From: Lachnospiraceae bacterium
GTDB taxonomy: Bacteria; Bacillota; Clostridia; Lachnospirales; Lachnospiraceae
Assembly (NCBI GenBank): GCA_029225065.1
Contig: JAQXVT010000047.1
Location: forward strand, 1 to 64,000
Direction of reading: 5' to 3'
DNA: 64,000 nucleotides
Both the position numbers and the translations under genes were made by a program. The notes beneath the pieces are model-generated. The model was not told the DNA's origin and searched no databases. It saw only the letters and a list, made by a program, of their open reading frames with translations. Below are positions 1 through 64,000 of this stretch, in pieces (within the stretch, counting starts at the first letter, position 1; every line of letters starts with the position of its first letter).

Positions 1-205
1 TCATATCCAAAGTCATCTGGCCATCAATAACAGACAGCTTTTCAGATGATCGACCGTAACGCTGATTATTAGCTACAGACAGCTGTTCCACCAGCTTTTC
101 GAAGTTCTGGTTCAGCTGTTCCATCTGATCCTGCATGGAAAGGAGAAGTGTGATCAGCATCTCTTTACTACATGTATTCAGTTGTTCTTCTGTATACTTA
201 GCCAT
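1..205 (-). CDS. tnpC: IS66 transposase TnpC, N-terminal part only
   Basis: The first 68 codons of the IS66 DDE transposase are present; the rest lies left of the window. The start is the ATG at 205, preceded by AAAGGAGG at a normal distance. The visible part is a leucine-rich coiled coil (MQDQMEQLNQNFEKL and similar), followed by QRYGRSSEKL, the usual entry into the IS66 N-terminal and zinc-finger region. The catalytic DDE core is not visible. Expressed from the same strand as tnpB and tnpA, but separated from tnpB by an unusually long gap. Confidence 0.85.
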   Translation of the reverse strand, partial: MAKYTEEQLNTCSKEMLITLLLSMQDQMEQLNQNFEKLVEQLSVANNQRYGRSSEKLSVIDGQMTLDM

Positions 206-492
206 GCCGACATCCTCCTTTGTTTCCTGCTTTGATTATAGCGTAAATACTGGAAAATATCCAATTTGTGAGCAGAGGTCTATCGGCATAATAACGAATC
301 GTTTTCTTGTGGAAAACCTTAAAAATCTAAGGTTTTTTAGAGTAATTCTCTTAGTTATCCACAAGTTGATAAGCTAGTTGTGAAAATCACTTCACAACAT
401 ATATGGCAGATCGTATGAATGTGGATAAGATTTATCTGCCAGCCATTATTCAAAAAAATACTATAATAAATTTCTCTGTTTTGCACAACAAA
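206..492. other. Long tnpB-tnpC intergenic gap with hairpin
   Basis: No gene is supported in this 287-bp stretch inside the IS. It holds an AT-rich perfect hairpin (arms AAAACCTTA and TAAGGTTTT, about 313-336). The right half of that hairpin is shared with the tnpA leader (AAAAATCTAAGGTTTTT at 321-337 and 1231-1247). In most IS66 elements tnpB and tnpC are nearly adjacent, so this gap may carry a separate promoter or a termination/translation control site for tnpC; that is inference. Confidence 0.5.
321..337 (-). repeat. 17-bp direct repeat, copy upstream of tnpC
   Basis: Identical to positions 1231-1247 in the same orientation. It lies about 115 bp before the tnpC start and forms one side of a hairpin here. 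Confidence 0.7.
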
Positions 493-852
493 TCAGCATA
501 GCAACGCTGGCTGAGTCTCTCTGATGGGTCTTCTTGCAACGATCTCAAGTCCTTGCATCAACATACCATACTGCTCTGGAGTGATTGCCAGGGCTTCTGA
601 TGTATTTCTTGGCCAGCGAAAGCTCCCAAGATTTAATCGCTTGTATAGAAGGAGAAACCCATCGCCTTCCCATACAAGCCCTTTAATGCGATCAGTTCGT
701 CGACCGCAAAACAGAAACAAAACATCTTTTTGAAACGGATCCAGATCAAACTGGAATTTAATGACATTTGCTAATCCATCGATCCCTTTTCGAAGATCTG
801 AATATCCAGTTGCTATATATATTTTGGAAAATCCACGTGCATCATTCAGCAT
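493..852 (-). CDS. tnpB: IS66 accessory protein TnpB (Orf2)
   Basis: A 119-residue protein of the IS66 Orf2/TnpB family, needed for transposition but without a known catalytic role. Typical family features are IYIATGYSDLRKGIDGL near the N-terminus, DVLFLFCGRRTDRIKGL in the middle and WEGDGFLLLYKRL after it. The ATG at 852 is chosen because GGAGG lies 8 bases before it; an upstream start at 867 has no such site. It overlaps the end of tnpA by 11 bp, consistent with translational coupling. Full length, no visible damage. Confidence 0.92.
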   Translation of the reverse strand: MLNDARGFSKIYIATGYSDLRKGIDGLANVIKFQFDLDPFQKDVLFLFCGRRTDRIKGLVWEGDGFLLLYKRLNLGSFRWPRNTSEALAITPEQYGMLMQGLEIVARRPIRETQPALLC

Positions 853-1213
853 GGAGGATTCCTCCAAGATGCTTTAGCAGTTCTGCAGATGCGTTATTGG
901 ACACCTCTATCACTAGATCTTTCTTGCGAATGATTATGTCCGGCTGAAATTCACCATGTGTGATAGCGGGAGTAGTTGTGGGTTTCAATTCGACAAAAGT
1001 AACTGGTGTTTCTTTTTTTGCCTCAATTGGCACTGGAAGATGTTTAGCAGCAGCATATGCTTCGTTTCGAAGAATTCTCTGCCAATAAAAGAAAGATTTG
1101 TCTGAGATACCATTCGCCTTGCACCAGGCTGTTTTATTCATGCCACTGGCAAGACATTCATTGATTATCTTGGTCCACTGTTCGCAGCGGACTTGGTGAG
1201 TAACTTTATCCAT
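842..1213 (-). CDS. tnpA: IS66 accessory protein TnpA (Orf1)
   Basis: A 123-residue IS66 Orf1 protein. The N-terminal half has the helix-turn-helix pattern of the family (CLASGMNKTAWCKANGIS followed by FFYWQRILR), expected to bind DNA. The C-terminal half is a short beta-rich segment ending in the overlap with tnpB. The start at 1213 is preceded by AGAGGAGG. Its leader carries the 17-bp repeat also found before tnpC. Confidence 0.9.
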   Translation of the reverse strand: MDKVTHQVRCEQWTKIINECLASGMNKTAWCKANGISDKSFFYWQRILRNEAYAAAKHLPVPIEAKKETPVTFVELKPTTTPAITHGEFQPDIIIRKKDLVIEVSNNASAELLKHLGGILHAE

Positions 1214-1230
1214 GAGATGATCCTCCTCTA

Positions 1231-1247
1231 AAAAATCTAAGGTTTTT
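1231..1247 (-). repeat. 17-bp direct repeat, copy upstream of tnpA
   Basis: Same 17 bases as 321-337. Flanking bases add a CCTCT/AGAGG pair around it (about 1224-1252), so the leader RNA of tnpA can fold back, close to the ribosome binding site. Confidence 0.65.
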
Positions 1248-1280
1248 CAGAGGTTATTATCTCAAAATATGATTGAACTA

Positions 1281-1300
1281 GCACGGTACTAGCTATTTAC
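1281..1300 (-). repeat. Candidate IS66 terminal inverted repeat
   Basis: Read leftward the tip is GTAAATAGCTAGTACCGTGC, about 70 bp before the tnpA start. GTAA tips are typical of IS66 ends. The partner repeat is outside the window. Confidence 0.55.
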
Positions 1301-1380
1301 CGTATACCCATTATCAAGAGGTGAGTGCTAATTATTTTGTGAAGAATTTGTGAACGCTGCAAGCCATACACATTTACGTG

Positions 1381-1420
1381 AAAAGAGCCCTCTTTCAAGC
1401 TTGCTTGCTAAAGAGGACTC
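1381..1420 (-). terminator. Rho-independent terminator
   Basis: An 11-bp stem (GAGTCCTCTTT with AAAGAGGGCTC, one G-U pair) followed by TTTT on the minus strand. It would end a transcript coming from the pglZ remnant. Confidence 0.7.
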
Positions 1421-1448
1421 TTTCATGGAAATGTACAGGGCGACAGCA

Positions 1449-1757
1449 CTACAGCGAGGGAATTCTTTCCCGAGCGGAGCATGGCATTTTCTCCGCTTCA
1501 CAGGTGGGGTCACTTGCTTTTGCACTCGATTTTCTTGATTTGACCACATTTTTACGACCCTTATCACACGCAGCAAAAACAGCAGTGTCCGAAGTCTGAA
1601 TGCGGGAACGGTAAAAATTCTCCTGCTGCGGTACTTCCAGAACTACTTCGTCCAATTTATCCTCATCATACCAGAAGATAATACGACGCCGGTAAAACTC
1701 AGGCAGAGAAGCCGCAAACCGGCGGTTTAAGTCCTGTATTACTTTGTCTGTATCCAT
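1449..1757 (-). pseudogene. pglZ: Decayed 5' end of BREX phosphatase gene pglZ
   Basis: The first ~41 residues read like the N-terminus of BREX type-1 PglZ: DLNRRFAASLPEFYRRRIIF, then WYDEDKLDEVVLE. In intact proteins a few acidic residues sit between WYDED and the LDE segment, and an 'AKVxxLTGxNxFAVKKLL' segment follows; both are missing. After residue 41 the reading frame runs into unrelated sequence and stops at 102 codons, against more than 800 for real PglZ. A good ribosome site (AAAGGAAG) and ATG remain. No other BREX gene (brxA, brxB, brxC, pglX, brxL) is visible nearby. A relic of a defence island is the simplest reading; the family call rests on memory of the motif. Confidence 0.6.
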
Positions 1758-1838
1758 AAGTCACTTCCTTTCCTTATATCCGTTACTTTAACGGCACTTA
1801 GCCGGAGGATGCCATTTATTCAGCACTTTCTATATCAT

Positions 1839-1866
1839 TAACGCCAATTTAATGCCATTGGCGTTA
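1839..1866. promoter_or_regulatory. Perfect 10-bp inverted repeat, possible operator
   Basis: TAACGCCAAT and ATTGGCGTTA flank an 8-base spacer, and a further half-copy (ATGGCGTTAT) follows at once. It lies about 80 bp upstream of the pglZ remnant start. No T-run follows, so a protein-binding site is more likely than a terminator. Confidence 0.4.
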
Positions 1867-1913
1867 TTTATGGCGTTATTTGTATTAGTTATCGCTCTTC
1901 CCAAAATTGGAAG

Positions 1914-1942
1914 TTGACAACGTTCTAATCATTTCATATAAT
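1914..1942 (+). promoter_or_regulatory. Perfect consensus sigma-A promoter
   Basis: TTGACA (1914-1919), exactly 17 bases, TATAAT (1937-1942). The expected start is near 1949. No protein gene follows on this strand. Confidence 0.85.
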
Positions 1943-1948
1943 ATTATC

Positions 1949-2067
1949 AGGTTTATAGAGCATTCATGTGGTGTCTGTTTACAGATGCTATGTTGCCTGT
2001 ATCCCAGCCGTCCGAGTCTCCGTGATGGTGTCTGCTAGCAGATGCTTGAATCACGGGGTCTTTTTTT
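1949..2067 (+). ncRNA. Candidate small RNA with two related hairpins and a terminator
   Basis: About 120 nt from the predicted start to a seven-T run. Two copies of a hairpin unit, GGTGTCTG-N4-CAGATGCT, lie at 1970-1989 and 2027-2046 with different loops (TTTA, CTAG). The second is enclosed by an outer stem (CCGTGAT with ATCACGG) that runs straight into TTTTTTT, forming the terminator. No convincing start codon with a ribosome site is inside. The 3' end overlaps the end of the opposing ORF at 2051. I do not recognise an Rfam family. It could be a trans-acting sRNA or an antisense RNA to its convergent neighbour. Confidence 0.6.
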
Positions 2068-2539
2068 GCCTATATTTTAGAAAATCATATATTCTTATCA
2101 TTCTATGGAGATTGCTGCGATTAGGACTATCCAAAGAACTCAGAATATTGTTGTTATCTGCAAATATAGACTCCAAAATACTCTGATACTGAACAATATC
2201 TATTTTATCTTCTGGTAAACATCCCAATAATCGAATTGCCTTCATCAAATTTTCTTTTTCATCTATCCATATTTGCCAAGCAGTACGATCAGCTATTGCT
2301 GATTTGTTACGTCTTATAGTTACTTCTGTGACAATTTCATTATACGAATATGGAGCCTTTTCTTCTGCCAATTTGTTTTTATTATTTGAATTTGTAATGT
2401 AATACCAAACTGGCAGTTTCCATGAATTCTGTTTTGCAAGCTCTGGATATACAAATTGTAGTAGCTGATCAGATGAATATAGTGAATCGTGTAAAATTAT
2501 ATTCCTATACCACTGTTCAGAATTAACGGCTCTTGCCAA
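2051..2539 (-). CDS. Unrecognised protein or gene fragment
   Basis: An open frame of 162 codons, but its only start is a TTG without a good ribosome site, inside the end of the preceding PAS-type ORF. The frame extends a few codons further upstream before a stop. The protein is charged and Asn-rich with no signal peptide or membrane segment and no motif I recognise. Asparagine-rich low-complexity (NSNNKNK) and the helical C-terminus do not identify a family. It may be the 3' part of a gene whose 5' part was lost by deletion or frameshift near 2545, where the PAS-like ORF (2497-2724) runs into it. Confidence 0.35.
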   Translation of the reverse strand: MARAVNSEQWYRNIILHDSLYSSDQLLQFVYPELAKQNSWKLPVWYYITNSNNKNKLAEEKAPYSYNEIVTEVTIRRNKSAIADRTAWQIWIDEKENLMKAIRLLGCLPEDKIDIVQYQSILESIFADNNNILSSLDSPNRSNLHRMIRIYDFLKYRQKKTP

Positions 2540-2724
2540 TCCGTATTCATGTGCTGAATTTTATATTCAGGAAGTGTATATGCGAGAATACCACAGCTCT
2601 CCATATCCAGCAGATTTTTATAATAAGTGTTTGTTCTTTTCTGCTGTTCTTCCAACTCACGGTTGCGCCGCTGAAGACGTCTGTTTTTCTTCGCAGAACT
2701 ATCCTTCACAGTTGTTTCCCCCAT
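2497..2724 (-). pseudogene. Truncated PAS-domain signalling protein start
   Basis: Seventy-five codons that begin with a lysine/arginine-rich coiled coil (RRLQRRNRELEEQQKR) and continue into the start of a PAS-like fold (NLLDMESCGILAYTLPEY). The start overlaps the end of the hybrid kinase by 26 bp and has its own AAGGAG site, so the two were probably translationally coupled. The PAS domain is cut after about 25 residues; normal relatives continue into GGDEF or kinase domains. Most likely the stump of a second signalling gene of this operon. Confidence 0.5.
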
Positions 2725-5623
2725 TACATTTCATCTCCTTGTTGCATAAATCTTCTATGGTTTTCAGTAATTCAGGCACATTTAATGGTTTTGTTAAATG
2801 TGCATTCATTCCGCATTCTATTGCTTTTCTTTTATCATCTTCAAAAGCATTGGCAGTCATGGCGATAATTGGGATCGATTCTGCATCCTTTTTTTCAGAC
2901 TTACGGATTGATCGCGCCGCTTCATATCCATCCATAGACGGCATCATGATATCCATTAAAATAGTATCAAAATAGTACTCCGGTTGATTCAAATAGGCAT
3001 CTACCGCCTGTTGTCCGTCAATCGCTTCTACTACATCCATGCCCTCATCTTTCAGGATAAAAGAAGCAATCTCCCGATTCAGATCATTATCCTCTGCCAA
3101 CAATATCTTAAATTTTTTGGTTTTTCTTTCCCTGGTTTTCCCGTTTTTTGCTATTGTTTCATCGTTCTGTACTTTCCTGAATGGTATCTCTACATACATG
3201 GTGGTACCCACACCTTCTGTACTATCGATTTGTATCGTACCACCCATCCGGTCCAGAAGATTTTTTACGATAGCCATTCCAAGTCCCGTTCCCATATAAG
3301 TACTTCTGGCTCCAGTATCTGCCTGCACGAATGGTTTGAATATTTCTTTCAGGAAAGACGGACTCATCCCAATCCCGGTGTCCCGTATGGTAAACTTCAT
3401 CTTCACTTCACAGTCAGAAACATCCTCTTTTTCTAAATAACAGTCTACAGAACCATTCTCACGATTATACTTGATTGCATTTCCGATAAGATTCAACAAA
3501 ATCTGTTTCACATATAATGGACAGCCAACCAGGTATAAATCTTTCAAGCTGTCTATATCACCTTCATAAGAAATACGAATATCCGATTCATCCGCATTCA
3601 TCCGGGCAAGAGTCTCCACTTCATGAAGCAGAGAAAACAAATGAAACTTTTCTTCAGTCAGTGGATCCTCATTGTTTTTCAACTTACTTAACTCCAGTGT
3701 ATCGTTAATCAAGGACAACAGATGATCTGCTGCAACTCTGGCTTTCAAACGATTCGCATCGATCAGAGCACGGTTATCCGGGTGTTTCATTCCGATATCA
3801 AGGAGTCCAATAATTCCATTCAGCGGGGTCCGCATATCATGGGACATCCTGGAAAGGAAATCCGACTTCGCCTGACTGGCCTTTTTCTCACTCTCCAGGG
3901 CAATCGTCTTTTCTACCAGTTCATTTTTGTCCAGAATCAGATTCCAGTGTTCCACGATACCTTCCGTGTTCCGGAACTTATGTCCCCTGTCCTCGATGTA
4001 TTTCCAGGAACCATCCTTACATTTCATCCGGTATGTGATCTCATAATGATCCGCCCTGCTGTACTGATCCAGTGCAGCTGCAATCCCTGTTTTCAGATCA
4101 TCTGGATGAGCCAGCCCCACAATCGTGCCTCCGGATGCTTCCATCAGTTCCTCCGGTGTATCGTATCCAAGCATATGTGCAAACTGTTCCGAAACATATT
4201 TGAAGGAATACTGCTCATCATCATTGCTGATCTTCACACCACCAGGCAAAGCTCCTGTGATCATGTCCAGCTGCTGCCTGAGTGCCTGGTTCGCTTTTTC
4301 AAGGGCATCCTTATAGAAGCGCTCTTTTTCCACAATCTCATCTACGCTGCGGAAACCGAGGAATGCAAAATGATTGTTTCCATCATATTCCTTTACAATA
4401 TGTGCCTGAAAGCAGGATAATCCAGCTTCATTCGGTGTCGTTTCAAAAGAAAAATGGTATTCATTCTCCGTCTCAAATTTTCTTTTTATGTTCTCGCTGT
4501 TCAGTGTCTGCCGCATAGGCTCTTTGAACGCTGGGAGGGCATAGTGTTCTGCATACCGATCTACATAATCCGAAAACTTTTCAATATTTTTCAATACTTT
4601 TGCATGATTGGTTTTCTGATTAAAGACAAAGGTATACTCATCCGTATCCAGATTTAACACAAATGCAGTCGTATAGTCCAGACTTAACCCTGACAGGACT
4701 CGGTTTTTTTCTTCCAATTTCTGCTTATACTGGCTTTCCATCTGCTTTTCTTTATCAATCTGACGAACTACATATAAAACATTGAGTACATTTCCATCCG
4801 AATCCCGTTTTTTCACGATAAAACGTGCCAGATGCCATGAGTCATTTGCTGCCCGGTATTCTGTGGATATGCTTTCCTCCTCCCGAAGCCGTTCAGCTAA
4901 AGTGGAAGTATCCAGAAACTTTTTCATCATTTCCTGATGTTCCGGACAAACAATCGTCCTTCTGGCTTCTTTAAATCTCTCCGCTGTATTTCCATACCTT
5001 TCGGTGAGGCGGTGCATTTCCTGCCCTGCTGAGATTTCTTCATAAGTTCCGCTGACCAGATCCATCCGGTAAATCAACCAGTAAAGTTTACTGATGGAAT
5101 TGACAATCTCACTGTTAAGGGTTGCCTCTTCTAATGCATGTTCCAGCTTTTCCTGTTTTTCTTCCAGTTCTTTTTTATACTGTTCTTCTTTATATTGCTG
5201 CGTCAGATCAAGAACGTAAGTGATACCTAAGATATCTCCATTTTCCTCATCTTCATACATGACGATGTGCTGTTCTGCAATCATTGGCTCAAAAATGGCT
5301 GACTTTGTCCAGTATCTATGAAACACATGCGTTTCACCCTGCTTAAAATGCTCCAGAAGGTTCTGAACAGATAAAAATGCATAATAAGCAGCCTGTTCTT
5401 TCCTGTCCAGTTTCTGTCCCCAGTAGGCCACAACATCTGTAAACCGGGCATTTTCAGGAAGCCCCATCTGCTTATTCAGGCTGTATTCTACATCATCAAT
5501 TACCTGGTACATTTCTCCCGGGACAAGATCTCTTGTCAGGTTAATGTTATAGTAAGCACCCGCACTCGAAGCAAAGGCATGTTCCAAAACATTTGTTTTC
5601 TTTTTCATTGTTAAATATTCCAT
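2699..5623 (-). CDS. Hybrid sensor histidine kinase/response regulator with several PAS domains
   Basis: A 974-residue soluble kinase with no membrane segments. The N-terminal ~575 residues are PAS-like repeats separated by coiled coils; the last has the PAC signature (YRMKCKDGSWKYIEDRGH). A HisKA domain follows around residue 590 with the phospho-accepting His in RMSHDMRTPLNGIIG. The HATPase domain has the N box (LNLIGNAIKYNRE), DTGIGMS and GTGLGMAIVKNLL. The C-terminal receiver domain (from ~836) has the phospho-acceptor Asp in ILMDIMMPSMDG. The start at 5623 is supported by GAGGGGG six bases upstream. It lies behind a c-di-GMP-I riboswitch with a terminator, so its amount should respond to cyclic di-GMP. 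Its signal and output are unknown; no DNA-binding domain is present. Confidence 0.93.
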   Translation of the reverse strand: MEYLTMKKKTNVLEHAFASSAGAYYNINLTRDLVPGEMYQVIDDVEYSLNKQMGLPENARFTDVVAYWGQKLDRKEQAAYYAFLSVQNLLEHFKQGETHVFHRYWTKSAIFEPMIAEQHIVMYEDEENGDILGITYVLDLTQQYKEEQYKKELEEKQEKLEHALEEATLNSEIVNSISKLYWLIYRMDLVSGTYEEISAGQEMHRLTERYGNTAERFKEARRTIVCPEHQEMMKKFLDTSTLAERLREEESISTEYRAANDSWHLARFIVKKRDSDGNVLNVLYVVRQIDKEKQMESQYKQKLEEKNRVLSGLSLDYTTAFVLNLDTDEYTFVFNQKTNHAKVLKNIEKFSDYVDRYAEHYALPAFKEPMRQTLNSENIKRKFETENEYHFSFETTPNEAGLSCFQAHIVKEYDGNNHFAFLGFRSVDEIVEKERFYKDALEKANQALRQQLDMITGALPGGVKISNDDEQYSFKYVSEQFAHMLGYDTPEELMEASGGTIVGLAHPDDLKTGIAAALDQYSRADHYEITYRMKCKDGSWKYIEDRGHKFRNTEGIVEHWNLILDKNELVEKTIALESEKKASQAKSDFLSRMSHDMRTPLNGIIGLLDIGMKHPDNRALIDANRLKARVAADHLLSLINDTLELSKLKNNEDPLTEEKFHLFSLLHEVETLARMNADESDIRISYEGDIDSLKDLYLVGCPLYVKQILLNLIGNAIKYNRENGSVDCYLEKEDVSDCEVKMKFTIRDTGIGMSPSFLKEIFKPFVQADTGARSTYMGTGLGMAIVKNLLDRMGGTIQIDSTEGVGTTMYVEIPFRKVQNDETIAKNGKTRERKTKKFKILLAEDNDLNREIASFILKDEGMDVVEAIDGQQAVDAYLNQPEYYFDTILMDIMMPSMDGYEAARSIRKSEKKDAESIPIIAMTANAFEDDKRKAIECGMNAHLTKPLNVPELLKTIEDLCNKEMKCNGGNNCEG

Positions 5624-5780
5624 AGACTCCCCCTCTTGCTTGCTTCCAGATTGTATTTTTCATTCATACGCACGTCAGCCTCCAAGCGTTCTTACCCAGG
5701 CAATGTTATTCTCAGTAATAAAATGCAACCTGGCATTCTTTTCTTCTTCATAGGTTCCTCTCTCAAAGTTTTGTAAAGCT

Positions 5781-5885
5781 AAAAAAGCATTGTCTTCTCA
5801 GACAATGCATCCCAAACGTTGCAGCTGGCTGCCATTTTACAGGCCCTATAGCTTTGCGTCTCAGACTTTCGACTGATTTGCTAAA
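5781..5885 (-). promoter_or_regulatory. Cyclic di-GMP-I (GEMM-I) riboswitch with terminator
   Basis: On the minus strand the conserved core is present in order: GCAAA near 5882, a GAAA tetraloop hairpin (CAGTCGAAAGTCTG), GACGCAAAGCTATAGGG, then ATGGCAGCCAGCTGC. About ten bases later an intrinsic terminator follows (GCATTGTCT, loop, AGACAATGC, TTTTTT at 5781-5808). A promoter candidate lies just upstream (TTGAAA 5934-5939, 18 bases, TGTATA 5910-5915). The controlled gene is the hybrid kinase starting at 5623. The direction of the switch cannot be decided by eye. Confidence 0.93.
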
Positions 5886-6025
5886 AATAATTCTCTATTC
5901 TTTTCTTAATATACACATCTAATTTCCATGTCTTTTCAATCAATTATATATGGTAATATTGATTTTCGTCAATAATGCTCGCTTATTTTATTAAACTGCA
6001 AAAACATACTTTTATACAAATACAC

Positions 6026-6056
6026 AAAAGGCATCTGAGATTTAGCCCAGATGCCC
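6026..6056 (-). terminator. Second terminator-like hairpin after the symporter gene
   Basis: GGCATCTG and CAGATGCC arms with a 10-base loop, followed by TTTTGTGT on the minus strand. Confidence 0.6.
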
Positions 6057-6142
6057 ATCATAAATGTGTTTCTTATATTTTCAGCTACGGTAATTTGCCT
6101 TCGCTTCATTTTAACGATGCCCCTTTGAACCCATGATCAAAT

Positions 6143-6191
6143 TAAAAAAACAGGCTGCTCTTCCCTGCTTGAATTTGTGAGCAGCCTGTTT
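6143..6191 (-). terminator. Terminator of the sodium symporter gene
   Basis: AACAGGCTGCTC pairs with GAGCAGCCTGTT across a loop, followed by a run of seven T on the minus strand, directly after the stop codon at 6198. Confidence 0.85.
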
Positions 6192-6197
6192 CTTCCA

Positions 6198-7532
6198 TTA
6201 ACGCCAGTTAAATGTAACCATACCGTAAATGTAAATAAAGGCAACTATACCAGGCAATACAAAACGGAACAGCGGCTTCATCCAACCCTGCACTTTCAGG
6301 CCCTTTCCGGTATTGGCTTCCTTAAGAAAATTTTCCCAGCCCCAGCCAAAAGAATTGCAACAGAAAAGGGCAAGAACAAGAGAGCCCAGCGGCAGAACAT
6401 TGTTGGAAACAATAAAATCCCAGAAATCAAGCCAGGTAGTGCCAGGTGCAAATGGCTGAAAATGAAATACACTGAAGCCCAGAGCAGTCGTGAGTGCCAA
6501 AAGAAAGATACCTGTACCGCAGATTATGCTTCCCTTGGGGCGAGACCAGCCTGTAAGCTCACGAATCATAGCAAGGATATTTTCACATACACCAAGAACC
6601 GTTGATAAAGCTGCAAAAATCATAAACAGAAAGAAAAGAGAGCCCCAGATACGTCCTCCTGACATGTTGTTAAATACAGTGGCCATTGTATCGAAAAGCA
6701 GGCTCGGACCAACGGTTACTTCCAAATTGTAAGTAAAGCAGGCCGGAAAAATAATAATACCTGCAAGAAAGGCCACAAGAGTATCCAGAACAATTACGGG
6801 AATCGCTTCGCCCAGCAAAGAACGGTCTTTCTCTATGTAGCTGCCGAAAATAGCCATACCGCCCATACCGGTCGACAAAGTAAAAAATGCCTGATTCATT
6901 GCTCCTACAATAACAGAACCGTTGATTTTGGAAAAGTCAGGTTTGAGGTAGAAGCTCATACCACTGGCTGCACCATCCAGCAAAAGACTGTGCAGTGCCA
7001 GAGCCAGCATCAGTACCAGCAGTGCGGACATCAGATATTTTGTAACGCGCTCCAGACCACCCTGCAAATGGAAAGAAAGAACGAAAAACGCTATCGTAAG
7101 TGTGATCAGCAAAAAAAGCACATTCACAGACGGAGAAGCAATCATGGATGCAAAGCCCAGTGTAGAATTGCTGCCACTGAGAAAACGGATAAAATAATAG
7201 ATGATCCAGCCGCAGACAACAGCATAAAAAGCGATCAGTGCAATATTTCCAAGCAGACAGATCCATCCGAAAATTCCCCATTTTTGTCCAGGCTTTTCAA
7301 GTTTGCGGTACATAAAAAGGGGGCTTACCTGGGCTGCTCTGCCAATGGAAAACTCCAGAACAAGGGCCGGAATTCCCAAAATAATCAGGCACAAAATATA
7401 AATCAGCATAAAACTGCCGCCACCATTTTTCCCGCACATCCATGGAAACTTCCATACATTACCGCAACCGATGGCACAGCCTGCAGACAGCATAATAAAG
7501 CCTAAACGGCTTCCAAGTTTTTCACGATTCAT
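6198..7532 (-). CDS. Sodium-dependent transporter of the SNF/NSS family
   Basis: A 444-residue polytopic membrane protein of the neurotransmitter:sodium symporter family, which couples uptake of amino acids or similar solutes to sodium. The first helix carries the family signature (SAGCAIGCGNVWKFPW and GKNGGGSF), with the unwound glycine-rich region that binds substrate and sodium. About eleven to twelve hydrophobic segments follow, the usual number for bacterial members. The divergent LysR gene and the palindrome between them suggest local control. Substrate not decided; tryptophan, tyrosine and other amino acids occur in the family. Confidence 0.92.
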   Translation of the reverse strand: MNREKLGSRLGFIMLSAGCAIGCGNVWKFPWMCGKNGGGSFMLIYILCLIILGIPALVLEFSIGRAAQVSPLFMYRKLEKPGQKWGIFGWICLLGNIALIAFYAVVCGWIIYYFIRFLSGSNSTLGFASMIASPSVNVLFLLITLTIAFFVLSFHLQGGLERVTKYLMSALLVLMLALALHSLLLDGAASGMSFYLKPDFSKINGSVIVGAMNQAFFTLSTGMGGMAIFGSYIEKDRSLLGEAIPVIVLDTLVAFLAGIIIFPACFTYNLEVTVGPSLLFDTMATVFNNMSGGRIWGSLFFLFMIFAALSTVLGVCENILAMIRELTGWSRPKGSIICGTGIFLLALTTALGFSVFHFQPFAPGTTWLDFWDFIVSNNVLPLGSLVLALFCCNSFGWGWENFLKEANTGKGLKVQGWMKPLFRFVLPGIVAFIYIYGMVTFNWR

Positions 7533-7600
7533 CAGAAGATACTCCCTTCTATATCTTTTTCTTTTGCCATTATATATATAAAAACAGTATTTGTAAAATT

Positions 7601-7622
7601 GATAGTTTTGTTATATACTATC
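7601..7622. promoter_or_regulatory. Inverted repeat in the symporter-LysR divergent region
   Basis: GATAGT and ACTATC separated by ten bases, in the 122-bp gap between the two divergent genes. The spacing and the T...A ends fit a LysR-type box. Confidence 0.5.
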
Positions 7623-7654
7623 GAAAATATTGTTTATAAAGAGGACAGATATAA

Positions 7655-8542
7655 ATGGATACAAATGTGCTGAAAACTTTTATTGCAGTATGCGAGCATT
7701 CCGGCTTTTCAGCAGCGGCAAAAGCTCTGGGATATACACAGTCTACAGTCTCTACACAGATCAAACAGCTGGAAAAAGAACTTCAGGTCACTTTATTTGA
7801 ACGTTATTATCATAAAATCAGTCTTACAGAAAATGGCATTCTGGTTTTGAAACAGGCACGAAATATTCTGAATGAACAGGACAAAATGCTGTCTTCTATA
7901 AATTCAGGAAAAAGAATTGAGGGAGAAATTCGTCTTGCAATGTCGAGTTCCATCTGTAATCGATATTTCAAAAAAGATTTTCTTTGTTTCCATAGAAAAT
8001 ATCCGGGGATACAGGTGAAAATAACGGAATGCGATACGAAACAGATGTTTGATATGCTGTGTAAAAATGAAGCAGATATGGTATTCACCCTGGACAGGCA
8101 TATTTATGATTCTGACTTTGTTATCTGTGCGGAACAGGAAGAAAAAGTTCATTTTATAGCATCTACCGATAATGCGGCACTGAAAAGAAAATGGACGTTA
8201 AACGAACTGTGTGAAAATGAATTTGTTTTGACAGAACGTAGGATGAGTTATCGAGCAATATTGAATGAGACTCTTGCGTCAAAGTCGCTGGAAATTCGTC
8301 CGGTTCTTGAAATCGGAAATCCCATTCAGATCTGCGAACTTGTAAAAAACAGCAATCTGCTGTCATTTCTCCCGGATTTTATTACAGAAGAATATGTCAG
8401 GAATGCGCAGATTAAACGACTTACCGTGGAGGACAGCCTGACAACAGTATGGACGCAGCTGCTGATACACAAAAATAAATGGCGTTCTCCTGCAATCCAT
8501 GCATTTACAGAATTTTATAAAGAAGTTATGCAAAAGCCCTGA
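7655..8542 (+). CDS. LysR family transcriptional regulator
   Basis: A 295-residue LysR-type regulator. The N-terminal winged helix-turn-helix (residues ~1-60) contains the typical SGFSAAAKALGYTQSTVSTQ stretch. The remainder is a type-2 periplasmic-binding-protein fold that senses a small co-inducer. It is divergent from the sodium symporter and most likely controls it, binding the inverted repeat between them. RBS AGAGGA precedes the ATG at 7655. The effector is unknown. Confidence 0.92.
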   Translation: MDTNVLKTFIAVCEHSGFSAAAKALGYTQSTVSTQIKQLEKELQVTLFERYYHKISLTENGILVLKQARNILNEQDKMLSSINSGKRIEGEIRLAMSSSICNRYFKKDFLCFHRKYPGIQVKITECDTKQMFDMLCKNEADMVFTLDRHIYDSDFVICAEQEEKVHFIASTDNAALKRKWTLNELCENEFVLTERRMSYRAILNETLASKSLEIRPVLEIGNPIQICELVKNSNLLSFLPDFITEEYVRNAQIKRLTVEDSLTTVWTQLLIHKNKWRSPAIHAFTEFYKEVMQKP

Positions 8543-8623
8543 CAGGATGCCCCCCAAAGCCAGAATCTGAGCCATATTCTGAGTTTTACACCACTTAAGT
8601 CAAAAACATTTTATAATACTGCG

Positions 8624-9544
8624 TTATTTATCATTAACCTTCAATTCAAGCACATCCGGACGTGCGTAGTGCCCCACTGCATCATGCTCCATTTTGCAGG
8701 CAGCCGGTAAATTCATGTCAAGCTCCGCATAAATGATCGTTTCTTCGTCCCAAACCGGTTCCGTGACATAGTGCCCGTAAGGATCAATAATACAGCTGCC
8801 TCCTCTGCACACAAGCTCAGGTAATGCAGACACTGCTTCCTGCTCATGGATATCAGAAGGATAGGAGGATCGTCTGACAATCATATCAGCATTGATAAAG
8901 AAGCATTTGCCTTCCATTGCGATATGCTGAATGGTTGCCTGCCACTCCGGATTATCATTTGTGTTAGGAGAAATGTAGATGGTAATCCCTTTTTGATAAA
9001 GCGCCACTCGTGCAAGCGGCATATAGCTTTCCCAGCAAATCAGGCTGCCAACCGGCCCCCACGGTGTCGTTGTGACCGGAAAATAATCCTTGTTGGCATC
9101 CCCCCAGACTACGCGCTCAGTGCCTGTAGGTTTCAGTTTCCTGTGCACCTTGTACGTACCATCCGGCTCAAAAATAACATTACTGTTGTAGAGTGTTCCG
9201 CTGACTGCATCACGCTCAGAAAATCCAAGGCTGATATAGGCGCCTGTCTTTTTTGCTGCGTCTGCAAGCTGCTGAAACTCCGATTCTCCGGCAACCACCG
9301 ACGCATCATAATACCGTTTCCAGTCCTTTCGTCCGTTTTCGCTTCGTTTTCCCATACTGAAACCAAAGCTCATTCCAATCGGATATCCGGGAATAAAAAG
9401 CTCCGGAAAAACAATCAGATCCGGCTTTTTTGCAGCAGCAGCATCAATGTACTGCAGTGCCTTTTTCAGGGATTCGTTTTTATGAAACATTACCGGTTCA
9501 GCCTGTACCAACGCAATTTTACAAATACTTTTCACATCTTTCAT
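8624..9544 (-). CDS. Nitrilase/carbon-nitrogen hydrolase family protein
   Basis: A 306-residue member of the nitrilase superfamily. The Glu-Lys-Cys triad can be placed: Glu in FPELFIPGYP (~residue 47), Lys in HRKLKPTGTERVVWG (~135) and Cys in LICWESYMPLAR (~170). The CWE context and length are those of true nitrilases (branch 1) rather than amidases such as omega-amidase. It would hydrolyse an organic nitrile to acid and ammonia in the cytoplasm; substrate unknown. RBS GAGGAGG precedes the ATG. It stands between the LysR gene and the HxlR gene without a clear operon partner. Confidence 0.87.
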   Translation of the reverse strand: MKDVKSICKIALVQAEPVMFHKNESLKKALQYIDAAAAKKPDLIVFPELFIPGYPIGMSFGFSMGKRSENGRKDWKRYYDASVVAGESEFQQLADAAKKTGAYISLGFSERDAVSGTLYNSNVIFEPDGTYKVHRKLKPTGTERVVWGDANKDYFPVTTTPWGPVGSLICWESYMPLARVALYQKGITIYISPNTNDNPEWQATIQHIAMEGKCFFINADMIVRRSSYPSDIHEQEAVSALPELVCRGGSCIIDPYGHYVTEPVWDEETIIYAELDMNLPAACKMEHDAVGHYARPDVLELKVNDK

Positions 9545-9596
9545 ACGACTTTGTCCTCCTCTATCTCTTCCGCCTTTTTCTTTATTTGCGTATCCT

Positions 9597-9929
9597 TTAC
9601 TTCAGGTTTAAATAATTGATATATTCATTTCCCCATATCTCCAGTTCTGCCAATACGCTCCTGAATTTTTCTCCTATTTCACTCAATTCATATTCTACTT
9701 TAGGCGGAATCTGCTGATACTCTCTTCGAACGATCAGGCCTTCCTTTTCCAGTGTTTTCAACTGTCTGGATAAGGTTGTATGAGTCATTTCTTCCGGCAT
9801 TCTTCTTTGCAATTCGTTAAAACGAACAGGCCCCTCGGTCAGCAAATATAAAATATACATAGACCATTTTCCGGTCAGTACTTTTTGAGCCGTTACATAT
9901 GGGCATAAACCAAATAATTCTTTTTTCAT
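9597..9929 (-). CDS. HxlR family transcriptional regulator
   Basis: A 110-residue winged-helix regulator of the HxlR type. It has the family N-terminus with a single Cys (LCPYVTAQKVLTGKWSMYIL), the recognition helix region (HTTLSRQLKTLEKEGLIVRR) and a wing (PPKVEYELSEIG). The start at 9929 has GGAACG upstream and matches family length. It is divergent from the flavin-type protein at 10052, with a palindrome in between, and probably controls it. The Cys near residue 7 could be a redox or electrophile sensor as in YodB/HypR; inference. Confidence 0.92.
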   Translation of the reverse strand: MKKELFGLCPYVTAQKVLTGKWSMYILYLLTEGPVRFNELQRRMPEEMTHTTLSRQLKTLEKEGLIVRREYQQIPPKVEYELSEIGEKFRSVLAELEIWGNEYINYLNLK

Positions 9930-9944
9930 ATATACGTTCCTTTT

Positions 9945-9958
9945 TGATACTGGTATCA
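9945..9958. promoter_or_regulatory. Perfect 14-bp palindrome, likely HxlR operator
   Basis: TGATACTGGTATCA apart from the two central bases, placed between divergent hxlR-type and flavin-protein genes, close to the regulator start. Confidence 0.5.
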
Positions 9959-10051
9959 TAAAATATCGTACTTGTTTTTTGTTTCTCATAAATATAATTA
10001 TAACTGCAAAACAGAAAAATACAAGTCTTATTTGAAAGGAGCTTTTGAAAA

Positions 10052-10447
10052 ATGAATGAAATAACAACATATTTACAGGAATGCAAAACTTTTTATCTGG
10101 CTACAACGGAAGGAGATCAGGCACATGTCCGCCCGTTTGGTGCTGTATGTGAATTTGAAGGAAAGCTTTATATTGTGACCAATAATCAGAAAGATGTTTA
10201 CAAACAGATGAAAGCAAACGGAAAAGTAGAAATCTGCGGAATGAATAAAGGCACATGGATTCGTGTAAAAGGTACTGTCAAAGAAGATACGCGCCGTGAA
10301 GCACGTGTTGCTATGATGGATGCAAACCATGCATCTTTAAGTTCTATGTACAATGTGGATGACAATCTCATGACCGTATTTGCATTCGAAAATGGAACCG
10401 CTACCATCTACTCTTTTACTGACGAGCCAAAAACTATCACTTTATAA
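10052..10447 (+). CDS. Pyridoxamine 5'-phosphate oxidase-like flavin protein
   Basis: A 131-residue protein with the split-barrel FMN-binding fold of the PNPOx-like family (FYLATTEGDQAHVRPFGAV at the start, then the GKLYIVTNNQKDVYKQM segment). Such small proteins bind FMN or F420 and act as reductases of unknown substrate. AAAGGAG precedes the ATG. It is divergent from the HxlR regulator, a common pairing in Clostridia that hints at a role in electrophile or oxidative stress. Confidence 0.85.
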   Translation: MNEITTYLQECKTFYLATTEGDQAHVRPFGAVCEFEGKLYIVTNNQKDVYKQMKANGKVEICGMNKGTWIRVKGTVKEDTRREARVAMMDANHASLSSMYNVDDNLMTVFAFENGTATIYSFTDEPKTITL

Positions 10448-10453
10448 TTATAG

Positions 10454-10498
10454 AAAAAACCTTAGCAGCTGAATTTCAAATCAGCACTAAGGCTATTT
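10454..10498. terminator. Bidirectional terminator
   Basis: CCTTAG...GCTGA pairs with TCAGC...CTAAGG; T-rich tails on the minus side (TTTTTT) and weaker on the plus side (CTATTTCT). It follows the flavin protein gene at 10447 and faces the adaA relic. Confidence 0.75.
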
Positions 10499-10558
10499 CT
10501 CTTGTTTGCCGACCTGAAAAGATGAATTCCTTTCTTTCCAGATTGCCGGCTGATCTCA

Positions 10559-10925
10559 TCATCTATCTTTAATGCCAGTAATCATAAGGATTACTCTGTG
10601 CTTTCTTTTTTTCTGTTTTTCCAGTGCTTTTCTCCGCAGCTTCTCTGGTAAGAAACAGTCGGTCAGTGCATTTGGTGCGTCAGTTTTTGCGTCTGCATCG
10701 GCATATTTCTTTGGACTCACACCGTATTCCTGCTTGAAAATGTCCGTCATCCGGCGTGGCGTCAAGCCCACATCATCCAGAGAAGCCGCCTTATCAATCC
10801 GTGATTTGATCTCCGCCGCACTCTCCCGCATAGGCTGGTATTCCAAAAGGTCACTGCGGCAGCTTTGATTTGCAGGATGGGCGGCAGAAAATGCCCGTTG
10901 TTTTTACAGCCCCTTGGATTACAAT
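10559..10925 (-). pseudogene. adaA: adaA-like remnant (Ada methyl-acceptor domain plus AraC helix-turn-helix)
   Basis: Two pieces of an AdaA-type protein are readable in different frames. The upstream piece has VKTTGIFCRPSCKSK, the Ada motif with the methyl-accepting Cys. It then runs into a stop. The downstream piece starts with CRSDLLEYQPMRE, the segment that in intact proteins follows the zinc-binding FRPCKRC, and continues into an AraC-type HTH (DVGLTPRRMTDIFKQEYGVSPKKYADA). Roughly twenty residues between the pieces are missing, including part of the zinc site, and the N-terminus is absent. A deletion with a frame change is the simplest cause. The protein cannot be functional. Confidence 0.75.
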
Positions 10926-10937
10926 TCACGTGCAAAA

Positions 10938-11471
10938 TCAATGGCTTTTTCTTTTCATGCAGCCGTAAATTTTATCAAGCAGCATGCATACAACGAATGC
11001 AGTCGCAATGCCTAGAACAACTCCAAACAGCACATCCGTCGGATAGTGAACAAAGAAGTACATCCTGCTGAATCCGACCATAGCAGCAAACACAAATACT
11101 CCGATACCGGCTTTTTTGTGATAATGAAAGATTGCCATCGCGCTTGAAAAGGCCAGATAGGTATGTACCGATGGACAGGAAAAGCTTGTAGACTTCTTCA
11201 CAATCAACGGTATCGTGCTATCCACTGCACAAGGCCGTGGTCTTGCAATCATGTCTTTCAGGAATTCATTTCCAATCAGGAAAGATACCGCAAAGGACAA
11301 CAGAACTGCTGCACCACATTTTCTTGTTTTTGGGATAATAAGTAACACCAGCCCGACTACAATCCAAAGCTGTCCCATCGATCCCACCAGGGTATTGAAA
11401 ACTGTAACCATCACACGGTCCAAAACCGGATTGTGAATGGATTGAATTGCGTATAAAATATTCAGTTCCAT
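10938..11471 (-). CDS. PAP2 family phosphatase
   Basis: A 177-residue membrane protein with all three PAP2 motifs: KDMIARPRP, PSVHTYLAF (Val replaces the usual Gly of PSGH) and SRMYFFVHYPTD. Five or six hydrophobic segments surround them. The family removes phosphate from undecaprenyl pyrophosphate, phosphatidic acid or related lipids on the outer membrane face. The function here is not more exactly assignable. Single gene; the stop lies only 12 bp from the adaA relic. Confidence 0.9.
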   Translation of the reverse strand: MELNILYAIQSIHNPVLDRVMVTVFNTLVGSMGQLWIVVGLVLLIIPKTRKCGAAVLLSFAVSFLIGNEFLKDMIARPRPCAVDSTIPLIVKKSTSFSCPSVHTYLAFSSAMAIFHYHKKAGIGVFVFAAMVGFSRMYFFVHYPTDVLFGVVLGIATAFVVCMLLDKIYGCMKRKSH

Positions 11472-11579
11472 GCTAATTGTTTCTCCTTTTTTATTCTCTA
11501 TTATTGTATTTATTATTGTATTTACTTAATTTCATCCCCACTATCATATACTTTCTGTAAACCAATAGGAAATGGCTCT

Positions 11580-13415
11580 TTATGCATGTTCTTCTGAGGA
11601 TAGTGTTTGTCTGGCAACCAGCTCAGCGAAAAATCCTTTCTTCTCTATTAGCTCCTCATAGGTTCCATCTTCGATGATTTTCCCATGATCCAGTACAAGG
11701 ATTCGGTCACAATTCTGAATCGTTGACAGTCTGTGGGCTATTACAATTCTGGTACAATGGAGATGATCCAAAGCCTCAGACACCTGTTTCTGTGTCAAAT
11801 TATCCAGTGCACTCGTTGCTTCGTCAAACAAAAGAATTTCCGGCTTAGGCGCAATTGCTCTTGCGATCATCAGTCTCTGTTTCTGTCCTCCGGATATTCC
11901 ACCGGCACCTTCTGATATCACGGTATTCATTCCCATTGGCATCTTCCTGATGTCTTCCGCAATCCCTGCAAGTTCTGCTGCTTCCCACGCATCCTCCTGT
12001 GTCAGCCATGGGGCAGAGATCACAATGTTGGAATAAATTTCACCTTGAAAGAGCTTACCATTTTGCATCACCACACCGATTTTTCTCCGCAGTGACTTCA
12101 GATCTATTCTTTCCAGATCTTTTTCATCGTAGTAAATTGCCCCTTTCTGCGGCTTCTCAAATCCAAGAAGCAGGCGGATCAGTGTAGATTTTCCGCAGCC
12201 CGTCTTTCCAACAATTGCCACATACTCTCCCGGATGGATTTTCAAAGACAGATCATCCAGAACAAACGGCATGTTCTCCGTATAGCGAAAAGAGACATTG
12301 TTCAGCTCGATTTCTCCCGAAATACGCTCCAGCACCTGTTTATTCTCGGAGATTTCCGGAACCGCATTAAAAATCGGCCGAACCATTTCCAGCGCAGGCC
12401 GTATCTGTGCTATGGTAAGTGCAATTCCTGCCAACGACGAAAATGCTCCCGACACCATACCATAAGCGGTATCAAAAGTGTAATAATCTGCAACCGAAAC
12501 ATTGGATTGAATTGCAATATAATAAAGCACGATCGTTCCGAATAGAGAGATTCCGGTATTGATCACGGAATTTATCTTCAGAAATACCGGAGGATCATAC
12601 AGCAAGCTGGCCTCCTCTGCATATAAGTTTCCCCATCTTGCAAATGCACGTTTTTCTGCACCGGATAAGCGGATCTTCTGCACACCGGAAATCAGCGCAT
12701 AGGTCATTCCATCCTCTTTGCCGGCAAGCTCCATCTGCTTTTGCGATATTCCCGTCTGTGCCAAAGATGAAATAAGAGTAAACATTACTGTTACAACGAT
12801 CGTTACCAGTGCCGGAACTGCAAGTGAAGGGGTAAAAGCAAAAATCTGCGTAATATAAACCAGGGAAAAAACAGAAGTAAGTCCTGTAGAAAATACCGTA
12901 GAGACCAACATATCGCAAAGTGAATTCATGCGTCCTGCACGGCTTGACAATTCACCTGCACTGTAATTTCGGAAAAAATCGGCCGGAAGCGACAGGACAC
13001 GCATCATTGTCGCCGCCTCCACCGCAAGACTCAGCTTTATATCAATCCGCGAGGTCACCAGATTACTGACTGCCTGAAACAATAAGCTGGACACTGACAC
13101 GGACAGCATAAAGATCAATGCTGCCGCAAACAACCGCATATTGCCGGTTGGCAATACTCTGGCAAATATCAGGTTACTGATTCTTGGGATCAACAGCCCC
13201 ACTAATATGACGGCAAGTGATGCCAGTCCCATCATAAGATAATCTGACGGGTAGAGCGTTTCCAATATATATTTCCAGAGTGTGCTGATTCCCATTTTTT
13301 TCATTGGAAAGGGTTTATAAAAGGCAAGTGCCTCCTTTTCATTGTGAAACGGACATTTGCAATCCGCTTTGCTACGATCAAAGCGTAAATTAAAAAGATA
13401 ATTTCTCAAGCCCAT
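11580..13415 (-). CDS. ABC exporter (transmembrane plus ATPase), NHLM/bacteriocin-export-like
   Basis: A fused exporter half: an N-terminal ~50-residue cytoplasmic part, six transmembrane helices (~50-330), then an ATPase with Walker A VGKTGCGKST, signature GGISGGQKQRLMIARAI and Walker B EILLFDEATSALD. The N-terminal segment before the first helix resembles the permease/ATPase subunits of NHLM-type peptide exporters, but no peptidase domain, partner exporter or precursor peptide gene is near. The ATG at 13415 with GGGGAA upstream is preferred over a TTG at 13442. It probably works as a homodimer; cargo unknown. Confidence 0.85.
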   Translation of the reverse strand: MGLRNYLFNLRFDRSKADCKCPFHNEKEALAFYKPFPMKKMGISTLWKYILETLYPSDYLMMGLASLAVILVGLLIPRISNLIFARVLPTGNMRLFAAALIFMLSVSVSSLLFQAVSNLVTSRIDIKLSLAVEAATMMRVLSLPADFFRNYSAGELSSRAGRMNSLCDMLVSTVFSTGLTSVFSLVYITQIFAFTPSLAVPALVTIVVTVMFTLISSLAQTGISQKQMELAGKEDGMTYALISGVQKIRLSGAEKRAFARWGNLYAEEASLLYDPPVFLKINSVINTGISLFGTIVLYYIAIQSNVSVADYYTFDTAYGMVSGAFSSLAGIALTIAQIRPALEMVRPIFNAVPEISENKQVLERISGEIELNNVSFRYTENMPFVLDDLSLKIHPGEYVAIVGKTGCGKSTLIRLLLGFEKPQKGAIYYDEKDLERIDLKSLRRKIGVVMQNGKLFQGEIYSNIVISAPWLTQEDAWEAAELAGIAEDIRKMPMGMNTVISEGAGGISGGQKQRLMIARAIAPKPEILLFDEATSALDNLTQKQVSEALDHLHCTRIVIAHRLSTIQNCDRILVLDHGKIIEDGTYEELIEKKGFFAELVARQTLSSEEHA

Positions 13416-13650
13416 TGTGCATAATTCCCCAGGTTTTGACAAGTAGTCAATCTGTTTTTATCCTGTTTTCGTCTTATTATTAGTAACATTGCGTGATATG
13501 TTATGCAATAGTGACAGAATTAAAGAACCATTACCAATGTCCCGGGAGTTTTACAGTTGAATAATTAAAAATCACCTTGCAGACCTTATAAAACCTGCAT
13601 TTTTTATGTCAAATTTTATGTTTTGGTATGTGCTTGTTTGTAATAGTGTA

Positions 13651-13782
13651 TTATATATAGAAGAAAATGGAAAAGCCTCTTCCTGTATTTATAAAAATCC
13701 CGGGAAGTACAATACCCATTGTACCAAGTCCCAAACACAGAAATCCTAAAACACTCCAAATAACTTTTAACGGATTTTTCAT
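13651..13782 (-). pseudogene. Truncated DUF454 (YbaN-like) membrane protein
   Basis: Forty-three codons begin as a DUF454 protein (MKNPLKVIWSVLGFLCLGLG, then TMGIVLPG) with a ribosome site GGGAG, but after the first helix the sequence changes and a stop follows. Family members are about 120 residues. The frame downstream shows nothing of the remaining helices. Confidence 0.6.
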
Positions 13783-13840
13783 TTTCTTATTCTACTCCCT
13801 GTTTCATATTAATTTTTTATCCGCGGTTAGCTTCAACTTA

Positions 13841-13896
13841 AAAACAAAATGGCATTTGACAGACCTCTTTTTGGGATCTGTCAAATGCCTCTTTTT
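13841..13896. terminator. Strong bidirectional terminator
   Basis: Thirteen-base perfect arms (GGCATTTGACAGA and TCTGTCAAATGCC) with T-runs on both sides. It ends the MATE gene from the right and shields the DUF454 remnant. Confidence 0.9.
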
Positions 13897-13954
13897 CATT
13901 GCACAGCATATTCTCTCAGAAAGCGCTTCGCCTCTGCCTGCTGCATTACGCCTT

Positions 13955-15316
13955 TTACGCTTCGCTTAATTCCTTATACACGGAGCGCATCATAAATACC
14001 ACTACAATCAGGGAGATCACATCCGCTACCGGTGCGGAATATAAAGCTCCCACTACTCCGAAGAATCTCGGGAACAGTAAAATTAACGGAATGCTCAGGA
14101 TAAAGTCTCGCAGTAAGGACAGTCCCAGAGACATCACCGGTTTTCCGAGCGACTGCAGGAAAATACTTGTTGCCTTCTGTACACAGCAGAAAATAATAGT
14201 GCACAGATAAATACGGAATGCCAGTACTGCAAACTCATTATACAGTTCGCTCTCGCTTCCGAAGATACGGATAATAGAAAGCGGAAATACCTCAAATACA
14301 ACGGTTGACACAATACCTACGATTACCTCTGCGCGCATCATCGTTGCATAGATCTTTTTCACACGCTCATTTTTTCCGGCACCGTAATTATAGCCGACAA
14401 TTGGCTGTGAGCCTGCTGCAATTCCTACCACAACAGAAATAACAATCTGGAATACCTTCATTACAATTCCAACGACCGTAAGCGGAATATCCGCACCGTA
14501 TTTGGATTTTGCACCGTAAGCTACCAGTGTATTGTTCATCACGCCCATAATCACTACGATAGACATCTGTGTCAGGAAGCTGCTGATACCCAGCGGTAAA
14601 ATCTGTTTCAGAAGACCTGCGGATAAGCGGAAGCAGGATTTCTGAAGCTTTACCGCTTTCATTCTGGTCAGATAGCCGGCGGAAAGCACTGCCGTCACGA
14701 TCTGACCCGCAATGGTTGCCAGAGCGGCACCGCGCATACCCCAGCCCAGCACAAAAATAGCGATCGGGTCAAAAATTACATTGATGATACATCCAATCAG
14801 GGTAGAAAGCATCGCAAACTGCGGGCTTCCATCTGCACGGATGATCGAGTTTACCGCATTTCCGAAAATAAAGAACGGCAGTCCGATTACAATATAGTCA
14901 AAATATTCTCTCGCATATGCAATATTATTTTCTGTCGCACCAAAAGCTGCAAGAATATGATCCTTCAGAAGAACAAAAAGCAGTGTCAGGACAATCCCTG
15001 CAATTACCAGAACAACAACCGCATTTCCAACACTTCTGTTTGCACTCTCGGCATCCTTTTTTCCCTGACAGATACTCAGATACGCCGCACAGCCATCTCC
15101 GATCATAAGCGCGATCGCCAGCGCGATAATTGTGATCGGGAACACTACGTTGGTCGCACCGTTTCCCAGATAACCGACGCCCCGTCCGATAAAAATCTGG
15201 TCTACAATGTTATACAGAGCAGAAACCAGCAACGACATGATACATGGTATGGAAAACTTCAGCATCAGCTTTCCGATTTTTTCTTCTGCAAGATAATGAT
15301 TTGCGTTTTGATTCAT
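13955..15316 (-). CDS. MATE family efflux transporter
   Basis: A 453-residue twelve-helix antiporter of the multidrug and toxic compound extrusion family. It has the two related six-helix halves and typical MATE stretches (SALYNIVDQIFIGRGVG, IVGYNYGAGK). The start at 15316 is chosen because GGAGG sits five bases upstream. The gene has a leader with a 19-codon ORF overlapping a terminator, so its expression may be induced by translation inhibitors. Substrates cannot be read from sequence. Confidence 0.92.
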   Translation of the reverse strand: MNQNANHYLAEEKIGKLMLKFSIPCIMSLLVSALYNIVDQIFIGRGVGYLGNGATNVVFPITIIALAIALMIGDGCAAYLSICQGKKDAESANRSVGNAVVVLVIAGIVLTLLFVLLKDHILAAFGATENNIAYAREYFDYIVIGLPFFIFGNAVNSIIRADGSPQFAMLSTLIGCIINVIFDPIAIFVLGWGMRGAALATIAGQIVTAVLSAGYLTRMKAVKLQKSCFRLSAGLLKQILPLGISSFLTQMSIVVIMGVMNNTLVAYGAKSKYGADIPLTVVGIVMKVFQIVISVVVGIAAGSQPIVGYNYGAGKNERVKKIYATMMRAEVIVGIVSTVVFEVFPLSIIRIFGSESELYNEFAVLAFRIYLCTIIFCCVQKATSIFLQSLGKPVMSLGLSLLRDFILSIPLILLFPRFFGVVGALYSAPVADVISLIVVVFMMRSVYKELSEA

Positions 15317-15338
15317 TTTTCCCTCCATTTATATATAT

Positions 15339-15398
15339 CTATGGCTTCCAAACAGGTGGAGCATAAAAATAGCCGTATATGTCGGCTTTCACATACAC
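15339..15398 (-). CDS. Candidate leader peptide of the MATE gene
   Basis: GTG start with AGGTGG five bases upstream, 19 codons (reads M-YVKADIYGYFYAPPVWKP), TAG at 15339, 22 bases before the MATE start. It is aromatic-rich and overlaps both arms of the terminator at 15365-15402. That layout is used in ribosome-mediated attenuation of resistance genes. Confidence 0.5.
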   Translation of the reverse strand: MYVKADIYGYFYAPPVWKP

Positions 15399-15402
15399 GG
15401 CT
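15365..15402 (-). terminator. Leader terminator (attenuator) upstream of the MATE gene
   Basis: AGCCGTGTATGT pairs with ACATATACGGCT over an eight-base loop, then ATTTTT. It lies between the likely promoter (TATACT near 15422) and the gene, and within the leader ORF. Confidence 0.7.
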
Positions 15403-15553
15403 ACCACCTAAAGCTTACGTAGTATAACATATTTGTCCAGAGCTTCGTAATAATGCAATTTTCACGAAATTAATGAAAAAATCCTCTCATCTTTCCATGA
15501 TATCACAAAAAACGGCCCAATCAGAGCCGCAAAAGGCAGTTCGTAAAATTTTC

Positions 15554-15583
15554 TTGCATTTTCTCCGGTTCATGCATTATAAT
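15554..15583 (+). promoter_or_regulatory. Promoter of the second MATE gene
   Basis: TTGCAT (15554-15559), 18 bases, TATAAT (15578-15583), followed by a short leader with a terminator. Confidence 0.6.
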
Positions 15584-15608
15584 AAACAAAAAACGAAGCC
15601 GGCTTTGA

Positions 15609-15662
15609 AAGCGTGAAATCACGAGGAACTGCTTATCCTCACAGATTTCGCGCTTATTTTTT
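15609..15662 (+). terminator. Leader terminator (attenuator) of the second MATE gene
   Basis: AAGCGTGAAATC pairs with GATTTCGCGCTT (one wobble); an inner GAGGA/TCCTC pairing lies in the loop. Seven to eight T follow, 20 bases before the start codon. It is a transcription attenuator of unknown class. Confidence 0.7.
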
Positions 15663-15682
15663 TGCCGGCCACAGGAGGTTTT

Positions 15683-16959
15683 ATGAACACAAAAAACAAA
15701 CTGGCTGATATGCCAATCCGCCCCCTACTGTATACAATGGCAGTCCCTCTGATGCTGTCGCTGCTTGTGCAGTCGCTCTACAATATTGTTGACAGCATTT
15801 TTGTCGCCAGATTATCAGAAACTGCGCTGACTGCCGCATCCCTCGTATATTCCGTTCAGTTCTTAATGATCGCTGTAGGTGTCGGTACTGCCGTAGGACT
15901 GAATGCTCTGCTCTCCCGAAAAATCGGGGAACATACACCAGAAGAGGCATGTCAGGCTGCCACAACCGGACTTTTTCTGATGCTGATCACAGCCCTCATA
16001 TTTTCCATGGCCGGTATTTTTTTCTCAGATGTCATTGCTTCCAAAATGACATCTGATCCGGAACTTCAGACACTCTGCAGGCGGTCGGAGACACCGTTTT
16101 ATCCATGATTTCTCTGATCATTGGCGCTATTTTGAATATTATCCTTGATCCTATCATGATCTTCGGTCTCCTGGGCTGTCCCGCAATGGGCATCCGTGGT
16201 GCGGCAATTGCAACCGTCATCGGACAAATCTGTGGTGCCATTGCTGCACTTCTGTTCAACCGCTTCCACAATCCGATCATCCATGTGCATCTGAAGAACT
16301 ACCATTTCAGATGGCAGGATATTGCTGATATTTACCGGGTAGGACTTCCAACCATCATTATGCAGGCTATCGGAAGTATTATGACTTTTGCCGTAAACAG
16401 TATTCTTCTTCACGTTTCCGCAACAGCCGTTGCCTTTTTTGGTATCTATTATAAGCTGCAGAATTTCCTGATGATGCCGACCAATGGTCTTGGACAGGCT
16501 GCTATTCCCATCGTCGGATATAATTATGGAGCTAAAAAATATCAGCGCGTACAGCAGGCCTGGAAGATTCTGCTTCCTACCGGAGCTGTGATTGCCCTGT
16601 GCGGAACTGTTATATTCTGGTGTTTTCCCGGAAAATTGCTGCAATTATTTTCTGCAAGTCCGGAGATGCTCGCTCTTGGTGTTCCGGCACTTAGAATTAT
16701 CTCTGTTTCTTTTGTCCTGGCTGCCGTCACGATTCTGTGCGGATATTTTGCTTCCGGACTGGGAAACGGTATCATCAACATGGTCAGCGCTGCCATAAGA
16801 CAGCTGGTTTTACTGGTTCCCTGCCTCCTGATTTTTATAAAAACCCTGGGCATTTCACATTGCTGGTATGCATTCTGGATTGCAGAGATCATTGCCTGCG
16901 TTTACAGCTACTGTACATCACGGAAATTACTGAAAACAATTTCAGCAAAATCGCTTTGA
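15683..16959 (+). pseudogene. MATE family efflux transporter with internal deletion
   Basis: AGGAGG precedes the ATG at 15683. The first ~131 residues read as a normal MATE N-terminal part (SLLVQSLYNIVDSIFVARLS) up to ELQTLC. At a CTGCAG at 16075-16080 the homology jumps to LQAVGDTVLSM in another frame and then continues to the end (GAILNIILDPIMIFG, IVGYNYGAKK). About thirty residues, covering the helix 4 region, are missing and the frame is broken; the first frame stops at 16108. The second part could restart at 16105 but would lack the first helices. Either a true pseudogene or an assembly error. Confidence 0.8.
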
Positions 16960-16967
16960 TTCCAAAT

Positions 16968-17004
16968 AAAAGAGCGTGAATCTCTGATCTGATTCACGCT
17001 CTTT
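16968..17004. terminator. Bidirectional terminator
   Basis: AAAGAGCGTGAATC pairs perfectly with GATTCACGCTCTTT; it separates the MATE pseudogene from the convergent CarD-like gene. Confidence 0.9.
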
Positions 17005-17015
17005 CGCTTTATGAG

Positions 17016-17558
17016 CTATAATGTTGTTCCGTTTTCACTTTGATCTTCCTGTCCGCTTTTATTGATAAAATCAATAATTGTTTTGCATACTTCCTCTTTC
17101 GGCTGACCAAGCGCCATTCCGAGTTCCATATATAACAGATTTTCGGCTATCTGAAAATATTTTGCATCGGTCGCAGTAGACTTTTTCCCCTGTGCAATCC
17201 GTTTCTGCTTCCGTTGATAAATCATTTTTATAATAGCAACTAATGACTCAGGACTGTTTGATTTTACTGCTTCTTTATATTTCTGTTCGCGCATTTTTTC
17301 ATTGTCAGTCCAGGCTGTCGGAATCTCCGGAATGCGTTTGATGAGCTTCCACGCCTCTTCATTTGTCAGGCATAATCTCAGTCCTGAAGCTGTGTTTACA
17401 ACAGGGACATATAATGTTTCCCTTTCATCTTCGACTGGCCTCATCAGATAGTACAATTTATTGTTTTTTTCGCCCTGAGAATCCAGATATAAAATATCTT
17501 CTATTTTACATATGCCTGTAACCGGTTTACTGACAAAATCTCCAATTTCATACTTCAC
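17016..17558 (-). CDS. CarD-like transcriptional regulator
   Basis: A 180-residue protein with an N-terminal CarD/TRCF RNA-polymerase interacting domain (EIGDFVSKPVTGICKIEDI and LYYLMRPVEDERETLYVPV) and a helical C-terminal domain. CarD proteins bind the RNA polymerase beta subunit and stabilise open complexes. The start is a GTG at 17558 with AAGGAG eight bases upstream. The downstream gene lies 28 bp before it on the same strand. The helical half shows the KxxxYxxAxxLLxxEL pattern usual in clostridial members. Confidence 0.88.
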   Translation of the reverse strand: MKYEIGDFVSKPVTGICKIEDILYLDSQGEKNNKLYYLMRPVEDERETLYVPVVNTASGLRLCLTNEEAWKLIKRIPEIPTAWTDNEKMREQKYKEAVKSNSPESLVAIIKMIYQRKQKRIAQGKKSTATDAKYFQIAENLLYMELGMALGQPKEEVCKTIIDFINKSGQEDQSENGTTL

Positions 17559-17586
17559 AAAATTCTCTCCTTACCATCTGGCCGCT

Positions 17587-17808
17587 CTACTCTGTAAAAG
17601 TGTACCGTATCAGGGAACCCTGACCATCTCCTGTTACGATCACCACATCTCCACTCTCATTGCAGGCAGATTCCAAAACCGGAAATCTTCCATTTTCTTT
17701 TACATATGCTTCCGGACTGGCTGCTTCTGCCTCAATCAGAGTTTTTTTGCTGTGTTTTTCTCCGCCGCACGGATTTATTTCTTCAATAAAGATCTCATAT
17801 TCATGCAT
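17587..17808 (-). CDS. Small acidic protein of unknown function
   Basis: A 73-residue protein starting at an ATG with AGGAGG nine bases upstream. It starts with HEYEIFIEEINPCGGEKH and has two Cys. Its first half looks like a beta strand followed by helix (KKTLIEAEAASPEAYVKE), the second half like strands. I do not recognise the family. It stops 28 bp before the CarD-like gene, so the two are probably cotranscribed. Confidence 0.65.
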   Translation of the reverse strand: MHEYEIFIEEINPCGGEKHSKKTLIEAEAASPEAYVKENGRFPVLESACNESGDVVIVTGDGQGSLIRYTFTE

Positions 17809-17880
17809 GTGTCTTTTCCTCCTGACATTAATCATCACAGTGAAGATTCGCAACCTCGCAGGTGACCTGACTGATTCGGT

Positions 17881-17927
17881 TAAAACGAGCAGCATAGAGG
17901 CTGCTTACTACACCGCTATGCTGCTCG
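17881..17927 (-). terminator. Terminator at the end of the chelatase/importer operon
   Basis: CGAGCAGCATAG pairs with CTATGCTGCTCG, followed on the minus strand by TTTTA. It lies about 130 bp after the ATPase gene. Confidence 0.75.
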
Positions 17928-18053
17928 CTCTTACTTCTATTATAAAACTATTTTCTTCCTGTTTCAAAAGCGATTTTCGCCAAAAATATATCTTCTGTTT
18001 TTAGTCATTATTACGATGTTTAACGCAGTTTCAGATGCCGCGCAGAGGAACTC

Positions 18054-19151
18054 TCACTGCAAAAGTCCCATCCGCTCTGCCTCCTTTTTCAGCTCCTCGC
18101 ATCTTCGGTTGACCATTCCGAATCGGCTTACCGCGCAGATCACGCGCTTGCAGCGCCGCATAACTGCGAGCGCCTCACGCACCTTTTCTTCGGAAATCTC
18201 CTCAAAGGCCTGCTCTGAAATGACGGTCCCGGCAAGTGCGTGGGCTACCTGATAGTCCACATCGTTCTCCGGGAGAATGCCGGCCGCAAACGGGATGCCC
18301 TGGCGCTGCAGCTGCCGAAAAACGGGAATGCCGCTTCCGCCTCCTGCGATCACAAAGACCTCCGGCTCTCCTCTCGGCGCATCGAGCTCCAGACAGCCAA
18401 ACGATGCGTTGTAGCTCCCGACCGTCACACCGTAGAGATGATGAATGTACTCGTCGGTAAAGATTTCCTCCGGTACACCCATGCACTCGATCCGGTCGCC
18501 GTGCACACAGATCACAAGATCAGACACCTTCTGCGCAAGATCGAGTTCATGCAGGGACATAAGCACCGCGACGTGCTTTTCATGTACCATCTGTTTCAGG
18601 ATAGCAAGTAACTCCAGCTTGTGCCGAATGTCAAGAAATGAGGTCGGCTCATCGAGCACGATCACCTCCGGCTCCTGACAGATTGCACGCGCCAGCAAAA
18701 TCCGCTGCCGCTGCCCGTCACTGATCGCAGAAAAATCGCGGTCACGCAGCTCCCAGGCATGCACCAGCTGCATGGCGCTCTTTACCTTCTCGTGATCCTC
18801 TGCGCCCAGAATGCCAAGCGTCCCCGTGTAGGGATAGCGTCCCGTTGCGACGACATCCTCACACGTCATCAGTTCCGGATGAATCCGCTCTGTCATGACG
18901 ACTGCCATTTTCCGCGAAATCTCCTTGTCGGTCATGCGCTCCATCGAGGTATTGTCGAGCCAGACAGCGCCGCCGACCAGCTTCAGCTGACGGATCAGGC
19001 TTTTTAAGATCGTCGATTTTCCGGCTCCGTTTGGGCCGATCAACGTAAGGATCTGGCCTTTTTCCAGAGAAAGACGGATGTCACGGATCAGCGGCTTCCC
19101 GTCATAGCCAACGGTCAGATTTTCTGTGTATACAAAACTTTTCTGTGTCAT
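18054..19151 (-). CDS. FecE/BtuD-type ABC ATPase with extra C-terminal domain
   Basis: A 365-residue ATPase for a metal-complex importer. Residues ~1-255 are a standard FecE-type domain: Walker A GPNGAGKST, signature ISDGQRQRILLARAI (unusual ISDGQ instead of LSGGQ) and Walker B VIVLDEPTSFLD. About 110 further residues follow that the family normally lacks, starting with FVIAGGGSGIPVFRQLQRQG, a glycine-rich beta-alpha pattern like a nucleotide or cofactor site, then a helical end. It directly abuts the permease gene (no spacing), the last gene of the operon headed by the exported chelatase. Confidence 0.88.
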   Translation of the reverse strand: MTQKSFVYTENLTVGYDGKPLIRDIRLSLEKGQILTLIGPNGAGKSTILKSLIRQLKLVGGAVWLDNTSMERMTDKEISRKMAVVMTERIHPELMTCEDVVATGRYPYTGTLGILGAEDHEKVKSAMQLVHAWELRDRDFSAISDGQRQRILLARAICQEPEVIVLDEPTSFLDIRHKLELLAILKQMVHEKHVAVLMSLHELDLAQKVSDLVICVHGDRIECMGVPEEIFTDEYIHHLYGVTVGSYNASFGCLELDAPRGEPEVFVIAGGGSGIPVFRQLQRQGIPFAAGILPENDVDYQVAHALAGTVISEQAFEEISEEKVREALAVMRRCKRVICAVSRFGMVNRRCEELKKEAERMGLLQ

Positions 19152-20168
19152 CTATCGTTTCCCTTTTCTGTTTATCATGACGTAAATTACCACCGGTGCT
19201 CCGAAAATTGCGGTCACGGAACTGATGCTCAGCTCTGTCGGCGCAAACACGGTACGCGCAATCAGGTCGCAGAACAGACAGAATGCCGCACCGCCAAGGA
19301 AGCATGCCGGAATCACCAGAATCGGCTTCGCCGTCTTTAACAGGCTCTTCATCAGCTGCGGCACGGCGATACCGACAAACGAAATCGGTCCTGCGAATGC
19401 CGTCACGCACGCGCTCAAAATGCTTGAAAGCAGAATCAGCTCCACACGAAACCGTTTGATATTCACGCCCATATTGCGCGCATAGCCCTCACCCAGCTGG
19501 TAAGCGCCCATCGGCTTTGAGAGCAGAAACGCCAGCAGCACGGAAACCGCCACAACGCCCGCCATCATTGCCACATTGCTCCAGTCCGTACCGGAAAAGC
19601 TTCCCTGTGACCAGTTATGCAGGTTCACGATGTTGGAATCCTCCGCAAATGTCACCACAAAATCCGTAACTGCCGAGCAGATATAACCGATCATAACTCC
19701 GCTGATGACCAGCATTGACATATTTTTGACCTTCCGCGATACGAGCAGCACGAATCCCATCGAGATCAGTGAACCGGCGAACGCAGAAACAATCATCAGT
19801 CCGGAGCCCGCAGTCATGCCCTTTCCCAGAAGGAAGATCATCGTCAGCGCTACGGTCAGCTTTGCCCCCGAAGAAATACCGAGCACAAACGGACCTGCGA
19901 TCGGGTTGTTGAAAAAAGTCTGCAGAAGGAACCCGGAGGCCGAAAGCGCGCCGCCCAAAATCAGCGCCGCCAGAATACGCGGCAGACGAATCGACCAGAC
20001 GATATTTCTGGCTGTCTCATCGCCGCCTTTTTGAAACAGAATCTGAAACACTTCACGCACCGTCAGTGACACGCTCCCGGAGTTGATATTCCAGAAGACA
20101 AGCATCAGAAGGAGCGCCGCGAGCATCAAAAACGATGCGATATAGCGTATTTTTGCTTTATTTTTCAT
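19152..20168 (-). CDS. FecCD-family ABC importer permease
   Basis: A 338-residue permease with about nine or ten hydrophobic helices. Family landmarks are RLPRILAALILGGALSASG, NPIAGPFVLGISSGA and the cytoplasmic coupling region VGIAVPQLMKSLLKT. Such permeases form dimers that move iron-siderophore, heme or corrinoid complexes delivered by a binding protein. The gene lies between the binding protein and the ATPase, with a stop-start contact to the ATPase. Confidence 0.92.
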   Translation of the reverse strand: MKNKAKIRYIASFLMLAALLLMLVFWNINSGSVSLTVREVFQILFQKGGDETARNIVWSIRLPRILAALILGGALSASGFLLQTFFNNPIAGPFVLGISSGAKLTVALTMIFLLGKGMTAGSGLMIVSAFAGSLISMGFVLLVSRKVKNMSMLVISGVMIGYICSAVTDFVVTFAEDSNIVNLHNWSQGSFSGTDWSNVAMMAGVVAVSVLLAFLLSKPMGAYQLGEGYARNMGVNIKRFRVELILLSSILSACVTAFAGPISFVGIAVPQLMKSLLKTAKPILVIPACFLGGAAFCLFCDLIARTVFAPTELSISSVTAIFGAPVVIYVMINRKGKR

Positions 20169-20289
20169 ATTTTCCTACCGTTCCAATCCACAGTCGGTAT
20201 TTTCCCTCTTCATCTTTTCCGCTGACATAAGCATCCCCACTACTCCACACTCTGTACATTTGAAAGTGGGAATGCCTATCTGCCTTCCT

Positions 20290-21483
20290 TTACTCAAGCC
20301 GGTACAGATACGTCAGGTTCTCCGGGCCGTCCTCCGTCAGCATCCGGTGCATATCCATGATCACGTCGCCCAGGCACGTTGTCTCCTGGAACATGCTCTT
20401 CGTCAGGCACCATACATTGCCTTCCTTTACCGCCTTGAAATCCTTCAAAAGTGCGCTCTTCTTCAAAAGCTCATCGAGTGACTTTAATTCCCCGTCGATT
20501 GTGCTGTTGTAAATGATGTAATCTGCATCTTTGGCTCCGGCGTAAAAGTCCTCCATCCCCATGTTCATCGTGGACTGACCTTCCTCATCCGCGCCCAGAT
20601 CTTTGAAAATATACTGGCCGCCGGCAAGATCAATCATCTTGGACACATAATCGCCGGCCTTGCGCACGTTCGCCGCGCCCATGGAATTAATATAGAAGAA
20701 AGCCACCGTCTTTCCTGTACTTTCCACATTTTCAAGTGAAGCCAGCTGTGACGCCTGCTCCTCAAAGAGTGCTTCCGCCTCGTCCTCTTTTCCGAGAAGC
20801 GCGCCGTAAAGCTTTACCCACTCAGTCCTGCCAAGCGGATGGCTCTCATAGCTCGAATGCTCCACCATCACCGGAATACCAAGCTCCTCGAGTTTCTCCT
20901 TTACCTCCGGCTTATGGTAGATCATCGTGGATTCGATCGCGAGATCACAGCCTGCCGCCAGAATCTGCTCATAGTCCGGCGCACTGTACTTTCCTGCAAA
21001 GGAAATGCTGCCATCCTCAAGAGCCTCCTTCGCCTTATCGATATACCAGCCGTCCGCGTTCGTTCCGGACAGACTGATGGCATCCAAGGCGTCCAGCCCG
21101 CAGAAAAAGTCCATCGCTGACGTCGCCACCAGATAAATGCTCTGCGGCGTGTGCGAAAGCACTGTGATGTCATCCGGCAGGTCCTCAGGTGCCTCCTCGC
21201 CATCCGGCACCAGCAGGTACTCGCCATCACCCTCGATTGTAAAGAGCTTATAGCCTCCCTCATAATAGTCTACGGAAAACTGATCGGCATAGGACAGCGG
21301 AAGCGTATGATCCCACGTAAGGCCCGGGAGATCCGGAGCATCCGGCGCTTCTTTCTGAGCATGCTCAGTTTCATCGGTCTCTGCCTGCGCAAGGACCGTT
21401 TGTGCCCCGGTGGCTGCCAAAGGAGAGCCTGCTGTCACCATGCTCAATATTCCACACAGAAGCATCACTGTGTATCGTTTCAT
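20290..21483 (-). CDS. ABC importer substrate-binding protein, FecB/BtuF type
   Basis: A 397-residue exported binding protein. A signal peptide is visible (MKRYTVMLLCGILSMV, with an alanine-rich cleavage region) but no clear lipobox, so anchoring is uncertain. The body is a two-lobed type III binding protein with long helical linker (CDLAIESTMIYHKPEVKEKL, AEALFEEQASQLASLENV). The start at 21483 has AAGGTGG upstream. It would deliver a metal complex, heme or corrinoid to the FecCD-type permease downstream; the cobalamin riboswitch favours a cobalt or corrinoid ligand. Confidence 0.87.
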   Translation of the reverse strand: MKRYTVMLLCGILSMVTAGSPLAATGAQTVLAQAETDETEHAQKEAPDAPDLPGLTWDHTLPLSYADQFSVDYYEGGYKLFTIEGDGEYLLVPDGEEAPEDLPDDITVLSHTPQSIYLVATSAMDFFCGLDALDAISLSGTNADGWYIDKAKEALEDGSISFAGKYSAPDYEQILAAGCDLAIESTMIYHKPEVKEKLEELGIPVMVEHSSYESHPLGRTEWVKLYGALLGKEDEAEALFEEQASQLASLENVESTGKTVAFFYINSMGAANVRKAGDYVSKMIDLAGGQYIFKDLGADEEGQSTMNMGMEDFYAGAKDADYIIYNSTIDGELKSLDELLKKSALLKDFKAVKEGNVWCLTKSMFQETTCLGDVIMDMHRMLTEDGPENLTYLYRLE

Positions 21484-21602
21484 TTTTTCCACCTTTTCTA
21501 TATTATGTACGCCCGGAGCCTTTTCATCGCCTGCTTTTACGACAAAATCCTGAGCGCAGATCATTTTCTTTCAGAAAAATATACAGGGTTCTTCTGCCAA
21601 TG

Positions 21603-22499
21603 CTACTCACTCAGGCTGAACGTCAGTGTATACTCAATCTCGTGCGGCTCGCTCATCGCAACGGTATCTGCCACAACCTCCATCGGATAATCAAAGCCAT
21701 CCACCGGAATCTCAAACGTAGAATTGCCCTCTGTGTTGACCGGCTCATATTTCTCGCCGTCAATAATCATATAGTCATAGTTCGGGCTGCTCCATACGAT
21801 CGTCGCTGTCACTTCGCCATCCTTCACGGTCAGGTTTGCCGGAGAATCCACCGTTGCTCTTCCGCTTCCGCCCTCAAGTGTTACGTCTGCAGTGTACTCG
21901 CCATCCTCAAGACCAAGCTCCTCTGCCGTCACCTTTTCCCCTGCATCTGCCTGCGCATCCTCATCCTTCACCGGATTGCTGACGCTGACTTTGTGCTCAT
22001 ACCATTTGCCCTTCTTACCGATGGCTGATATAGTAAACTCTTCCCCGATCGCCGGTACCGGGATATCAAAACCATAAACCTCCTCAGAGGTTCCGTCTTT
22101 ATAGGTTACGGTATCTGTGGTCGGCTCAAGAAGCTCTGCTCCATCCTTTTTTGCATCCTCGGAGCTTCCCATGAAAAGGTTCAGAAAGCCTTTGCCGCCA
22201 AGGCTTACATGAATCGTCATCTCTCCGTCCTTTACGGTCAGCACACCTTTTCCGTCATTTGCCTCATTGACATGGAACATCGAGCTGTCCGTGTCAAACT
22301 CTGCCGTATAAACGCCGTCCTCGAGAACCTCTCCCGCTTCTGCCCCGGTGCCATTCTCTTCTGCTTCAGAAGCCGCCTCGGTACCTGCCTCAGTAGTAAC
22401 CTCCGTCTCGGTCTCCCCTGCAAATACTGCCGGGCAGCTGCCCATCAGAAGAGAAGCCGCGGTAACCAGTGATAAGAAAAATGATGTGGATCGTTTCAT
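21603..22499 (-). CDS. Secreted protein with two repeated beta-rich domains, NEAT-like
   Basis: A 298-residue protein with a signal peptide (MKRSTSFFLSLVTAASLLMG) and an acidic, Glu/Thr/Ala-rich linker to about residue 55. Two related domains follow: the first has LEDGVYTAEF and LTVKDGEMTIHVSL, the second LEDGEYTADV and LTVKDGEVTATIVW. Size and beta pattern recall NEAT or related heme/iron-binding surface domains; the family is not certain and no axial ligand can be proved. No LPXTG motif is seen. It lies between the chelatase and the binding protein, so it may hand over a tetrapyrrole. Confidence 0.7.
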   Translation of the reverse strand: MKRSTSFFLSLVTAASLLMGSCPAVFAGETETEVTTEAGTEAASEAEENGTGAEAGEVLEDGVYTAEFDTDSSMFHVNEANDGKGVLTVKDGEMTIHVSLGGKGFLNLFMGSSEDAKKDGAELLEPTTDTVTYKDGTSEEVYGFDIPVPAIGEEFTISAIGKKGKWYEHKVSVSNPVKDEDAQADAGEKVTAEELGLEDGEYTADVTLEGGSGRATVDSPANLTVKDGEVTATIVWSSPNYDYMIIDGEKYEPVNTEGNSTFEIPVDGFDYPMEVVADTVAMSEPHEIEYTLTFSLSE

Positions 22500-22536
22500 G
22501 ATAAATTTCCTCCTTGTTTATACCCTTGTCTATACC

Positions 22537-22580
22537 AAAAGCAGCCCGGATGTCTTGCAACATTCCGGGCGGCCCTTTTT
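22537..22580. terminator. Hairpin between chelatase and NEAT-like gene
   Basis: GCAGCCCGGATGT pairs with ACATTCCGGGCGGC; TTTT follows on the minus strand, CTTTTT on the plus strand. Placed inside the operon it may lower expression of the downstream genes relative to the chelatase. Confidence 0.6.
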
Positions 22581-22669
22581 ATGAAAGTTTCAGGACACTC
22601 ATTTCCTGTTATGCTTTCTTTTCCTGACTATATAAAGCAGGTGCTCATATATGTCATCTGATCTTATGA

Positions 22670-23887
22670 TTACTCTGCGATAGAGTCGATTGCGTCCTTT
22701 GTATGAGCGACATACAGCTGCTCAACTGCTTCGATTCTTCCAAGGCCCTCGATCTGGCAGTCTACGGTGTCAAATGCTCCGGATTCTACGAACTGAGTCT
22801 TCCAGGAATCCTCGTCATCGCCTGCCATGTCGTTGTTTGCATGGTCACCTGCTACTACCATCAGCGGACGAAGAACAACCTTCTTGAAGCCTGCATCCTG
22901 TACTTTCTTGATAACCTCTTCGCAAGCGGTATCTTCCGGCTCACCTTCAACGGTTCCGATGAATGCGTTTGTGAATCCAAGATCGTTCATCTGTGTCTGC
23001 ATCTGATCGTAGGTTACGTTTGCAGTATGAGAAGTACCATGGCCCATGAATACGAATGCAACGCCATCCTCAGCTGCTGCTGCCATATCGTCGTAGCCAG
23101 CCTCAGATGCTGCCTGATCTGTGATTGCCTGAGCAACTGCCTTCTTGTCATCGTTGATTACGGTAGCATCATCGCCAACCTCACCGAGCATCGGCTCAGC
23201 GATTGCAACGGACTCAAATTTATCTCTGTAAGCATCGATTGCTTCTACCATCTCATCGTACTCTGCACCGTGCATCAGATGTGTCGGCTGAACAACGAGG
23301 TTCTTTACGCCGTTGTCAACTGCACGCTGAAGTGCCTGATCCATGTTGTCGATCTTCTCGTCATCTCTTGCCTGTACGTGGTTGATGATGATCTGTGCAG
23401 TAAATGCTCTTCTGACTGCCCAGTCCGGATAAGCCTCCTGCAGTGCATCCTCAATGCCCTTGATATCCTCTGCACGGCTGTCGTTGAAAGAAGTACCAAA
23501 GCTTACAACCAGAATTTCGTTGTCACCAATCTCATCTGCGTTGCGCGGATCGTCCTTGGAAGCATCTCCTGTATCACGTCCGAAGTACTCCGGGCTTGCC
23601 TCCTCGCCCTCTACCAGCTCTTTCTGCGCATCTGTCAGTGCATCCCATGCTTCCTTAGCTGCGGTGCAGTCTGCGTCGGTTGTGTCGGTTCTTTCCTGTA
23701 CGTAAATTTTATCGATCAAAGCCGCAACATTGTCAGCAGCTGCCTGATCTGCATCTTCCTCGCCAGCCTCAGATGCTGCCTCTGTAACAGCCTCTGTCTC
23801 CTCTGCATAAATGCCAACCGGGCTTACCATTGTAAGCGTGGATGCCGCCATCATCATTACCAGTGCTTTTACAACTCTGTTTTTCAT
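22670..23887 (-). CDS. cbiK: Exported sirohydrochlorin cobaltochelatase-like protein (CbiK family)
   Basis: A 405-residue protein. Signal peptide: MKNRVVKALVMMMAAS to an AYA-type site near residue 28. A Glu/Ala-rich linker and a short helical segment with AWDALTDAQKELV (seen in surface proteins) follow to ~residue 100. The rest is a CbiK class II chelatase: ILVVSFGTSFNDSR, PTHLMHGAEYDEM with the metal-site His, FMGHGTSH with the second His, and LRPLMVVAGDHANNDM. Cytoplasmic CbiK inserts cobalt into sirohydrochlorin; export of this one is clear from the signal peptide and its role outside is unknown. It heads an importer operon behind a cobalamin riboswitch. AGGAGG precedes the ATG. Confidence 0.88.
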   Translation of the reverse strand: MKNRVVKALVMMMAASTLTMVSPVGIYAEETEAVTEAASEAGEEDADQAAADNVAALIDKIYVQERTDTTDADCTAAKEAWDALTDAQKELVEGEEASPEYFGRDTGDASKDDPRNADEIGDNEILVVSFGTSFNDSRAEDIKGIEDALQEAYPDWAVRRAFTAQIIINHVQARDDEKIDNMDQALQRAVDNGVKNLVVQPTHLMHGAEYDEMVEAIDAYRDKFESVAIAEPMLGEVGDDATVINDDKKAVAQAITDQAASEAGYDDMAAAAEDGVAFVFMGHGTSHTANVTYDQMQTQMNDLGFTNAFIGTVEGEPEDTACEEVIKKVQDAGFKKVVLRPLMVVAGDHANNDMAGDDEDSWKTQFVESGAFDTVDCQIEGLGRIEAVEQLYVAHTKDAIDSIAE

Positions 23888-24028
23888 GTTTTTTTCCTCC
23901 TTAATCTTCTCTGCACGGATCAACTCTTGCCGTCCTGTGCAGCAGACGTCAGAAAATTTATGCCCGCATTCCCCGCACACTTAAACGAAAAAACGGATAC
24001 GGAAACAGAACCAACACGGCAAACTGGT

Positions 24029-24058
24029 AAAAAAAAACCTTTTACACGTGGTAAAAGG
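24029..24058 (-). terminator. Riboswitch expression-platform terminator
   Basis: CCTTTTAC and GTAAAAGG with a five-base loop, followed by nine T on the minus strand. It lies between the cobalamin aptamer and the chelatase gene. Confidence 0.85.
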
Positions 24059-24096
24059 ATCGCGGGAAATAAAAATAAATATGGTACAATCAATTA

Positions 24097-24303
24097 CTCG
24101 TGATCCGGGCTGTCCCCTGTACCGCAACAGGCAGGTTTCCTGACTCACAGATCCACGCTTCGGCTGCCTTCCCGGTTTCCCAGTGACTAATAGCTTCGCT
24201 CCCTGCTTACAGTGACGAGATCGTGCAGGATTTTCACCTGCTTCCCTTTTACCTGTTTTTCACCGTCTTTATCATCACCCTGTGAAAAACAGCACCTGAT
24301 GCT
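24097..24303 (-). promoter_or_regulatory. Cobalamin riboswitch controlling the exported chelatase operon
   Basis: On the minus strand: GCAGGTGAAAATCCTGC, then GTCACTGTAAGCAGGGAGC (B12-box region), then GTCAGGAAACCTGCC, all in the canonical order and spacing. With the terminator at 24029-24058 it should switch the operon off when the cobalamin pool is high. The gene it faces starts at 23887. Confidence 0.93.
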
Positions 24304-24397
24304 TTCTTATTTAATTGTGTGGCAGAACGCCTGCATCCTGGCGTTTCTGCCCGTATCATAGCACATTCTCTCTAGAAGTACAAGAGGAAAAAAGCTA

Positions 24398-25579
24398 TCA
24401 TTTCTGTCTTTTTTTTCGGCACAGTACCACTCCGAGCAGCAGCAGAACCGGGAAAATGACGCCTGCAAGAATGCCTCTTTTCAAGTCATCCCCGGCAAGC
24501 TCCGATACAAAGCCAACCAGAGTCGGCCCGCCGGAGCATCCAACATCTCCGCCAAGTGCCAGAAGTGCAAACATCGCCGTACCGCCCTTTGGGAGTGCCG
24601 CCGCTGCCTTGCTGAAGGTGCCCGGCCACATGATTCCAACGGAAAGACCACAAAGCGCGCAGCACACAAGGCTTAGCTGCGGCGCCTGAAACAGACCAAT
24701 ACCGAGATAGGAGGCGATGCACAAAAGGCTGCTCCATACCATGAAACGGTCAAGTGAAATCCGATCGCCATATTTTCCATAAAATGCCCGCGATGCACCC
24801 ATCAGAATTGCAAATGCCATCGGCCCCGCAAGATCTCCTGCCGTCTTTGTGATGCCAAGGCCCTTTTCCGCAAGCGTTGAAGCCCACTGGCTGACGCCCT
24901 GCTCGCTTGCACCCGCACAGATCATCATGATCAGCAAAATCCAGAATGTCTTCATCGTGAGCAGTTCTTTTAAGCTCAGCCCGGTCTCACCCTCCTCCAT
25001 CAAAGGCCGGATCGGCACCTTTGTAAATGCCATCGCATTTGCAAGCGGTACAATCGCCCAAAGCACAGCCAGGATTTTCCAGTTGGTGATTCCAAAAACG
25101 GAAAAGAAAATCGTCGAGATCAGCACCACGCCCACATGTCCCCAGCAGTAAAATGAATGGAGCATGCTCATCGCTTTTTCTTTATTGTCCGACGGGCACG
25201 ACTCGACAACCGGACTGACGAGCACCTCGAGAAGTCCGCCTCCGATCGCGTAAACCATAACTGCAATCAGAATGCCTGCAAATGCAGACGGCAAAATCCC
25301 GGGCAGTACCGTCAGAAAGATCAGTCCGGCTGCCGACAGGATATGCGCAAGCACCATGCAGAAACGATAACCCAGCCGGTCCACAAAGCCGACTGACAGA
25401 AGATCCACAAGCAGCTGCACGCCAAAATTAAACGTGATCAGCATCGTGATCTGTGACAGCGGAATATCATATGTCCGCTGAAACGTCAGAAATAAAAGCG
25501 GCGCAAAATTGTTGATGATTGCCTGCACGATATAGCCGACAAAGCACGCCTGTATCGTCTTATTGTATTCATTCTTCAT
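24398..25579 (-). CDS. Major facilitator superfamily transporter
   Basis: A 393-residue MFS protein with twelve hydrophobic helices in two halves. The loop between helices 2 and 3 has VDRLGYRFCM, a form of the MFS loop motif. It lacks a long soluble extension. The ATG at 25579 with GAGGAAAG upstream is preferred over one at 25597 that has no ribosome site; it overlaps the upstream SnoaL-LytTR gene by 11 bp, so both are translationally coupled and behind the same c-di-GMP-I riboswitch. Cargo unknown; sugar or drug transport are both possible. Confidence 0.87.
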   Translation of the reverse strand: MKNEYNKTIQACFVGYIVQAIINNFAPLLFLTFQRTYDIPLSQITMLITFNFGVQLLVDLLSVGFVDRLGYRFCMVLAHILSAAGLIFLTVLPGILPSAFAGILIAVMVYAIGGGLLEVLVSPVVESCPSDNKEKAMSMLHSFYCWGHVGVVLISTIFFSVFGITNWKILAVLWAIVPLANAMAFTKVPIRPLMEEGETGLSLKELLTMKTFWILLIMMICAGASEQGVSQWASTLAEKGLGITKTAGDLAGPMAFAILMGASRAFYGKYGDRISLDRFMVWSSLLCIASYLGIGLFQAPQLSLVCCALCGLSVGIMWPGTFSKAAAALPKGGTAMFALLALGGDVGCSGGPTLVGFVSELAGDDLKRGILAGVIFPVLLLLGVVLCRKKRQK

Positions 25580-26408
25580 TCTTTTTTCTTTCCTCATCTA
25601 AGAGCGGTACACTTTCCGCCTTCGACTCCCCGCAGCGTTTCCGAAGTTCTGTCTTTACCGCCATATATTTTTTCTCCGGCACCGGAAGCTCGACGCCGTT
25701 TTGCAGCCGTATCCGGAAACGCCAGATCTCAGCCACATACTGCGGATTTACCAGATAGCTCGCATGGCACCGGATAAACAGCTCCGGATAACGATTCATC
25801 AGCGTCTGCAGACTTTCCACAGACTCATAATCGCCCTCCACTGTGTGAATCACCGTGTGGCTTCTGGCCGTCTCCACATACAGAATCTGTCTGCTGTTTA
25901 GAAACAGAAGCGCCTTGTTAATGCTCTTGATCTGCACCCGCTCCGAACGCGGCTCTCCCGCAAGCACAAATTTTTTATAATCTGATTCATAATGGAGTGG
26001 ATAAATAGTATCCCTTTCATCGTATACGATCGCATTTGAAATATGGCATACCCGAATCCGGATCATTTCCATTCGTTCTGTAATCGTCAGCTGGACGCGC
26101 TGTTTGACCTGATTCACACTGCCATCCGGCCAGATGGTATCCACTGTAAATGCCAGTATAATTTCACACACATGGCTGTTTACCGTGGAAAGCGGAATCA
26201 CCTTGAGGTCACGAATTACAAATCTCAGATCATTTTTTTCCGCTGCAAAAGCTGCCACCAGTGCCTCTCTCGTCCGTATAATCTGATTTTCCGCCGGTCC
26301 GATCCACAATACATCCTCATCACATGCATCCAGAAATGGCTGTATATCATTATTATAGTAGCGTATCACAATATCAGCGGCCTGCTTTGCCACTTCCTGA
26401 ACATTCAT
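25569..26408 (-). CDS. SnoaL-like domain fused to LytTR DNA-binding domain
   Basis: A 279-residue regulator. Residues ~1-135 look like a SnoaL/NTF2-like fold (ADIVIRYYNNDIQPFLDACD, DVLWIGPAENQIIRTREAL) that could bind a small ligand. Residues ~165-265 are a LytTR domain (INKALLFLNSRQILYVETAR, YPELFIRCHASYLVNPQYV). No receiver domain is present, so it is not a classical response regulator. It lies behind a c-di-GMP-I riboswitch and overlaps the MFS gene. Its target is likely its own operon; inference. Confidence 0.85.
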   Translation of the reverse strand: MNVQEVAKQAADIVIRYYNNDIQPFLDACDEDVLWIGPAENQIIRTREALVAAFAAEKNDLRFVIRDLKVIPLSTVNSHVCEIILAFTVDTIWPDGSVNQVKQRVQLTITERMEMIRIRVCHISNAIVYDERDTIYPLHYESDYKKFVLAGEPRSERVQIKSINKALLFLNSRQILYVETARSHTVIHTVEGDYESVESLQTLMNRYPELFIRCHASYLVNPQYVAEIWRFRIRLQNGVELPVPEKKYMAVKTELRKRCGESKAESVPLLDEERKKNEE

Positions 26409-26510
26409 CTGCTCTCCTCCTGCTGTCCATAACCTGCCGATAAGGCTGCGGACGCAAAACAGAACAGAACTCCATATCTGCAGGAAGACAGACTTCCCTC
26501 TGCTTCAAAG

Positions 26511-26621
26511 TAAAAAGCATTGCCTGACTTTGATAATGCTCTTCTTCATACTGTGCAGCTGGCTGCCATTTTACAGGTCCTTTAGCTTTGCGTCGCAACC
26601 TTTCGATTGTTTTGCCCTTTT
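26511..26621 (-). promoter_or_regulatory. Second cyclic di-GMP-I (GEMM-I) riboswitch with terminator
   Basis: On the minus strand: GGCAAAACAATCGAAAGG, GCGACGCAAAGCTAAAGG, ATGGCAGCCAGCTGC. A terminator follows (AGCATT...AATGCTTTTT at 26511-26540). A TATAAT box lies about 30 bases upstream of the aptamer. The core is almost base-for-base that of the switch at 5781-5885, including CCTGTAAAATGGCAGCCAGC. It precedes the SnoaL-LytTR regulator and MFS pair. Confidence 0.93.
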
Positions 26622-26725
26622 ACATATAAATTTTCGTAAAAATTATTATACCATTTCCGTTTTAAAAAACAAGCCTGCAAAACGATTTCACTGACACAGA
26701 CCAGAAACAGGCGTTAATTTGACAC

Positions 26726-26754
26726 TTGACAAATATGCGATCTGGCTGTAATAT
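26726..26754 (+). promoter_or_regulatory. Promoter of the opine/amino-acid ABC operon
   Basis: TTGACA (26726-26731), 17 bases, TAATAT (26749-26754). Confidence 0.75.
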
Positions 26755-26771
26755 TTTCCCAATACTTCATA

Positions 26772-26785
26772 AAACCTATAGGTTT
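26772..26785. promoter_or_regulatory. Perfect 14-bp palindrome in the leader, likely operator
   Basis: AAACCTATAGGTTT, about ten bases after the expected transcription start, a position fitting a repressor site. No regulator gene is next to the operon. Confidence 0.5.
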
Positions 26786-26834
26786 GATATGAATTAAGGG
26801 AAATGAATTAAATTTCAGAGGGGAGAACATTACT

Positions 26835-27683
26835 ATGAAAAAATTATCCGCACTTTCCGTAATTACCGCTGTATCTGCACTTGCACTTGGCAGCTCCGCG
26901 CTTGCCGCTGATGTGACGACTGTAAATATCGCCGGCGTAACCGGCAAAAAGCCGTACACCTACGTAGACGATGACGTCAACTACACCGGCTATGATTTTG
27001 AAGTACTCAAGCTGATCGATGAAAAACTCGAGGAGTATGAATTCAATTACACTGCACTTGAGCAGGATGCTCTGCTTGTTGGCCTGCAGTCCGGCAAATA
27101 TGATCTTGCCACCTGCTCTTTCTACGGCACAAAGGAGCGTTTTGAAACCTTCGACCACTCCAATGTTCCGGTCAGCTTATCCGATGCAAGACTGATCGTG
27201 CGCAGCGATGAAAACGACATCAATTCTCTGGACGATCTGGCAAACAGCGACAAGCAGCTCGCGCCGATTCCGACTGACGATGCACGTTACACCATCATTA
27301 ACACCTACAACGAGGAGCATCCGGATACACCGATCGGATTTGAGGGTGCGACCGAGCAGTCCGCAACAACGGCTGATACCTTAAAGGCAGTTGCAAACGG
27401 TGTCTATGACGCAGCAATCTATCCATACACCTCTTTCACCAGCGTTCAGGCAGATCTGAACCTTGATCTGAAAGTAACAGATTCTGTGGGCCTGTTCCCG
27501 ACCGTTTTCCTTTATACAAAAGCAAACGATGAGAGTGCACTGATCGAGGCAGTAGATGGCGCATTGCAGGAGCTGCGCGATGACGGCACACTTTCCAAGC
27601 TTTCCGAGGAATGGTACGGTGAGGATGCATTCTCCATCGAAGGTGCAGAGGATGTCACCGACGTTATCTACTGGGCAGACTGA
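26835..27683 (+). CDS. Polar amino-acid-type ABC substrate-binding protein
   Basis: A 282-residue member of the family 3 solute-binding proteins. It has a signal peptide (MKKLSALSVITAVSALALGS, AxA site) but no lipobox cysteine. The body shows YTGYDFEVLKLIDEKLEEYE and the ALVLGLQSGKYDLATC-like hinge region (LLVGLQSGKYDLATC). GAGGGGAG precedes the ATG. First gene of the operon that encloses an opine-dehydrogenase-like gene, so the ligand may be an opine or amino acid. In the Gram-positive setting the anchor of this protein is not visible. Confidence 0.87.
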   Translation: MKKLSALSVITAVSALALGSSALAADVTTVNIAGVTGKKPYTYVDDDVNYTGYDFEVLKLIDEKLEEYEFNYTALEQDALLVGLQSGKYDLATCSFYGTKERFETFDHSNVPVSLSDARLIVRSDENDINSLDDLANSDKQLAPIPTDDARYTIINTYNEEHPDTPIGFEGATEQSATTADTLKAVANGVYDAAIYPYTSFTSVQADLNLDLKVTDSVGLFPTVFLYTKANDESALIEAVDGALQELRDDGTLSKLSEEWYGEDAFSIEGAEDVTDVIYWAD

Positions 27684-27700
27684 GAAAAGGAATGTCTGCC

Positions 27701-28723
27701 ATGAAAATTTCGATTATCGGTGCCGGAAATACCGGTTTTGCATGTGCGGCACATCTGGTTCAAAAAGGATATGATGTGACCGTGTACACGAGAGATTCAG
27801 AAAAAGCAGCTTATCTTGACCAAAAACAGATCACTTCAGGGCAGTTTTGCTCTGGAGTGTTTTCTGTATCTGTGACTGCTGATTTGAAGGCTGCACTTAA
27901 GGGTACCGACCTGATTATCGTCTGTACCTGGGCAAATGCGCATCATGAAATCTTTGAAAAAGTTTATGCAGCTGTCGACTGCGATGTCCTGATCTTTAAC
28001 GGAAACTGGGGCGCATATGAGGCGTATCAGGTTCGTTCCCGTCTTTATCCTGAAAGCACAACGTGTATCGCGGAGGCCGGCGGCATGCCATATGTCGCTT
28101 CCTTTTCGGAAAAGGACAGAAGCCTCACGGTAAAAGGAATCAAACGTACCGTCACCGTTGCCGGTGTAAACGGTTTCCTTTCCGATTCACTTCTTGTGCT
28201 GCTTCACTCGCTTTATGAGGATGTCCACACCACATCTTCCGTGCTCACCACTTCACTGGAAGCGCCAAACCCAATCATCCACATTCCGCTCTCTCTTTTC
28301 AACCTGAGCAGAATTGAGCATCATGAATCGTTTTCGCTGCTCACAGAAGGGTTTTCGGAGCGCGCATCTGAATATATCCAGGGAATCGACCGTGAGCGCG
28401 CTGCTCTGGCGGACCGACTCGGTGTTTCCTATGAGGGCATCACAGAACAGCTCAACGGATTCTGGGGAACTTCCTATCCGACCTTAAGTGAACTGTTTGC
28501 GGGCAATCCGGTCTACCAGAATGTAAAAGCGCCGGATTCTATCCACCACCGCTTTATTGCAGAGGATCTGCCGTATGGCATTGAACCGCTCGTCCGCCTC
28601 GGTTCCGCGGTCGGTGTTGAGACCCCGTACAGCAAAGCGCTTGTCGACACATTTTATCTGTATCTTCAGAAAAAAGAGCATCAGAGCGTTGCATTTGACA
28701 CAGCCCTTCTGAAAAAGATATAA
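27701..28723 (+). CDS. Opine/octopine dehydrogenase-family NAD(P)-binding protein
   Basis: A 340-residue dehydrogenase. The N-terminal Rossmann fold starts with KISIIGAGNTGFACAAHL, and the C-terminal helical domain has the octopine-dehydrogenase landmarks EAPNPIIHIPLSLFN and a conserved His/Asp area. The family joins or splits an amino acid and a 2-oxo acid to form or degrade N-carboxyalkyl amino acids (opines). The start at 27701 is chosen because AAAGGA lies nine bases upstream; an ATG at 27692 is too close to it. It sits between the binding protein and the ATPase of a polar amino-acid importer, like opine uptake operons of plant bacteria. Confidence 0.78.
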   Translation: MKISIIGAGNTGFACAAHLVQKGYDVTVYTRDSEKAAYLDQKQITSGQFCSGVFSVSVTADLKAALKGTDLIIVCTWANAHHEIFEKVYAAVDCDVLIFNGNWGAYEAYQVRSRLYPESTTCIAEAGGMPYVASFSEKDRSLTVKGIKRTVTVAGVNGFLSDSLLVLLHSLYEDVHTTSSVLTTSLEAPNPIIHIPLSLFNLSRIEHHESFSLLTEGFSERASEYIQGIDRERAALADRLGVSYEGITEQLNGFWGTSYPTLSELFAGNPVYQNVKAPDSIHHRFIAEDLPYGIEPLVRLGSAVGVETPYSKALVDTFYLYLQKKEHQSVAFDTALLKKI

Positions 28724-28810
28724 TACAGTCCGAATGTTCCTTCATCACAAACTGTCAGAGCGCTTTTTGCTGATGCGCGGAATTATTACACACGAAACGA
28801 GGTTCCATAC

Positions 28811-29557
28811 ATGATTGAAATCAAAGATCTGAAAAAATCCTATGGCGCAGCCGAAATTTTAAAGGGTGTCTCCTTCGATATCAAAGAAGGAGAAACTGTC
28901 GTGATCATCGGCAAAAGCGGCTCCGGAAAAACAACGCTTCTGCGCTGTCTGAATTTTCTTGAACAGGCGGACAGCGGTATTTTCACGCTCGGTGACACGC
29001 AGGTTGATTTTTCACAGGCAACACGCGCGCAAAAGGACGCAGTCCGTAAAAAGACTTCCATGGTCTTTCAGTCCTACAATCTTTTTTACAACCTGACTGC
29101 CCTGCAGAATATCACAGAAGCGCTGATCTACACCAAAAAAATGAAAAAAGCAGATGCACAGTCTCTCGCACGGCAACTGCTCCTGGAGGTCGGTCTTTCT
29201 GACAAGGCAGATTCCTATCCGAAAATGCTCTCCGGCGGACAGAAGCAGCGCATTGGCATCGCACGTGCCATGGCCGTCAACCCGGAGCTGCTTCTGATGG
29301 ACGAACCGACCTCCGCACTTGACCCGGAGCTGATCGACGAGGTATCTGCCACGATTAAAAAGCTCGCCGACAGCGGTCGTACCATGCTGATCGTTACCCA
29401 CGAGATGCGCCTCGCACTTGATATTGCAAGCCGTATCATCTTCATGGAAAACGGCACAATCGTCGAGAGCGGCACTCCGGATCAGTTCCTCAACCATCCG
29501 CAGCAGGAACGCACAAAAGCATTTCTCGCCCGTATCAGAAGGGAGGGCGGCCTTTAA
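28811..29557 (+). CDS. Polar amino-acid ABC importer ATPase
   Basis: A 248-residue GlnQ/HisP-type ATPase. Walker A IGKSGSGKTT, signature SGGQKQRIGIARAMA and Walker B LLLMDEPTSALD are intact. Its stop overlaps the start of the next permease gene (TAATG), a sign of coupling. It belongs to a four-component importer with the permeases at 29557 and 30401 and the binding protein at 26835. Confidence 0.93.
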   Translation: MIEIKDLKKSYGAAEILKGVSFDIKEGETVVIIGKSGSGKTTLLRCLNFLEQADSGIFTLGDTQVDFSQATRAQKDAVRKKTSMVFQSYNLFYNLTALQNITEALIYTKKMKKADAQSLARQLLLEVGLSDKADSYPKMLSGGQKQRIGIARAMAVNPELLLMDEPTSALDPELIDEVSATIKKLADSGRTMLIVTHEMRLALDIASRIIFMENGTIVESGTPDQFLNHPQQERTKAFLARIRREGGL

Positions 29558-30252
29558 TGTCCAATCCGTATTTCGACTTTGGCGCATTCCTGGAAGCATT
29601 TCCAAAGCTGCTCTCCCTGTTGCCGTACACTCTTTTTACAGTATGCATCATTCTGGCTCTTTCGCTCGTTTTTGCCATACTTCTTGTCTGGCTTCGCCTG
29701 CGGAAAAACAGGGTTGTCAGCGGTGTCGTGCGCTTTTATATCATGGTAATCCGCGGTATCCCTCTGATGCTTCTGCTCTTTGTTGTCTACTACGGGCTTC
29801 CAATTCTGCTTCAGCTCTTTGGAATTGATACAACCAATATCCAGCCGCTGCCCTTCGTGATCGTGGCATTTACCCTAAGCACCTCCGCCTTTGAGGCAGA
29901 AGTCATCCGGGCTGCTTATGAGAGCATTGATCGCGGACAGATGGAGGCTGCACAGTCCTTAAGTCTTCCGTCCCCGGCGTTTTTCTTTCATATTCTGGTA
30001 CCGCAGACCTTTGTGCTGGCGCTTCCGAATCTGGGGAATCTGATTATCACCGCCATTAAGCAGTCCTCGATCATGTATACCATCGGTGTCATGGATATCT
30101 ATCAGAAGGCACGCACCCTCTCTGCAGACCACTTCGGTGTCTGGCAGCTTGAGATTTTTCTTGCGCTGATGTTCATCTACTGGGGCGTCGCGCTTCTGAT
30201 CGATTTTGCGATTGCAAAGCTTTATAAACGGATGCTGATCTATATTCCGTGA
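29557..30252 (+). CDS. Polar amino-acid ABC permease
   Basis: A 231-residue permease of the His/Glu/Gln/Arg class. It has about five helices with the EAA-type loop (EAAQSLSLPSPAFFFHIL) and the family N-terminal LLPYTLFTVCIILALSL. It starts on the stop codon of the ATPase. The two permeases of this operon are different proteins and probably form a heterodimer. Confidence 0.92.
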   Translation: MSNPYFDFGAFLEAFPKLLSLLPYTLFTVCIILALSLVFAILLVWLRLRKNRVVSGVVRFYIMVIRGIPLMLLLFVVYYGLPILLQLFGIDTTNIQPLPFVIVAFTLSTSAFEAEVIRAAYESIDRGQMEAAQSLSLPSPAFFFHILVPQTFVLALPNLGNLIITAIKQSSIMYTIGVMDIYQKARTLSADHFGVWQLEIFLALMFIYWGVALLIDFAIAKLYKRMLIYIP

Positions 30253-30400
30253 CAACAAAGTGACCTGAACATGCAGGTTCACTTTTGTAAAGGCAGTATC
30301 TCATCAGAAATGCAGTACGCACCTTGCAACTGCAAAATCCTGTAAAGCGGATACCCGCAGTACACTTCTTCACTATAATAAATACATAAAGGTGAAAAAT

Positions 30401-31105
30401 ATGTTTAATGTACAATACGCCATCGATGCCTTCGGCGAACTTTTAAAAGGTGTTCCGGCCACCGTATTTATCACGACCGTTTCGATTCTGCTTGGTCTTG
30501 TACTTGGCCTTGTATTTGCCTGGATCCGTATCCGGAAGATTCCGGTTGCAAGCCAGCTGATCGCTGCGCTCGTCTCCTTGATTCGGTCAACCCCGATCCT
30601 GGTACAGCTCTACGTCGTCTGCTACGGCATGCCGCGCATCATCGCGTTCATCCATCAGCAGCCGGAGCTCGTCTCAAAAATCACCATTCTGCCGAACACG
30701 ACCGCAATCATCACATTCACGATCTACGCAGCCAGCTATTTTGGCGAAATCTACCGTGCTTCCTTTAACAGCATCGAAGACGGGCAGCTCGAGGCAATCC
30801 AGTCGTTCTCGCTGCCGCGCTTTGCATCCATGATGCGGATTATCGTGCCGCAGGCAGCTGTTTCTGCAGTTCCGAATCTGGCAAATTCCTCGGTCGATAT
30901 CCTGAAGAACACCTCTTTGCTGTACACGATCTCCGTCATGGATATTATGGCAAAAGCAGCCGTCACCGCATCGATCGGTTTTCGTTATCTTGAGGTCTAT
31001 ACGGATGCCCTGATTATCTATCTGATTCTTTGCATCTGCTACATGGTCTTCTTCTGGATCATTGAGAAATTTGTGGTTGGAAGAACCGCGCGGCTGATGC
31101 CGTAA
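30401..31105 (+). CDS. Polar amino-acid ABC permease, second subunit
   Basis: A 234-residue permease related to the one before it, with LLKGVPATVFITTVSILLGL at the N-terminus and the EAA-type loop EAIQSFSLPRFASMM. The ATG at 30401 is preferred (AAAGGTG eight bases upstream) over a GTG at 30392 that overlaps this site. It lies 148 bp after the first permease and ends the operon before a strong terminator. Confidence 0.9.
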   Translation: MFNVQYAIDAFGELLKGVPATVFITTVSILLGLVLGLVFAWIRIRKIPVASQLIAALVSLIRSTPILVQLYVVCYGMPRIIAFIHQQPELVSKITILPNTTAIITFTIYAASYFGEIYRASFNSIEDGQLEAIQSFSLPRFASMMRIIVPQAAVSAVPNLANSSVDILKNTSLLYTISVMDIMAKAAVTASIGFRYLEVYTDALIIYLILCICYMVFFWIIEKFVVGRTARLMP

Positions 31106-31176
31106 ATCACATCGTTCTGATTTAAAAATTTTGCGGATGGATCTGACGGAAAATATCCCCGCTCTTCTACTCAGAC

Positions 31177-31229
31177 AAAAAACGGGAAGGACACTGCCAA
31201 AAAGCAGCGTTCCTTCCCGTTTTGTTTTT
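31177..31229. terminator. Bidirectional terminator between convergent ABC operons
   Basis: AAAACGGGAAGGA pairs with TCCTTCCCGTTTT; an inner CTGC/GCAG extends it. T-rich on both sides. Confidence 0.9.
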
Positions 31230-31244
31230 GTTTTTTCTTCTATC

Positions 31245-32024
31245 TTACCTGGTCCATCCAAGATACGCGATATTCAAATATCCGTTTTTCTTCTCAATCG
31301 AGGTATTGACATGGAACACACTGCGCATCCGTTCCTCTGTCAGAACCTCCTCCGGCGTACCGTTTGCAAGGATTCTGCCTTTTTGCAGCAGCAAAATCCG
31401 GTCACAGTATCTGGCTGCCAGATTCATATCATGTACGGACGTAAAAATGGTCTTATCCTTAAATTGCCGCATAATCTCCATGATATACAGCTGATAACCG
31501 ATATCCAGGTGATTCGTCGGCTCATCTAAAATGATCAGCTCGCTCTCCTGCGCAAAAGCCATTGCGAGATAAATCCTCTGCTTTTCCCCTCCGGAAAGGC
31601 TTAAAAAGCTCCGTTCCTCAGTTCCCTGCATCCCGACCATTGAAAGTGCTTTTTCAACAATCTCCTGATCCGCCTCGCTGTCCTGCTCAAACATCTTTTT
31701 TCTGGAATAGCGCCCCATCATGACCATCTCCTGTACGGAAAAATCAAAATCCGGCTGATTTTCCTGCGCCACGACAGCCATCTGCTGCGCAATCTCTTTC
31801 GACTTCATGTGAAAGACATTTTTTCCATTCAGATAAATGGCACCGGCAGTCGGTGTATACTGACGGTATATATTTTTTAATATCGTTGATTTTCCGCTTC
31901 CGTTCGGGCCTATCAGACCGACAAACTCATTTTTGGAAACAGACAGAGATACCTGCGAAAGAATCTTTGATGTCTCAATATTAAAGTCCAGATCTTTGAC
32001 CTGAATCACTTCATTTTTCTTCAT
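31245..32024 (-). CDS. FecE/BtuD-type ABC importer ATPase
   Basis: A 259-residue ATPase: Walker A GPNGSGKST, signature LSLSGGEKQRIYLAMAFA, Walker B LIILDEPTNHLD. Standard length, without the C-terminal extension of the ATPase at 18054. Last gene of the second B12-riboswitch operon, after the permease (9-bp gap). Confidence 0.92.
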   Translation of the reverse strand: MKKNEVIQVKDLDFNIETSKILSQVSLSVSKNEFVGLIGPNGSGKSTILKNIYRQYTPTAGAIYLNGKNVFHMKSKEIAQQMAVVAQENQPDFDFSVQEMVMMGRYSRKKMFEQDSEADQEIVEKALSMVGMQGTEERSFLSLSGGEKQRIYLAMAFAQESELIILDEPTNHLDIGYQLYIMEIMRQFKDKTIFTSVHDMNLAARYCDRILLLQKGRILANGTPEEVLTEERMRSVFHVNTSIEKKNGYLNIAYLGWTR

Positions 32025-32033
32025 CGCGCCCTC

Positions 32034-33080
32034 CTACTTGCTGAAGGAATATCTGCTTTTACGCAGCATCCACAAAAACGCAGGCGTTCCGCAAAGGGAA
32101 GTGACCACGCCAACCGGCAGCTCCTGCGGAGAAAACATAATACGTGCAAACAGATCTGCCCACACTAAAAAGATCGCTCCAAGCAGGATTGAGAACCAGA
32201 TCAGACGCTTATGCGCCGCACCGACAATATTTCGGCTGATGTGCGGAATCACAAAACCGACAAAGCCAATCGCTCCGCTCATCGATACGAGAATCGCCGT
32301 CAGAAGTGTGCTTACCAGAATGAGGATCCATTTGACCCTCACGGTATTGACACCTGTGTTTCTTGCGATATCCTCGCCTACCAGCAGTGCATCCAGCTCC
32401 CGTGTCAGCGGAAGTGTCAGGATAAGTCCAAGCACCAGCACGCCGATTGCAAGCGGCACATCCGACCAGTCCGTGCCGGCAAACGATCCACTCAGCCAGA
32501 ACGTCGCTGACTGTACGCGCCTTGCATCCGGTGTCAGAAAGATGATGATATTCGTCGCCGCAGAAAAAAATGATGACAGCGCCATACCGACCAGAATCAT
32601 TTTTGTCGTGTTGATCTTTCCGTTTTTGGAGCCAAAGATAAATACGATCACTGCGGTTAAAAGTGCTCCGGCAAAGGCACTCTCGGCAAGCGGCACTCTT
32701 CCGATCACCGGAAGCGTCCCGATCAGAAGTGATACGACTGCTCCGGCAGATGCACCGGAGGAAATGCCAAGCACGTAAGGATCCGCCAGAGGATTTTTCG
32801 TAATCGCCTGCATCAGAATGCCGGTCAGTACAAGCCCTGCCCCGGTGCACGCCGCTACAATCACCTTCGGCAGACGTAATGCCCAGATAATATTGATCTG
32901 GCTGCTCTTATAGCTGCTCAGATCTCCGCCTGTGAGCTTTCCATAAATAATTCGGAATACATCCTTATAGTAAATATCCACAGATCCAAAATTTACCGCA
33001 AAAACAAGGGTCAGAACAAGAAGAACGACCAGTGCCGCATAGACACCGGTCATCACTCCTTTTTTTGAATGTCTTAACAT
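32034..33080 (-). CDS. FecCD-family ABC importer permease
   Basis: A 348-residue permease with about ten helices. Landmarks: RLPKVIVAACTGAGLVLTG, NPLADPYVLGISSGASAGA, GFVIPHISRNIVGAAHKR. Likely corrinoid or metal-chelate import, in one operon with the binding protein (9-bp gap) and ATPase behind a cobalamin riboswitch. Confidence 0.93.
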   Translation of the reverse strand: MLRHSKKGVMTGVYAALVVLLVLTLVFAVNFGSVDIYYKDVFRIIYGKLTGGDLSSYKSSQINIIWALRLPKVIVAACTGAGLVLTGILMQAITKNPLADPYVLGISSGASAGAVVSLLIGTLPVIGRVPLAESAFAGALLTAVIVFIFGSKNGKINTTKMILVGMALSSFFSAATNIIIFLTPDARRVQSATFWLSGSFAGTDWSDVPLAIGVLVLGLILTLPLTRELDALLVGEDIARNTGVNTVRVKWILILVSTLLTAILVSMSGAIGFVGFVIPHISRNIVGAAHKRLIWFSILLGAIFLVWADLFARIMFSPQELPVGVVTSLCGTPAFLWMLRKSRYSFSK

Positions 33081-33089
33081 AACCTCGCC

Positions 33090-34031
33090 TTAAAAGCAGT
33101 CCGGATGGAATGCCTTTGCCATCGTTTCGATTGCATCCACGCTTCTGTAGCAGCCTGTCACATCTGTTAAGTCAATTACAATGATATTGTCATTCTTGAT
33201 TGCCGGAACATCTGCTAAAATATCGCTGCTCTTTAAGAACTCCAGCTTCTGATCGATCGGGTCAGATGCGATGTAATCCATGACAACAATGCACTCCGGC
33301 TCTGCTGCAATCACGTCCTCCCATGCTGCTGCAGTCCAGTTTTTCTCTGTATCGGCAAAAATATTTGTTCCGCCTGCCAGCTCGATCATATTGGTCGGAA
33401 GACCTGCACTTGCGGTAAACGGTGCATCCTCACCGGAATCATAAACGAATACCGATACCGGGTCCTTGCCCTCTACAGCCGTCTGAACCGCTTCGATCCG
33501 GTTCTTCATATCCGTTACGATCTCATTTGCTCTGTCCTGTACCTGGAAAATTTCACCGAGATTTGTGAAATCCTCATAGACGGACTCGATCGTTGCCGGT
33601 GCATACTCTACTCTCGGGATATATGGCTTGATTCCGTTCTCCTCGCAGAAATCATACGGGAAGTTTGTATCGGAAAATGTGGAGTACCAGCCAGTCAGGA
33701 AATCCGGCTCTGCTGCCAGCAAATCCTCCTGAGAAGGATTGCTTGCCTCAGAAATACAGGTAAGCTTTGAAAATTCCTCCGCATACTCCTCCGGCACCTC
33801 GTTGTCCATATAGCCATAGCCCACGATTTTGTCCGAAAGGCCAAGCTCCAGCAGCATTTCTGTCGTAAAGTTTGCAAGGGTAACAACGCGCTCCGGTACC
33901 TCTGTGTACTCGATATCGTACTCTTTTCCGCTCAGCTCCGTATGAACGGTTGTCGCAGCGCCTGCGGTCATCGGAAGTGCGCATGCCATTACAAGGCCAA
34001 GTGCTGTTACTTTTCTCCACTGTCTGTTCAT
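33090..34031 (-). CDS. ABC importer substrate-binding protein, FecB/BtuF type
   Basis: A 313-residue exported binding protein. A short signal peptide (MNRQWRKVTALGLVMACALP) with a cysteine at position 17 in VMAC, a weak lipobox. The mature part has VPERVVTLANFTTEMLLELG, the usual FecB/BtuF entry, and a long linking helix. First gene after the cobalamin riboswitch, so corrinoid or cobalt-complex uptake is the most likely role; heme or siderophore cannot be excluded. Confidence 0.88.
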   Translation of the reverse strand: MNRQWRKVTALGLVMACALPMTAGAATTVHTELSGKEYDIEYTEVPERVVTLANFTTEMLLELGLSDKIVGYGYMDNEVPEEYAEEFSKLTCISEASNPSQEDLLAAEPDFLTGWYSTFSDTNFPYDFCEENGIKPYIPRVEYAPATIESVYEDFTNLGEIFQVQDRANEIVTDMKNRIEAVQTAVEGKDPVSVFVYDSGEDAPFTASAGLPTNMIELAGGTNIFADTEKNWTAAAWEDVIAAEPECIVVMDYIASDPIDQKLEFLKSSDILADVPAIKNDNIIVIDLTDVTGCYRSVDAIETMAKAFHPDCF

Positions 34032-34092
34032 TTTGTTTTTCTCCTTTTCATGTGGTGCCAGTACCGTTTCCCGTCAAGCAGAATTCTGCAAA

Positions 34093-34125
34093 TCAAAGCG
34101 GATATTCACAATCCGCTTCGCTACG
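34093..34125 (-). repeat. Dispersed intergenic hairpin repeat, copy 1
   Basis: On the minus strand CGTAGCGAAGCGGATT, G, TGAATATCCGCTTTGA. AGCGGAT and ATCCGCT pair. The same unit is at 63537-63564, with partial copies at 51151 and 57236. It lies between the riboswitch terminator and the binding-protein gene. Confidence 0.65.
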
Positions 34126-34251
34126 TGTTCATAACCGGGCAGCTGCTTCGCAGCTTATCAGAAGGAGTTCGAGTTCCTCCTGATACAAGCAAGTCCTACA
34201 TCGCTGCTTATTATCCCCCGCAACCCTGCAGGGGACTTGCCTGACTCAATT

Positions 34252-34282
34252 AAAAAGGAGCCTGCCAAAGACAGCAGACTCC
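34252..34282 (-). terminator. Riboswitch expression-platform terminator
   Basis: GGAGTCTGC pairs with GCAGGCTCC (one wobble) across a short loop, then TTTTT on the minus strand, downstream of the second cobalamin aptamer. Confidence 0.8.
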
Positions 34283-34324
34283 ACACCCTTTCACGCGTGA
34301 TCTCTTACTTTGCTCGGAAGTATA

Positions 34325-34500
34325 AGATTCACAGAACAAGCAGGTTTCCTGACTTATGGATCATCACGTCTGCCGCCTTCTCATATCTTTGCAGATACAA
34401 TGGCATCTGACAGCCGCTCCCCAAATACAGTGACCGGATCGCTCAGGATTCACACCTGATTCCCTCTTCAGACCGTCTGTGTATGTCGTCTTTTCGGCAT
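34325..34500 (-). promoter_or_regulatory. Second cobalamin riboswitch
   Basis: Minus strand: ATCAGGTGTGAATCCTGAGC, GGTCACTGTATTTGGGGAGC, GTCAGGAAACCTGCTTG in canonical order. It controls the importer operon 34031-31245. The terminator is at 34252-34282. Confidence 0.92.
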
Positions 34501-34594
34501 TCCTCACAAAACTGTCTGCACTTGCACTGGCATATTTAGTTGATATAGCTTAGTACATCTTACCTGTTTGTCATAAATTTGTCAAGTAAATTCT

Positions 34595-35392
34595 TTACGG
34601 CAGCCACTTCAGCACATCTTTAATATGCGCATCCCAGTAATCCCAGCCGTGAACACCCGGGAATTTTTCATACGTAACCTGTACTCCCAGCTCGCAGGCT
34701 TTCCCGTAAAATGCTTCGTTGGACGGATAGATAAAATCCTCCGTTCCGCAGGTCATATAAAGCTTCGGAAGAGTAACTCCTGCTTCCAGCTGCTCCTTTA
34801 AAAGCGTTGGCAGATCATCTCTGGTACCCGCCATATTGTGATGATCCCTGTAGACGGCCGCCTTATAATTGGCCGGCATTTTCTGTGCATGTGCCACATT
34901 GCTGCACAGTAAGCCCGGCATATCCATAGCGCCGGAAAGCGCTGCGATATACCCGAAAGTTTCCGGGTATTCAAGGCCGATCCGGTATGCGCCGTAGCCT
35001 CCCATCGAAAGCCCTGCAATATACGTATCCTCTCTTGCTTCACTTACCGGAAACATTTTTACCATAAATTCCGGAAGCTCTTTTCCGATGTACGTCTGAT
35101 ACGCTTCTCCGTGCGCCATATTTACATAGGAAGAATTTTCTCCGGACGGCATCACAACTGCGATCTGCTTGTCCTGCGCATAGCGCTCAATTCCGGTACG
35201 AAGACTCCAGTCGAGACAGTCACCATAGCTTCCATGCAGAAGATACAGCACCGGATATTTTTTATCCTTATCATAATAGTGAACCTCGCGGTTCTCAAGG
35301 TAATCATCTGCGCTCATAGAAGGAAGGAAAACGATCACGTGCGCATTCTTCTTCAGGCTCGGTGAATAAAAGCTGCAGTCAATATGTGCCAT
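34595..35392 (-). CDS. Putative esterase (alpha/beta hydrolase, EstA/esterase-D-like), second of a pair
   Basis: A 265-residue serine esterase without signal peptide. The nucleophile elbow is GLSMGGYGAYRIGLEYPE (Ser in GLSMG); the oxyanion region is YLLHGSYGDCLDW. The C-terminal His is in FPGVHGWDYWDAHI and the Asp in the TCGTEDFIYPSNEAF segment. Such enzymes remove acetyl, feruloyl or other acyl groups. It follows its paralogue without a gap and ends the LacI-controlled importer operon, so it probably deacylates an imported sugar. AGGAGG lies in the end of the preceding gene. Confidence 0.87.
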   Translation of the reverse strand: MAHIDCSFYSPSLKKNAHVIVFLPSMSADDYLENREVHYYDKDKKYPVLYLLHGSYGDCLDWSLRTGIERYAQDKQIAVVMPSGENSSYVNMAHGEAYQTYIGKELPEFMVKMFPVSEAREDTYIAGLSMGGYGAYRIGLEYPETFGYIAALSGAMDMPGLLCSNVAHAQKMPANYKAAVYRDHHNMAGTRDDLPTLLKEQLEAGVTLPKLYMTCGTEDFIYPSNEAFYGKACELGVQVTYEKFPGVHGWDYWDAHIKDVLKWLP

Positions 35393-36226
35393 TTACTTTT
35401 CCTCCTTTCCTGCCTCTACGGAATTATTTGCAAGAGGCATCCAGTCAAGTGCACGCTGAATGTGCGTATCCCAGTAATCCCAGTCGTGGATACCCGGATG
35501 CTCCTCATACGTCACATCCACGCCCGCTTCCAGAAGCTTTTTGTGTGCGGATACATTTGGCTGATAAATGAAATCTTCTGTGCCGCAGGTCTGGAACACC
35601 TTTGGAAGCTCTTTGCCGAGTGCCTTCTGTTTCTTTGCCAGTGCGAAGAGATCCGCGTCAGTACCCTCAATCTCATCTGCGTGCTCAAAGATGGAATCCC
35701 ATAAAAATGGTCCCTCAATCGATCCGTCATCGTTCTGCTCCTTGCAGCTGACGATATCGATCGCACCGGAAAGGGATGCACACGCCGCATACTGCTCCGG
35801 CTTCGTAAAAGCCAGCCGTACTGCTCCGTAGCCACCCATGGAAAGGCCTGCCACAAATGTATCCTCTCTTCTTCCGCTGATCGGGAAAATCGCTTTTACA
35901 AATTTCGGGAGCTCCTCCGTCAGATAAGTCAGATAATCGCTTCCGCGGAACATATCCTGATAAAAGCTGTTGGAGGCTGACGGCATAACAACCGCCAGCT
36001 TGTGATTCTGCGCATATTTTTCAATGCTGGTCAGACGCATCCAGTCTGTGTAGTCACCGTAAGCACCATGCAGCAGATACAGCACCTGATATTTGCGGTC
36101 CTTCTGAAAATAGTCTGATTTCTTTTTGTTTAAGATCTCATCCGAATTCGGAGTCGGGATAAATACGTCAATGTCTGTATTGAATCCGAGTGTCGGCGAG
36201 AAAAAATTTACCTGAAAGAATGCCAT
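35393..36226 (-). CDS. Putative esterase, first of a tandem pair
   Basis: A 277-residue paralogue of the next gene: YLLHGAYGDYTDW, nucleophile in GLSMGGYGAVRLAFTKPE, TCGTEDFIYQPNVSAH and HPGIHDWDYWDTHI. No signal peptide, so it acts in the cytoplasm. The ATG at 36226 (AGAGG eight bases upstream) is preferred over the ATG-like start at 36241. The tandem copies may differ in acyl group or position on the same imported sugar. Confidence 0.87.
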   Translation of the reverse strand: MAFFQVNFFSPTLGFNTDIDVFIPTPNSDEILNKKKSDYFQKDRKYQVLYLLHGAYGDYTDWMRLTSIEKYAQNHKLAVVMPSASNSFYQDMFRGSDYLTYLTEELPKFVKAIFPISGRREDTFVAGLSMGGYGAVRLAFTKPEQYAACASLSGAIDIVSCKEQNDDGSIEGPFLWDSIFEHADEIEGTDADLFALAKKQKALGKELPKVFQTCGTEDFIYQPNVSAHKKLLEAGVDVTYEEHPGIHDWDYWDTHIQRALDWMPLANNSVEAGKEEK

Positions 36227-36279
36227 GTCTCTACCTCTCAATGTCTTTCGTCTATTGACCGGTCATACCTCTGCCGTTT

Positions 36280-37251
36280 TCAGTTTGCTTTGTTTTTCTT
36301 CAGATTCTTGATGTAGTCTACGTAAACAGCAACCAGAATTACGATACCCTTCAGGATGATCTGCCAGTAGGAATCAATTCTCATCAGGTTCAGACCATTG
36401 TTCAGAAGACCGATAATCAGCGCACCGATCAGGGTACCGCCTACAAAGCCATAACCACCAGCCATGGAAGCGCCGCCAAGCACACACGCTGCGATGGCAT
36501 CCATCTCTGCTCCATCACCTGCCAGAGGGTTTCCTGAGTAGCTTCTTGCACACAGTACCATGCCGGCAAGTGCGCCCATCACGCCACTGAAGATGTAGAC
36601 AAACATACGGGTTCTTCTTACGTTGATACCACTGAATTTTGCTGCTTTTTCATTTCCTCCGACTGCATAAATATGGCGTCCGAGGCTTGTCTTGTTCAGT
36701 ACAATAAATACGATGATAAATACGATGAGCAGATAAATAACCGGAAGCGGAAGAAAGCCGAATGCATAACCGGTTCCAAGGTTGATAAATGCACGGTTGT
36801 CAACACGTACCGTCGTACCGCCTGTATAAACATACGTTGCGCCTCGCAGAATCTGCATCATGGAATACGTTACAATGAACGGCGGAAGCGTTGTGTTTGT
36901 GATAATTGCGCCGGTAATCGTTCCGTACAGTCCGCCAAGTACAAGGCAGATGATAATGGTCAGCGGAATCGGTACGCCCATGTTCAAAAGCGTTCCGGCC
37001 GTTACACCGGTGATTGCTACGATCGAACCAACGGAAAGGTCGATGCCGCCGGCGATCAGAATCATGGTCATTGCGCAGGCCAGATACATGTTGGAAGAAA
37101 TCTGGCGCAGCACGTTCATGATATTATCCTGTGTCAGGAAACGGTCTGAACGGAATGAAATTGCAACACACAATGCTACAAGACCGATCAGAATACCTGC
37201 ATTGCGCTTAAAATAGCTTTTGATACTTGTCAGAAATTTATTGGCTGTCAT
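36280..37251 (-). CDS. Ribose/galactoside-type sugar ABC permease
   Basis: A 323-residue RbsC-family permease with about ten helices. Typical features are AMTMILIAGGIDLSVGSIVA and AIAACVLGGASMAGGYG. It follows the ATPase by 24 bp. The family transports pentoses, hexoses and related monosaccharides through a homodimer. Confidence 0.93.
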   Translation of the reverse strand: MTANKFLTSIKSYFKRNAGILIGLVALCVAISFRSDRFLTQDNIMNVLRQISSNMYLACAMTMILIAGGIDLSVGSIVAITGVTAGTLLNMGVPIPLTIIICLVLGGLYGTITGAIITNTTLPPFIVTYSMMQILRGATYVYTGGTTVRVDNRAFINLGTGYAFGFLPLPVIYLLIVFIIVFIVLNKTSLGRHIYAVGGNEKAAKFSGINVRRTRMFVYIFSGVMGALAGMVLCARSYSGNPLAGDGAEMDAIAACVLGGASMAGGYGFVGGTLIGALIIGLLNNGLNLMRIDSYWQIILKGIVILVAVYVDYIKNLKKNKAN

Positions 37252-37275
37252 GATATTGTATACTCCTTTCGGTCC

Positions 37276-38763
37276 TTATATATTGACGGCATACTGCATA
37301 ATCCGCTCCTGCGTTGCCTCTTCTTTCGTCAGCTCGCCGGAAATTCTGCCGCTCCGCATTACGATCACCCGGTCACTCATATTCAGAATTTCCGGAAGTT
37401 CGGATGAAACCATGATGATTGACACACCGCGTTTTGCAAGGTCATTCATAATGGCATAAATTTCACTCTTGGATCCTATATCGATTCCTCGGGTAGGCTC
37501 ATCCAGAATCAGCACCTTCGGTTTGGATGCCAGCCAGCTTCCGATAACAACCTTCTGCTGGTTTCCGCCGGACAGCGATCCGATCGCAGTCTCCGGTCCA
37601 GGTGCCTTTACAGACAGTCCCTTAAAATACTCTTCTACGATCTCCTGCTCTTTTGACGTATCAACACGAATGCCCTTGATAAATTCCTTTAATACCTTTA
37701 AGGTCATGTTGAAAGAGATCGCCATGCTCGGGAAGATTCCCTCATTTTTGCGGTCCTCCGGTACCAGGCCGATGCCTGCTCTCAGAATATCCTCCGCACA
37801 TTTTCCAACCAGCTCCTGCCCATTCAGCTTTACAGATCCGGAGCTTACCTTGTCCAGTCCGAAAATCGCTCTCATCGTCTCGCTTCGGCCGGCTCCTACC
37901 AGGCCTGCGAAGCCGAGGATTTCACCTTTTTTCAGGGTGAAGCTGACATCATTTACAAATTCATTTGTGAGCTTCTTCACCTCAAGAACGGTTTCCTCAC
38001 ATTCGTTGAAGGTTCTTGTATAATAGTTGTCCAGCTTACGTCCAACCATCAGTGCCACCAGCTCATCGTTGCTTGTAGTCGCTACCTCTTTTGTGGCAAT
38101 ATACTCGCCGTCACGCATGACGGTCACGCGGTCTGCAATCTCCTGCAGCTCACTCATACGATGTGAAATATAAATAATACCGATGCCCTTTGCCGTCAGC
38201 TTTTTGATGTTCTCAAAAAGGGCCTCAACCTCTTTGTCGGACAGGGAGCTCGTTGGCTCATCCATAACAATAATGCTTGAATTAAACGAAACCGCCTTGA
38301 CAATTTCTACCATCTGCTGCTGCGCGATATTCAGATCCGCAATCATTGCATCCGGAGAAAGGGAAAGTCCGAATTCATCCAGCGCCTTCTGTGTTGCAGC
38401 CCGCATCGCCGTGCGGTCTACAAAGCCGCTTTTTTTCTTCATTTCTCTTCCGAGGAAAATATTTTCTGTTACCGAAAGATGCGGTACCAGAACCAGTTCC
38501 TGATGAATAATCGACACACCGGCCGCTCTGGCCTGCTCTACATTTTTGATTTCTACCGGCTTACCATTTATGGAAAGCTCTCCCTCGTCTTTCTCATAGA
38601 TTCCGCCGAGAACCTTGATCAATGTGGATTTGCCTGCACCGTTCTCTCCAAGCAGGGCATGTACCTCTCCTGCTTTCAGCTGAAGAGAAACACCCTTGAG
38701 CGCATGCACACCCGGAAACCGTTTATGGATATTTTTCATTTCCAGCAAATACTGCTCAGCCAA
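37276..38763 (-). CDS. Ribose/galactoside-type sugar ABC ATPase (two domains)
   Basis: A 495-residue RbsA/MglA-type protein with two ATPase domains. The first has Walker A GENGAGKST and Walker B SSIIVMDEPTSSLSD. The second has the degenerate nucleotide site of the family (GLVGAGRSETMRAIFG) with signature LSGGNQQKVVIGSWLA and ILDEPTRGID. The start is a TTG at 38763 with GGGAG upstream. A stable hairpin separates it from the binding-protein gene, so it is probably made in lower amount. Confidence 0.93.
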   Translation of the reverse strand: MAEQYLLEMKNIHKRFPGVHALKGVSLQLKAGEVHALLGENGAGKSTLIKVLGGIYEKDEGELSINGKPVEIKNVEQARAAGVSIIHQELVLVPHLSVTENIFLGREMKKKSGFVDRTAMRAATQKALDEFGLSLSPDAMIADLNIAQQQMVEIVKAVSFNSSIIVMDEPTSSLSDKEVEALFENIKKLTAKGIGIIYISHRMSELQEIADRVTVMRDGEYIATKEVATTSNDELVALMVGRKLDNYYTRTFNECEETVLEVKKLTNEFVNDVSFTLKKGEILGFAGLVGAGRSETMRAIFGLDKVSSGSVKLNGQELVGKCAEDILRAGIGLVPEDRKNEGIFPSMAISFNMTLKVLKEFIKGIRVDTSKEQEIVEEYFKGLSVKAPGPETAIGSLSGGNQQKVVIGSWLASKPKVLILDEPTRGIDIGSKSEIYAIMNDLAKRGVSIIMVSSELPEILNMSDRVIVMRSGRISGELTKEEATQERIMQYAVNI

Positions 38764-38844
38764 AGTATCATCTCCCGTCCTTCTTACTTATTGCCGTTCA
38801 AAGCCTGCCGTCACGCATTGACTCTGAATGGTTATACATTTTTT

Positions 38845-38880
38845 AAGTCGGCCGGGAATCATCCCGTACCGACTTTTTTG
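38845..38880. terminator. Intra-operon stem-loop between binding protein and ATPase genes
   Basis: AAGTCGG pairs with CCGACTT, with an inner GGGA/TCCC pair. A T-run follows only on the plus strand, so on the coding strand it is more likely an mRNA-stabilising or processing hairpin than a terminator. Confidence 0.6.
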
Positions 38881-38978
38881 ATTTACAGGTAAAGCGTACG
38901 GCAGCCCGCTTTTTCTTATCGGTCATTTTCTTTTCTGTCAATGCAGGCTGCCTCTGTAATTATTTTATTTTGTTTCGA

Positions 38979-39908
38979 TCAGCCCCACTGATCCGGAGTC
39001 ATATCAGCTACGTTCTCACTTGTAACGAGCGTGGTCGGAAGGGAGTACTCTGCGTCTACCTCGCCGCCATCCAGCAGTGTGTATGCACACTCAACTGCCT
39101 TCTCTCCGATAGATACCGGGCTCTGTGCTGCTGTTGCATACAGACCACCGTCTGCTACGCTTGTCTTACCGGACGGAGAACCGTCAACGCTCATAACTTT
39201 TATCTCATCGGTACGTCCTGCGGACTCTACTGCACCCTGGATGATCAGAGATACATCATCGTTCAGGCCCCAGAATACATCGATGTGATCGTTTGCAGTC
39301 AGGATATCCTCTGCATTTCCAAGAACTGCATCCATTGTGGAAATAGACTTACGGTCGATGATCTTGCACTCGGTTCCCTCGATTGCTTCCTCAAGACCCT
39401 GTACACGCTGTACAACGCTCTCTGCCAGCGGGTTCTCAATGATACAGATATTGCATCCATCCGGGAAGAGCTTTACGATCTCCTCGCCGCACTGACGGCC
39501 TGCCTCTACGTTATTGGATGCGATGTAGGTAGCAATCAGGCTTCTGTCCTGTACTGCAGAGTCAACGTTGATTACCGGGATGCCTGCAGATGCGCATGCT
39601 TCCAGCTCCGGCTGAACGGATGCGGAGTCTACCGGGTTTAAGAACAGTGCCTCGATGCCCTGTGTGATCAGGTCTTCGATTACGTCGTTCTGCTTGATCT
39701 GCTGCTGCTGTCCGTCAATCGCAATCAGTGTATCTCCGTTTGCCTCAACTGCCTCCTGCATTGCATCTCTCATAGCAATGTGGAACGGGTTGGTCAGGTC
39801 CATGCAGGTGTAGCCGAATACGTGGCCTTCTGCTCCTGCTGTAACTGCCATTGCACCGGTCATAACTGCGGTTGCGGTGAGTGCTGCGATCATTTTTCTT
39901 CTGTTCAT
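38979..39908 (-). CDS. Sugar ABC substrate-binding protein, ribose/LacI-like type
   Basis: A 309-residue RbsB-type protein with signal peptide (MNRRKMIAALTATAVMTGAM) and no lipobox. VFGYTCMDLTNPFHIAMRDA and the EALFLNPVDSASVQPEL region are typical. First gene of a five-gene operon (binding protein, ATPase, permease, two esterases) facing a LacI regulator. The ligand is unknown; the esterases suggest an acylated sugar. Confidence 0.93.
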   Translation of the reverse strand: MNRRKMIAALTATAVMTGAMAVTAGAEGHVFGYTCMDLTNPFHIAMRDAMQEAVEANGDTLIAIDGQQQQIKQNDVIEDLITQGIEALFLNPVDSASVQPELEACASAGIPVINVDSAVQDRSLIATYIASNNVEAGRQCGEEIVKLFPDGCNICIIENPLAESVVQRVQGLEEAIEGTECKIIDRKSISTMDAVLGNAEDILTANDHIDVFWGLNDDVSLIIQGAVESAGRTDEIKVMSVDGSPSGKTSVADGGLYATAAQSPVSIGEKAVECAYTLLDGGEVDAEYSLPTTLVTSENVADMTPDQWG

Positions 39909-39982
39909 TTCTTTTCCTCCCTGAAATAGATTTGGGAAACTCTTAATTTCTGCGTTTTCCCTTCCTCACGTGTTTTGGTAAT

Positions 39983-40002
39983 CGTTTACGTAAACGTTTA
40001 CC
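39983..40002. promoter_or_regulatory. Overlapping LacI-type operators before the sugar importer
   Basis: CGTTTACGTAAACG and GTAAACGTTTAC overlap to give two nested palindromes, about 15 bp downstream of the -10 box of the importer promoter. That position fits repression by the divergent LacI protein. Confidence 0.8.
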
Positions 40003-40016
40003 TCTGTTGTGCACTC

Positions 40017-40046
40017 ATAATACCACCAGAGCTCTACAATTGTCAA
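40017..40046 (-). promoter_or_regulatory. Promoter of the sugar importer operon
   Basis: Minus strand TTGACA (40041-40046), 18 bases, TATTAT (40017-40022). Confidence 0.75.
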
Positions 40047-40141
40047 TTAGCACTATTTTACAGTAAAATTTTCTTTTTTTTATACATTTTGCATAGCGTT
40101 TCATCGCCCGCCCCTCGTTTTTATTTGTTCCTTTTTCTGTA

Positions 40142-40189
40142 TTGACAATTGTTTTCTCTCTGTTTTATTATTTACAGGTAAACGTTTAA
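40142..40189 (+). promoter_or_regulatory. Promoter and operator of the LacI gene
   Basis: TTGACA (40142-40147), about 18 bases, TATTAT (40166-40171), then GTAAACGTTTA (40179-40189), the same palindrome as in the importer operator. Suggests autoregulation. Confidence 0.65.
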
Positions 40190-40358
40190 ATAATATCCGA
40201 AATCCGTATTTTCACCGGAGTCCAAACGCACTGCCTTTTTGAGGGCAGCTCTGAATATTCCTGAAAATTCACGAGATTTTGGGCTTGAGCATTTCAGATA
40301 TTGCATTTATACTGATATCAATAAGCATTGCAAAAAAAGAAAAGGATTTCAACAGACC

Positions 40359-41339
40359 ATGTCAAATGTAAATATGCGTGATGTGGCTTCGCACGCCGGC
40401 GTTTCCATTGCCACCGTAAGCCATGTAATTAATAATACAAGATTTGTAAAAGAAGAGACCAGGCAAAAGGTGCTGGACAGCATCAAGGCACTGGACTACA
40501 GTCCAAATGCACTCGCACGCAGCTTTAAAACCGGGAAGAAAAATCTGATCGCTTTTATTGTACCGGATATTGCAAACCCGTACTTTGCCGCTCTGATCGA
40601 TGAGATCGAGTCCACGATTGCGCCCAAAGGATACAACCTGATGATCTGCAACACAAAGGAAAGTACAGAAAAGGAATCCAAATACCTGCACTCTCTCGCA
40701 AATGGAATTGTTGACGGCTTTATTATTGGATCTTCCTATCTGAACTATCGTCCGATCGCGGATATTCTCCCTGAGAACACCCCTGTCATTTGTGTCGACC
40801 GTATCCTTTCCGACTGTCCGTGTGATACGCTTACCATTGACACCTCTCTTGCCCTGAAAACAGGCATCGAGTATCTGATCCGCCAGGGCCATACCCGCAT
40901 CGCCTATATCACCGTAAACAGCGAGCTTTCCACCGTCGTCGAACGGCGCACGGCCTACGATGATACCATGGCTGCGCACGGTCTTTCCACCGACGGTCTG
41001 ATTTTTACGGCAAATCAGCTGACCCGCCTGCACTCCAATACTCTGTGCGATCTTTTGCAGGCTGATATTTCTGCTGTTGTTGCGCCAAACAACTCCATCA
41101 CATCTGAGCTGCTTTCTCTGCTTGCCTCCTGCGGCCGGACACCAGGCAGTGATCTCGAAGTGCTTGGCTTTAAGGAGAGTGAACAGCCTCAGTATGTCAA
41201 TCCGAATATGCACCTCATCTGTACCCCGTCTGAGGCACTCGGCCGTGCCACCGGCGCACAGATTCTCGAGCGTATCGAGCATCCGGAGCTGCCGATTCGC
41301 CGAACAATTCTGTCGGCATCGTTTGTGCCGCATAAGTAA
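40359..41339 (+). CDS. LacI family transcriptional regulator
   Basis: A 326-residue LacI-type repressor. N-terminal HTH: MRDVASHAGVSIATVSHVIN, hinge helix SPNALARSFKTGK, then a sugar-binding core (IAFIVPDIANPYFAALIDEI). The ATG at 40359 has AAGGA upstream; ATG 40374 is an alternative. Divergent from the sugar importer/esterase operon; matching GTAAACGTTTAC sites lie at both promoters. Its inducer should be the imported sugar or a derivative. Confidence 0.92.
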   Translation: MSNVNMRDVASHAGVSIATVSHVINNTRFVKEETRQKVLDSIKALDYSPNALARSFKTGKKNLIAFIVPDIANPYFAALIDEIESTIAPKGYNLMICNTKESTEKESKYLHSLANGIVDGFIIGSSYLNYRPIADILPENTPVICVDRILSDCPCDTLTIDTSLALKTGIEYLIRQGHTRIAYITVNSELSTVVERRTAYDDTMAAHGLSTDGLIFTANQLTRLHSNTLCDLLQADISAVVAPNNSITSELLSLLASCGRTPGSDLEVLGFKESEQPQYVNPNMHLICTPSEALGRATGAQILERIEHPELPIRRTILSASFVPHK

Positions 41340-41365
41340 AAAAGCAAATCAAAATACGAACTGTC

Positions 41366-41417
41366 AAAAAGGAGCACTGCTTGCAGATGTTTTATCTGCG
41401 CCGCAGTGCTCCTTTTT
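41366..41417. terminator. Bidirectional terminator between lacI-type gene and fucI
   Basis: AAAAAGGAGCACTGC pairs perfectly with GCAGTGCTCCTTTTT; an inner GCAGAT/ATCTGC stem caps it. Similar in sequence to the terminator at 51206-51262. Confidence 0.9.
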
Positions 41418-41472
41418 CGCAACCTGTGCATTCAACTTATAGTACTTTAAATCTTGCTCTCACTTTTATCCT

Positions 41473-43242
41473 CTACCGATACCGCGGTCCATACGCCCGG
41501 CATGCGGCCAGGTCGGCTGCTTCCAAATCTTTCGTTCCAAAGGATGCCCACGCATGCGGACGGAAGATCTCCTCCTCCGGCACATTATGCATTGTAACCG
41601 GGATGCGCAGCATAGATGCCAGCGTAATCAGATCTGCTCCGATATGACCATGTACAAAGGCTCCGTGGTTTGCGCCCCAGTTTGCCATCACACTGTAGAC
41701 ATCACGGAATGCCTTCTCGCCGGTCGTGCGCGGCACGAACCAGGTGGTCGGCCACGTACGGTCTGTTCTCTGGTCGATCTTCTCATGAACGTCCTCCGGC
41801 AGCACGATGCTCCAGCCCTCTGCGATCTGCAGTACCGGCCCGATACCGTCCACCAGGTTGACACGCACCATCGTCAGCGGCATCTTCGCATCGGTACGGA
41901 AATGAGAGGAATAACCGCCGCCGCGGAACTGGCACAGCTCCGCCGGGCACCAGTCGGTCGCCGTTAAGCAGGCATCAATATCCTTCTCCTCCATCTGCCA
42001 CCACGGCTTCATTACGCCGTTCCCATCTGCATCCGTCGATTTTCCGGTCGCATCGAGACACGTCGATCCGGAATTAATCAGATGAATAAAGCCTTCCTTC
42101 GCATCGCCCTCCGGCTTCCAGCCTGTCACACGCTCTACCGCCTCCGGACTCCAGTAGCAGCGCACGTCGGAAAAGCCGCTTGCCTTACCGGTCAGAAGAT
42201 TTCCAAACAGCATAGCCAGACCATTTAAATTGTCATTTTCCGTTGCAAACACTGTTGGCTGGCGTTTGCCTCTCCAGTCGAACGAGGAGTTCAAAATTGC
42301 CTCTGTAAAATCTCCATTCGGCTGATAGTCAGTCCACATCCGCTGTCCCTGAAAACCGCCGAACAGTCCGTTTCTTCCAAGTGCCTCTTCCTTAAAGCCA
42401 AGTGCATCCAGCTTTTCATTTCCGAGCATGACATCGCGAATAATCATTGTCATCTTTACAACAAACTCCCACTCGCGGTCCTTCTGCTCACGTGTATGTG
42501 CACGCTCTGCCGGGTTTGGATCGCAGCCCTCCTTGCAGTGCTCCTTCACCCAGGCAAGTGCTTCTTTAAATTCCTCCGGATCGTAAATGCCCTGATCCAT
42601 CCGGCGCAGGATTTCTGTCATGTCCACCCACTCCGGCCGCATTCCAAGATACTGAATGTAGAAGGACGGATCAAGGAAGGAGCCCATAATGCCCATCGAC
42701 ACCGCACCGAAGCCGACATACGCTTTATTCTGCATCTGGCCGACTGCCAGCGCGCACCGAGCAAACCGCAGAATTTTTTCTGCCACATCGTCCGGAATCT
42801 CCTTTTCCTCCATATCCTGTACATCCCGTCCATAAATCGAGAAGCACGGACGTTTCATCTGATTGTGGGCTGCCAGTGCAGACGCCAGGTAAACAGCGCC
42901 CGGGCGCTCCGTTCCGTTGAACCCCCAGATCGCTTTTACCGTCATCGGGTTCAGGTCAATCGTCTCAAGCGGATAGCACCAGCTCGGTGTCACGCTTAAC
43001 GTCGCGGTGACGTGCTGCGATGCAAACTCCTGCTCACATCTGGCTGCCTCCTCGCCGCCTGCAATGCTGCCTGAGAAAATGACAACCTTCGCCGGCGTTC
43101 CGTCTGCATAAAAGACATTCTGCTCAATCAGCGCTTTCGCTGCCTCTGCCATTTCCCGCACCTTGCCCTCCAGTGCATCCCGGATGCCAAGTCTTCTTGA
43201 ATCTACAATCGGGCGAATTCCAATCGCCGGATAATTTTTCAT
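41473..43242 (-). CDS. fucI: L-fucose isomerase
   Basis: A 589-residue FucI, full length. It turns L-fucose into L-fuculose (and D-arabinose into D-ribulose) with a Mn2+ ion in the cytoplasm. Visible: VTPSWCYPLETIDLNP, IWGFNGTERPGAVYLA, the metal/catalytic Glu and Asp in FATENDNLNGLAMLFGNLLT, and the C-terminal His in HGHIGADLITLAS. Last gene of the fucose-type operon, 173 bp after the ketose 3-epimerase. No fuculokinase or aldolase gene is in the window. Confidence 0.95.
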   Translation of the reverse strand: MKNYPAIGIRPIVDSRRLGIRDALEGKVREMAEAAKALIEQNVFYADGTPAKVVIFSGSIAGGEEAARCEQEFASQHVTATLSVTPSWCYPLETIDLNPMTVKAIWGFNGTERPGAVYLASALAAHNQMKRPCFSIYGRDVQDMEEKEIPDDVAEKILRFARCALAVGQMQNKAYVGFGAVSMGIMGSFLDPSFYIQYLGMRPEWVDMTEILRRMDQGIYDPEEFKEALAWVKEHCKEGCDPNPAERAHTREQKDREWEFVVKMTMIIRDVMLGNEKLDALGFKEEALGRNGLFGGFQGQRMWTDYQPNGDFTEAILNSSFDWRGKRQPTVFATENDNLNGLAMLFGNLLTGKASGFSDVRCYWSPEAVERVTGWKPEGDAKEGFIHLINSGSTCLDATGKSTDADGNGVMKPWWQMEEKDIDACLTATDWCPAELCQFRGGGYSSHFRTDAKMPLTMVRVNLVDGIGPVLQIAEGWSIVLPEDVHEKIDQRTDRTWPTTWFVPRTTGEKAFRDVYSVMANWGANHGAFVHGHIGADLITLASMLRIPVTMHNVPEEEIFRPHAWASFGTKDLEAADLAACRAYGPRYR

Positions 43243-43415
43243 ATCTGCTCACCATTCCTTTCTATTCCGAACTTTTTCTGATTCAGACATTTCTTCAGGT
43301 CAAGATCTGCTCTCCAGTCCAGACAGTTCTTTCACCCCAGAATTTTTCTTACCTTTTCCAGTTTTTCTCATCAGCCACAAGCACGCTTTGTATCATCATA
43401 TCCTGTCGCATCTTA

Positions 43416-44315
43416 TTATCTCAAAACACTCCGGTAATCCGAATTCGGTCCCTCAAACACGTATCTCAAATATTCCACAGACCGTCTTGCATCCTCGTCG
43501 AGCTGCCCGACAGTCGCTCCGTTGCTCAGATCTCTCCATACCTTAATATCGCTTCCGACTCCACCGCCGCTCATCACAAACGGCTCCATCACTACATTTT
43601 TCTGATAGCCGATTGCCCGCAGTGCCATACCGATCTCATACCACGGAAAGCCGCCCTTGCCCGGCACACGGCGATTGTTCTCGCCTACATGGAAATGTCC
43701 GAGCTTATCGCCAGCTAACAGGATCGCCTCGACCATACTGTCCTCCTCGATATTCATGTGGAAGGTATCGAGCATGATCTTCACTGCATCCACATCAACC
43801 TCTTCGACAAATTTCTTACACTCTGCGCACGTATTGAGCAGGTAGCCCTCAAAGCGGTTTAATACCTCCAGGCAGTAATCCACACCGCATTCACCCGCGA
43901 TTTTTCCAACCTTCCGCACATTTTCTACGCTGCGCGCCCAGTCTCCGGCCTTATCGATCGGTTTCGAATAATCCACCGGCCAATAGGAATAAATGCCGCC
44001 GCCGATTGTATGAATATCCAGAAGCTCCAGCTTCTTTAAAATGTCTGTATAAAACGCAATCGCATGCTTTACGACCTCCGGATCTGAGCTTGCCAGATTT
44101 TCAGATGCGTTTGGTCCATAACCGGCTGTAAGAATCACGCCCTCCGCCTCTGCCTCTCTGCGCATCTCTCTTAGCTTCTCATCCGAAATATCCTTCAGCA
44201 TTGCGCAGGAGATCTCCAGAATATCAAAGCCCAGCTTTTTTACCTTTGAAATGTAGCGGATCTGATCCGCCGCCCACTCCTTCTCCCAGTAGGCAAAATA
44301 AATTCCATATTTCAT
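43416..44315 (-). CDS. D-psicose/D-tagatose 3-epimerase-like sugar isomerase
   Basis: A 299-residue TIM barrel very close in pattern to clostridial ketose 3-epimerases: MKYGIYFAYWEKEWAAD, LTAGYGPNAS, GGGIYSYWPVDYS, and the four metal ligands in CLEVLNRFE, MLDTFHMNIEE, HFHVGENNRRVPGKG and VVMEPFVM. It interconverts C3 epimers of ketohexoses. In this operon it may act on L-fuculose or related 6-deoxyketoses; inference. GGGGG upstream of the ATG. Downstream of the glycosidase and upstream of fucI. Confidence 0.9.
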   Translation of the reverse strand: MKYGIYFAYWEKEWAADQIRYISKVKKLGFDILEISCAMLKDISDEKLREMRREAEAEGVILTAGYGPNASENLASSDPEVVKHAIAFYTDILKKLELLDIHTIGGGIYSYWPVDYSKPIDKAGDWARSVENVRKVGKIAGECGVDYCLEVLNRFEGYLLNTCAECKKFVEEVDVDAVKIMLDTFHMNIEEDSMVEAILLAGDKLGHFHVGENNRRVPGKGGFPWYEIGMALRAIGYQKNVVMEPFVMSGGGVGSDIKVWRDLSNGATVGQLDEDARRSVEYLRYVFEGPNSDYRSVLR

Positions 44316-44438
44316 TGTAATTCCCCCTTGTCATCCGTAAAACGGACGTCCGGTACAGTCAGATGATTTTTCCACGTTTCCTTGTCCATCAAATGACCTG
44401 CCCGGATGAAGCTCTGCATAGCCGCCCGCCATGAATTT

Positions 44439-46478
44439 CTATCTCACTTCTATCATATGGAACACTTCCAGCTTTGGCAGATGGATGCGCAGCATACCGT
44501 CTGTCTCTTCCGTCTCAAGCTCCGCTCCGTCCGGAAGCAGATATGCCTTCTTTCCAGGTGCCTTCACATCAATTGTGATATCGTACATCGGTGCAATCGG
44601 AGACTCCTCCTGCTCATTGATGACCGCAAAGTAATCCTTTCCGTCCTTCTGCCACTTGAGCACCTCGACGAACTTCGGCGCGTTGGAGGTAAACGTCGGC
44701 TCTCCTGCAAGCAGGTTTACCATGCGGCGGAATACCTGCCGGCTCATATACGGCCGCGCCATCTCAATCGGCGCTGCCGTCCAGATGATCGAAGAAGCTC
44801 CGACCCTTTTCAGGATTGCGCACGGTTTATCTGTATAGATTCCAGGCGGATTCGAATGGATTGCCGCAAACTCATACGTATCCGTCATCGTGTACGGAAG
44901 TGTGAGCGTTGCCAGTACCGTAAGATCCGTATCATCCTGCACCTCAATCTCTACCTGATGCATATCAATGGTAAGCGGTGTCCGCGGTGTAAATCCCGCA
45001 AACAGCTCTGCACCTGCCTTTGTCGGACTCATGTAAGTAAAATTATGTGCCGTCTTTCCGATCACCTTTACGCCGAGCATTTTCTGAAGACGCGGATTTG
45101 CGATCGGTCCGCTGATCAAGAGGTTTCCGCCTGATTTTACATATGCCTCAATGTCATCCATCTCTTCCTCGCGGATATTTGCCACGTGGGAAAGAATCAA
45201 AACACCAGCCTTTTCTTCCCGGATATTCTTTGATCCGATCACCTCAAATGGAATATTGTTCTCACGCAGTGTCTTTGCCGCATTCAGCGGTCCCTCCAGG
45301 AAGTACTTCGGCTCAAAGCTCTTTTCCCGGACATCGATACCGGTCTCATTCGGGTCATATTTTGCATGTGTCGCAAACCAGATCGCCGCGTCATGATCGA
45401 GCTTTCCGGTAATATATTTCTCATACTGACTTGTCTGGCTGTAAATGCCTTTCATAATATCATGGTAAACCTCCGGCACAATGCTTCCGTCCGGATTGAT
45501 CGCATCCACCAGAAGAAATGCCCCGTTATGTACCAGCGCTGTAATGACGTGCAGCAGCAGCTCCTCCTGCGTCTTCGTTGTGGTATGATATTTCAGCTCC
45601 GGATCGCACCGCGAGGTATGATAAATAAACGGAAGATTCGGAGAAACATTCTTATAATATTTGTTGATAAAGCTCTGCTGCAGAAATCCGCCATAATAGT
45701 CTCCGCCAAGATAATCAACGTGATCAGCAAGATACTCAGAGCTTCCGTCAATCCAGGAGCACGCAATACGGGAAAACTGATGCTCTACTGTCACATCCGG
45801 TTTTACCGCTTTTACACAGCCCGTGGAAAAAGCTGCAAAGTCTGCAATCCAGAGATCCTTGCGGTGTACATACTCCAGCCAGTCCGGATCCTCCCAGTCA
45901 ATGATGCGCGGCAGCTCCTTTCCGGTTTCCCGTTTATACCGCTCCCGGCAGCTCGGGCAGTAGCACGTCTCCGGGAAAAAGGTCATATCGAGAAACATGC
46001 CTTCGAAATCATACATCGTGTTCATCTCTGTCAGGCAGTCCTTCACGTACTGACGGTAGCCCGGATTGTTCGGGCAGACGATACCGTAGCGCCCGGTCTT
46101 GAAATTGTCGCCGCCGCGGTACTCGCGCATATTTTTTCCGTCCGCCGTAATCAGCCGCCATTCCGGGTGATTCTCATACGCCCAGTTGTCAAAGATCTGT
46201 GTAAAATAAGCGATAACTGCGATGCCGTTTTCATGACTTTTTTTTACCATCGTCCCGAAGAAATCGAATCCCTTCAGTCCCTTATGCATCCGGCCGACCT
46301 TCGTCGGATAATAGGCAAGTCCCGTATGTGGACGCCCTTTTACCATCGCTGCCTGAATTCCGGCGTCCTTTAATGCTTCTACATATTCATCTACATCGAT
46401 CTTACTTAAAAATTCCTCGTTCCAGTCATCGATGTGCATGTCCATCAGATTTCTTCTGTAATTTCCCTCAATCCACAT
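44439..46478 (-). CDS. Glycoside hydrolase, candidate alpha-L-fucosidase (GH151/GHL6-like)
   Basis: A 679-residue cytoplasmic enzyme without signal peptide. Residues ~1-370 form a TIM-barrel glycosidase of the GHL6 type: GIQAAMVKGRPHTGLAYYPT, the sequence FEGMFLDMTFF with a candidate nucleophile Asp, and the Cys cluster YCPSCRERYK. A beta-galactosidase-trimerisation-like domain follows (~380-570, GVLILSHVANIREEEMDDIE) and a small beta domain ends it. This plan fits GH151 alpha-L-fucosidases, and the operon contains fucI. The family call is by layout and context; activity is not proved. AGGAGG precedes the ATG at 46478. Confidence 0.65.
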   Translation of the reverse strand: MWIEGNYRRNLMDMHIDDWNEEFLSKIDVDEYVEALKDAGIQAAMVKGRPHTGLAYYPTKVGRMHKGLKGFDFFGTMVKKSHENGIAVIAYFTQIFDNWAYENHPEWRLITADGKNMREYRGGDNFKTGRYGIVCPNNPGYRQYVKDCLTEMNTMYDFEGMFLDMTFFPETCYCPSCRERYKRETGKELPRIIDWEDPDWLEYVHRKDLWIADFAAFSTGCVKAVKPDVTVEHQFSRIACSWIDGSSEYLADHVDYLGGDYYGGFLQQSFINKYYKNVSPNLPFIYHTSRCDPELKYHTTTKTQEELLLHVITALVHNGAFLLVDAINPDGSIVPEVYHDIMKGIYSQTSQYEKYITGKLDHDAAIWFATHAKYDPNETGIDVREKSFEPKYFLEGPLNAAKTLRENNIPFEVIGSKNIREEKAGVLILSHVANIREEEMDDIEAYVKSGGNLLISGPIANPRLQKMLGVKVIGKTAHNFTYMSPTKAGAELFAGFTPRTPLTIDMHQVEIEVQDDTDLTVLATLTLPYTMTDTYEFAAIHSNPPGIYTDKPCAILKRVGASSIIWTAAPIEMARPYMSRQVFRRMVNLLAGEPTFTSNAPKFVEVLKWQKDGKDYFAVINEQEESPIAPMYDITIDVKAPGKKAYLLPDGAELETEETDGMLRIHLPKLEVFHMIEVR

Positions 46479-46555
46479 GTATCTTTCCTCCTGTCTCTGT
46501 CTGGCAGTGTTTCCTTCTGTCAAACGATCTGCCTCACTTATGGTGCAAGCGCGTC

Positions 46556-47497
46556 TTATCCTTCCGCGCATTCTCCCATATTTTCTTCGATCTGTTCCCG
46601 GCTCACCATTTCATCCAGAAACTGGCTCGGAGAAACACCGATCAGATTTTTAAATGTCTTGCTGAATACATGAATCCCTGAAAATCCGGTCTGCCGCGCC
46701 ACCTCGGTAATATTCAGATCACTGTTTAAAAGCATCTGCCGTGCGCGGTCGATCTTGATATTCGTCACATAGCGGTGCAGTGAAATGCCCAGGTGAGACT
46801 GAAAAATGCCGGTCAGATAATTCGGCGTCACACCGATTGCAGCCGCAATACTCTCATTGTCCATATCCACGCCGGGTTCACAGCTCTGTATGTAATCCAC
46901 TGCTTTCTCAATATGAATCCATGCCTTCGTCTTGATTGTATTTCCGCTGACGCTGCTCGCCCCGTCGATCTGATAGCGCCACGCACAAATCAAAAAGGTC
47001 ACACATTCCGAGCGCAGAATAATGTCTCTGCCCTTCCGGTTCAAATTGAATTCCCGCATCATATCGAGATAACGGCGGACGAGGCGGTTTCTCTCACTCT
47101 CCGGAATCTCCGATACGACCACCTGCTGATGCAGCAGATCCTCCTGCGGCGGAATCGTCAGCTGACGCTCTGCCTCATCGAGCACATCCTTGTGAATCAG
47201 TGCCCTTCTCTCCGGGGTGTCATAAAAATCAAAGTGAATAATATACTGAATAAACGGCTCTTCTCCGTCCGGAATAATCATGTGCGTCATATACGGCGGA
47301 ATGATGATTGCATTGCCACGTTTCAGCCGATACCGCACTCCGGCAATGATGAACTCCGCGCTGCCAGACGCGATATACGTGTAGACATGGTCAATATCCC
47401 GCCATTTTCCGGACAGCATCGTCGTCACCTTTTTCAGACGCATCATGCGCACATACGGACTGATCGCCGCAAAATCCACGCCTTCCATCCGGCACAT
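46556..47497 (-). CDS. AraC family transcriptional regulator
   Basis: A 313-residue regulator: an N-terminal cupin sensor (ASGSAEFIIAGVRYRLKRGN, IIPPYMTHMIIPDGEEPF) and a C-terminal double HTH (IAAAIGVTPNYLTGIFQSHLG, ARQTGFSGIHVFSKTFKNLI). It sits inside the fucose-type operon, between the permease and the glycosidase, and likely activates it. AGGTGAG precedes the ATG. Confidence 0.93.
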   Translation of the reverse strand: MCRMEGVDFAAISPYVRMMRLKKVTTMLSGKWRDIDHVYTYIASGSAEFIIAGVRYRLKRGNAIIIPPYMTHMIIPDGEEPFIQYIIHFDFYDTPERRALIHKDVLDEAERQLTIPPQEDLLHQQVVVSEIPESERNRLVRRYLDMMREFNLNRKGRDIILRSECVTFLICAWRYQIDGASSVSGNTIKTKAWIHIEKAVDYIQSCEPGVDMDNESIAAAIGVTPNYLTGIFQSHLGISLHRYVTNIKIDRARQMLLNSDLNITEVARQTGFSGIHVFSKTFKNLIGVSPSQFLDEMVSREQIEENMGECAEG

Positions 47498-47699
47498 GTT
47501 CTCACCTGCTTTCTCCGTTTTCTATTTCTGCAAACTACCTTCCACTGCTTATTTTGCCTGTCCTCCGACACCATCTGCCTCGTTTGCAATCCTCTTTCGC
47601 TATTTGTTCACAAGCGCCAGCCGCTTCACACTCTGCACTCAAACAATAAAATTTTCACTCTCTTCTGGCTGCCTTCGACAATCAAACTCTGCATGAATG

Positions 47700-48533
47700 T
47701 CAGCCCTTTACCGCTCCTGCCATCATGCCTTCCATGATCTTGTTGTAGAAAAACAGATAGATAACCAGCACCGGCAGCGTCGCCATCGCAAGTGCCGCCA
47801 GAAGCAGCGTGTAGCTTGTCATATACTGTGAGGTAAAATACGTCAGACCGATCGGAATGGTCTTTAAAGCTTCCTTTGAAATCAGTACCTGTGCAAATGC
47901 AAATTCATTCCACACATGCATGAACGTCAGAATCACGACTGTTGAAAGAATCGGCTTGCACAGCGGCATCATGATCACAAACATCGTCTTGAGCAGTCCG
48001 GCTCCGTCAATCGCCGCAGCTTCCTCCATATCGATCGAGATGCCCTGCATATAGCTGTCAATTAAAAAGACCGACATCGGCAGCTCCATCGCCACATAGA
48101 CCGGAATCAGTGACCAGCGCGTGTTCAGGATACCGATTTTCTTTTCCTGAATAAAAAGCGGCACGATCAGTGCATAGATCGGTACCATCATCGCCGCCAT
48201 CAGCATGCCGTAAATCAGGTTTCTTCCTTTGAAGCGGTATCTGGAGAGCAGATAGCCAAGGGTAAAGGAAAGGACCAGTACCAGCACCAGCGAGATGAGG
48301 CTGTTAAATACACTGTTGATCGTAAACGTTCCAAAGCTCGCACGCTTGAAAGCGTCTACATAATTACTGAAATTCGGAACCGCCGGAAGTGAAATCGGGC
48401 TGCGCGCAAACTCGACATCCGTCTTCAGGGAAGAATACAAAAGCCAGATCACCGGAAAAATACAGGTCAATGAAAGAATCATGATCGGAACATTGACCAG
48501 CAGATTCGCGCCCCACCGTTTCCATTTTTTCAT
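47700..48533 (-). CDS. Carbohydrate ABC permease, MalG type
   Basis: A 277-residue permease with six helices and the EAA loop (EEAAAIDGAGLLKTMFVIMM). It overlaps the MalF-type gene by four bases. Together they import an oligosaccharide delivered by the binding protein at 49572; the ATPase is not in the operon and is probably a shared MsmK-type protein elsewhere. Confidence 0.93.
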   Translation of the reverse strand: MKKWKRWGANLLVNVPIMILSLTCIFPVIWLLYSSLKTDVEFARSPISLPAVPNFSNYVDAFKRASFGTFTINSVFNSLISLVLVLVLSFTLGYLLSRYRFKGRNLIYGMLMAAMMVPIYALIVPLFIQEKKIGILNTRWSLIPVYVAMELPMSVFLIDSYMQGISIDMEEAAAIDGAGLLKTMFVIMMPLCKPILSTVVILTFMHVWNEFAFAQVLISKEALKTIPIGLTYFTSQYMTSYTLLLAALAMATLPVLVIYLFFYNKIMEGMMAGAVKG

Positions 48534-49423
48534 GCCGATTTCCTCCTTCCCATCAAAAGCTGAATCGCACCGCTGATCAGAAGTGCAAATACCAGGATTG
48601 CAACTGCGATCGCTGCGCCCATGCCAAAGTTGCCAAAGCGGAATGTAAATTCATAGCAGTACATCGCCAGTGACTCGGACGCACGCCCCGGACCTCCGTT
48701 TGTCAGTGCAACGAGATGATCGTAAATTTTCATCGTGCCGCCTGCGCAGAGGATGATGCACACCTTCAGGCTGTTCCAGATCATCGGAAGCGTGATGTAG
48801 ATCGACTTCTTAAAGCCGGTCGCCCCGTCGATCTCCGCACACTCAAAAATATCCTGCGGAATCGCGGAAATCGCGCTCATCAAAATGACCATATACAGTC
48901 CAATGTACTGCCATACAACCGGAATCGACACACTTTTCAGCACCAGATTCTGATCGTCCAGCCACAGCCGGATCCACTCCGGCTTCCCGATAAAGTTCAG
49001 GAACATATTTAAAAGTCCGTAGTTGCTGTTGTAAATGAAGCGCCATACGTATCCGACAACGAGCGCCGACATGACAACCGGGAAGAAAATCACCGCCCGG
49101 TGAAACGCCTTGAACCGCAGTCTGCGAAGCGTCATTAAAAATGCGATGATAAGTGCGATTCCAACCTGGCCGATCGTGCAGACCAGTGACAAAAACAGGG
49201 TGTTCTTTGTCACAAGCCAGAAGTCGGAAGATTTTACCAGTGTCTTATAATTGTCCAGCCCGACAAATTTCGGGGTTCCGATTCCTTTCCATTTCGTAAG
49301 GCTGTAATATACCGATACACCAAGCGGATATACCATAATATACAGAAAGTAAAGAAATGGAATCAGTACCAGCAGGTAAATCAGGACGCGCTGCTTTTTA
49401 TTCTGTATTTCTCTTGTATTCAC
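48530..49423 (-). CDS. Carbohydrate ABC permease, MalF type
   Basis: A 297-residue permease with six helices and the EAA loop (ECAEIDGATGFKKSIYITLP). The start is a GTG at 49423 with AAAGGAG eight bases upstream. Partner of the MalG-type protein. Confidence 0.93.
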   Translation of the reverse strand: MNTREIQNKKQRVLIYLLVLIPFLYFLYIMVYPLGVSVYYSLTKWKGIGTPKFVGLDNYKTLVKSSDFWLVTKNTLFLSLVCTIGQVGIALIIAFLMTLRRLRFKAFHRAVIFFPVVMSALVVGYVWRFIYNSNYGLLNMFLNFIGKPEWIRLWLDDQNLVLKSVSIPVVWQYIGLYMVILMSAISAIPQDIFECAEIDGATGFKKSIYITLPMIWNSLKVCIILCAGGTMKIYDHLVALTNGGPGRASESLAMYCYEFTFRFGNFGMGAAIAVAILVFALLISGAIQLLMGRRKSA

Positions 49424-49571
49424 GCTGTCTACTCCTTTCTGCCTTTCTGCAACCTCATACCGCTCTGTACAGATGGGGCCGCTGCCCCTCGTCCAAACGA
49501 TGGTTCAGCGGCCCGCGCCTCATGTGTTGCAGATCAGTCCTGCATATTTACTTTATTTTAATTTTATCGGA

Positions 49572-50867
49572 TCAATAATTTGCTTCCAGTGTAGCCTGGC
49601 AATCTGCTGCCATATCCTCTGCTGTCATAGATCCCGCGATCAGCTGCTGTGTATCTGCGTAAAGAACGCCGGAGCCAACCTCTGCCGGAAGTACACAGTC
49701 AAAGATCGAGCAGTTGTTCATCTGTGCTGCCAGCTCGTAGTACTCTGCGAACAGCGGAGCCAGGGATGACATATCCAGATCGTCGCTTGTCTTTGCTGCG
49801 GAGATGAAGCCCTGCTGCAGTGCATCGTCTGCATACTCGCCTGTGGTGACTGCCTTCAGGAATGCCAGTGCCGCAGTGAGGTTCTCATCCTGTACGCTCG
49901 TGTTGATTACGTAGTTCCAGCCTGCGCCTGCTGCTGTATCATACTTTGTACCGCTCTCGCCCTCTACTGCCGGCATCAGGCCAACGTGTGTCGTTGCAAG
50001 AACATCCTCCGGGCAATTCTGGATCATCGTTCCGACGGACCATGCGCCGTTGAAGTACATCGCTGCCTTCTTGTCGTAGTACAGGGAGTACATCTCATCC
50101 TGGTTGATGGAGTTCATGTCATCGTTGAAATACTGCGCGATATTCTGGAAGCCTTCCAGTGCTCTTACGAATGCTTCGTCTGTAAACTTCGCGCCTTCAT
50201 TGTTTGCCAGGCTGTTGAACCAGTCCTGATCGATATACTTATATGCATAGGTATTGAATACTGCGGACTCTGCCAGCCACTGATCCTTATTACCCATTGC
50301 GATCGGTGTGTAGCCTGCTTCTTTGATCTTTGCACAGTCCTCAAGCAGTTCTGTCCAGGTCTCCGGCCATCCGTCGATGCCGCACTCCTCAAAGATCGCC
50401 TGATTGTAAACGCCGATACAGTTTGCCTGCATCTGGAACGGAACGCCCCACTGTGTTCCATCGTACGTCGTATCTGCAAATGCGCCGTCCACATAAGCAG
50501 CTGCCCAGTCCTCATCTGCGGAGATATACTGGTCTGCTGCCTGGATTACTTCTGCATCTGCAAACGTCGGAAGCATATCGCCCTTTGTCAGCCAGATATC
50601 CGGAAGCTCATCGCCTGCCATCAGCGCCGTCAGCTTTTCCTGATAGTTATTGGAATCGGTAAACTGGAAATCAATCTCTACGTTCGGATTCTCTTCCATA
50701 AATTTATGAGCTGCATTCCAGAATGCCTTTGAAGTGCCACCGCCATCTTCCTCATGGAAATGGAACAGGGTAAACTTACCGGAAAGCCCTTCTTCCGCCA
50801 TCGCAGTTGTTCCAAAAATCATTGTCATTGCCATTGCCATTGTCAAAATCACCGTTCGTTTTTTCAT
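49572..50867 (-). CDS. Carbohydrate ABC substrate-binding protein (family 1)
   Basis: A 431-residue binding protein with signal peptide (MKKRTVILTMAMAMTMIFGT, TAMA-type cleavage) and no lipobox. The mature protein has the family 1 pattern (FTDSNNYQEKLTALMAGDEL, PDIWLTKGDM) and aromatic residues along the cleft. First gene of the fucose-type operon; the ligand may be a fucosylated oligosaccharide. GGAGG precedes the ATG. Confidence 0.92.
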   Translation of the reverse strand: MKKRTVILTMAMAMTMIFGTTAMAEEGLSGKFTLFHFHEEDGGGTSKAFWNAAHKFMEENPNVEIDFQFTDSNNYQEKLTALMAGDELPDIWLTKGDMLPTFADAEVIQAADQYISADEDWAAAYVDGAFADTTYDGTQWGVPFQMQANCIGVYNQAIFEECGIDGWPETWTELLEDCAKIKEAGYTPIAMGNKDQWLAESAVFNTYAYKYIDQDWFNSLANNEGAKFTDEAFVRALEGFQNIAQYFNDDMNSINQDEMYSLYYDKKAAMYFNGAWSVGTMIQNCPEDVLATTHVGLMPAVEGESGTKYDTAAGAGWNYVINTSVQDENLTAALAFLKAVTTGEYADDALQQGFISAAKTSDDLDMSSLAPLFAEYYELAAQMNNCSIFDCVLPAEVGSGVLYADTQQLIAGSMTAEDMAADCQATLEANY

Positions 50868-51150
50868 TCTACATCCTCCATTTTTCCGTCATTTTACCCA
50901 ATAGCACGCAATTTCGACCCAATACTATATGGATAATAACAACATTAATTTGTTCTGATGTTTATAGCTCTAGCACTTTTACACAAATATGTCATTAGCT
51001 ATTTCAAATATTATTTGTCATTTTCTACGATCTTTTTTATTTTTCTCTATCCGCAAATGCACAGAAAATCATTTTTTGCCGTTGTCTCATTTATCAGAAA
51101 ATATACACAATTTCAGAAAGCAGACTGATTTAGTCAAGTCGAGATACAAA

Positions 51151-51180
51151 GTGAACTGCAAATATCCGTTTTGATATGAG
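51151..51180 (+). repeat. Dispersed repeat, degenerate copy
   Basis: GTGAACTGCAAATATCCGTT followed by TTGA resembles the unit at 63537-63564 (AATATCCGCTTTGA core). Confidence 0.45.
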
Positions 51181-51205
51181 TCACGCAGTGAAGTGAACTG
51201 CGTTC

Positions 51206-51262
51206 AAAAAAAGAAGCACCACCCGCAGATGTTTCGTCTGCGACGCAGTGCCCCTCTTCTTT
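51206..51262 (-). terminator. Terminator of the GH2-containing operon
   Basis: Long stem built from AAGAAG/CTTCTT, GCAC/GTGC and CGCAGA/TCTGCG with internal loops, followed by seven T on the minus strand. Related in sequence to 41366-41417. Confidence 0.75.
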
Positions 51263-51404
51263 GCTTTTATTTTATTATGCTTATATAACTTTCGCTTCTT
51301 GCAGAATCACAAGAAATACATCTGCAAGCTGATCTCTTCTCATGATATTCCTCAAGCGAACTTCTTCTTATGCTGTTTTCAGGATTTACGCCTTACGCTC
51401 AGAC

Positions 51405-53195
51405 TCAGTCTCCGATTCTCCGGATTCCAACCTCCCTGCAGTTGATCTCCTTGATCTTGTCTGCCGGGAGCTTGTATGCGTGGTTCGCGTCAAGCAGTCC
51501 GTTGATCTCCTGCTGTACATCAGACACCTGCGTGTAGCAGTAGCCCACCACGTATGGCAGCCTCTTGATCGCAGTCGTGATCTTGTCAAACCGGCTTAAG
51601 AATTCTTCCTGCGTCGACACGGTATGGCCATAGCCCCAGTCATCCTTTCCACCGCCGGAGAATGCAATTCCGCCAAACTCGCTGATGATGATCGGCTGGC
51701 CCTTATAGGCGTAGCCCTCTGCCATCGATGATTTGTCCTTGCAGTGATAGATTTCGGAGTTCATCAGCTTCTCCAGATTGCCATTGTAGCGATTGAAGAA
51801 AATATCGCCATCCTCCTCATAATCATGCAGCGTAATGATGTCGGAAATGGTATGCTCCCAGCCGTCATTTACGATAACCGGACGCATTTCGTCCATGCTC
51901 TTGGTCAGATAGTAAATTGCCTCTGTAAATTTCTGCTGCTGTCCGTCTGTCTTGATCTTCGGGACGCCCCAGGACTCATTGAACGGTGTCCAGGTAATGA
52001 TCGACGGGTGATTGTAATTCTGGCGCACGATCTCCATCCACTCAGCCGTAAACTCCTGCACAGCCTGATCGCTGAACTCGTACGTTGCCGCCATCTCGCT
52101 CCAGACACGCATACCCTTTTTGTCGCACCAGTACAGGAAACGTTCATCTTCAATCTTCATATGCTTGCGCACACCGTTGTAGCCCATTGCCAGAAGCTTG
52201 TCGATATCGTCAATCAGTGCCTCCTCATCCGGCGGTGTCAGGTGCGATTCCTCCCAGTAGCCCTGGTCCAGGATCAGTCTCTGGTAAAGCGGACGGCCAT
52301 TCAGCAGGATATTGCCCGCCTCAATGCGGATGTCACGCATACCAAAATAGGATGCTGCCTCATCTACTGCCACTCCGTCCTTTAAAATACGAATCGTCAT
52401 ATCATACAGGCTCGGAGAGACCGGTGTCCACTGATATACGCCCCACGGCTCCAGATCCGGGCGATATACACTGATGACATCCAGTGCACGGTCACGGCAT
52501 ACCGGCTTTACAGAGCGGTTGATTTTCTGATCTCCAAACCAGATCTCCGTCTCGATCTCCCAGTTCCCCTCACCAAGCTCGCTCGTCTCATACTCTGCGC
52601 GGATCGTATTATTCGAAAGATCCGGCGTCAGCTTCAGGCCCTTCAGATACGCTGTCGGAACGCTCTCCAGCCATACCGTCTTCCAGATTCCCGTTGTCTG
52701 CACATACCAGCAGCCGAAATTCTCCGGCACCCAGCGCTGTTTTCCGCGCGGCTGCTCGATACTGTAGGAATCTTCCACCTTTACAGTCAGCTCATTTGCG
52801 CCGACCCTTAGATAACGCGTGATATCAAACGTAAATCTTGCGTAGCCGCCTCTGTGGCAGCCCACATACGTACCGTTTACCCAGAGCTTTGTCAGGAAAT
52901 CGCTTCCCTCAAAATGAATCAGGATTCTTCGCTCTTCCAGCTCCTCCTTCGCCATTTCTACCGTTCTGGCATACCATACCTGCTCATGCGCCGCCGGATC
53001 ACCGATTCCGCTGCGCTTCGTTTCATACGTGAACGGCACCTCGATGGAAAGTGGCTGCTCTGGGAATGCTTCATACCACCTTTGCGTCTCTCCGTCGTTT
53101 TTATCGTCAAACTGAAACTTCCAGGTTCCATTCAGGTTCGTCCATGTGCTTCTTACCAGCTGCGGACGCGGATAATTTTTGATATACGAATTCAT
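51405..53195 (-). CDS. Glycoside hydrolase family 2 enzyme
   Basis: A 596-residue cytoplasmic GH2 protein: N-terminal jelly-roll sugar-binding domain (LNGTWKFQFDDKN, LWVNGTYVGCHRGGYARF), immunoglobulin-like domain, and a catalytic barrel with acid/base Glu in TWTPFNESWG (~residue 400) and nucleophile Glu in IIISEFGG (~500). Shorter than LacZ; closer to beta-glucuronidase-size or small beta-galactosidase members. Activity cannot be fixed; the GH42 enzyme nearby suggests beta-galactosides. It ends the operon 56914-51405. Confidence 0.88.
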   Translation of the reverse strand: MNSYIKNYPRPQLVRSTWTNLNGTWKFQFDDKNDGETQRWYEAFPEQPLSIEVPFTYETKRSGIGDPAAHEQVWYARTVEMAKEELEERRILIHFEGSDFLTKLWVNGTYVGCHRGGYARFTFDITRYLRVGANELTVKVEDSYSIEQPRGKQRWVPENFGCWYVQTTGIWKTVWLESVPTAYLKGLKLTPDLSNNTIRAEYETSELGEGNWEIETEIWFGDQKINRSVKPVCRDRALDVISVYRPDLEPWGVYQWTPVSPSLYDMTIRILKDGVAVDEAASYFGMRDIRIEAGNILLNGRPLYQRLILDQGYWEESHLTPPDEEALIDDIDKLLAMGYNGVRKHMKIEDERFLYWCDKKGMRVWSEMAATYEFSDQAVQEFTAEWMEIVRQNYNHPSIITWTPFNESWGVPKIKTDGQQQKFTEAIYYLTKSMDEMRPVIVNDGWEHTISDIITLHDYEEDGDIFFNRYNGNLEKLMNSEIYHCKDKSSMAEGYAYKGQPIIISEFGGIAFSGGGKDDWGYGHTVSTQEEFLSRFDKITTAIKRLPYVVGYCYTQVSDVQQEINGLLDANHAYKLPADKIKEINCREVGIRRIGD

Positions 53196-53285
53196 GTCAA
53201 AAATCCTTTCTCTGTGCTTTTTTGATTTTTATCAGGGCAGACTGCTCTGGTCCGTTTCGCCCTTCTGTCTTTCCTCAGTCCTTTA

Positions 53286-54164
53286 TCAGCCCTTCACACC
53301 CTCTGACACAGAAATTCCCTTGAGGAAATATTTCTGTGCAAACAGATACAGAATCAGCGGCGGAAGCATACTGATCAGGCAGGCAGCGATCATCAGACCC
53401 CATTTCTGCTCATACTGACCGCTCAGAAGGCGCAGTCCAGGCGTCAGCGTCTGGTTTGCGGGGTTCGTCAAAACGATGGACGGCCACAAAAGGTCGTTCC
53501 ATGCCCCGTTAAACGCAAACAGTCCGACTACAATCAGTACCGGCTTGATCGACGGCAGGATGATATGGCGATAGATCGCAAAGCTTCCCGCTCCATCGAT
53601 AGCTGCCGCTTCATCCAGATCCTTCGGGATTCCCTTGAGGAAGTTTCGGATCAGGAAGATATTGAACACACCTGCCAGGCTCGGCCAGATCAGTGCGTTC
53701 AGATTATCAATCCATCCAAGTGCATTGCAGATGCGGAACATCGGAAGCAGATTTACGACATTCGGGAACATGCTCATATACATCAGCACCCAGAAAATCT
53801 TATCTCCGCCCTTGAAATCGAGTCGTTCATAAGCATATGCACTCAGACTCGTAACGATCAGCGTACCAACCGTTACCGAGATTGAAACCACAAAGGAATT
53901 GCGGAACATCGGCAGAATATTTGCAGTCGTATTCGCACCCTCACCGCCGACAAAAATAGAAATATAGTTTCGAACCGTCCACTCATCCGGGATAAGTCTC
54001 GTCAGATAATCCCAGGACCCTTTCAGGTTTGCAAAAGACGTAATAAATTCAGAATCACTTTTAAACGAGCTGAGAATCAGCCAGACGATCGGCAATACCC
54101 AGAGGATTCCAAGGATCGTCATGAAAATGCCTGCAATCAGCTTTCCTTTTTTTCCTGTTGTCAT
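53286..54164 (-). CDS. Carbohydrate ABC permease, MalG type
   Basis: A 292-residue permease with six helices and the EAA loop (DEAAAIDGAGSFAIYRHIIL). The ATG at 54164 with GGGGAGG upstream is preferred over a start at 54191 that overlaps the previous gene. Partner of the long MalF-type protein. Confidence 0.92.
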   Translation of the reverse strand: MTTGKKGKLIAGIFMTILGILWVLPIVWLILSSFKSDSEFITSFANLKGSWDYLTRLIPDEWTVRNYISIFVGGEGANTTANILPMFRNSFVVSISVTVGTLIVTSLSAYAYERLDFKGGDKIFWVLMYMSMFPNVVNLLPMFRICNALGWIDNLNALIWPSLAGVFNIFLIRNFLKGIPKDLDEAAAIDGAGSFAIYRHIILPSIKPVLIVVGLFAFNGAWNDLLWPSIVLTNPANQTLTPGLRLLSGQYEQKWGLMIAACLISMLPPLILYLFAQKYFLKGISVSEGVKG

Positions 54165-54177
54165 ACCTCTGCCTCCC

Positions 54178-55527
54178 CTAATCTGATGCATTTGAGCGCA
54201 GCACCCTCATCTGAATGAAGGAAACTGCCATAATGCACAATCCGAGAATGACCGCCATCGCAGCAGACATTCCGGCCACCTGTTTCTTTACCGCGTTTTC
54301 CTGAATATACATCAGAAGCACTGCGTTCGCCTCATTGTTGTCAAATCCGGTCAGCATCAGCGGCTGTCCGTAAATATTGAACTGTGCCACAACTGACATG
54401 ACGAGTGTATACGTCAGCGGATATTTCATGCCCGGAATCGTGATATGTAAAAACTGCTGCCATGCTCCTGCGCCGTCCACAGCTGCCGCCTCGTAATGCT
54501 CCCGTGGAATCGATGCAAGCGCACTCTGATAAATAACCATATTTCCTCCGGCACACCACCAGACAGTCACGACAACGAGTACGATCCACGAATACGGCGG
54601 AGCAAACCAGTTCGTCTTCAGTCCAAACAGGTTCGGAACCACACCGTATTTGGTGTTGAACATATATTTCCAGGACAGCGCCACGGTCGTAATCGACAGC
54701 AGGCTCGGGAAGTAATAGAGTGCCTGGAAAAACTTGCTTCCTCTCGCCTTCGTCTGCAGCGCAACCGCAATTGCAAGCGGTACGATGATGCACAGCGGTA
54801 CACTGAAGATTACAAATTTAAAGGTATTTCCAAGACCGTTGCGCAGCTGCTTGTAATACGTATTTCCCGCGTCAAACAGCAGCGTCTGAAAATTGGAAAG
54901 TCCGATAAAGACCGGCTCATTGAACAGATCCCACTTTGTGAAGGCCGCATAGATACCGTAAACAGCCGGTGTCACAAAGAAAATCACAAAGAAAAACAGC
55001 TGCGGTGCAATGTATGCGTATGGAAGCAGCTCTTTTTTCAGCTTACGCCGCTCCGAGCTGTCACCAAACCGCGGCAGACCGAGGCAGACCGCTGCTCCTG
55101 CGGATGCCATTGCCAGGTACGCAAACGGTGTATAGGTCACGATAATTGATTCTACATCGCGCTTCTTCAGTTTTTTTACCCCTGCTTCTTTGAGTGCAGT
55201 GCTCAGAGCATTGTAAAATGCGGCGTTGTTTTCTTCCCGTGCGAACAGAAATAAAAACAGCCCGAACGTCACAAATGAAATAGCAGAAAACGCAAAGCCG
55301 ACATTTTTCCGTTTTCCAAGATATGCGACGATGGCCAGCACCATCGTCACTACCGACAGTGGAAGCAGCAGGATACTTGCACTGCTCAGCGAGAAAAACA
55401 GCTGAGGCAATGTCATATCTACGGCTGCGGTAATCTCTTTTACGGTCGTCGAGCCTCCGGCTCCAGCCAGGCAGAACAATACGAGAAAAAGAACCCCGAA
55501 GCCTGCCGCAGTCTTTGAACGTGCCAT
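54178..55527 (-). CDS. Carbohydrate ABC permease, MalF type, with N-terminal membrane extension
   Basis: A 449-residue permease. The core (~residue 165 to the end) is a normal six-helix MalF protein with EAA loop EAAAVDGAGAWQQFLHITIP. Before it are about 165 residues with three or four extra hydrophobic segments (GVLFLVLFCLAGAGG, SIILLLPLSVV-like, FVTFGLFLFLFA, LAMASAGAAVCLGL) and a soluble stretch. E. coli MalF also has additional helices and a large loop, but the arrangement differs. AGAGGGA precedes the ATG. Confidence 0.9.
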   Translation of the reverse strand: MARSKTAAGFGVLFLVLFCLAGAGGSTTVKEITAAVDMTLPQLFFSLSSASILLLPLSVVTMVLAIVAYLGKRKNVGFAFSAISFVTFGLFLFLFAREENNAAFYNALSTALKEAGVKKLKKRDVESIIVTYTPFAYLAMASAGAAVCLGLPRFGDSSERRKLKKELLPYAYIAPQLFFFVIFFVTPAVYGIYAAFTKWDLFNEPVFIGLSNFQTLLFDAGNTYYKQLRNGLGNTFKFVIFSVPLCIIVPLAIAVALQTKARGSKFFQALYYFPSLLSITTVALSWKYMFNTKYGVVPNLFGLKTNWFAPPYSWIVLVVVTVWWCAGGNMVIYQSALASIPREHYEAAAVDGAGAWQQFLHITIPGMKYPLTYTLVMSVVAQFNIYGQPLMLTGFDNNEANAVLLMYIQENAVKKQVAGMSAAMAVILGLCIMAVSFIQMRVLRSNASD

Positions 55528-55669
55528 AATGATCCCTCTTTTCTGTTGTCAGTCGGAGCATGAATATCCGTCCGATCCGCATCAAGCGGATGTGCATACT
55601 CCGCTGTACCACATGCTTCTTATACAGAATGCGGGCAAATTCATGCCCGCATTCGATCAGTTTCTCTGT

Positions 55670-56914
55670 TTACTGTGCCGCGATCGCATCTGTGATCTCA
55701 GCGTCGATCTGTGCAAGTGCATCATCGATGGAAATCGTTCCGTCTACAAAATCCCAGCCTACACGTGAGAATGCTGTATCAAACAGTCCCCAATACTGAT
55801 AGGAATAGATTGCCAGAGTATCTACGTTTTCCGGTTTTGCCAGGAAGCCCTGCGGCAGCTCATCCAGATCCAGGTTGTCCCATGCGCTTACGTATGCCGG
55901 GCACTGACCAGCATCCTTTGCCCATGTCTCAGAGTTGTGCTCGCCCATGAACTTGATGAATTTTGCTACTGCAAGATCCTCTTCCTCTGTACGCTCCTCA
56001 TCTGCAAACTGTACAAAGTTGTGGGAGGAAGTCCAGTTCTTGACAACCGCCGGATCGTATACAACAGACGGAAGCATGCCAAAGTTCACACCTGCCTCTA
56101 CAACTGCAGCCTTCATCCAGATACCTTCCATCCATACAAGCATCTCACCGCCGTAGAACTCTGCTGCTGCATCCTCGTCCTTGTTGTTGGTGTAGCCGCC
56201 GTCATAGAGATCCTTCATGGTCTCAAATACCTTCTTCATGTTCTCGTTGTTGATGCACGGCTCCACACCATCCTCGGAAAGTGTCAGGCTCGGATCCAGC
56301 TGTGCGTAGAAGCAAAGCAGCTGTGCTCTCATCCATCCAAGGTCAAATACATCGCCCTCAAAGCCCTGCTCTTTCGCCTTATCGCCAAGCTCCTTGAGTT
56401 CGTCAAAGGTCAGAATACCGTCCTCAACGTAGCTATTTAAATCATACTTGTCGAACAGATCTTTGTTGTAGTAGGTAACGTAGCTGTGTACATCAAGCGG
56501 AATACCATACTGCTCGTCATCGATATTACTTGCATTGAATGCGGACTCAATGTAATCGTCTGCGGAAATACCTGCCTCTGCAAGAATATCATCATCATAA
56601 GACCACAGCATCTCATTCTCTACAAAATTCGGAATACGCTCGATGTGAACAACCGCAACATCCGGTACCTCTGTGCCGGTCTGAACTGCAAGCGGAATCT
56701 TCTGGTACAGATCATCTGCCGTCATCGGTGTGTGGTTGACATGCACCTCATCCTGAGACTCATTGAAGGTATCTACCATGCTCTGCATTGTCGCTCCGTC
56801 TCCGCCGGTAAATACGGACCAGTAATCAATCTCTACCGGTGCTGCTGATGCGGTCATTGCGCTCATTGCCATCGGAAGTGCCATCGCTGCAACTAAAAGT
56901 TTTGTTTTTTTCAT
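55670..56914 (-). CDS. Carbohydrate ABC substrate-binding protein (family 1)
   Basis: A 414-residue exported binding protein with signal peptide (MKKTKLLVAAMALPMAMSAM) and no lipobox. IDYWSVFTGGDGATMQSMVD and AVVHIERIPNFVENEML are typical for oligosaccharide binders. First gene of the third sugar importer operon (binding protein, MalF, MalG, GH2). GGAGG precedes the ATG. The divergent HTH regulator is probably its controller. Confidence 0.92.
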   Translation of the reverse strand: MKKTKLLVAAMALPMAMSAMTASAAPVEIDYWSVFTGGDGATMQSMVDTFNESQDEVHVNHTPMTADDLYQKIPLAVQTGTEVPDVAVVHIERIPNFVENEMLWSYDDDILAEAGISADDYIESAFNASNIDDEQYGIPLDVHSYVTYYNKDLFDKYDLNSYVEDGILTFDELKELGDKAKEQGFEGDVFDLGWMRAQLLCFYAQLDPSLTLSEDGVEPCINNENMKKVFETMKDLYDGGYTNNKDEDAAAEFYGGEMLVWMEGIWMKAAVVEAGVNFGMLPSVVYDPAVVKNWTSSHNFVQFADEERTEEEDLAVAKFIKFMGEHNSETWAKDAGQCPAYVSAWDNLDLDELPQGFLAKPENVDTLAIYSYQYWGLFDTAFSRVGWDFVDGTISIDDALAQIDAEITDAIAAQ

Positions 56915-57052
56915 TTTAATCCTCCATACATTCTGTCGATCTCACGATCACTTTGCTACATATTTTTTCATTACAAAATAATTGTTTTAAATTTGCAAAA
57001 AAAATAGAGAATTACAAAAATAAGTCGTAAATATGTCCATTTTTTTTGCGTT

Positions 57053-57064
57053 ACAAGCGCTTGT
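57053..57064. promoter_or_regulatory. Perfect 12-bp palindrome, likely operator
   Basis: ACAAGCGCTTGT lies about 25 bp downstream of the -10 box of the importer promoter, in the 381-bp gap between the binding-protein gene and the divergent regulator. Confidence 0.6.
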
Positions 57065-57088
57065 TTTTATTCATTTTGTATATTAAGC

Positions 57089-57117
57089 ATTATGCCCGAT
57101 TGTTTTTGTTTTGTCAA
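57089..57117 (-). promoter_or_regulatory. Promoter of the third sugar importer operon
   Basis: Minus strand TTGACA (57112-57117), 17 bases, CATAAT (57089-57094). Confidence 0.75.
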
Positions 57118-57185
57118 TATGTTTAGTTTATAATATGAAACCTGCTCGTTTTTCGTTTTTTATTCCATATTTTTTGTAATAAATA

Positions 57186-57214
57186 TTGTGCAAGATAAGA
57201 CAAAGTGCTATAAT
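57186..57214 (+). promoter_or_regulatory. Promoter of the divergent HTH regulator
   Basis: TTGTGC (57186-57191), 17 bases, TATAAT (57209-57214). Confidence 0.65.
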
Positions 57215-57235
57215 CGAATTATGATGTGGAATGAA

Positions 57236-57255
57236 TCATGAATATCCGCTTTGAC
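57236..57255 (+). repeat. Dispersed repeat, half copy
   Basis: CATGAATATCCGCTTTGACA, matching the second arm of the unit at 63537-63564. It sits in the leader of the HTH regulator. Confidence 0.5.
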
Positions 57256-57295
57256 AGGAAACAAAAGAAAAAGAAGAAATGAAGGAGAACTTTAT

Positions 57296-58240
57296 ATGCA
57301 GGAAATAGAAGGAAAAATCGCCCATCTCTCAATCGAACGCCCGGAAAAGCTCTCGCAGATCGCCCGGGCACTCTCCTCCCCGCTGCGCCTTGAAATACTC
57401 ACGGCTATCTCTCAGCGAAGCATGAATGTCGGCGAGCTCGCCAAAAAACTGGATGTTCCGATGTCCACAATGGCGCTTGCAATCCGCACACTGGATGAAG
57501 CCGGACTGATTATCAGTGATATACAGCCCGGCATTCACGGCTCGACCAAATATTGCAGCCGCAGGCTTGATACGATCACAATCTCCCTGTATTCAGAATC
57601 TGAACAGGATGCACCGATGCCGCTCATGTTTTTTATGCCAATCGGAGGTTACTCTATCGCAGAAGGCATCAAGCCCACCTGCGGCCTGCTCTCGGATACG
57701 CAGCCGCTCGGTCCGCTCGATCTTCCGCGTATGTTCTACTCGCCGGATCGTTTTAACGCGCAGCTGCTCTGGTTTCAGCAGGGCTTTCTTGAATATCGCT
57801 TCTCCATCATTGACAGCATCAGTGACAACATCGACTGGCTGAGCGTTTCCTTTGAAGCCTGCTCCGAGGCGCCCATGTACCGTGCCAACTGGCCAAGTGA
57901 TATCTCGGTCGACATCAACGGCAAACGGCTCGGCACCTGGACCTCACCGAGCGACTGCGGCGGACGATTCGGCCATCTCACGCCACAGTGGTGGGGGCTT
58001 GCCAACACGCAGTTCGGCTACCTGAAATCCTGGCGTGTGGATCGCTCCGGTACCTACCTTGACCACGAGCGGATCAGCGATATCCGGATTTCCGATCTGA
58101 AGCTGGAGGAAACGCCTTACATCAGTGTCCGCATCGGCATCGACCCTACCTCCAAACACGTAAATGGAATCAACCTGTTCGGAGAACGCTTCGGAGATCA
58201 TCCGCAGGCGATCAATCTGCAGATCGGGTTTGCGCTGTAA
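57296..58240 (+). CDS. ArsR-like HTH regulator with large C-terminal domain
   Basis: A 314-residue protein. Residues ~15-85 are a winged HTH of the ArsR class (ARALSSPLRLEILTAIS, VGELAKKLDVPMSTMALAI). ArsR proteins are usually about 100 residues; here some 220 residues of beta-rich sequence follow (WLSVSFEACSEAPMYRANWP, DCGGRFGHLTPQWWG, GTYLDHERISDIRISDL), rich in Trp and Tyr and possibly sugar-binding. No metal-binding CxC motif is seen. AAGGAG precedes the ATG. Divergent from the third importer operon and convergent, with a 29-bp overlap, to the GH42 gene. Confidence 0.8.
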   Translation: MQEIEGKIAHLSIERPEKLSQIARALSSPLRLEILTAISQRSMNVGELAKKLDVPMSTMALAIRTLDEAGLIISDIQPGIHGSTKYCSRRLDTITISLYSESEQDAPMPLMFFMPIGGYSIAEGIKPTCGLLSDTQPLGPLDLPRMFYSPDRFNAQLLWFQQGFLEYRFSIIDSISDNIDWLSVSFEACSEAPMYRANWPSDISVDINGKRLGTWTSPSDCGGRFGHLTPQWWGLANTQFGYLKSWRVDRSGTYLDHERISDIRISDLKLEETPYISVRIGIDPTSKHVNGINLFGERFGDHPQAINLQIGFAL

Positions 58241-60287
58241 ACACCGCAGTCTCATACGGTTTCAGTACAAATTCGCCTTCCACAGACGCATCATCGTACA
58301 GGTTCCGCAGCTTCTCATGCAGCACTACCGTCTTCTCCTCCGGCAGATAATTCAGCAGGAAATAAAACTTCCGGCCATCCTTCTCTCTTTGGATGACCTC
58401 CACCTCTTCCGGCGCGGACAGCACCTTTTCAAACGGAGAGATCACGCCTGTGTACGCCAGCAGCTGCTTTACATTTTCGCGGCTGAAGGTGCTTCCATAA
58501 TGGATCGTGCGGCCGTTTCCGGTCTTCTTTTCAATCACTGCCGGGCGGCCTGCGTAAAAGCTTCCTGTGTAACGAGCCAGCACCTTTGTGTCTTTCGCAC
58601 CTTCCACGATTTCCATCACGTCATGATAAACCGGCATCTCACTCTCCATGCCGTTCTCCCACTGTGCATAGACCGGCGGCTCTGCCGGGCTTGCAAACGT
58701 AAACTCACGTACATCAGAACCCGTCAGTTCCTGAAGCAGTCCCGGCTGCGGCAGCATCACGCACTGCCCGTTTTCTTTTTTGTAGCCGGACCGGCAGCCG
58801 ATAATCAGTGTACCGCCCTGCTCCACATAAGCCTTCAGAAGATCAGCCCGCTTTTGCGTCATGATCGACGGATGTGCGTAAAAAAGCACCGGGTACTTTG
58901 CAAGCTCCTCCACCTGTGTATGTTCTCTTAAATATACGTGGTCATACGGCGTATGGGTGCGCTGTGCAGCCTGGAAAATTTCCTCCTCGCTCGCCTCGGT
59001 CACCCGATGATGCCATACGTCCACATTCGTATCCCACGCATTGTCATAATCCTTCAGAAGTCCGAATGCAGCCGTATATTCCGAACCGCAGACCGGATTT
59101 AACCGCTTCAGCTTCCGGTAAAATTCTTTTACCTCCGCAAGCTTGCGGTTGTCCCGGTTGTCATAATCCAAAATTCCATGCCAGTAGATCTCTGTTCCAA
59201 AAGTACATGTTCTCCAGCGGAAAAATGAGATATAGTCCGCTCCGTGCGCCACACTCTGCATTGCCCACAGCTCAAGCTGTCCCGGCCGCGGCGTTGGTGC
59301 CTCCATGCGTGTCGTCCAGCCGTTTGCTCCGGACTGCTGCTCCATGATCCCGAAATGAGGGCAGATCGAGCGCACCTCTGTCAGATTCTTTGACCAGTGC
59401 CGGTCATTCAGCTTGTCATTGTGCAGCGGATCCTCGCTGATGCAGTAGGCAAAGTTCGGGTAGGAATCATAGGTGTACACATCCAGGATCTCCTGCGCCA
59501 TCTCATGATTATCCACATTCCAGAACATGCCGTTTGTCGTGATAAAATCTCCCTGTTTGCGGTATTTTGCGATGATCTCCGCCTGCATCCGGCAGAACTT
59601 CAGCGTGCTCGCCGAAACAAATCGATAGTAGTCGATATGAAGATGTGGATTGTAACCATCGCCAAGTAAGGTTCGCGGCACGTAAATCTGCTCCCAGTCC
59701 GTATAGGTCTGATTCCAGAATGCCGTGCCCCAGTTTTCATTCAGCGCATCCAGTGTCCCGTACTTTTCTTTCAGGAACACACGGAACGCGACGCTGTCCG
59801 CCTCGGAATGGAACTCACACGTCTCGCAGTTCAGCTCGTTGTCGATCTGCCAGCCGATGATCGCCGGATGCTTTCCGTAATGCTCCGCCTCTTTTTCCAC
59901 GACTCTTTTCACCAGTTCCTGATATTTTTTTGAATTGTAATTGTAATGGCGGCGGCCGCCGTGACGGTAGAGCACTCCGTCCTCCCTCGCATTCAGGATT
60001 TCCGGATACGTCTCTGAGATCCACGCTGGCGGGGTCGCAGACGGTGTGCAGAAAATCACCTTCATGCCTTCCTCCTGACACAGATCCAGGAATTCATCGA
60101 AAAATGTAAAGGTAAACACACCCTCTTCCGGCTCCACCTTGTTCCATGAAAACTCAGCGATTCGGATCACTGAGATCCCTGTCTCTTTCATTCTTTTCAG
60201 GTCATCTCTCCACAACCCCTTTTCCCAGTGCTCCGGGTAGTAGCAGACCCCCATTGTCATTTCGTTCCACTGAAATTTCTGTTTCAT
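58212..60287 (-). CDS. Beta-galactosidase, glycoside hydrolase family 42
   Basis: A 691-residue GH42 enzyme: GVCYYPEHWEKGLWRDDLKR and IRIAEFSWNKVEPEEG at the N-terminus, acid/base Glu in GWQIDNELNC (~residue 150), nucleophile Glu in IMEQQSGANGW (~310). A trimerisation domain follows (VLFYAHPSIMTQKRADLLKA) and a small C-terminal beta domain. No signal peptide, so it cleaves imported beta-galactosides. It overlaps the convergent regulator by 29 bp at the 3' end. Confidence 0.94.
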   Translation of the reverse strand: MKQKFQWNEMTMGVCYYPEHWEKGLWRDDLKRMKETGISVIRIAEFSWNKVEPEEGVFTFTFFDEFLDLCQEEGMKVIFCTPSATPPAWISETYPEILNAREDGVLYRHGGRRHYNYNSKKYQELVKRVVEKEAEHYGKHPAIIGWQIDNELNCETCEFHSEADSVAFRVFLKEKYGTLDALNENWGTAFWNQTYTDWEQIYVPRTLLGDGYNPHLHIDYYRFVSASTLKFCRMQAEIIAKYRKQGDFITTNGMFWNVDNHEMAQEILDVYTYDSYPNFAYCISEDPLHNDKLNDRHWSKNLTEVRSICPHFGIMEQQSGANGWTTRMEAPTPRPGQLELWAMQSVAHGADYISFFRWRTCTFGTEIYWHGILDYDNRDNRKLAEVKEFYRKLKRLNPVCGSEYTAAFGLLKDYDNAWDTNVDVWHHRVTEASEEEIFQAAQRTHTPYDHVYLREHTQVEELAKYPVLFYAHPSIMTQKRADLLKAYVEQGGTLIIGCRSGYKKENGQCVMLPQPGLLQELTGSDVREFTFASPAEPPVYAQWENGMESEMPVYHDVMEIVEGAKDTKVLARYTGSFYAGRPAVIEKKTGNGRTIHYGSTFSRENVKQLLAYTGVISPFEKVLSAPEEVEVIQREKDGRKFYFLLNYLPEEKTVVLHEKLRNLYDDASVEGEFVLKPYETAVFTAQTRSAD

Positions 60288-60314
60288 TTTATGTCCTCCT
60301 GTGTTTTAGTTTAT

Positions 60315-61886
60315 TCACTTTTTCATCTGCACAATTTTGCAGGTATGTTTCTTTGTCTTCTTATCATAATTTACCCCGACCAGCAGCAAATTCCCCTGAT
60401 ATTCCTTCAGACTCTCACAGTACTCTTTTTCCAGAATCTGTGAAATTGCAGTATCTGCCGTCTGATCCCATTTCAGTTCCACCACAAGCGCCGGTTTATC
60501 CTGAAATCTCTTTTTCGGCAGGAAGACCAGATCCGCAAATCCCTTTCCGCCCGCCAGCTCCCGATATACCGTGTAATAATTGCGTGCCGTATAAAGTGCA
60601 AGGGAAATTGTGTAGCTCAAAGCGTTCTCATCATTATACTGCAAATGGGATGTCTCAAAGTGTGCCTGCCGGATTCCTTCAGCCACCTGCAGCGGCCGCA
60701 TCTGCCAGATCGCGTTCAAAGTGTCGGCAGAATTTTTCAGTGCCCGCGAAATCTCTCCCCAATCTGATACCGACACTGCATTCACATACTCAGCACGCAC
60801 CTCATTATTGGGAATAAAAACATTTTTATGCTCTTCATCATACCCCAGATATCCCAGATGCACCAGAAGCGTGAGTACGTCATCTTCGGTACGGAACGTA
60901 ATCATATCGTTGGAAAAGCTTCCTGTATTTACCGGCACCCGCTCCCCTGCGATCATGCTGAGCACGTCATCACGAAGCCCTTCAAAATTCATATCGATAT
61001 AGACCTGCAGCGCTTCAAATGTCTCTGTCTGATTCCAGTAGTTTCCTATTTTACCGAACTGCATGCAGCTTACCACAGAGCGCGGACTGTAAATAGAAAG
61101 ATCCTCTGTAAATGAATAACCGTCATACCAGCTTTTCACATCTTCCATATCCATATGATATTTTCTGCACAGATCACATACCTCATTTTCCGTAAATCCC
61201 GCATAAGGTGCGAGCGGCCCCGGTGCAATCATTGAAAATTCATCAAACATATTTAAAGCGGAATGCGTTCCATATTTTTTGACTGGCAAAATGCCGGTCA
61301 TATAGGCCAGACAGATATGGCTTTTATCCTTCAGCAGATCGCGCAGAAAATCCAGATACATCTCCTGTGCTTCCTTTTCCCGCTTAAATTCCCGAAATAC
61401 GCAATCCCATTCATCTATAATAATCACAAACGGCCGCTTTGTTCTGTTGTAAATATCCTGCATCGTTCTGGTCAGATTCGTTTCATCAAAATACCGAAAA
61501 TCCGGATACTCCTCCAGCAAATCCCACAGAAGGCTTTTTCGGAGTAATTCCAGCATTCCCGCTATGCCGCTGCTCTGGCTGAGAAATTCCTGCATGTTGA
61601 GGAAAACGGTATCGTACTGATTCAGATATTTTTCAAACGTCTCACTTTTCTCTATTTCAAGCCCGGAAAATAATGCTCTGGAATCACATCCCCTGCTGTA
61701 ATACGCTGAAAGCATATCCGCTGCCATCGATTTCCCAAAACGCCTTGGCCGGCTGACACAGATATTCTGCTGCGACGTATTCATAACTTTATTCGTATAT
61801 TCCAAAAGGCCGGTTTTATCCACATAAATTTCCGAATGCACCGCCCGGAAAAATTTTTCATTTCCCGGATTCAAATAAATCCCCAT
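60315..61886 (-). CDS. AAA-ATPase-like protein with PD-(D/E)XK nuclease-type domain
   Basis: A 523-residue protein of a family common in gut Clostridia and Bacteroides. The N-terminal AAA-like domain starts NPGNEKFFRAVHSEIYVDKT and has the P-loop in RPRRFGKSMAADM, with IIIDEWDCVF as Walker B. The C-terminal PD-(D/E)XK domain has FADLVFLPKKRF and ALVVELKWDQTADTA. Function unknown; many copies per genome are usual, and a mobile or regulatory role has been guessed. The ATG at 61886 has GAGAGGTG upstream. Confidence 0.9.
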   Translation of the reverse strand: MGIYLNPGNEKFFRAVHSEIYVDKTGLLEYTNKVMNTSQQNICVSRPRRFGKSMAADMLSAYYSRGCDSRALFSGLEIEKSETFEKYLNQYDTVFLNMQEFLSQSSGIAGMLELLRKSLLWDLLEEYPDFRYFDETNLTRTMQDIYNRTKRPFVIIIDEWDCVFREFKREKEAQEMYLDFLRDLLKDKSHICLAYMTGILPVKKYGTHSALNMFDEFSMIAPGPLAPYAGFTENEVCDLCRKYHMDMEDVKSWYDGYSFTEDLSIYSPRSVVSCMQFGKIGNYWNQTETFEALQVYIDMNFEGLRDDVLSMIAGERVPVNTGSFSNDMITFRTEDDVLTLLVHLGYLGYDEEHKNVFIPNNEVRAEYVNAVSVSDWGEISRALKNSADTLNAIWQMRPLQVAEGIRQAHFETSHLQYNDENALSYTISLALYTARNYYTVYRELAGGKGFADLVFLPKKRFQDKPALVVELKWDQTADTAISQILEKEYCESLKEYQGNLLLVGVNYDKKTKKHTCKIVQMKK

Positions 61887-62185
61887 GCTGCACCTCTCTT
61901 TCTGCACGGCCAGAGCACTTGCTGCTCTGTTTTCCTGTCTGATTTTCACCAATACTCCCATCATTTCATGTATCGTTATTATAGCACCGTTGACCGAAGA
62001 TTGTCTTTCTCTTTCTTTGGATCCGGCAAACGAATTTTCTCTGTACTTTATTTGCTGCTGCCTGGCTTCAGGCGAAGTTTCGTAAAGCTGACATAAAACA
62101 TTTGCGTGTTTAAGGACGTTGGGTAAATTGCTTTTGAATAATAATCCTTATTTTAACCGGGCAGCTTCTTTGTTTATCATTTATA

Positions 62186-62214
62186 TTGACAGCAGCGGTT
62201 CATTGTACTAATAT
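62186..62214 (+). promoter_or_regulatory. Promoter of the MarR-TauE pair
   Basis: TTGACA (62186-62191), 17 bases, TAATAT (62209-62214). Repeated TTAGAAT units follow (about 62213-62235) and could be MarR sites. Confidence 0.7.
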
Positions 62215-62285
62215 TAGAATGTTTAATTTTAGAATATTTGAAAATAAAGTACTCGTAATACACCATCTTAGAAAGGAGTGCTTCC

Positions 62286-62717
62286 ATGAACCCCATCTCA
62301 TTTTTATCGCTCGCCTCCAAAACAGCCAAGGCGTACGAATCCTTCTGCCGTCCGGTCTGCAAAAAACACCAGATCAACCAGACGTGCCTTGATGTGATTC
62401 TTTTTCTGGCGAATAACCCAGACTACAATACGGCCCGGGATCTGTGTGAACTGCGCGGCATCCGCTCGGGCAACGCCTCCGTCGCAATCGATACGCTTGT
62501 CGGCCGCGGACTGCTTGCAAGACAGACCGACCCGGATGACCGGAGAATTACGCGGCTGGTACTTACGCCAGAAGCAGAGCCGATTATCATAGACGGCCGT
62601 GAGACCCAGCAGCAGTTCGGCAACCGGCTTGTTCAGGGCGTGTCCGCGCAGGAGCTGCAGATCTGTGCGGATACGATTTTAAAGCTGGGCGCTAATATTT
62701 CGGATATGATCTCATAA
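62286..62717 (+). CDS. MarR family transcriptional regulator
   Basis: A 143-residue winged-helix regulator. Recognition region: ARDLCELRGIRSGNASVAID, wing with RQTDPDDRRITRLVLTPEA. AAAGGAG precedes the ATG. Cotranscribed with the TauE/SafE exporter 43 bp downstream, which it probably controls. Confidence 0.92.
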   Translation: MNPISFLSLASKTAKAYESFCRPVCKKHQINQTCLDVILFLANNPDYNTARDLCELRGIRSGNASVAIDTLVGRGLLARQTDPDDRRITRLVLTPEAEPIIIDGRETQQQFGNRLVQGVSAQELQICADTILKLGANISDMIS

Positions 62718-62760
62718 TTGTTACAGACGATATTTTCTCACACGAAAGGAGTTTTTCACT

Positions 62761-63528
62761 ATGCTCACCACAATTCTCGTATGCATCCTTGCAGGCCTCG
62801 GCGCAGGCCTTGGCACCGGCTTTGCCGGCATGAGCGCCGCCGCGGTCATCAGCCCGATGCTGATCACCTTCCTTGGCATGGAGCCATACCAGGCGATCGG
62901 CATCGCGCTTGCCAGTGACGTGCTTGCCAGCGCCGTCTCCGCCTGGGAATACCACAAAAACAAAAACCTCGACATCAAAAACGGGCTGGTCATGATGGTG
63001 ACCGTCATGCTCTTCACCGCAATCGCCAGCTTCCTCTCCCACTTTGTTTCCGGAAATGCCATGGGCGGCTTTTCTACCGTCATGACGATGCTTCTCGGAA
63101 TTAAATTTATCGTACGGCCGGTCATGACGACAAAGGAAAAAATGATGACCGTCGATCAGAAAACCCGGATCATCCAGTCTGTACTCTGCGGCACCATAAT
63201 CGGTCTGATCTGCGGTTTTATCGGTGCCGGCGGCGGTATGATGATGCTGCTGATTCTCACCTCTGTGCTTGGCTATGAGCTGAAAACGGCAGTCGGTACC
63301 AGCGTCTTTATCATGACATTTACCGCACTGACCGGTGCCGCCAGCCACTTCTATCTCGGCGGCATGCCGAACCCGCTGATCCTCGTGCTGTGCATGGTCA
63401 GCACCCTGTTCTTCGCCCGCGTTGCTGCCATTTTTGCAAATAAGGCTTCCGCGAAGACGTTGAACCGGGCACTCGGGATTGTGCTGACGGTGCTCGGCGC
63501 AGTGATTATTCTGGTAAAATTATTTTAA
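62761..63528 (+). CDS. TauE/SafE family sulfite/anion exporter
   Basis: A 255-residue membrane protein with about eight helices and the two-repeat TauE/SafE pattern: GLGTGFAGMSAAAVISPMLI in the first half, GFIGAGGGMMMLLILTSVLG in the second. Members export sulfite, sulfoacetate or other organosulfur anions. AAAGGAG precedes the ATG. Second gene of the MarR operon, closed by a strong terminator. Confidence 0.92.
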   Translation: MLTTILVCILAGLGAGLGTGFAGMSAAAVISPMLITFLGMEPYQAIGIALASDVLASAVSAWEYHKNKNLDIKNGLVMMVTVMLFTAIASFLSHFVSGNAMGGFSTVMTMLLGIKFIVRPVMTTKEKMMTVDQKTRIIQSVLCGTIIGLICGFIGAGGGMMMLLILTSVLGYELKTAVGTSVFIMTFTALTGAASHFYLGGMPNPLILVLCMVSTLFFARVAAIFANKASAKTLNRALGIVLTVLGAVIILVKLF

Positions 63529-63536
63529 TCGAGCAG

Positions 63537-63564
63537 CGAAGCGGATTGCGAATATCCGCTTTGA
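63537..63564 (+). repeat. Dispersed intergenic hairpin repeat, copy 2
   Basis: CGAAGCGGATTGCGAATATC, then CGCTTTGA. AGCGGAT pairs with ATCCGCT. Same unit as 34093-34125 in the opposite orientation. Confidence 0.65.
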
Positions 63565-63600
63565 CTCGAGCAACGAAATGCTTCACCCTTTGAACACATC

Positions 63601-63645
63601 AATCCCCCTGCACAAGACATTAAGCAAAGTGCAGGGGGATTTTTC
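63601..63645 (+). terminator. Strong terminator after the TauE/SafE gene
   Basis: AATCCCCCTGCAC pairs with GTGCAGGGGGATT followed by TTTTT. Confidence 0.92.
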
Positions 63646-63717
63646 CTTTTTTTGTATATTTCAAACAAAAAAATCATTCCTTTCTCTTTCGTTTTTGTAT
63701 GTAATAGGCCTCCCAAC

Positions 63718-63746
63718 TTGACAGAAAATTTTTTAAATAGTATGAT
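63718..63746 (+). promoter_or_regulatory. Near-consensus promoter of the microcompartment gene
   Basis: TTGACA (63718-63723), 17 bases, TATGAT (63741-63746). A leader of about 95 bases with a GC-rich hairpin (CCGGTTTTCGGGGCGG region, ~63770-63805) precedes the gene. Confidence 0.8.
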
Positions 63747-63849
63747 TACAATACAGTTCAGCAGTGCGGAATAACAGATCGTGACCGGTTTTCGGGGCGG
63801 TCTGTTTGCTGATTGTTTTAAGTATTTTCAGAAAAGAGAGGTATATCAA

Positions 63850-64000
63850 ATGGCAAATGAGCACGAAAATCAGATTCGTATCGTGCAGGAAACGGTAGCC
63901 GGAAAGGAGATCACCTTCGCTCATGTAATGGGCGGCCCGGCTCCTGTTATTTATCAGAAGCTTGGATTGAATCCACAGCTTGATTACGGCTCTTCAGCGA
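63850..64000 (+). CDS. Bacterial microcompartment shell protein, EutS/PduU-like (partial)
   Basis: The first 50 codons of a shell protein; the rest lies outside the window. RIVQETVAGKEITFAHV followed by VIYQKLGLNP matches the N-terminus of EutS/PduU-type circularly permuted BMC proteins (IIQEFVPGKQVTLAH...LYKKLGL). Such hexamers form facets of metabolic compartments for ethanolamine, propanediol or fuculose/rhamnulose breakdown. Strong promoter upstream, AGAGG before the ATG; it looks like the first gene of an operon. Confidence 0.75.
   Translation, partial: MANEHENQIRIVQETVAGKEITFAHVMGGPAPVIYQKLGLNPQLDYGSSA

Follow-up and report, generated by a model that had tools for sequence, protein, structure and literature searches.

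The B12-regulated operon analysed here is best read as a module that loads cobalt outside the cytoplasm and imports it, in the service of anaerobic (cobalt-early) cobamide synthesis. We give this reading a probability of about 0.5 and prefer it over heme use or over salvage of corrinoids as the sole function. The window, that is, the whole stretch of 64,000 nucleotides from a gut bacterium that was analysed, carries on its minus strand one operon that combines a cobalamin riboswitch, a CbiK chelatase with an export signal, a secreted protein with tandem NEAT domains and an importer of the FecBCD/BtuFCD type. Three observations are new: the marker of this set occurs almost only together with de novo corrin synthesis, CbiM is mostly absent where it occurs, and in 17 genomes the exported CbiK is the sole one. 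The features are as follows:

24113..24314, minus strand, aptamer of a cobalamin riboswitch that heads the operon (RF00174, 100.1 bits, E 7.9e-24)
24038..24058, minus strand, intrinsic-terminator-like hairpin and U tract between the aptamer and the first gene (pattern scan and sequence)
22670..23887, minus strand, CbiK-type (type II) chelatase, predicted to be exported, with signal peptide, conserved linker region and CbiK domain
21603..22499, minus strand, secreted two-domain protein, both domains NEAT-like (A, about residues 59-178; B, about residues 195-296)
20290..21483, minus strand, class III substrate-binding protein (FecB/BtuF-like fold)
19152..20168, minus strand, FecCD/BtuC-type permease (Pfam FecCD, E 2.6e-80)
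18054..19151, minus strand, ABC ATPase (Pfam ABC_tran, E 2.3e-29)

The sequence-only reading had described a B12-riboswitch operon with an exported CbiK, a two-domain surface protein and an importer, and this layout was confirmed. The aptamer score lies above the RF00174 gathering score of 31.5, which places it in the cobalamin riboswitch family. Judged from its sequence, the hairpin is probably the expression platform, which would turn the operon off when B12 is plentiful; folding of the leader RNA gave an energy that was not significant (z -1.10). The B12 switch was found at 38 of 41 loci in the genus and family sample (including that of the window), at 8 of 8 class loci and at 7 of 7 named loci.

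The chelatase matched the Pfam CbiK model PF06180 with 251.0 bits (E 1.6e-74, cut-off 26.2) and the solved structures 1qgo, 9b86 and 2xvx; against the NCBIfam equivalog SiroCoChCbiK it scored 201.9 bits, below the cut-off of 400. The protein does not fit a cytoplasmic location of CbiK, as its sequence starts with a signal peptide, and the claim that it is exported was thereby borne out at the level of prediction. Chelatases of relatives carry a lipobox or a Sec signal, as assessed by eye and by script. We found His314, His380 and Glu240 to be invariant in all 39 aligned orthologues, so that the loss of both metal-binding histidines, the outcome named in advance as counting against the sequence-only reading, was not seen. 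Through the alignment to the structure matches, these residues are the counterparts of the CbiK active-site residues His145, His207 and Glu89, the last of which we take to be an active-site residue in Salmonella numbering. The two histidines are given as active-site residues of Salmonella CbiK in the available text of PMC7689651. We infer that the exported CbiK inserts Co2+ into sirohydrochlorin.

For the secreted protein, two repeated NEAT-like domains had been proposed, and the structure check of 21603-22499 identified a true NEAT fold. This assignment came from the fold search only, in which the matches included the IsdA NEAT domain with cobalt-protoporphyrin IX (3qzp); the NEAT alignment and domain B alone, searched by sequence against solved structures, returned no NEAT chain. 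The score against PF05031 was 27.5 bits, under the Pfam cut-off of 32.8, and 49 of 61 orthologues of the NEAT protein matched this model at an E-value of 1e-3 or better, an E-value criterion and not the Pfam cut-off. Tyr-x-x-x-Tyr is the heme-binding NEAT motif. Tyr167 in domain A and Tyr290 in domain B are conserved, but the motif is altered to Tyr167-x-x-x-Val171 in A and His286-x-x-x-Tyr290 in B, provided that the last strands correspond.

The Peripla_BP_2, FecCD and ABC_tran domains of Pfam were all present, in agreement with the earlier assignment of a FecBCD-type importer and with a FecBCD/BtuFCD-type ABC transporter. The top NCBIfam models were BtuC for the permease (210.8 bits, cut-off 334), 'corrinoid ABC transporter ATPase' for the ATPase (203.4 bits, cut-off 537) and IsdE for the substrate-binding protein (29.6 bits, cut-off 298.65), the scores lying below the cut-offs. 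The fold of the binding protein was rejected as a pointer to the ligand, as siderophore, heme and nickel binders all lay within a few Z units. At its C-terminus the ATPase has a further region (about residues 245-365), which some orthologues of about 250-280 residues seem to lack, judging by their lengths. A second B12-switched importer of the same type is encoded in the window at 31245-34031.

A survey of the conservation of the five-gene set, proposed in the sequence-only reading, revealed that it is widespread in Clostridia, with all parts present at 69 of 80 named loci; these are the best 80 of at least 589 confirmed relatives, that is, a top slice. Domain A was fused to the chelatase at 16 of 39 relative loci and domain B to the binding protein at 15 of 39, with both fusions at 14 of 39. 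Among the named loci (best 80 of at least 589), the NEAT-chelatase fusion and the fusion of NEAT to the binding protein each occurred in 6 of 80. Given these fusions in some relatives, the parts probably act together. The set was also located at the head of or inside cbi operons (L166-L171, L204, L205).

CbiD was found in 14 of the 15 class genomes with the NEAT pair marker versus 74 of 291 overall (Fisher 2e-8, ignoring kinship); four of the 15 (G361, G138, G385 and G350) were without a clear exported CbiK. Among 98 relatives, where an exported CbiK was defined by an identity of 50% or more to the protein of the window and was found in 49 genomes, it occurred in 49 of 63 CbiD-positive genomes and in none of 35 CbiD-negative ones. 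The 49 include three genomes with a partial or broken copy (G006, G009, G076), and weak CbiK-type matches of 25-36% identity in CbiD-negative G063, G066, G082, G084 and G094 were left uncounted. Of the 40 named genomes tested (40 out of the best 80), 39 were CbiD-positive.

CbiM showed the opposite distribution. Among CbiD-positive class genomes it was found in 3 of 14 with the marker versus 51 of 60 without it (Fisher 1e-5, ignoring kinship), in counts that ignore protein length. With a limit of 310 residues, these numbers were 2 of 14 versus 45 of 60, and among relatives with and without the set 2 of 49 versus 9 of 14. A CbiM-family protein was nonetheless present in 13 of the 49 relatives carrying the set. 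CbiM length was considered as a discriminator between nickel and cobalt and proved weak, because one long form, in G005, is encoded some 4.5 kb upstream from cbiL (L205). In 17 CbiD-positive genomes that were at least 90% complete, the exported CbiK was the only CbiK or CbiX found, and in 17 of 17 it carried a signal peptide or lipobox. In these 17 genomes, cobalt insertion might instead be the work of CysG/Met8-type enzymes.

These observations could be accommodated by the following scheme. At low B12, the riboswitch would permit readout of the operon. On the outer side of the membrane, the secreted CbiK would bind Co2+ and load it into sirohydrochlorin or a closely related compound. Before the metal goes in, and again afterwards, the tetrapyrrole may be held by the two NEAT domains, which would then hand it over, in a presumed order of transfer, to the binding protein. 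Together with the BtuCD/FecCD-type transporter, this protein would bring the cobalt-tetrapyrrole inside for further conversion by CbiL and the remaining Cbi enzymes. The ligand is probably (cobalt-)sirohydrochlorin. Cobalt that enters already bound to the ring would explain why the CbiMNQO cobalt importer is mostly missing. A stricter form of the scheme, which we hold only tentatively, is that in these Clostridia sirohydrochlorin leaves the cell as a 'cobaltophore', is metalated by the secreted CbiK, is held by NEAT and re-enters as cobalt-sirohydrochlorin; the extracellular step would then be obligatory and import of free cobalt unnecessary.

No CbiM was found in the genome of the window. Besides the exported CbiK, this genome encodes an ordinary cytoplasmic one among a full set of hem, cob and cbi genes, so that it does not need the exported protein for chelation. 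In some relatives, the sirohydrochlorin operon includes an ABC-2 exporter that could carry sirohydrochlorin out of the cell. At E 1e-20 this family was present in 12 of 98 relatives, 11 of them with the set, and in 7 of 291 class genomes (2 of the 7 strong), and was absent from the genome of the window; it was thus ruled out as a universal part. Weaker relatives of it occurred in five class genomes without the set.

Among the alternatives, corrinoid salvage survives best, although we consider it unlikely. Here the NEAT protein and the binding protein would catch exogenous cobamides or cobinamide for BtuCD-like import, and the exported CbiK would bind corrinoids and not act as a chelatase. The riboswitch fits this, as do the top permease and ATPase models, both under cut-off, and cbiP and cobT, which serve in salvage too and are present in 36 and 35 of the 80 named loci (best 80 of at least 589). 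However, salvage should serve non-synthesizers too, yet the CbiD-negative relatives had no exported CbiK at the 50% threshold, and CbiD accompanied the marker in all but one class genome. The invariant histidines and glutamate, and the second B12-switched importer already in the window, also argue against it, and it leaves the missing CbiM and the sole exported CbiK unexplained.

The last two points bear differently on capture of the cobalt ion, in which CbiK and NEAT would bind Co2+ or a small cobalt chelate for FecCD-type import and no tetrapyrrole would cross the membrane. That CbiM is mostly missing is as expected here, and FecB-like proteins with Ni(II) or Ni-His were among the fold matches (4inp, 4ls3). 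We nevertheless consider this improbable, as two tetrapyrrole-binding families, the CbiK and NEAT folds, would be used without a tetrapyrrole, and no chelation step would be left in the 17 genomes with only an exported CbiK/CbiX.

Somewhat less probable still is the route of the sequence-only reading, in which sirohydrochlorin or a similar compound shed by neighbours is metalated outside, imported and made into cobamide. Every part is extracellular or in the membrane, and most carriers are without the ABC-2 family exporter, as this route would have it, whereas the early route is encoded by the genome of the window and several carriers (hemA, hemC/D, hemB and hemL in L072; HemC, CobA/HemD, HemB and Met8 in L117).

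The sequence-only reading was thus supported in part. The exported CbiK with both histidines, the NEAT fold, the importer and the link to cobalt and B12 all stood, this link being far stronger than the riboswitch alone had indicated, given the cbi operon context, the CbiD association and the absence of CbiM. The 'scavenged tetrapyrrole' found no support in that wording: the set goes together with de novo corrin synthesis and lies inside cbi operons, which makes a precursor of the cell itself the likelier tetrapyrrole and the supply of cobalt the likelier task. The 'new salvage route' was likewise unsupported in that wording, and an exported CbiK as such was already known (CbiKP; Desulfovibrio cbiK-cbiL/btuCDF; FetB, 9b86).

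Heme or iron acquisition, with NEAT taking heme, the exported CbiK removing or shuttling iron and the importer taking heme, is very unlikely: NEAT domains of known function in the matched structures bind heme, FetB (9b86) is annotated as heme-binding and IsdE is the top model for the binding protein, but the riboswitch and cbi operon context point elsewhere, and Asp242 and Asp249 occupy the columns, read off the 2xvx alignment, of the CbiKP heme-ligating histidines, presumably at D. vulgaris positions 96 and 103.

We found no description of this exact system in the open-access literature. A close precedent for the cobalt-loading module is Desulfovibrio CbiKP, which is likewise exported and goes with an importer under B12 control: in the portions of the sources available, D. 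vulgaris CbiKP is a periplasmic cobaltochelatase (PMC4063343), and one B12 element lies over cbiK-cbiL and btuCDF (PMC545781). The two systems share the exported CbiK, riboswitch control and adjacent importer, and the structure 2xvx was matched here. They differ in that those portions of PMC545781 and PMC4063343 mention no NEAT partners, that aspartates replace the heme-ligating histidines here, and that D. vulgaris has two functional CbiK proteins, according to the title of a further paper, while the 17 genomes have the exported type only.

CbiMNQO shares the proposed role, cobalt for B12 synthesis, but is an unrelated transporter found mostly in other genomes than the set. BtuFCD is similar in transporter type and riboswitch, whereas the present set includes a chelatase and NEAT proteins and is tied to de novo synthesis. 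Unlike the Isd/Hbp/IsdX heme relays of Gram-positive bacteria, the NEAT domains here are partnered or fused with a chelatase, B12-controlled, below the Pfam cut-off and altered in the tyrosine motif. FetB of Porphyromonas gingivalis, which we take to be IhtB and surface-located, belongs to the CbiK family (9b86, 'Heme-binding protein FetB', E 3.1e-36), but it has a heme context and other partner proteins, in contrast to the B12 and cbi context here. IhtB is described as a putative ferrochelatase/reverse ferrochelatase in the available text of PMC13227078. The HmuS/BtuS (CobN-like) heme de-chelatases of Bacteroidota are likewise exported chelatase relatives beside an importer, according to the available parts of PMC13227078 and PMC12583661, but are of an unrelated chelatase class that takes iron out of heme.

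Cobalamin synthesis is regarded as a cytoplasmic pathway supplied by a cobalt importer. Should the exported CbiK be the working cobaltochelatase where it is the sole one, one step of the pathway would lie beyond the membrane, a B12 precursor would be exposed to neighbours, and the NEAT fold, known for heme, would serve cobalt. Rodionov et al. found no cobalt transporter for delta-proteobacteria with cbiK and proposed CbtX, as stated in the available text of PMC545781; the present set is a testable candidate for that missing transporter. Genomes titled Blautia, Roseburia and Faecalibacterium are among those carrying relatives of the set, which thus matters for the question of which gut bacteria can make B12 precursors or steal them.

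The five-gene set lies on the minus strand behind a cobalamin riboswitch. The starts of the chelatase and binding-protein genes were placed at conserved methionines, on the basis of a ribosome-binding site or near-invariance. The features of the operon, together with a second cobalamin-switched cluster in the same genome, are listed below.

24113-24314, minus strand: cobalamin riboswitch, operon head
24058-24038, minus strand: terminator-like hairpin with nine U, between the riboswitch and the chelatase gene
22670-23887, minus strand: exported CbiK-type chelatase, first gene
21603-22499, minus strand: secreted protein with two NEAT-like domains (A and B), second gene
20290-21483, minus strand: class III binding protein, third gene
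19152-20168, minus strand: FecCD permease, fourth gene
18054-19151, minus strand: ATPase, fifth gene
L072 (locus on contig C48 of the same genome), 9994-10764 and 10863-10982: cytoplasmic CbiK heading hem/cob genes, and a partly matched cobalamin riboswitch upstream

The set was found to be widely conserved. All parts were present in 29 of the 39 loci from relatives, and when one genome was scanned for each species, at least 589 relatives of the NEAT protein were confirmed. Among the best 80 of these (the named loci), 69 contained every part and 78 the chelatase; the 11 incomplete loci were mostly on short contigs or ended close to the locus edge. Record titles of carriers among the matches listed include Blautia, Roseburia hominis, Faecalibacterium and Sellimonas. 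In the genus/family sample of 41 loci, which includes the window's own, a B12 switch lay ahead of the set in 38. The same was true of 8/8 class loci, 7/7 named loci, and genomes G005 and G043, where the set follows cbiA/cbiC with a switch of its own. The three genus/family loci without a switch were those of G056, which has no importer at the locus, and of G057 and G007, which are cut by contig ends.

The window chelatase matched Salmonella CbiK (E 3e-37), Porphyromonas gingivalis FetB (E 3e-36) and the periplasmic CbiKP of Desulfovibrio vulgaris (E 4e-30). It retains the metal-insertion site, because the equivalents of the active-site residues His145, His207 and Glu89 were invariant in 39/39 chelatase sequences. 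In contrast to CbiKP, which has heme ligands, the window chelatase has Asp at the ligand positions in the alignment, so that the known heme adaptation is absent. A like arrangement was observed on a class I chelatase: at locus L179 (G361, 4189-16954), NEAT proteins adjoin CobN (1237 aa) and a ChlI/VWA-type protein (655 aa), with a FecCD-type importer and its binding protein.

Domain A was joined to the chelatase C-terminus in 16 and domain B to the binding-protein N-terminus in 15 of the 39 relative loci, with both fusions together in 14; at L057, the binding protein carried both domains. Chelatase-NEAT and NEAT-binding-protein fusions each occurred in six of the 80 named loci, the best of at least 589 relatives. 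These fusions are the best evidence that chelatase, NEAT domains and importer may form one relay outside the cell. Additionally, L033 (13023-17810) encodes a protein of 1595 aa in which three or more stretches show 24-31% identity to the NEAT protein; a binding-protein gene comes next, an operon variant lies nearby, and a Pfam search of this protein found no family. Proteins of more than 1000 aa with a domain-A-like NEAT stretch were also observed in genomes of family f26 (L176:7463-10675, L177:12047-15628, L183:6998-10405).

The set was strongly associated with CbiD, a sign of de novo corrin synthesis. Of 291 genomes sampled evenly across the class, 15 genomes from six families carried the NEAT marker; 14 of these 15 had CbiD, as against 74/291 overall (Fisher 2e-8, kinship ignored). 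Among the 98 relatives, CbiK matches sharing 50% or more identity with the window protein were found in 49 of 63 CbiD-positive and 0 of 35 CbiD-negative genomes; 39 of the 40 named carriers checked were CbiD-positive, and at L166-L171 the set directly adjoins cbi genes. The window's genome (G000; 3.18 Mb, 96% complete) has a second, cytoplasmic CbiK leading hemA, hemC/D, hemB, hemL, cobU and cobS, with cbiA, J/E/T, H, G, F, L, D, C and P nearby. The cbi names in G000, G043 and G005 come mostly from BLAST to reference proteins, part of them named by NCBIfam and the others presumed, in part from position.

The relation to the cobalt importer CbiM was inverse. Among CbiD-positive class genomes, CbiM scored above the cut-off in 3/14 with the marker and 51/60 without it (Fisher 1e-5, kinship ignored). 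Within families, the corresponding counts were 0/4 and 3/3 (f1), 0/1 and 3/4 (f35), and 1/1 and 2/2 (f68). In relatives, CbiM was present in 13/49 with the set and 9/14 without it (p 0.013, kinship ignored), and a search of the window's genome did not find it. Moreover, 17 CbiD-positive genomes of at least 90% completeness had CbiK matches solely at the exported gene, and inspection by eye or script showed a signal peptide or lipobox on its product in all 17. All their CbiX matches fell within this same gene (G055 has none), and six of the assemblies comprise about 40 contigs or fewer (G211, G223, G233, G286, G329, G358). In these 17 genomes, cobalt would be inserted either outside the cytoplasm or by an enzyme outside the CbiK and CbiX families.

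These results support a role of the set in providing cobalt for de novo cobamide synthesis via an extracytoplasmic chelatase and tetrapyrrole-type carriers. By analogy, the cargo may be cobalt-sirohydrochlorin, because of the enzyme family, the action of CbiL on the metalated ring (PMC7689651 gives methylation of cobalt-sirohydrochlorin as the next step) and the Desulfovibrio cbiK-cbiL-btuCDF unit (PMC545781). The pairing of an exported CbiK and a B12-switched importer is already known. For the NEAT relay, the fusions, the sole exported CbiK and the inverse CbiM relation, no description was found in the portions of the open-access literature consulted. If cobalt is indeed loaded outside the cell, the novelty would exceed that of a NEAT-bearing version of the known pairing.

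An ABC-2 ATPase and permease adjoin cbiL and NEAT proteins at L076, L083, L117, L136, L144, L149, L181 and L182, the first six being those among the 80 named loci, the best of at least 589 relatives. A CbiK without a signal peptide lies beside the pair in four of the eight (L117, L144, L181, L182), often with hemC and cobA/hemD nearby. The pair could export a B12 precursor, sirohydrochlorin; it was present in only 12/98 relatives and is therefore at most accessory, and was rejected as a general component.

Immediately upstream of the operon, on the same strand, are an MFS transporter and a LytTR-type regulator (24398-26408, minus strand), which showed no constant membership of the set in the relatives' loci. 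A second FecBCD/BtuFCD-type importer (31245-34031, minus strand), without chelatase or NEAT genes, has its own cobalamin riboswitch (34322-34538, minus strand, 87.1 bits) and is likely an ordinary corrinoid importer. The window also contains two c-di-GMP-I riboswitches (26551-26626, 55.9 bits; 5817-5892, 54.1 bits; both minus strand).
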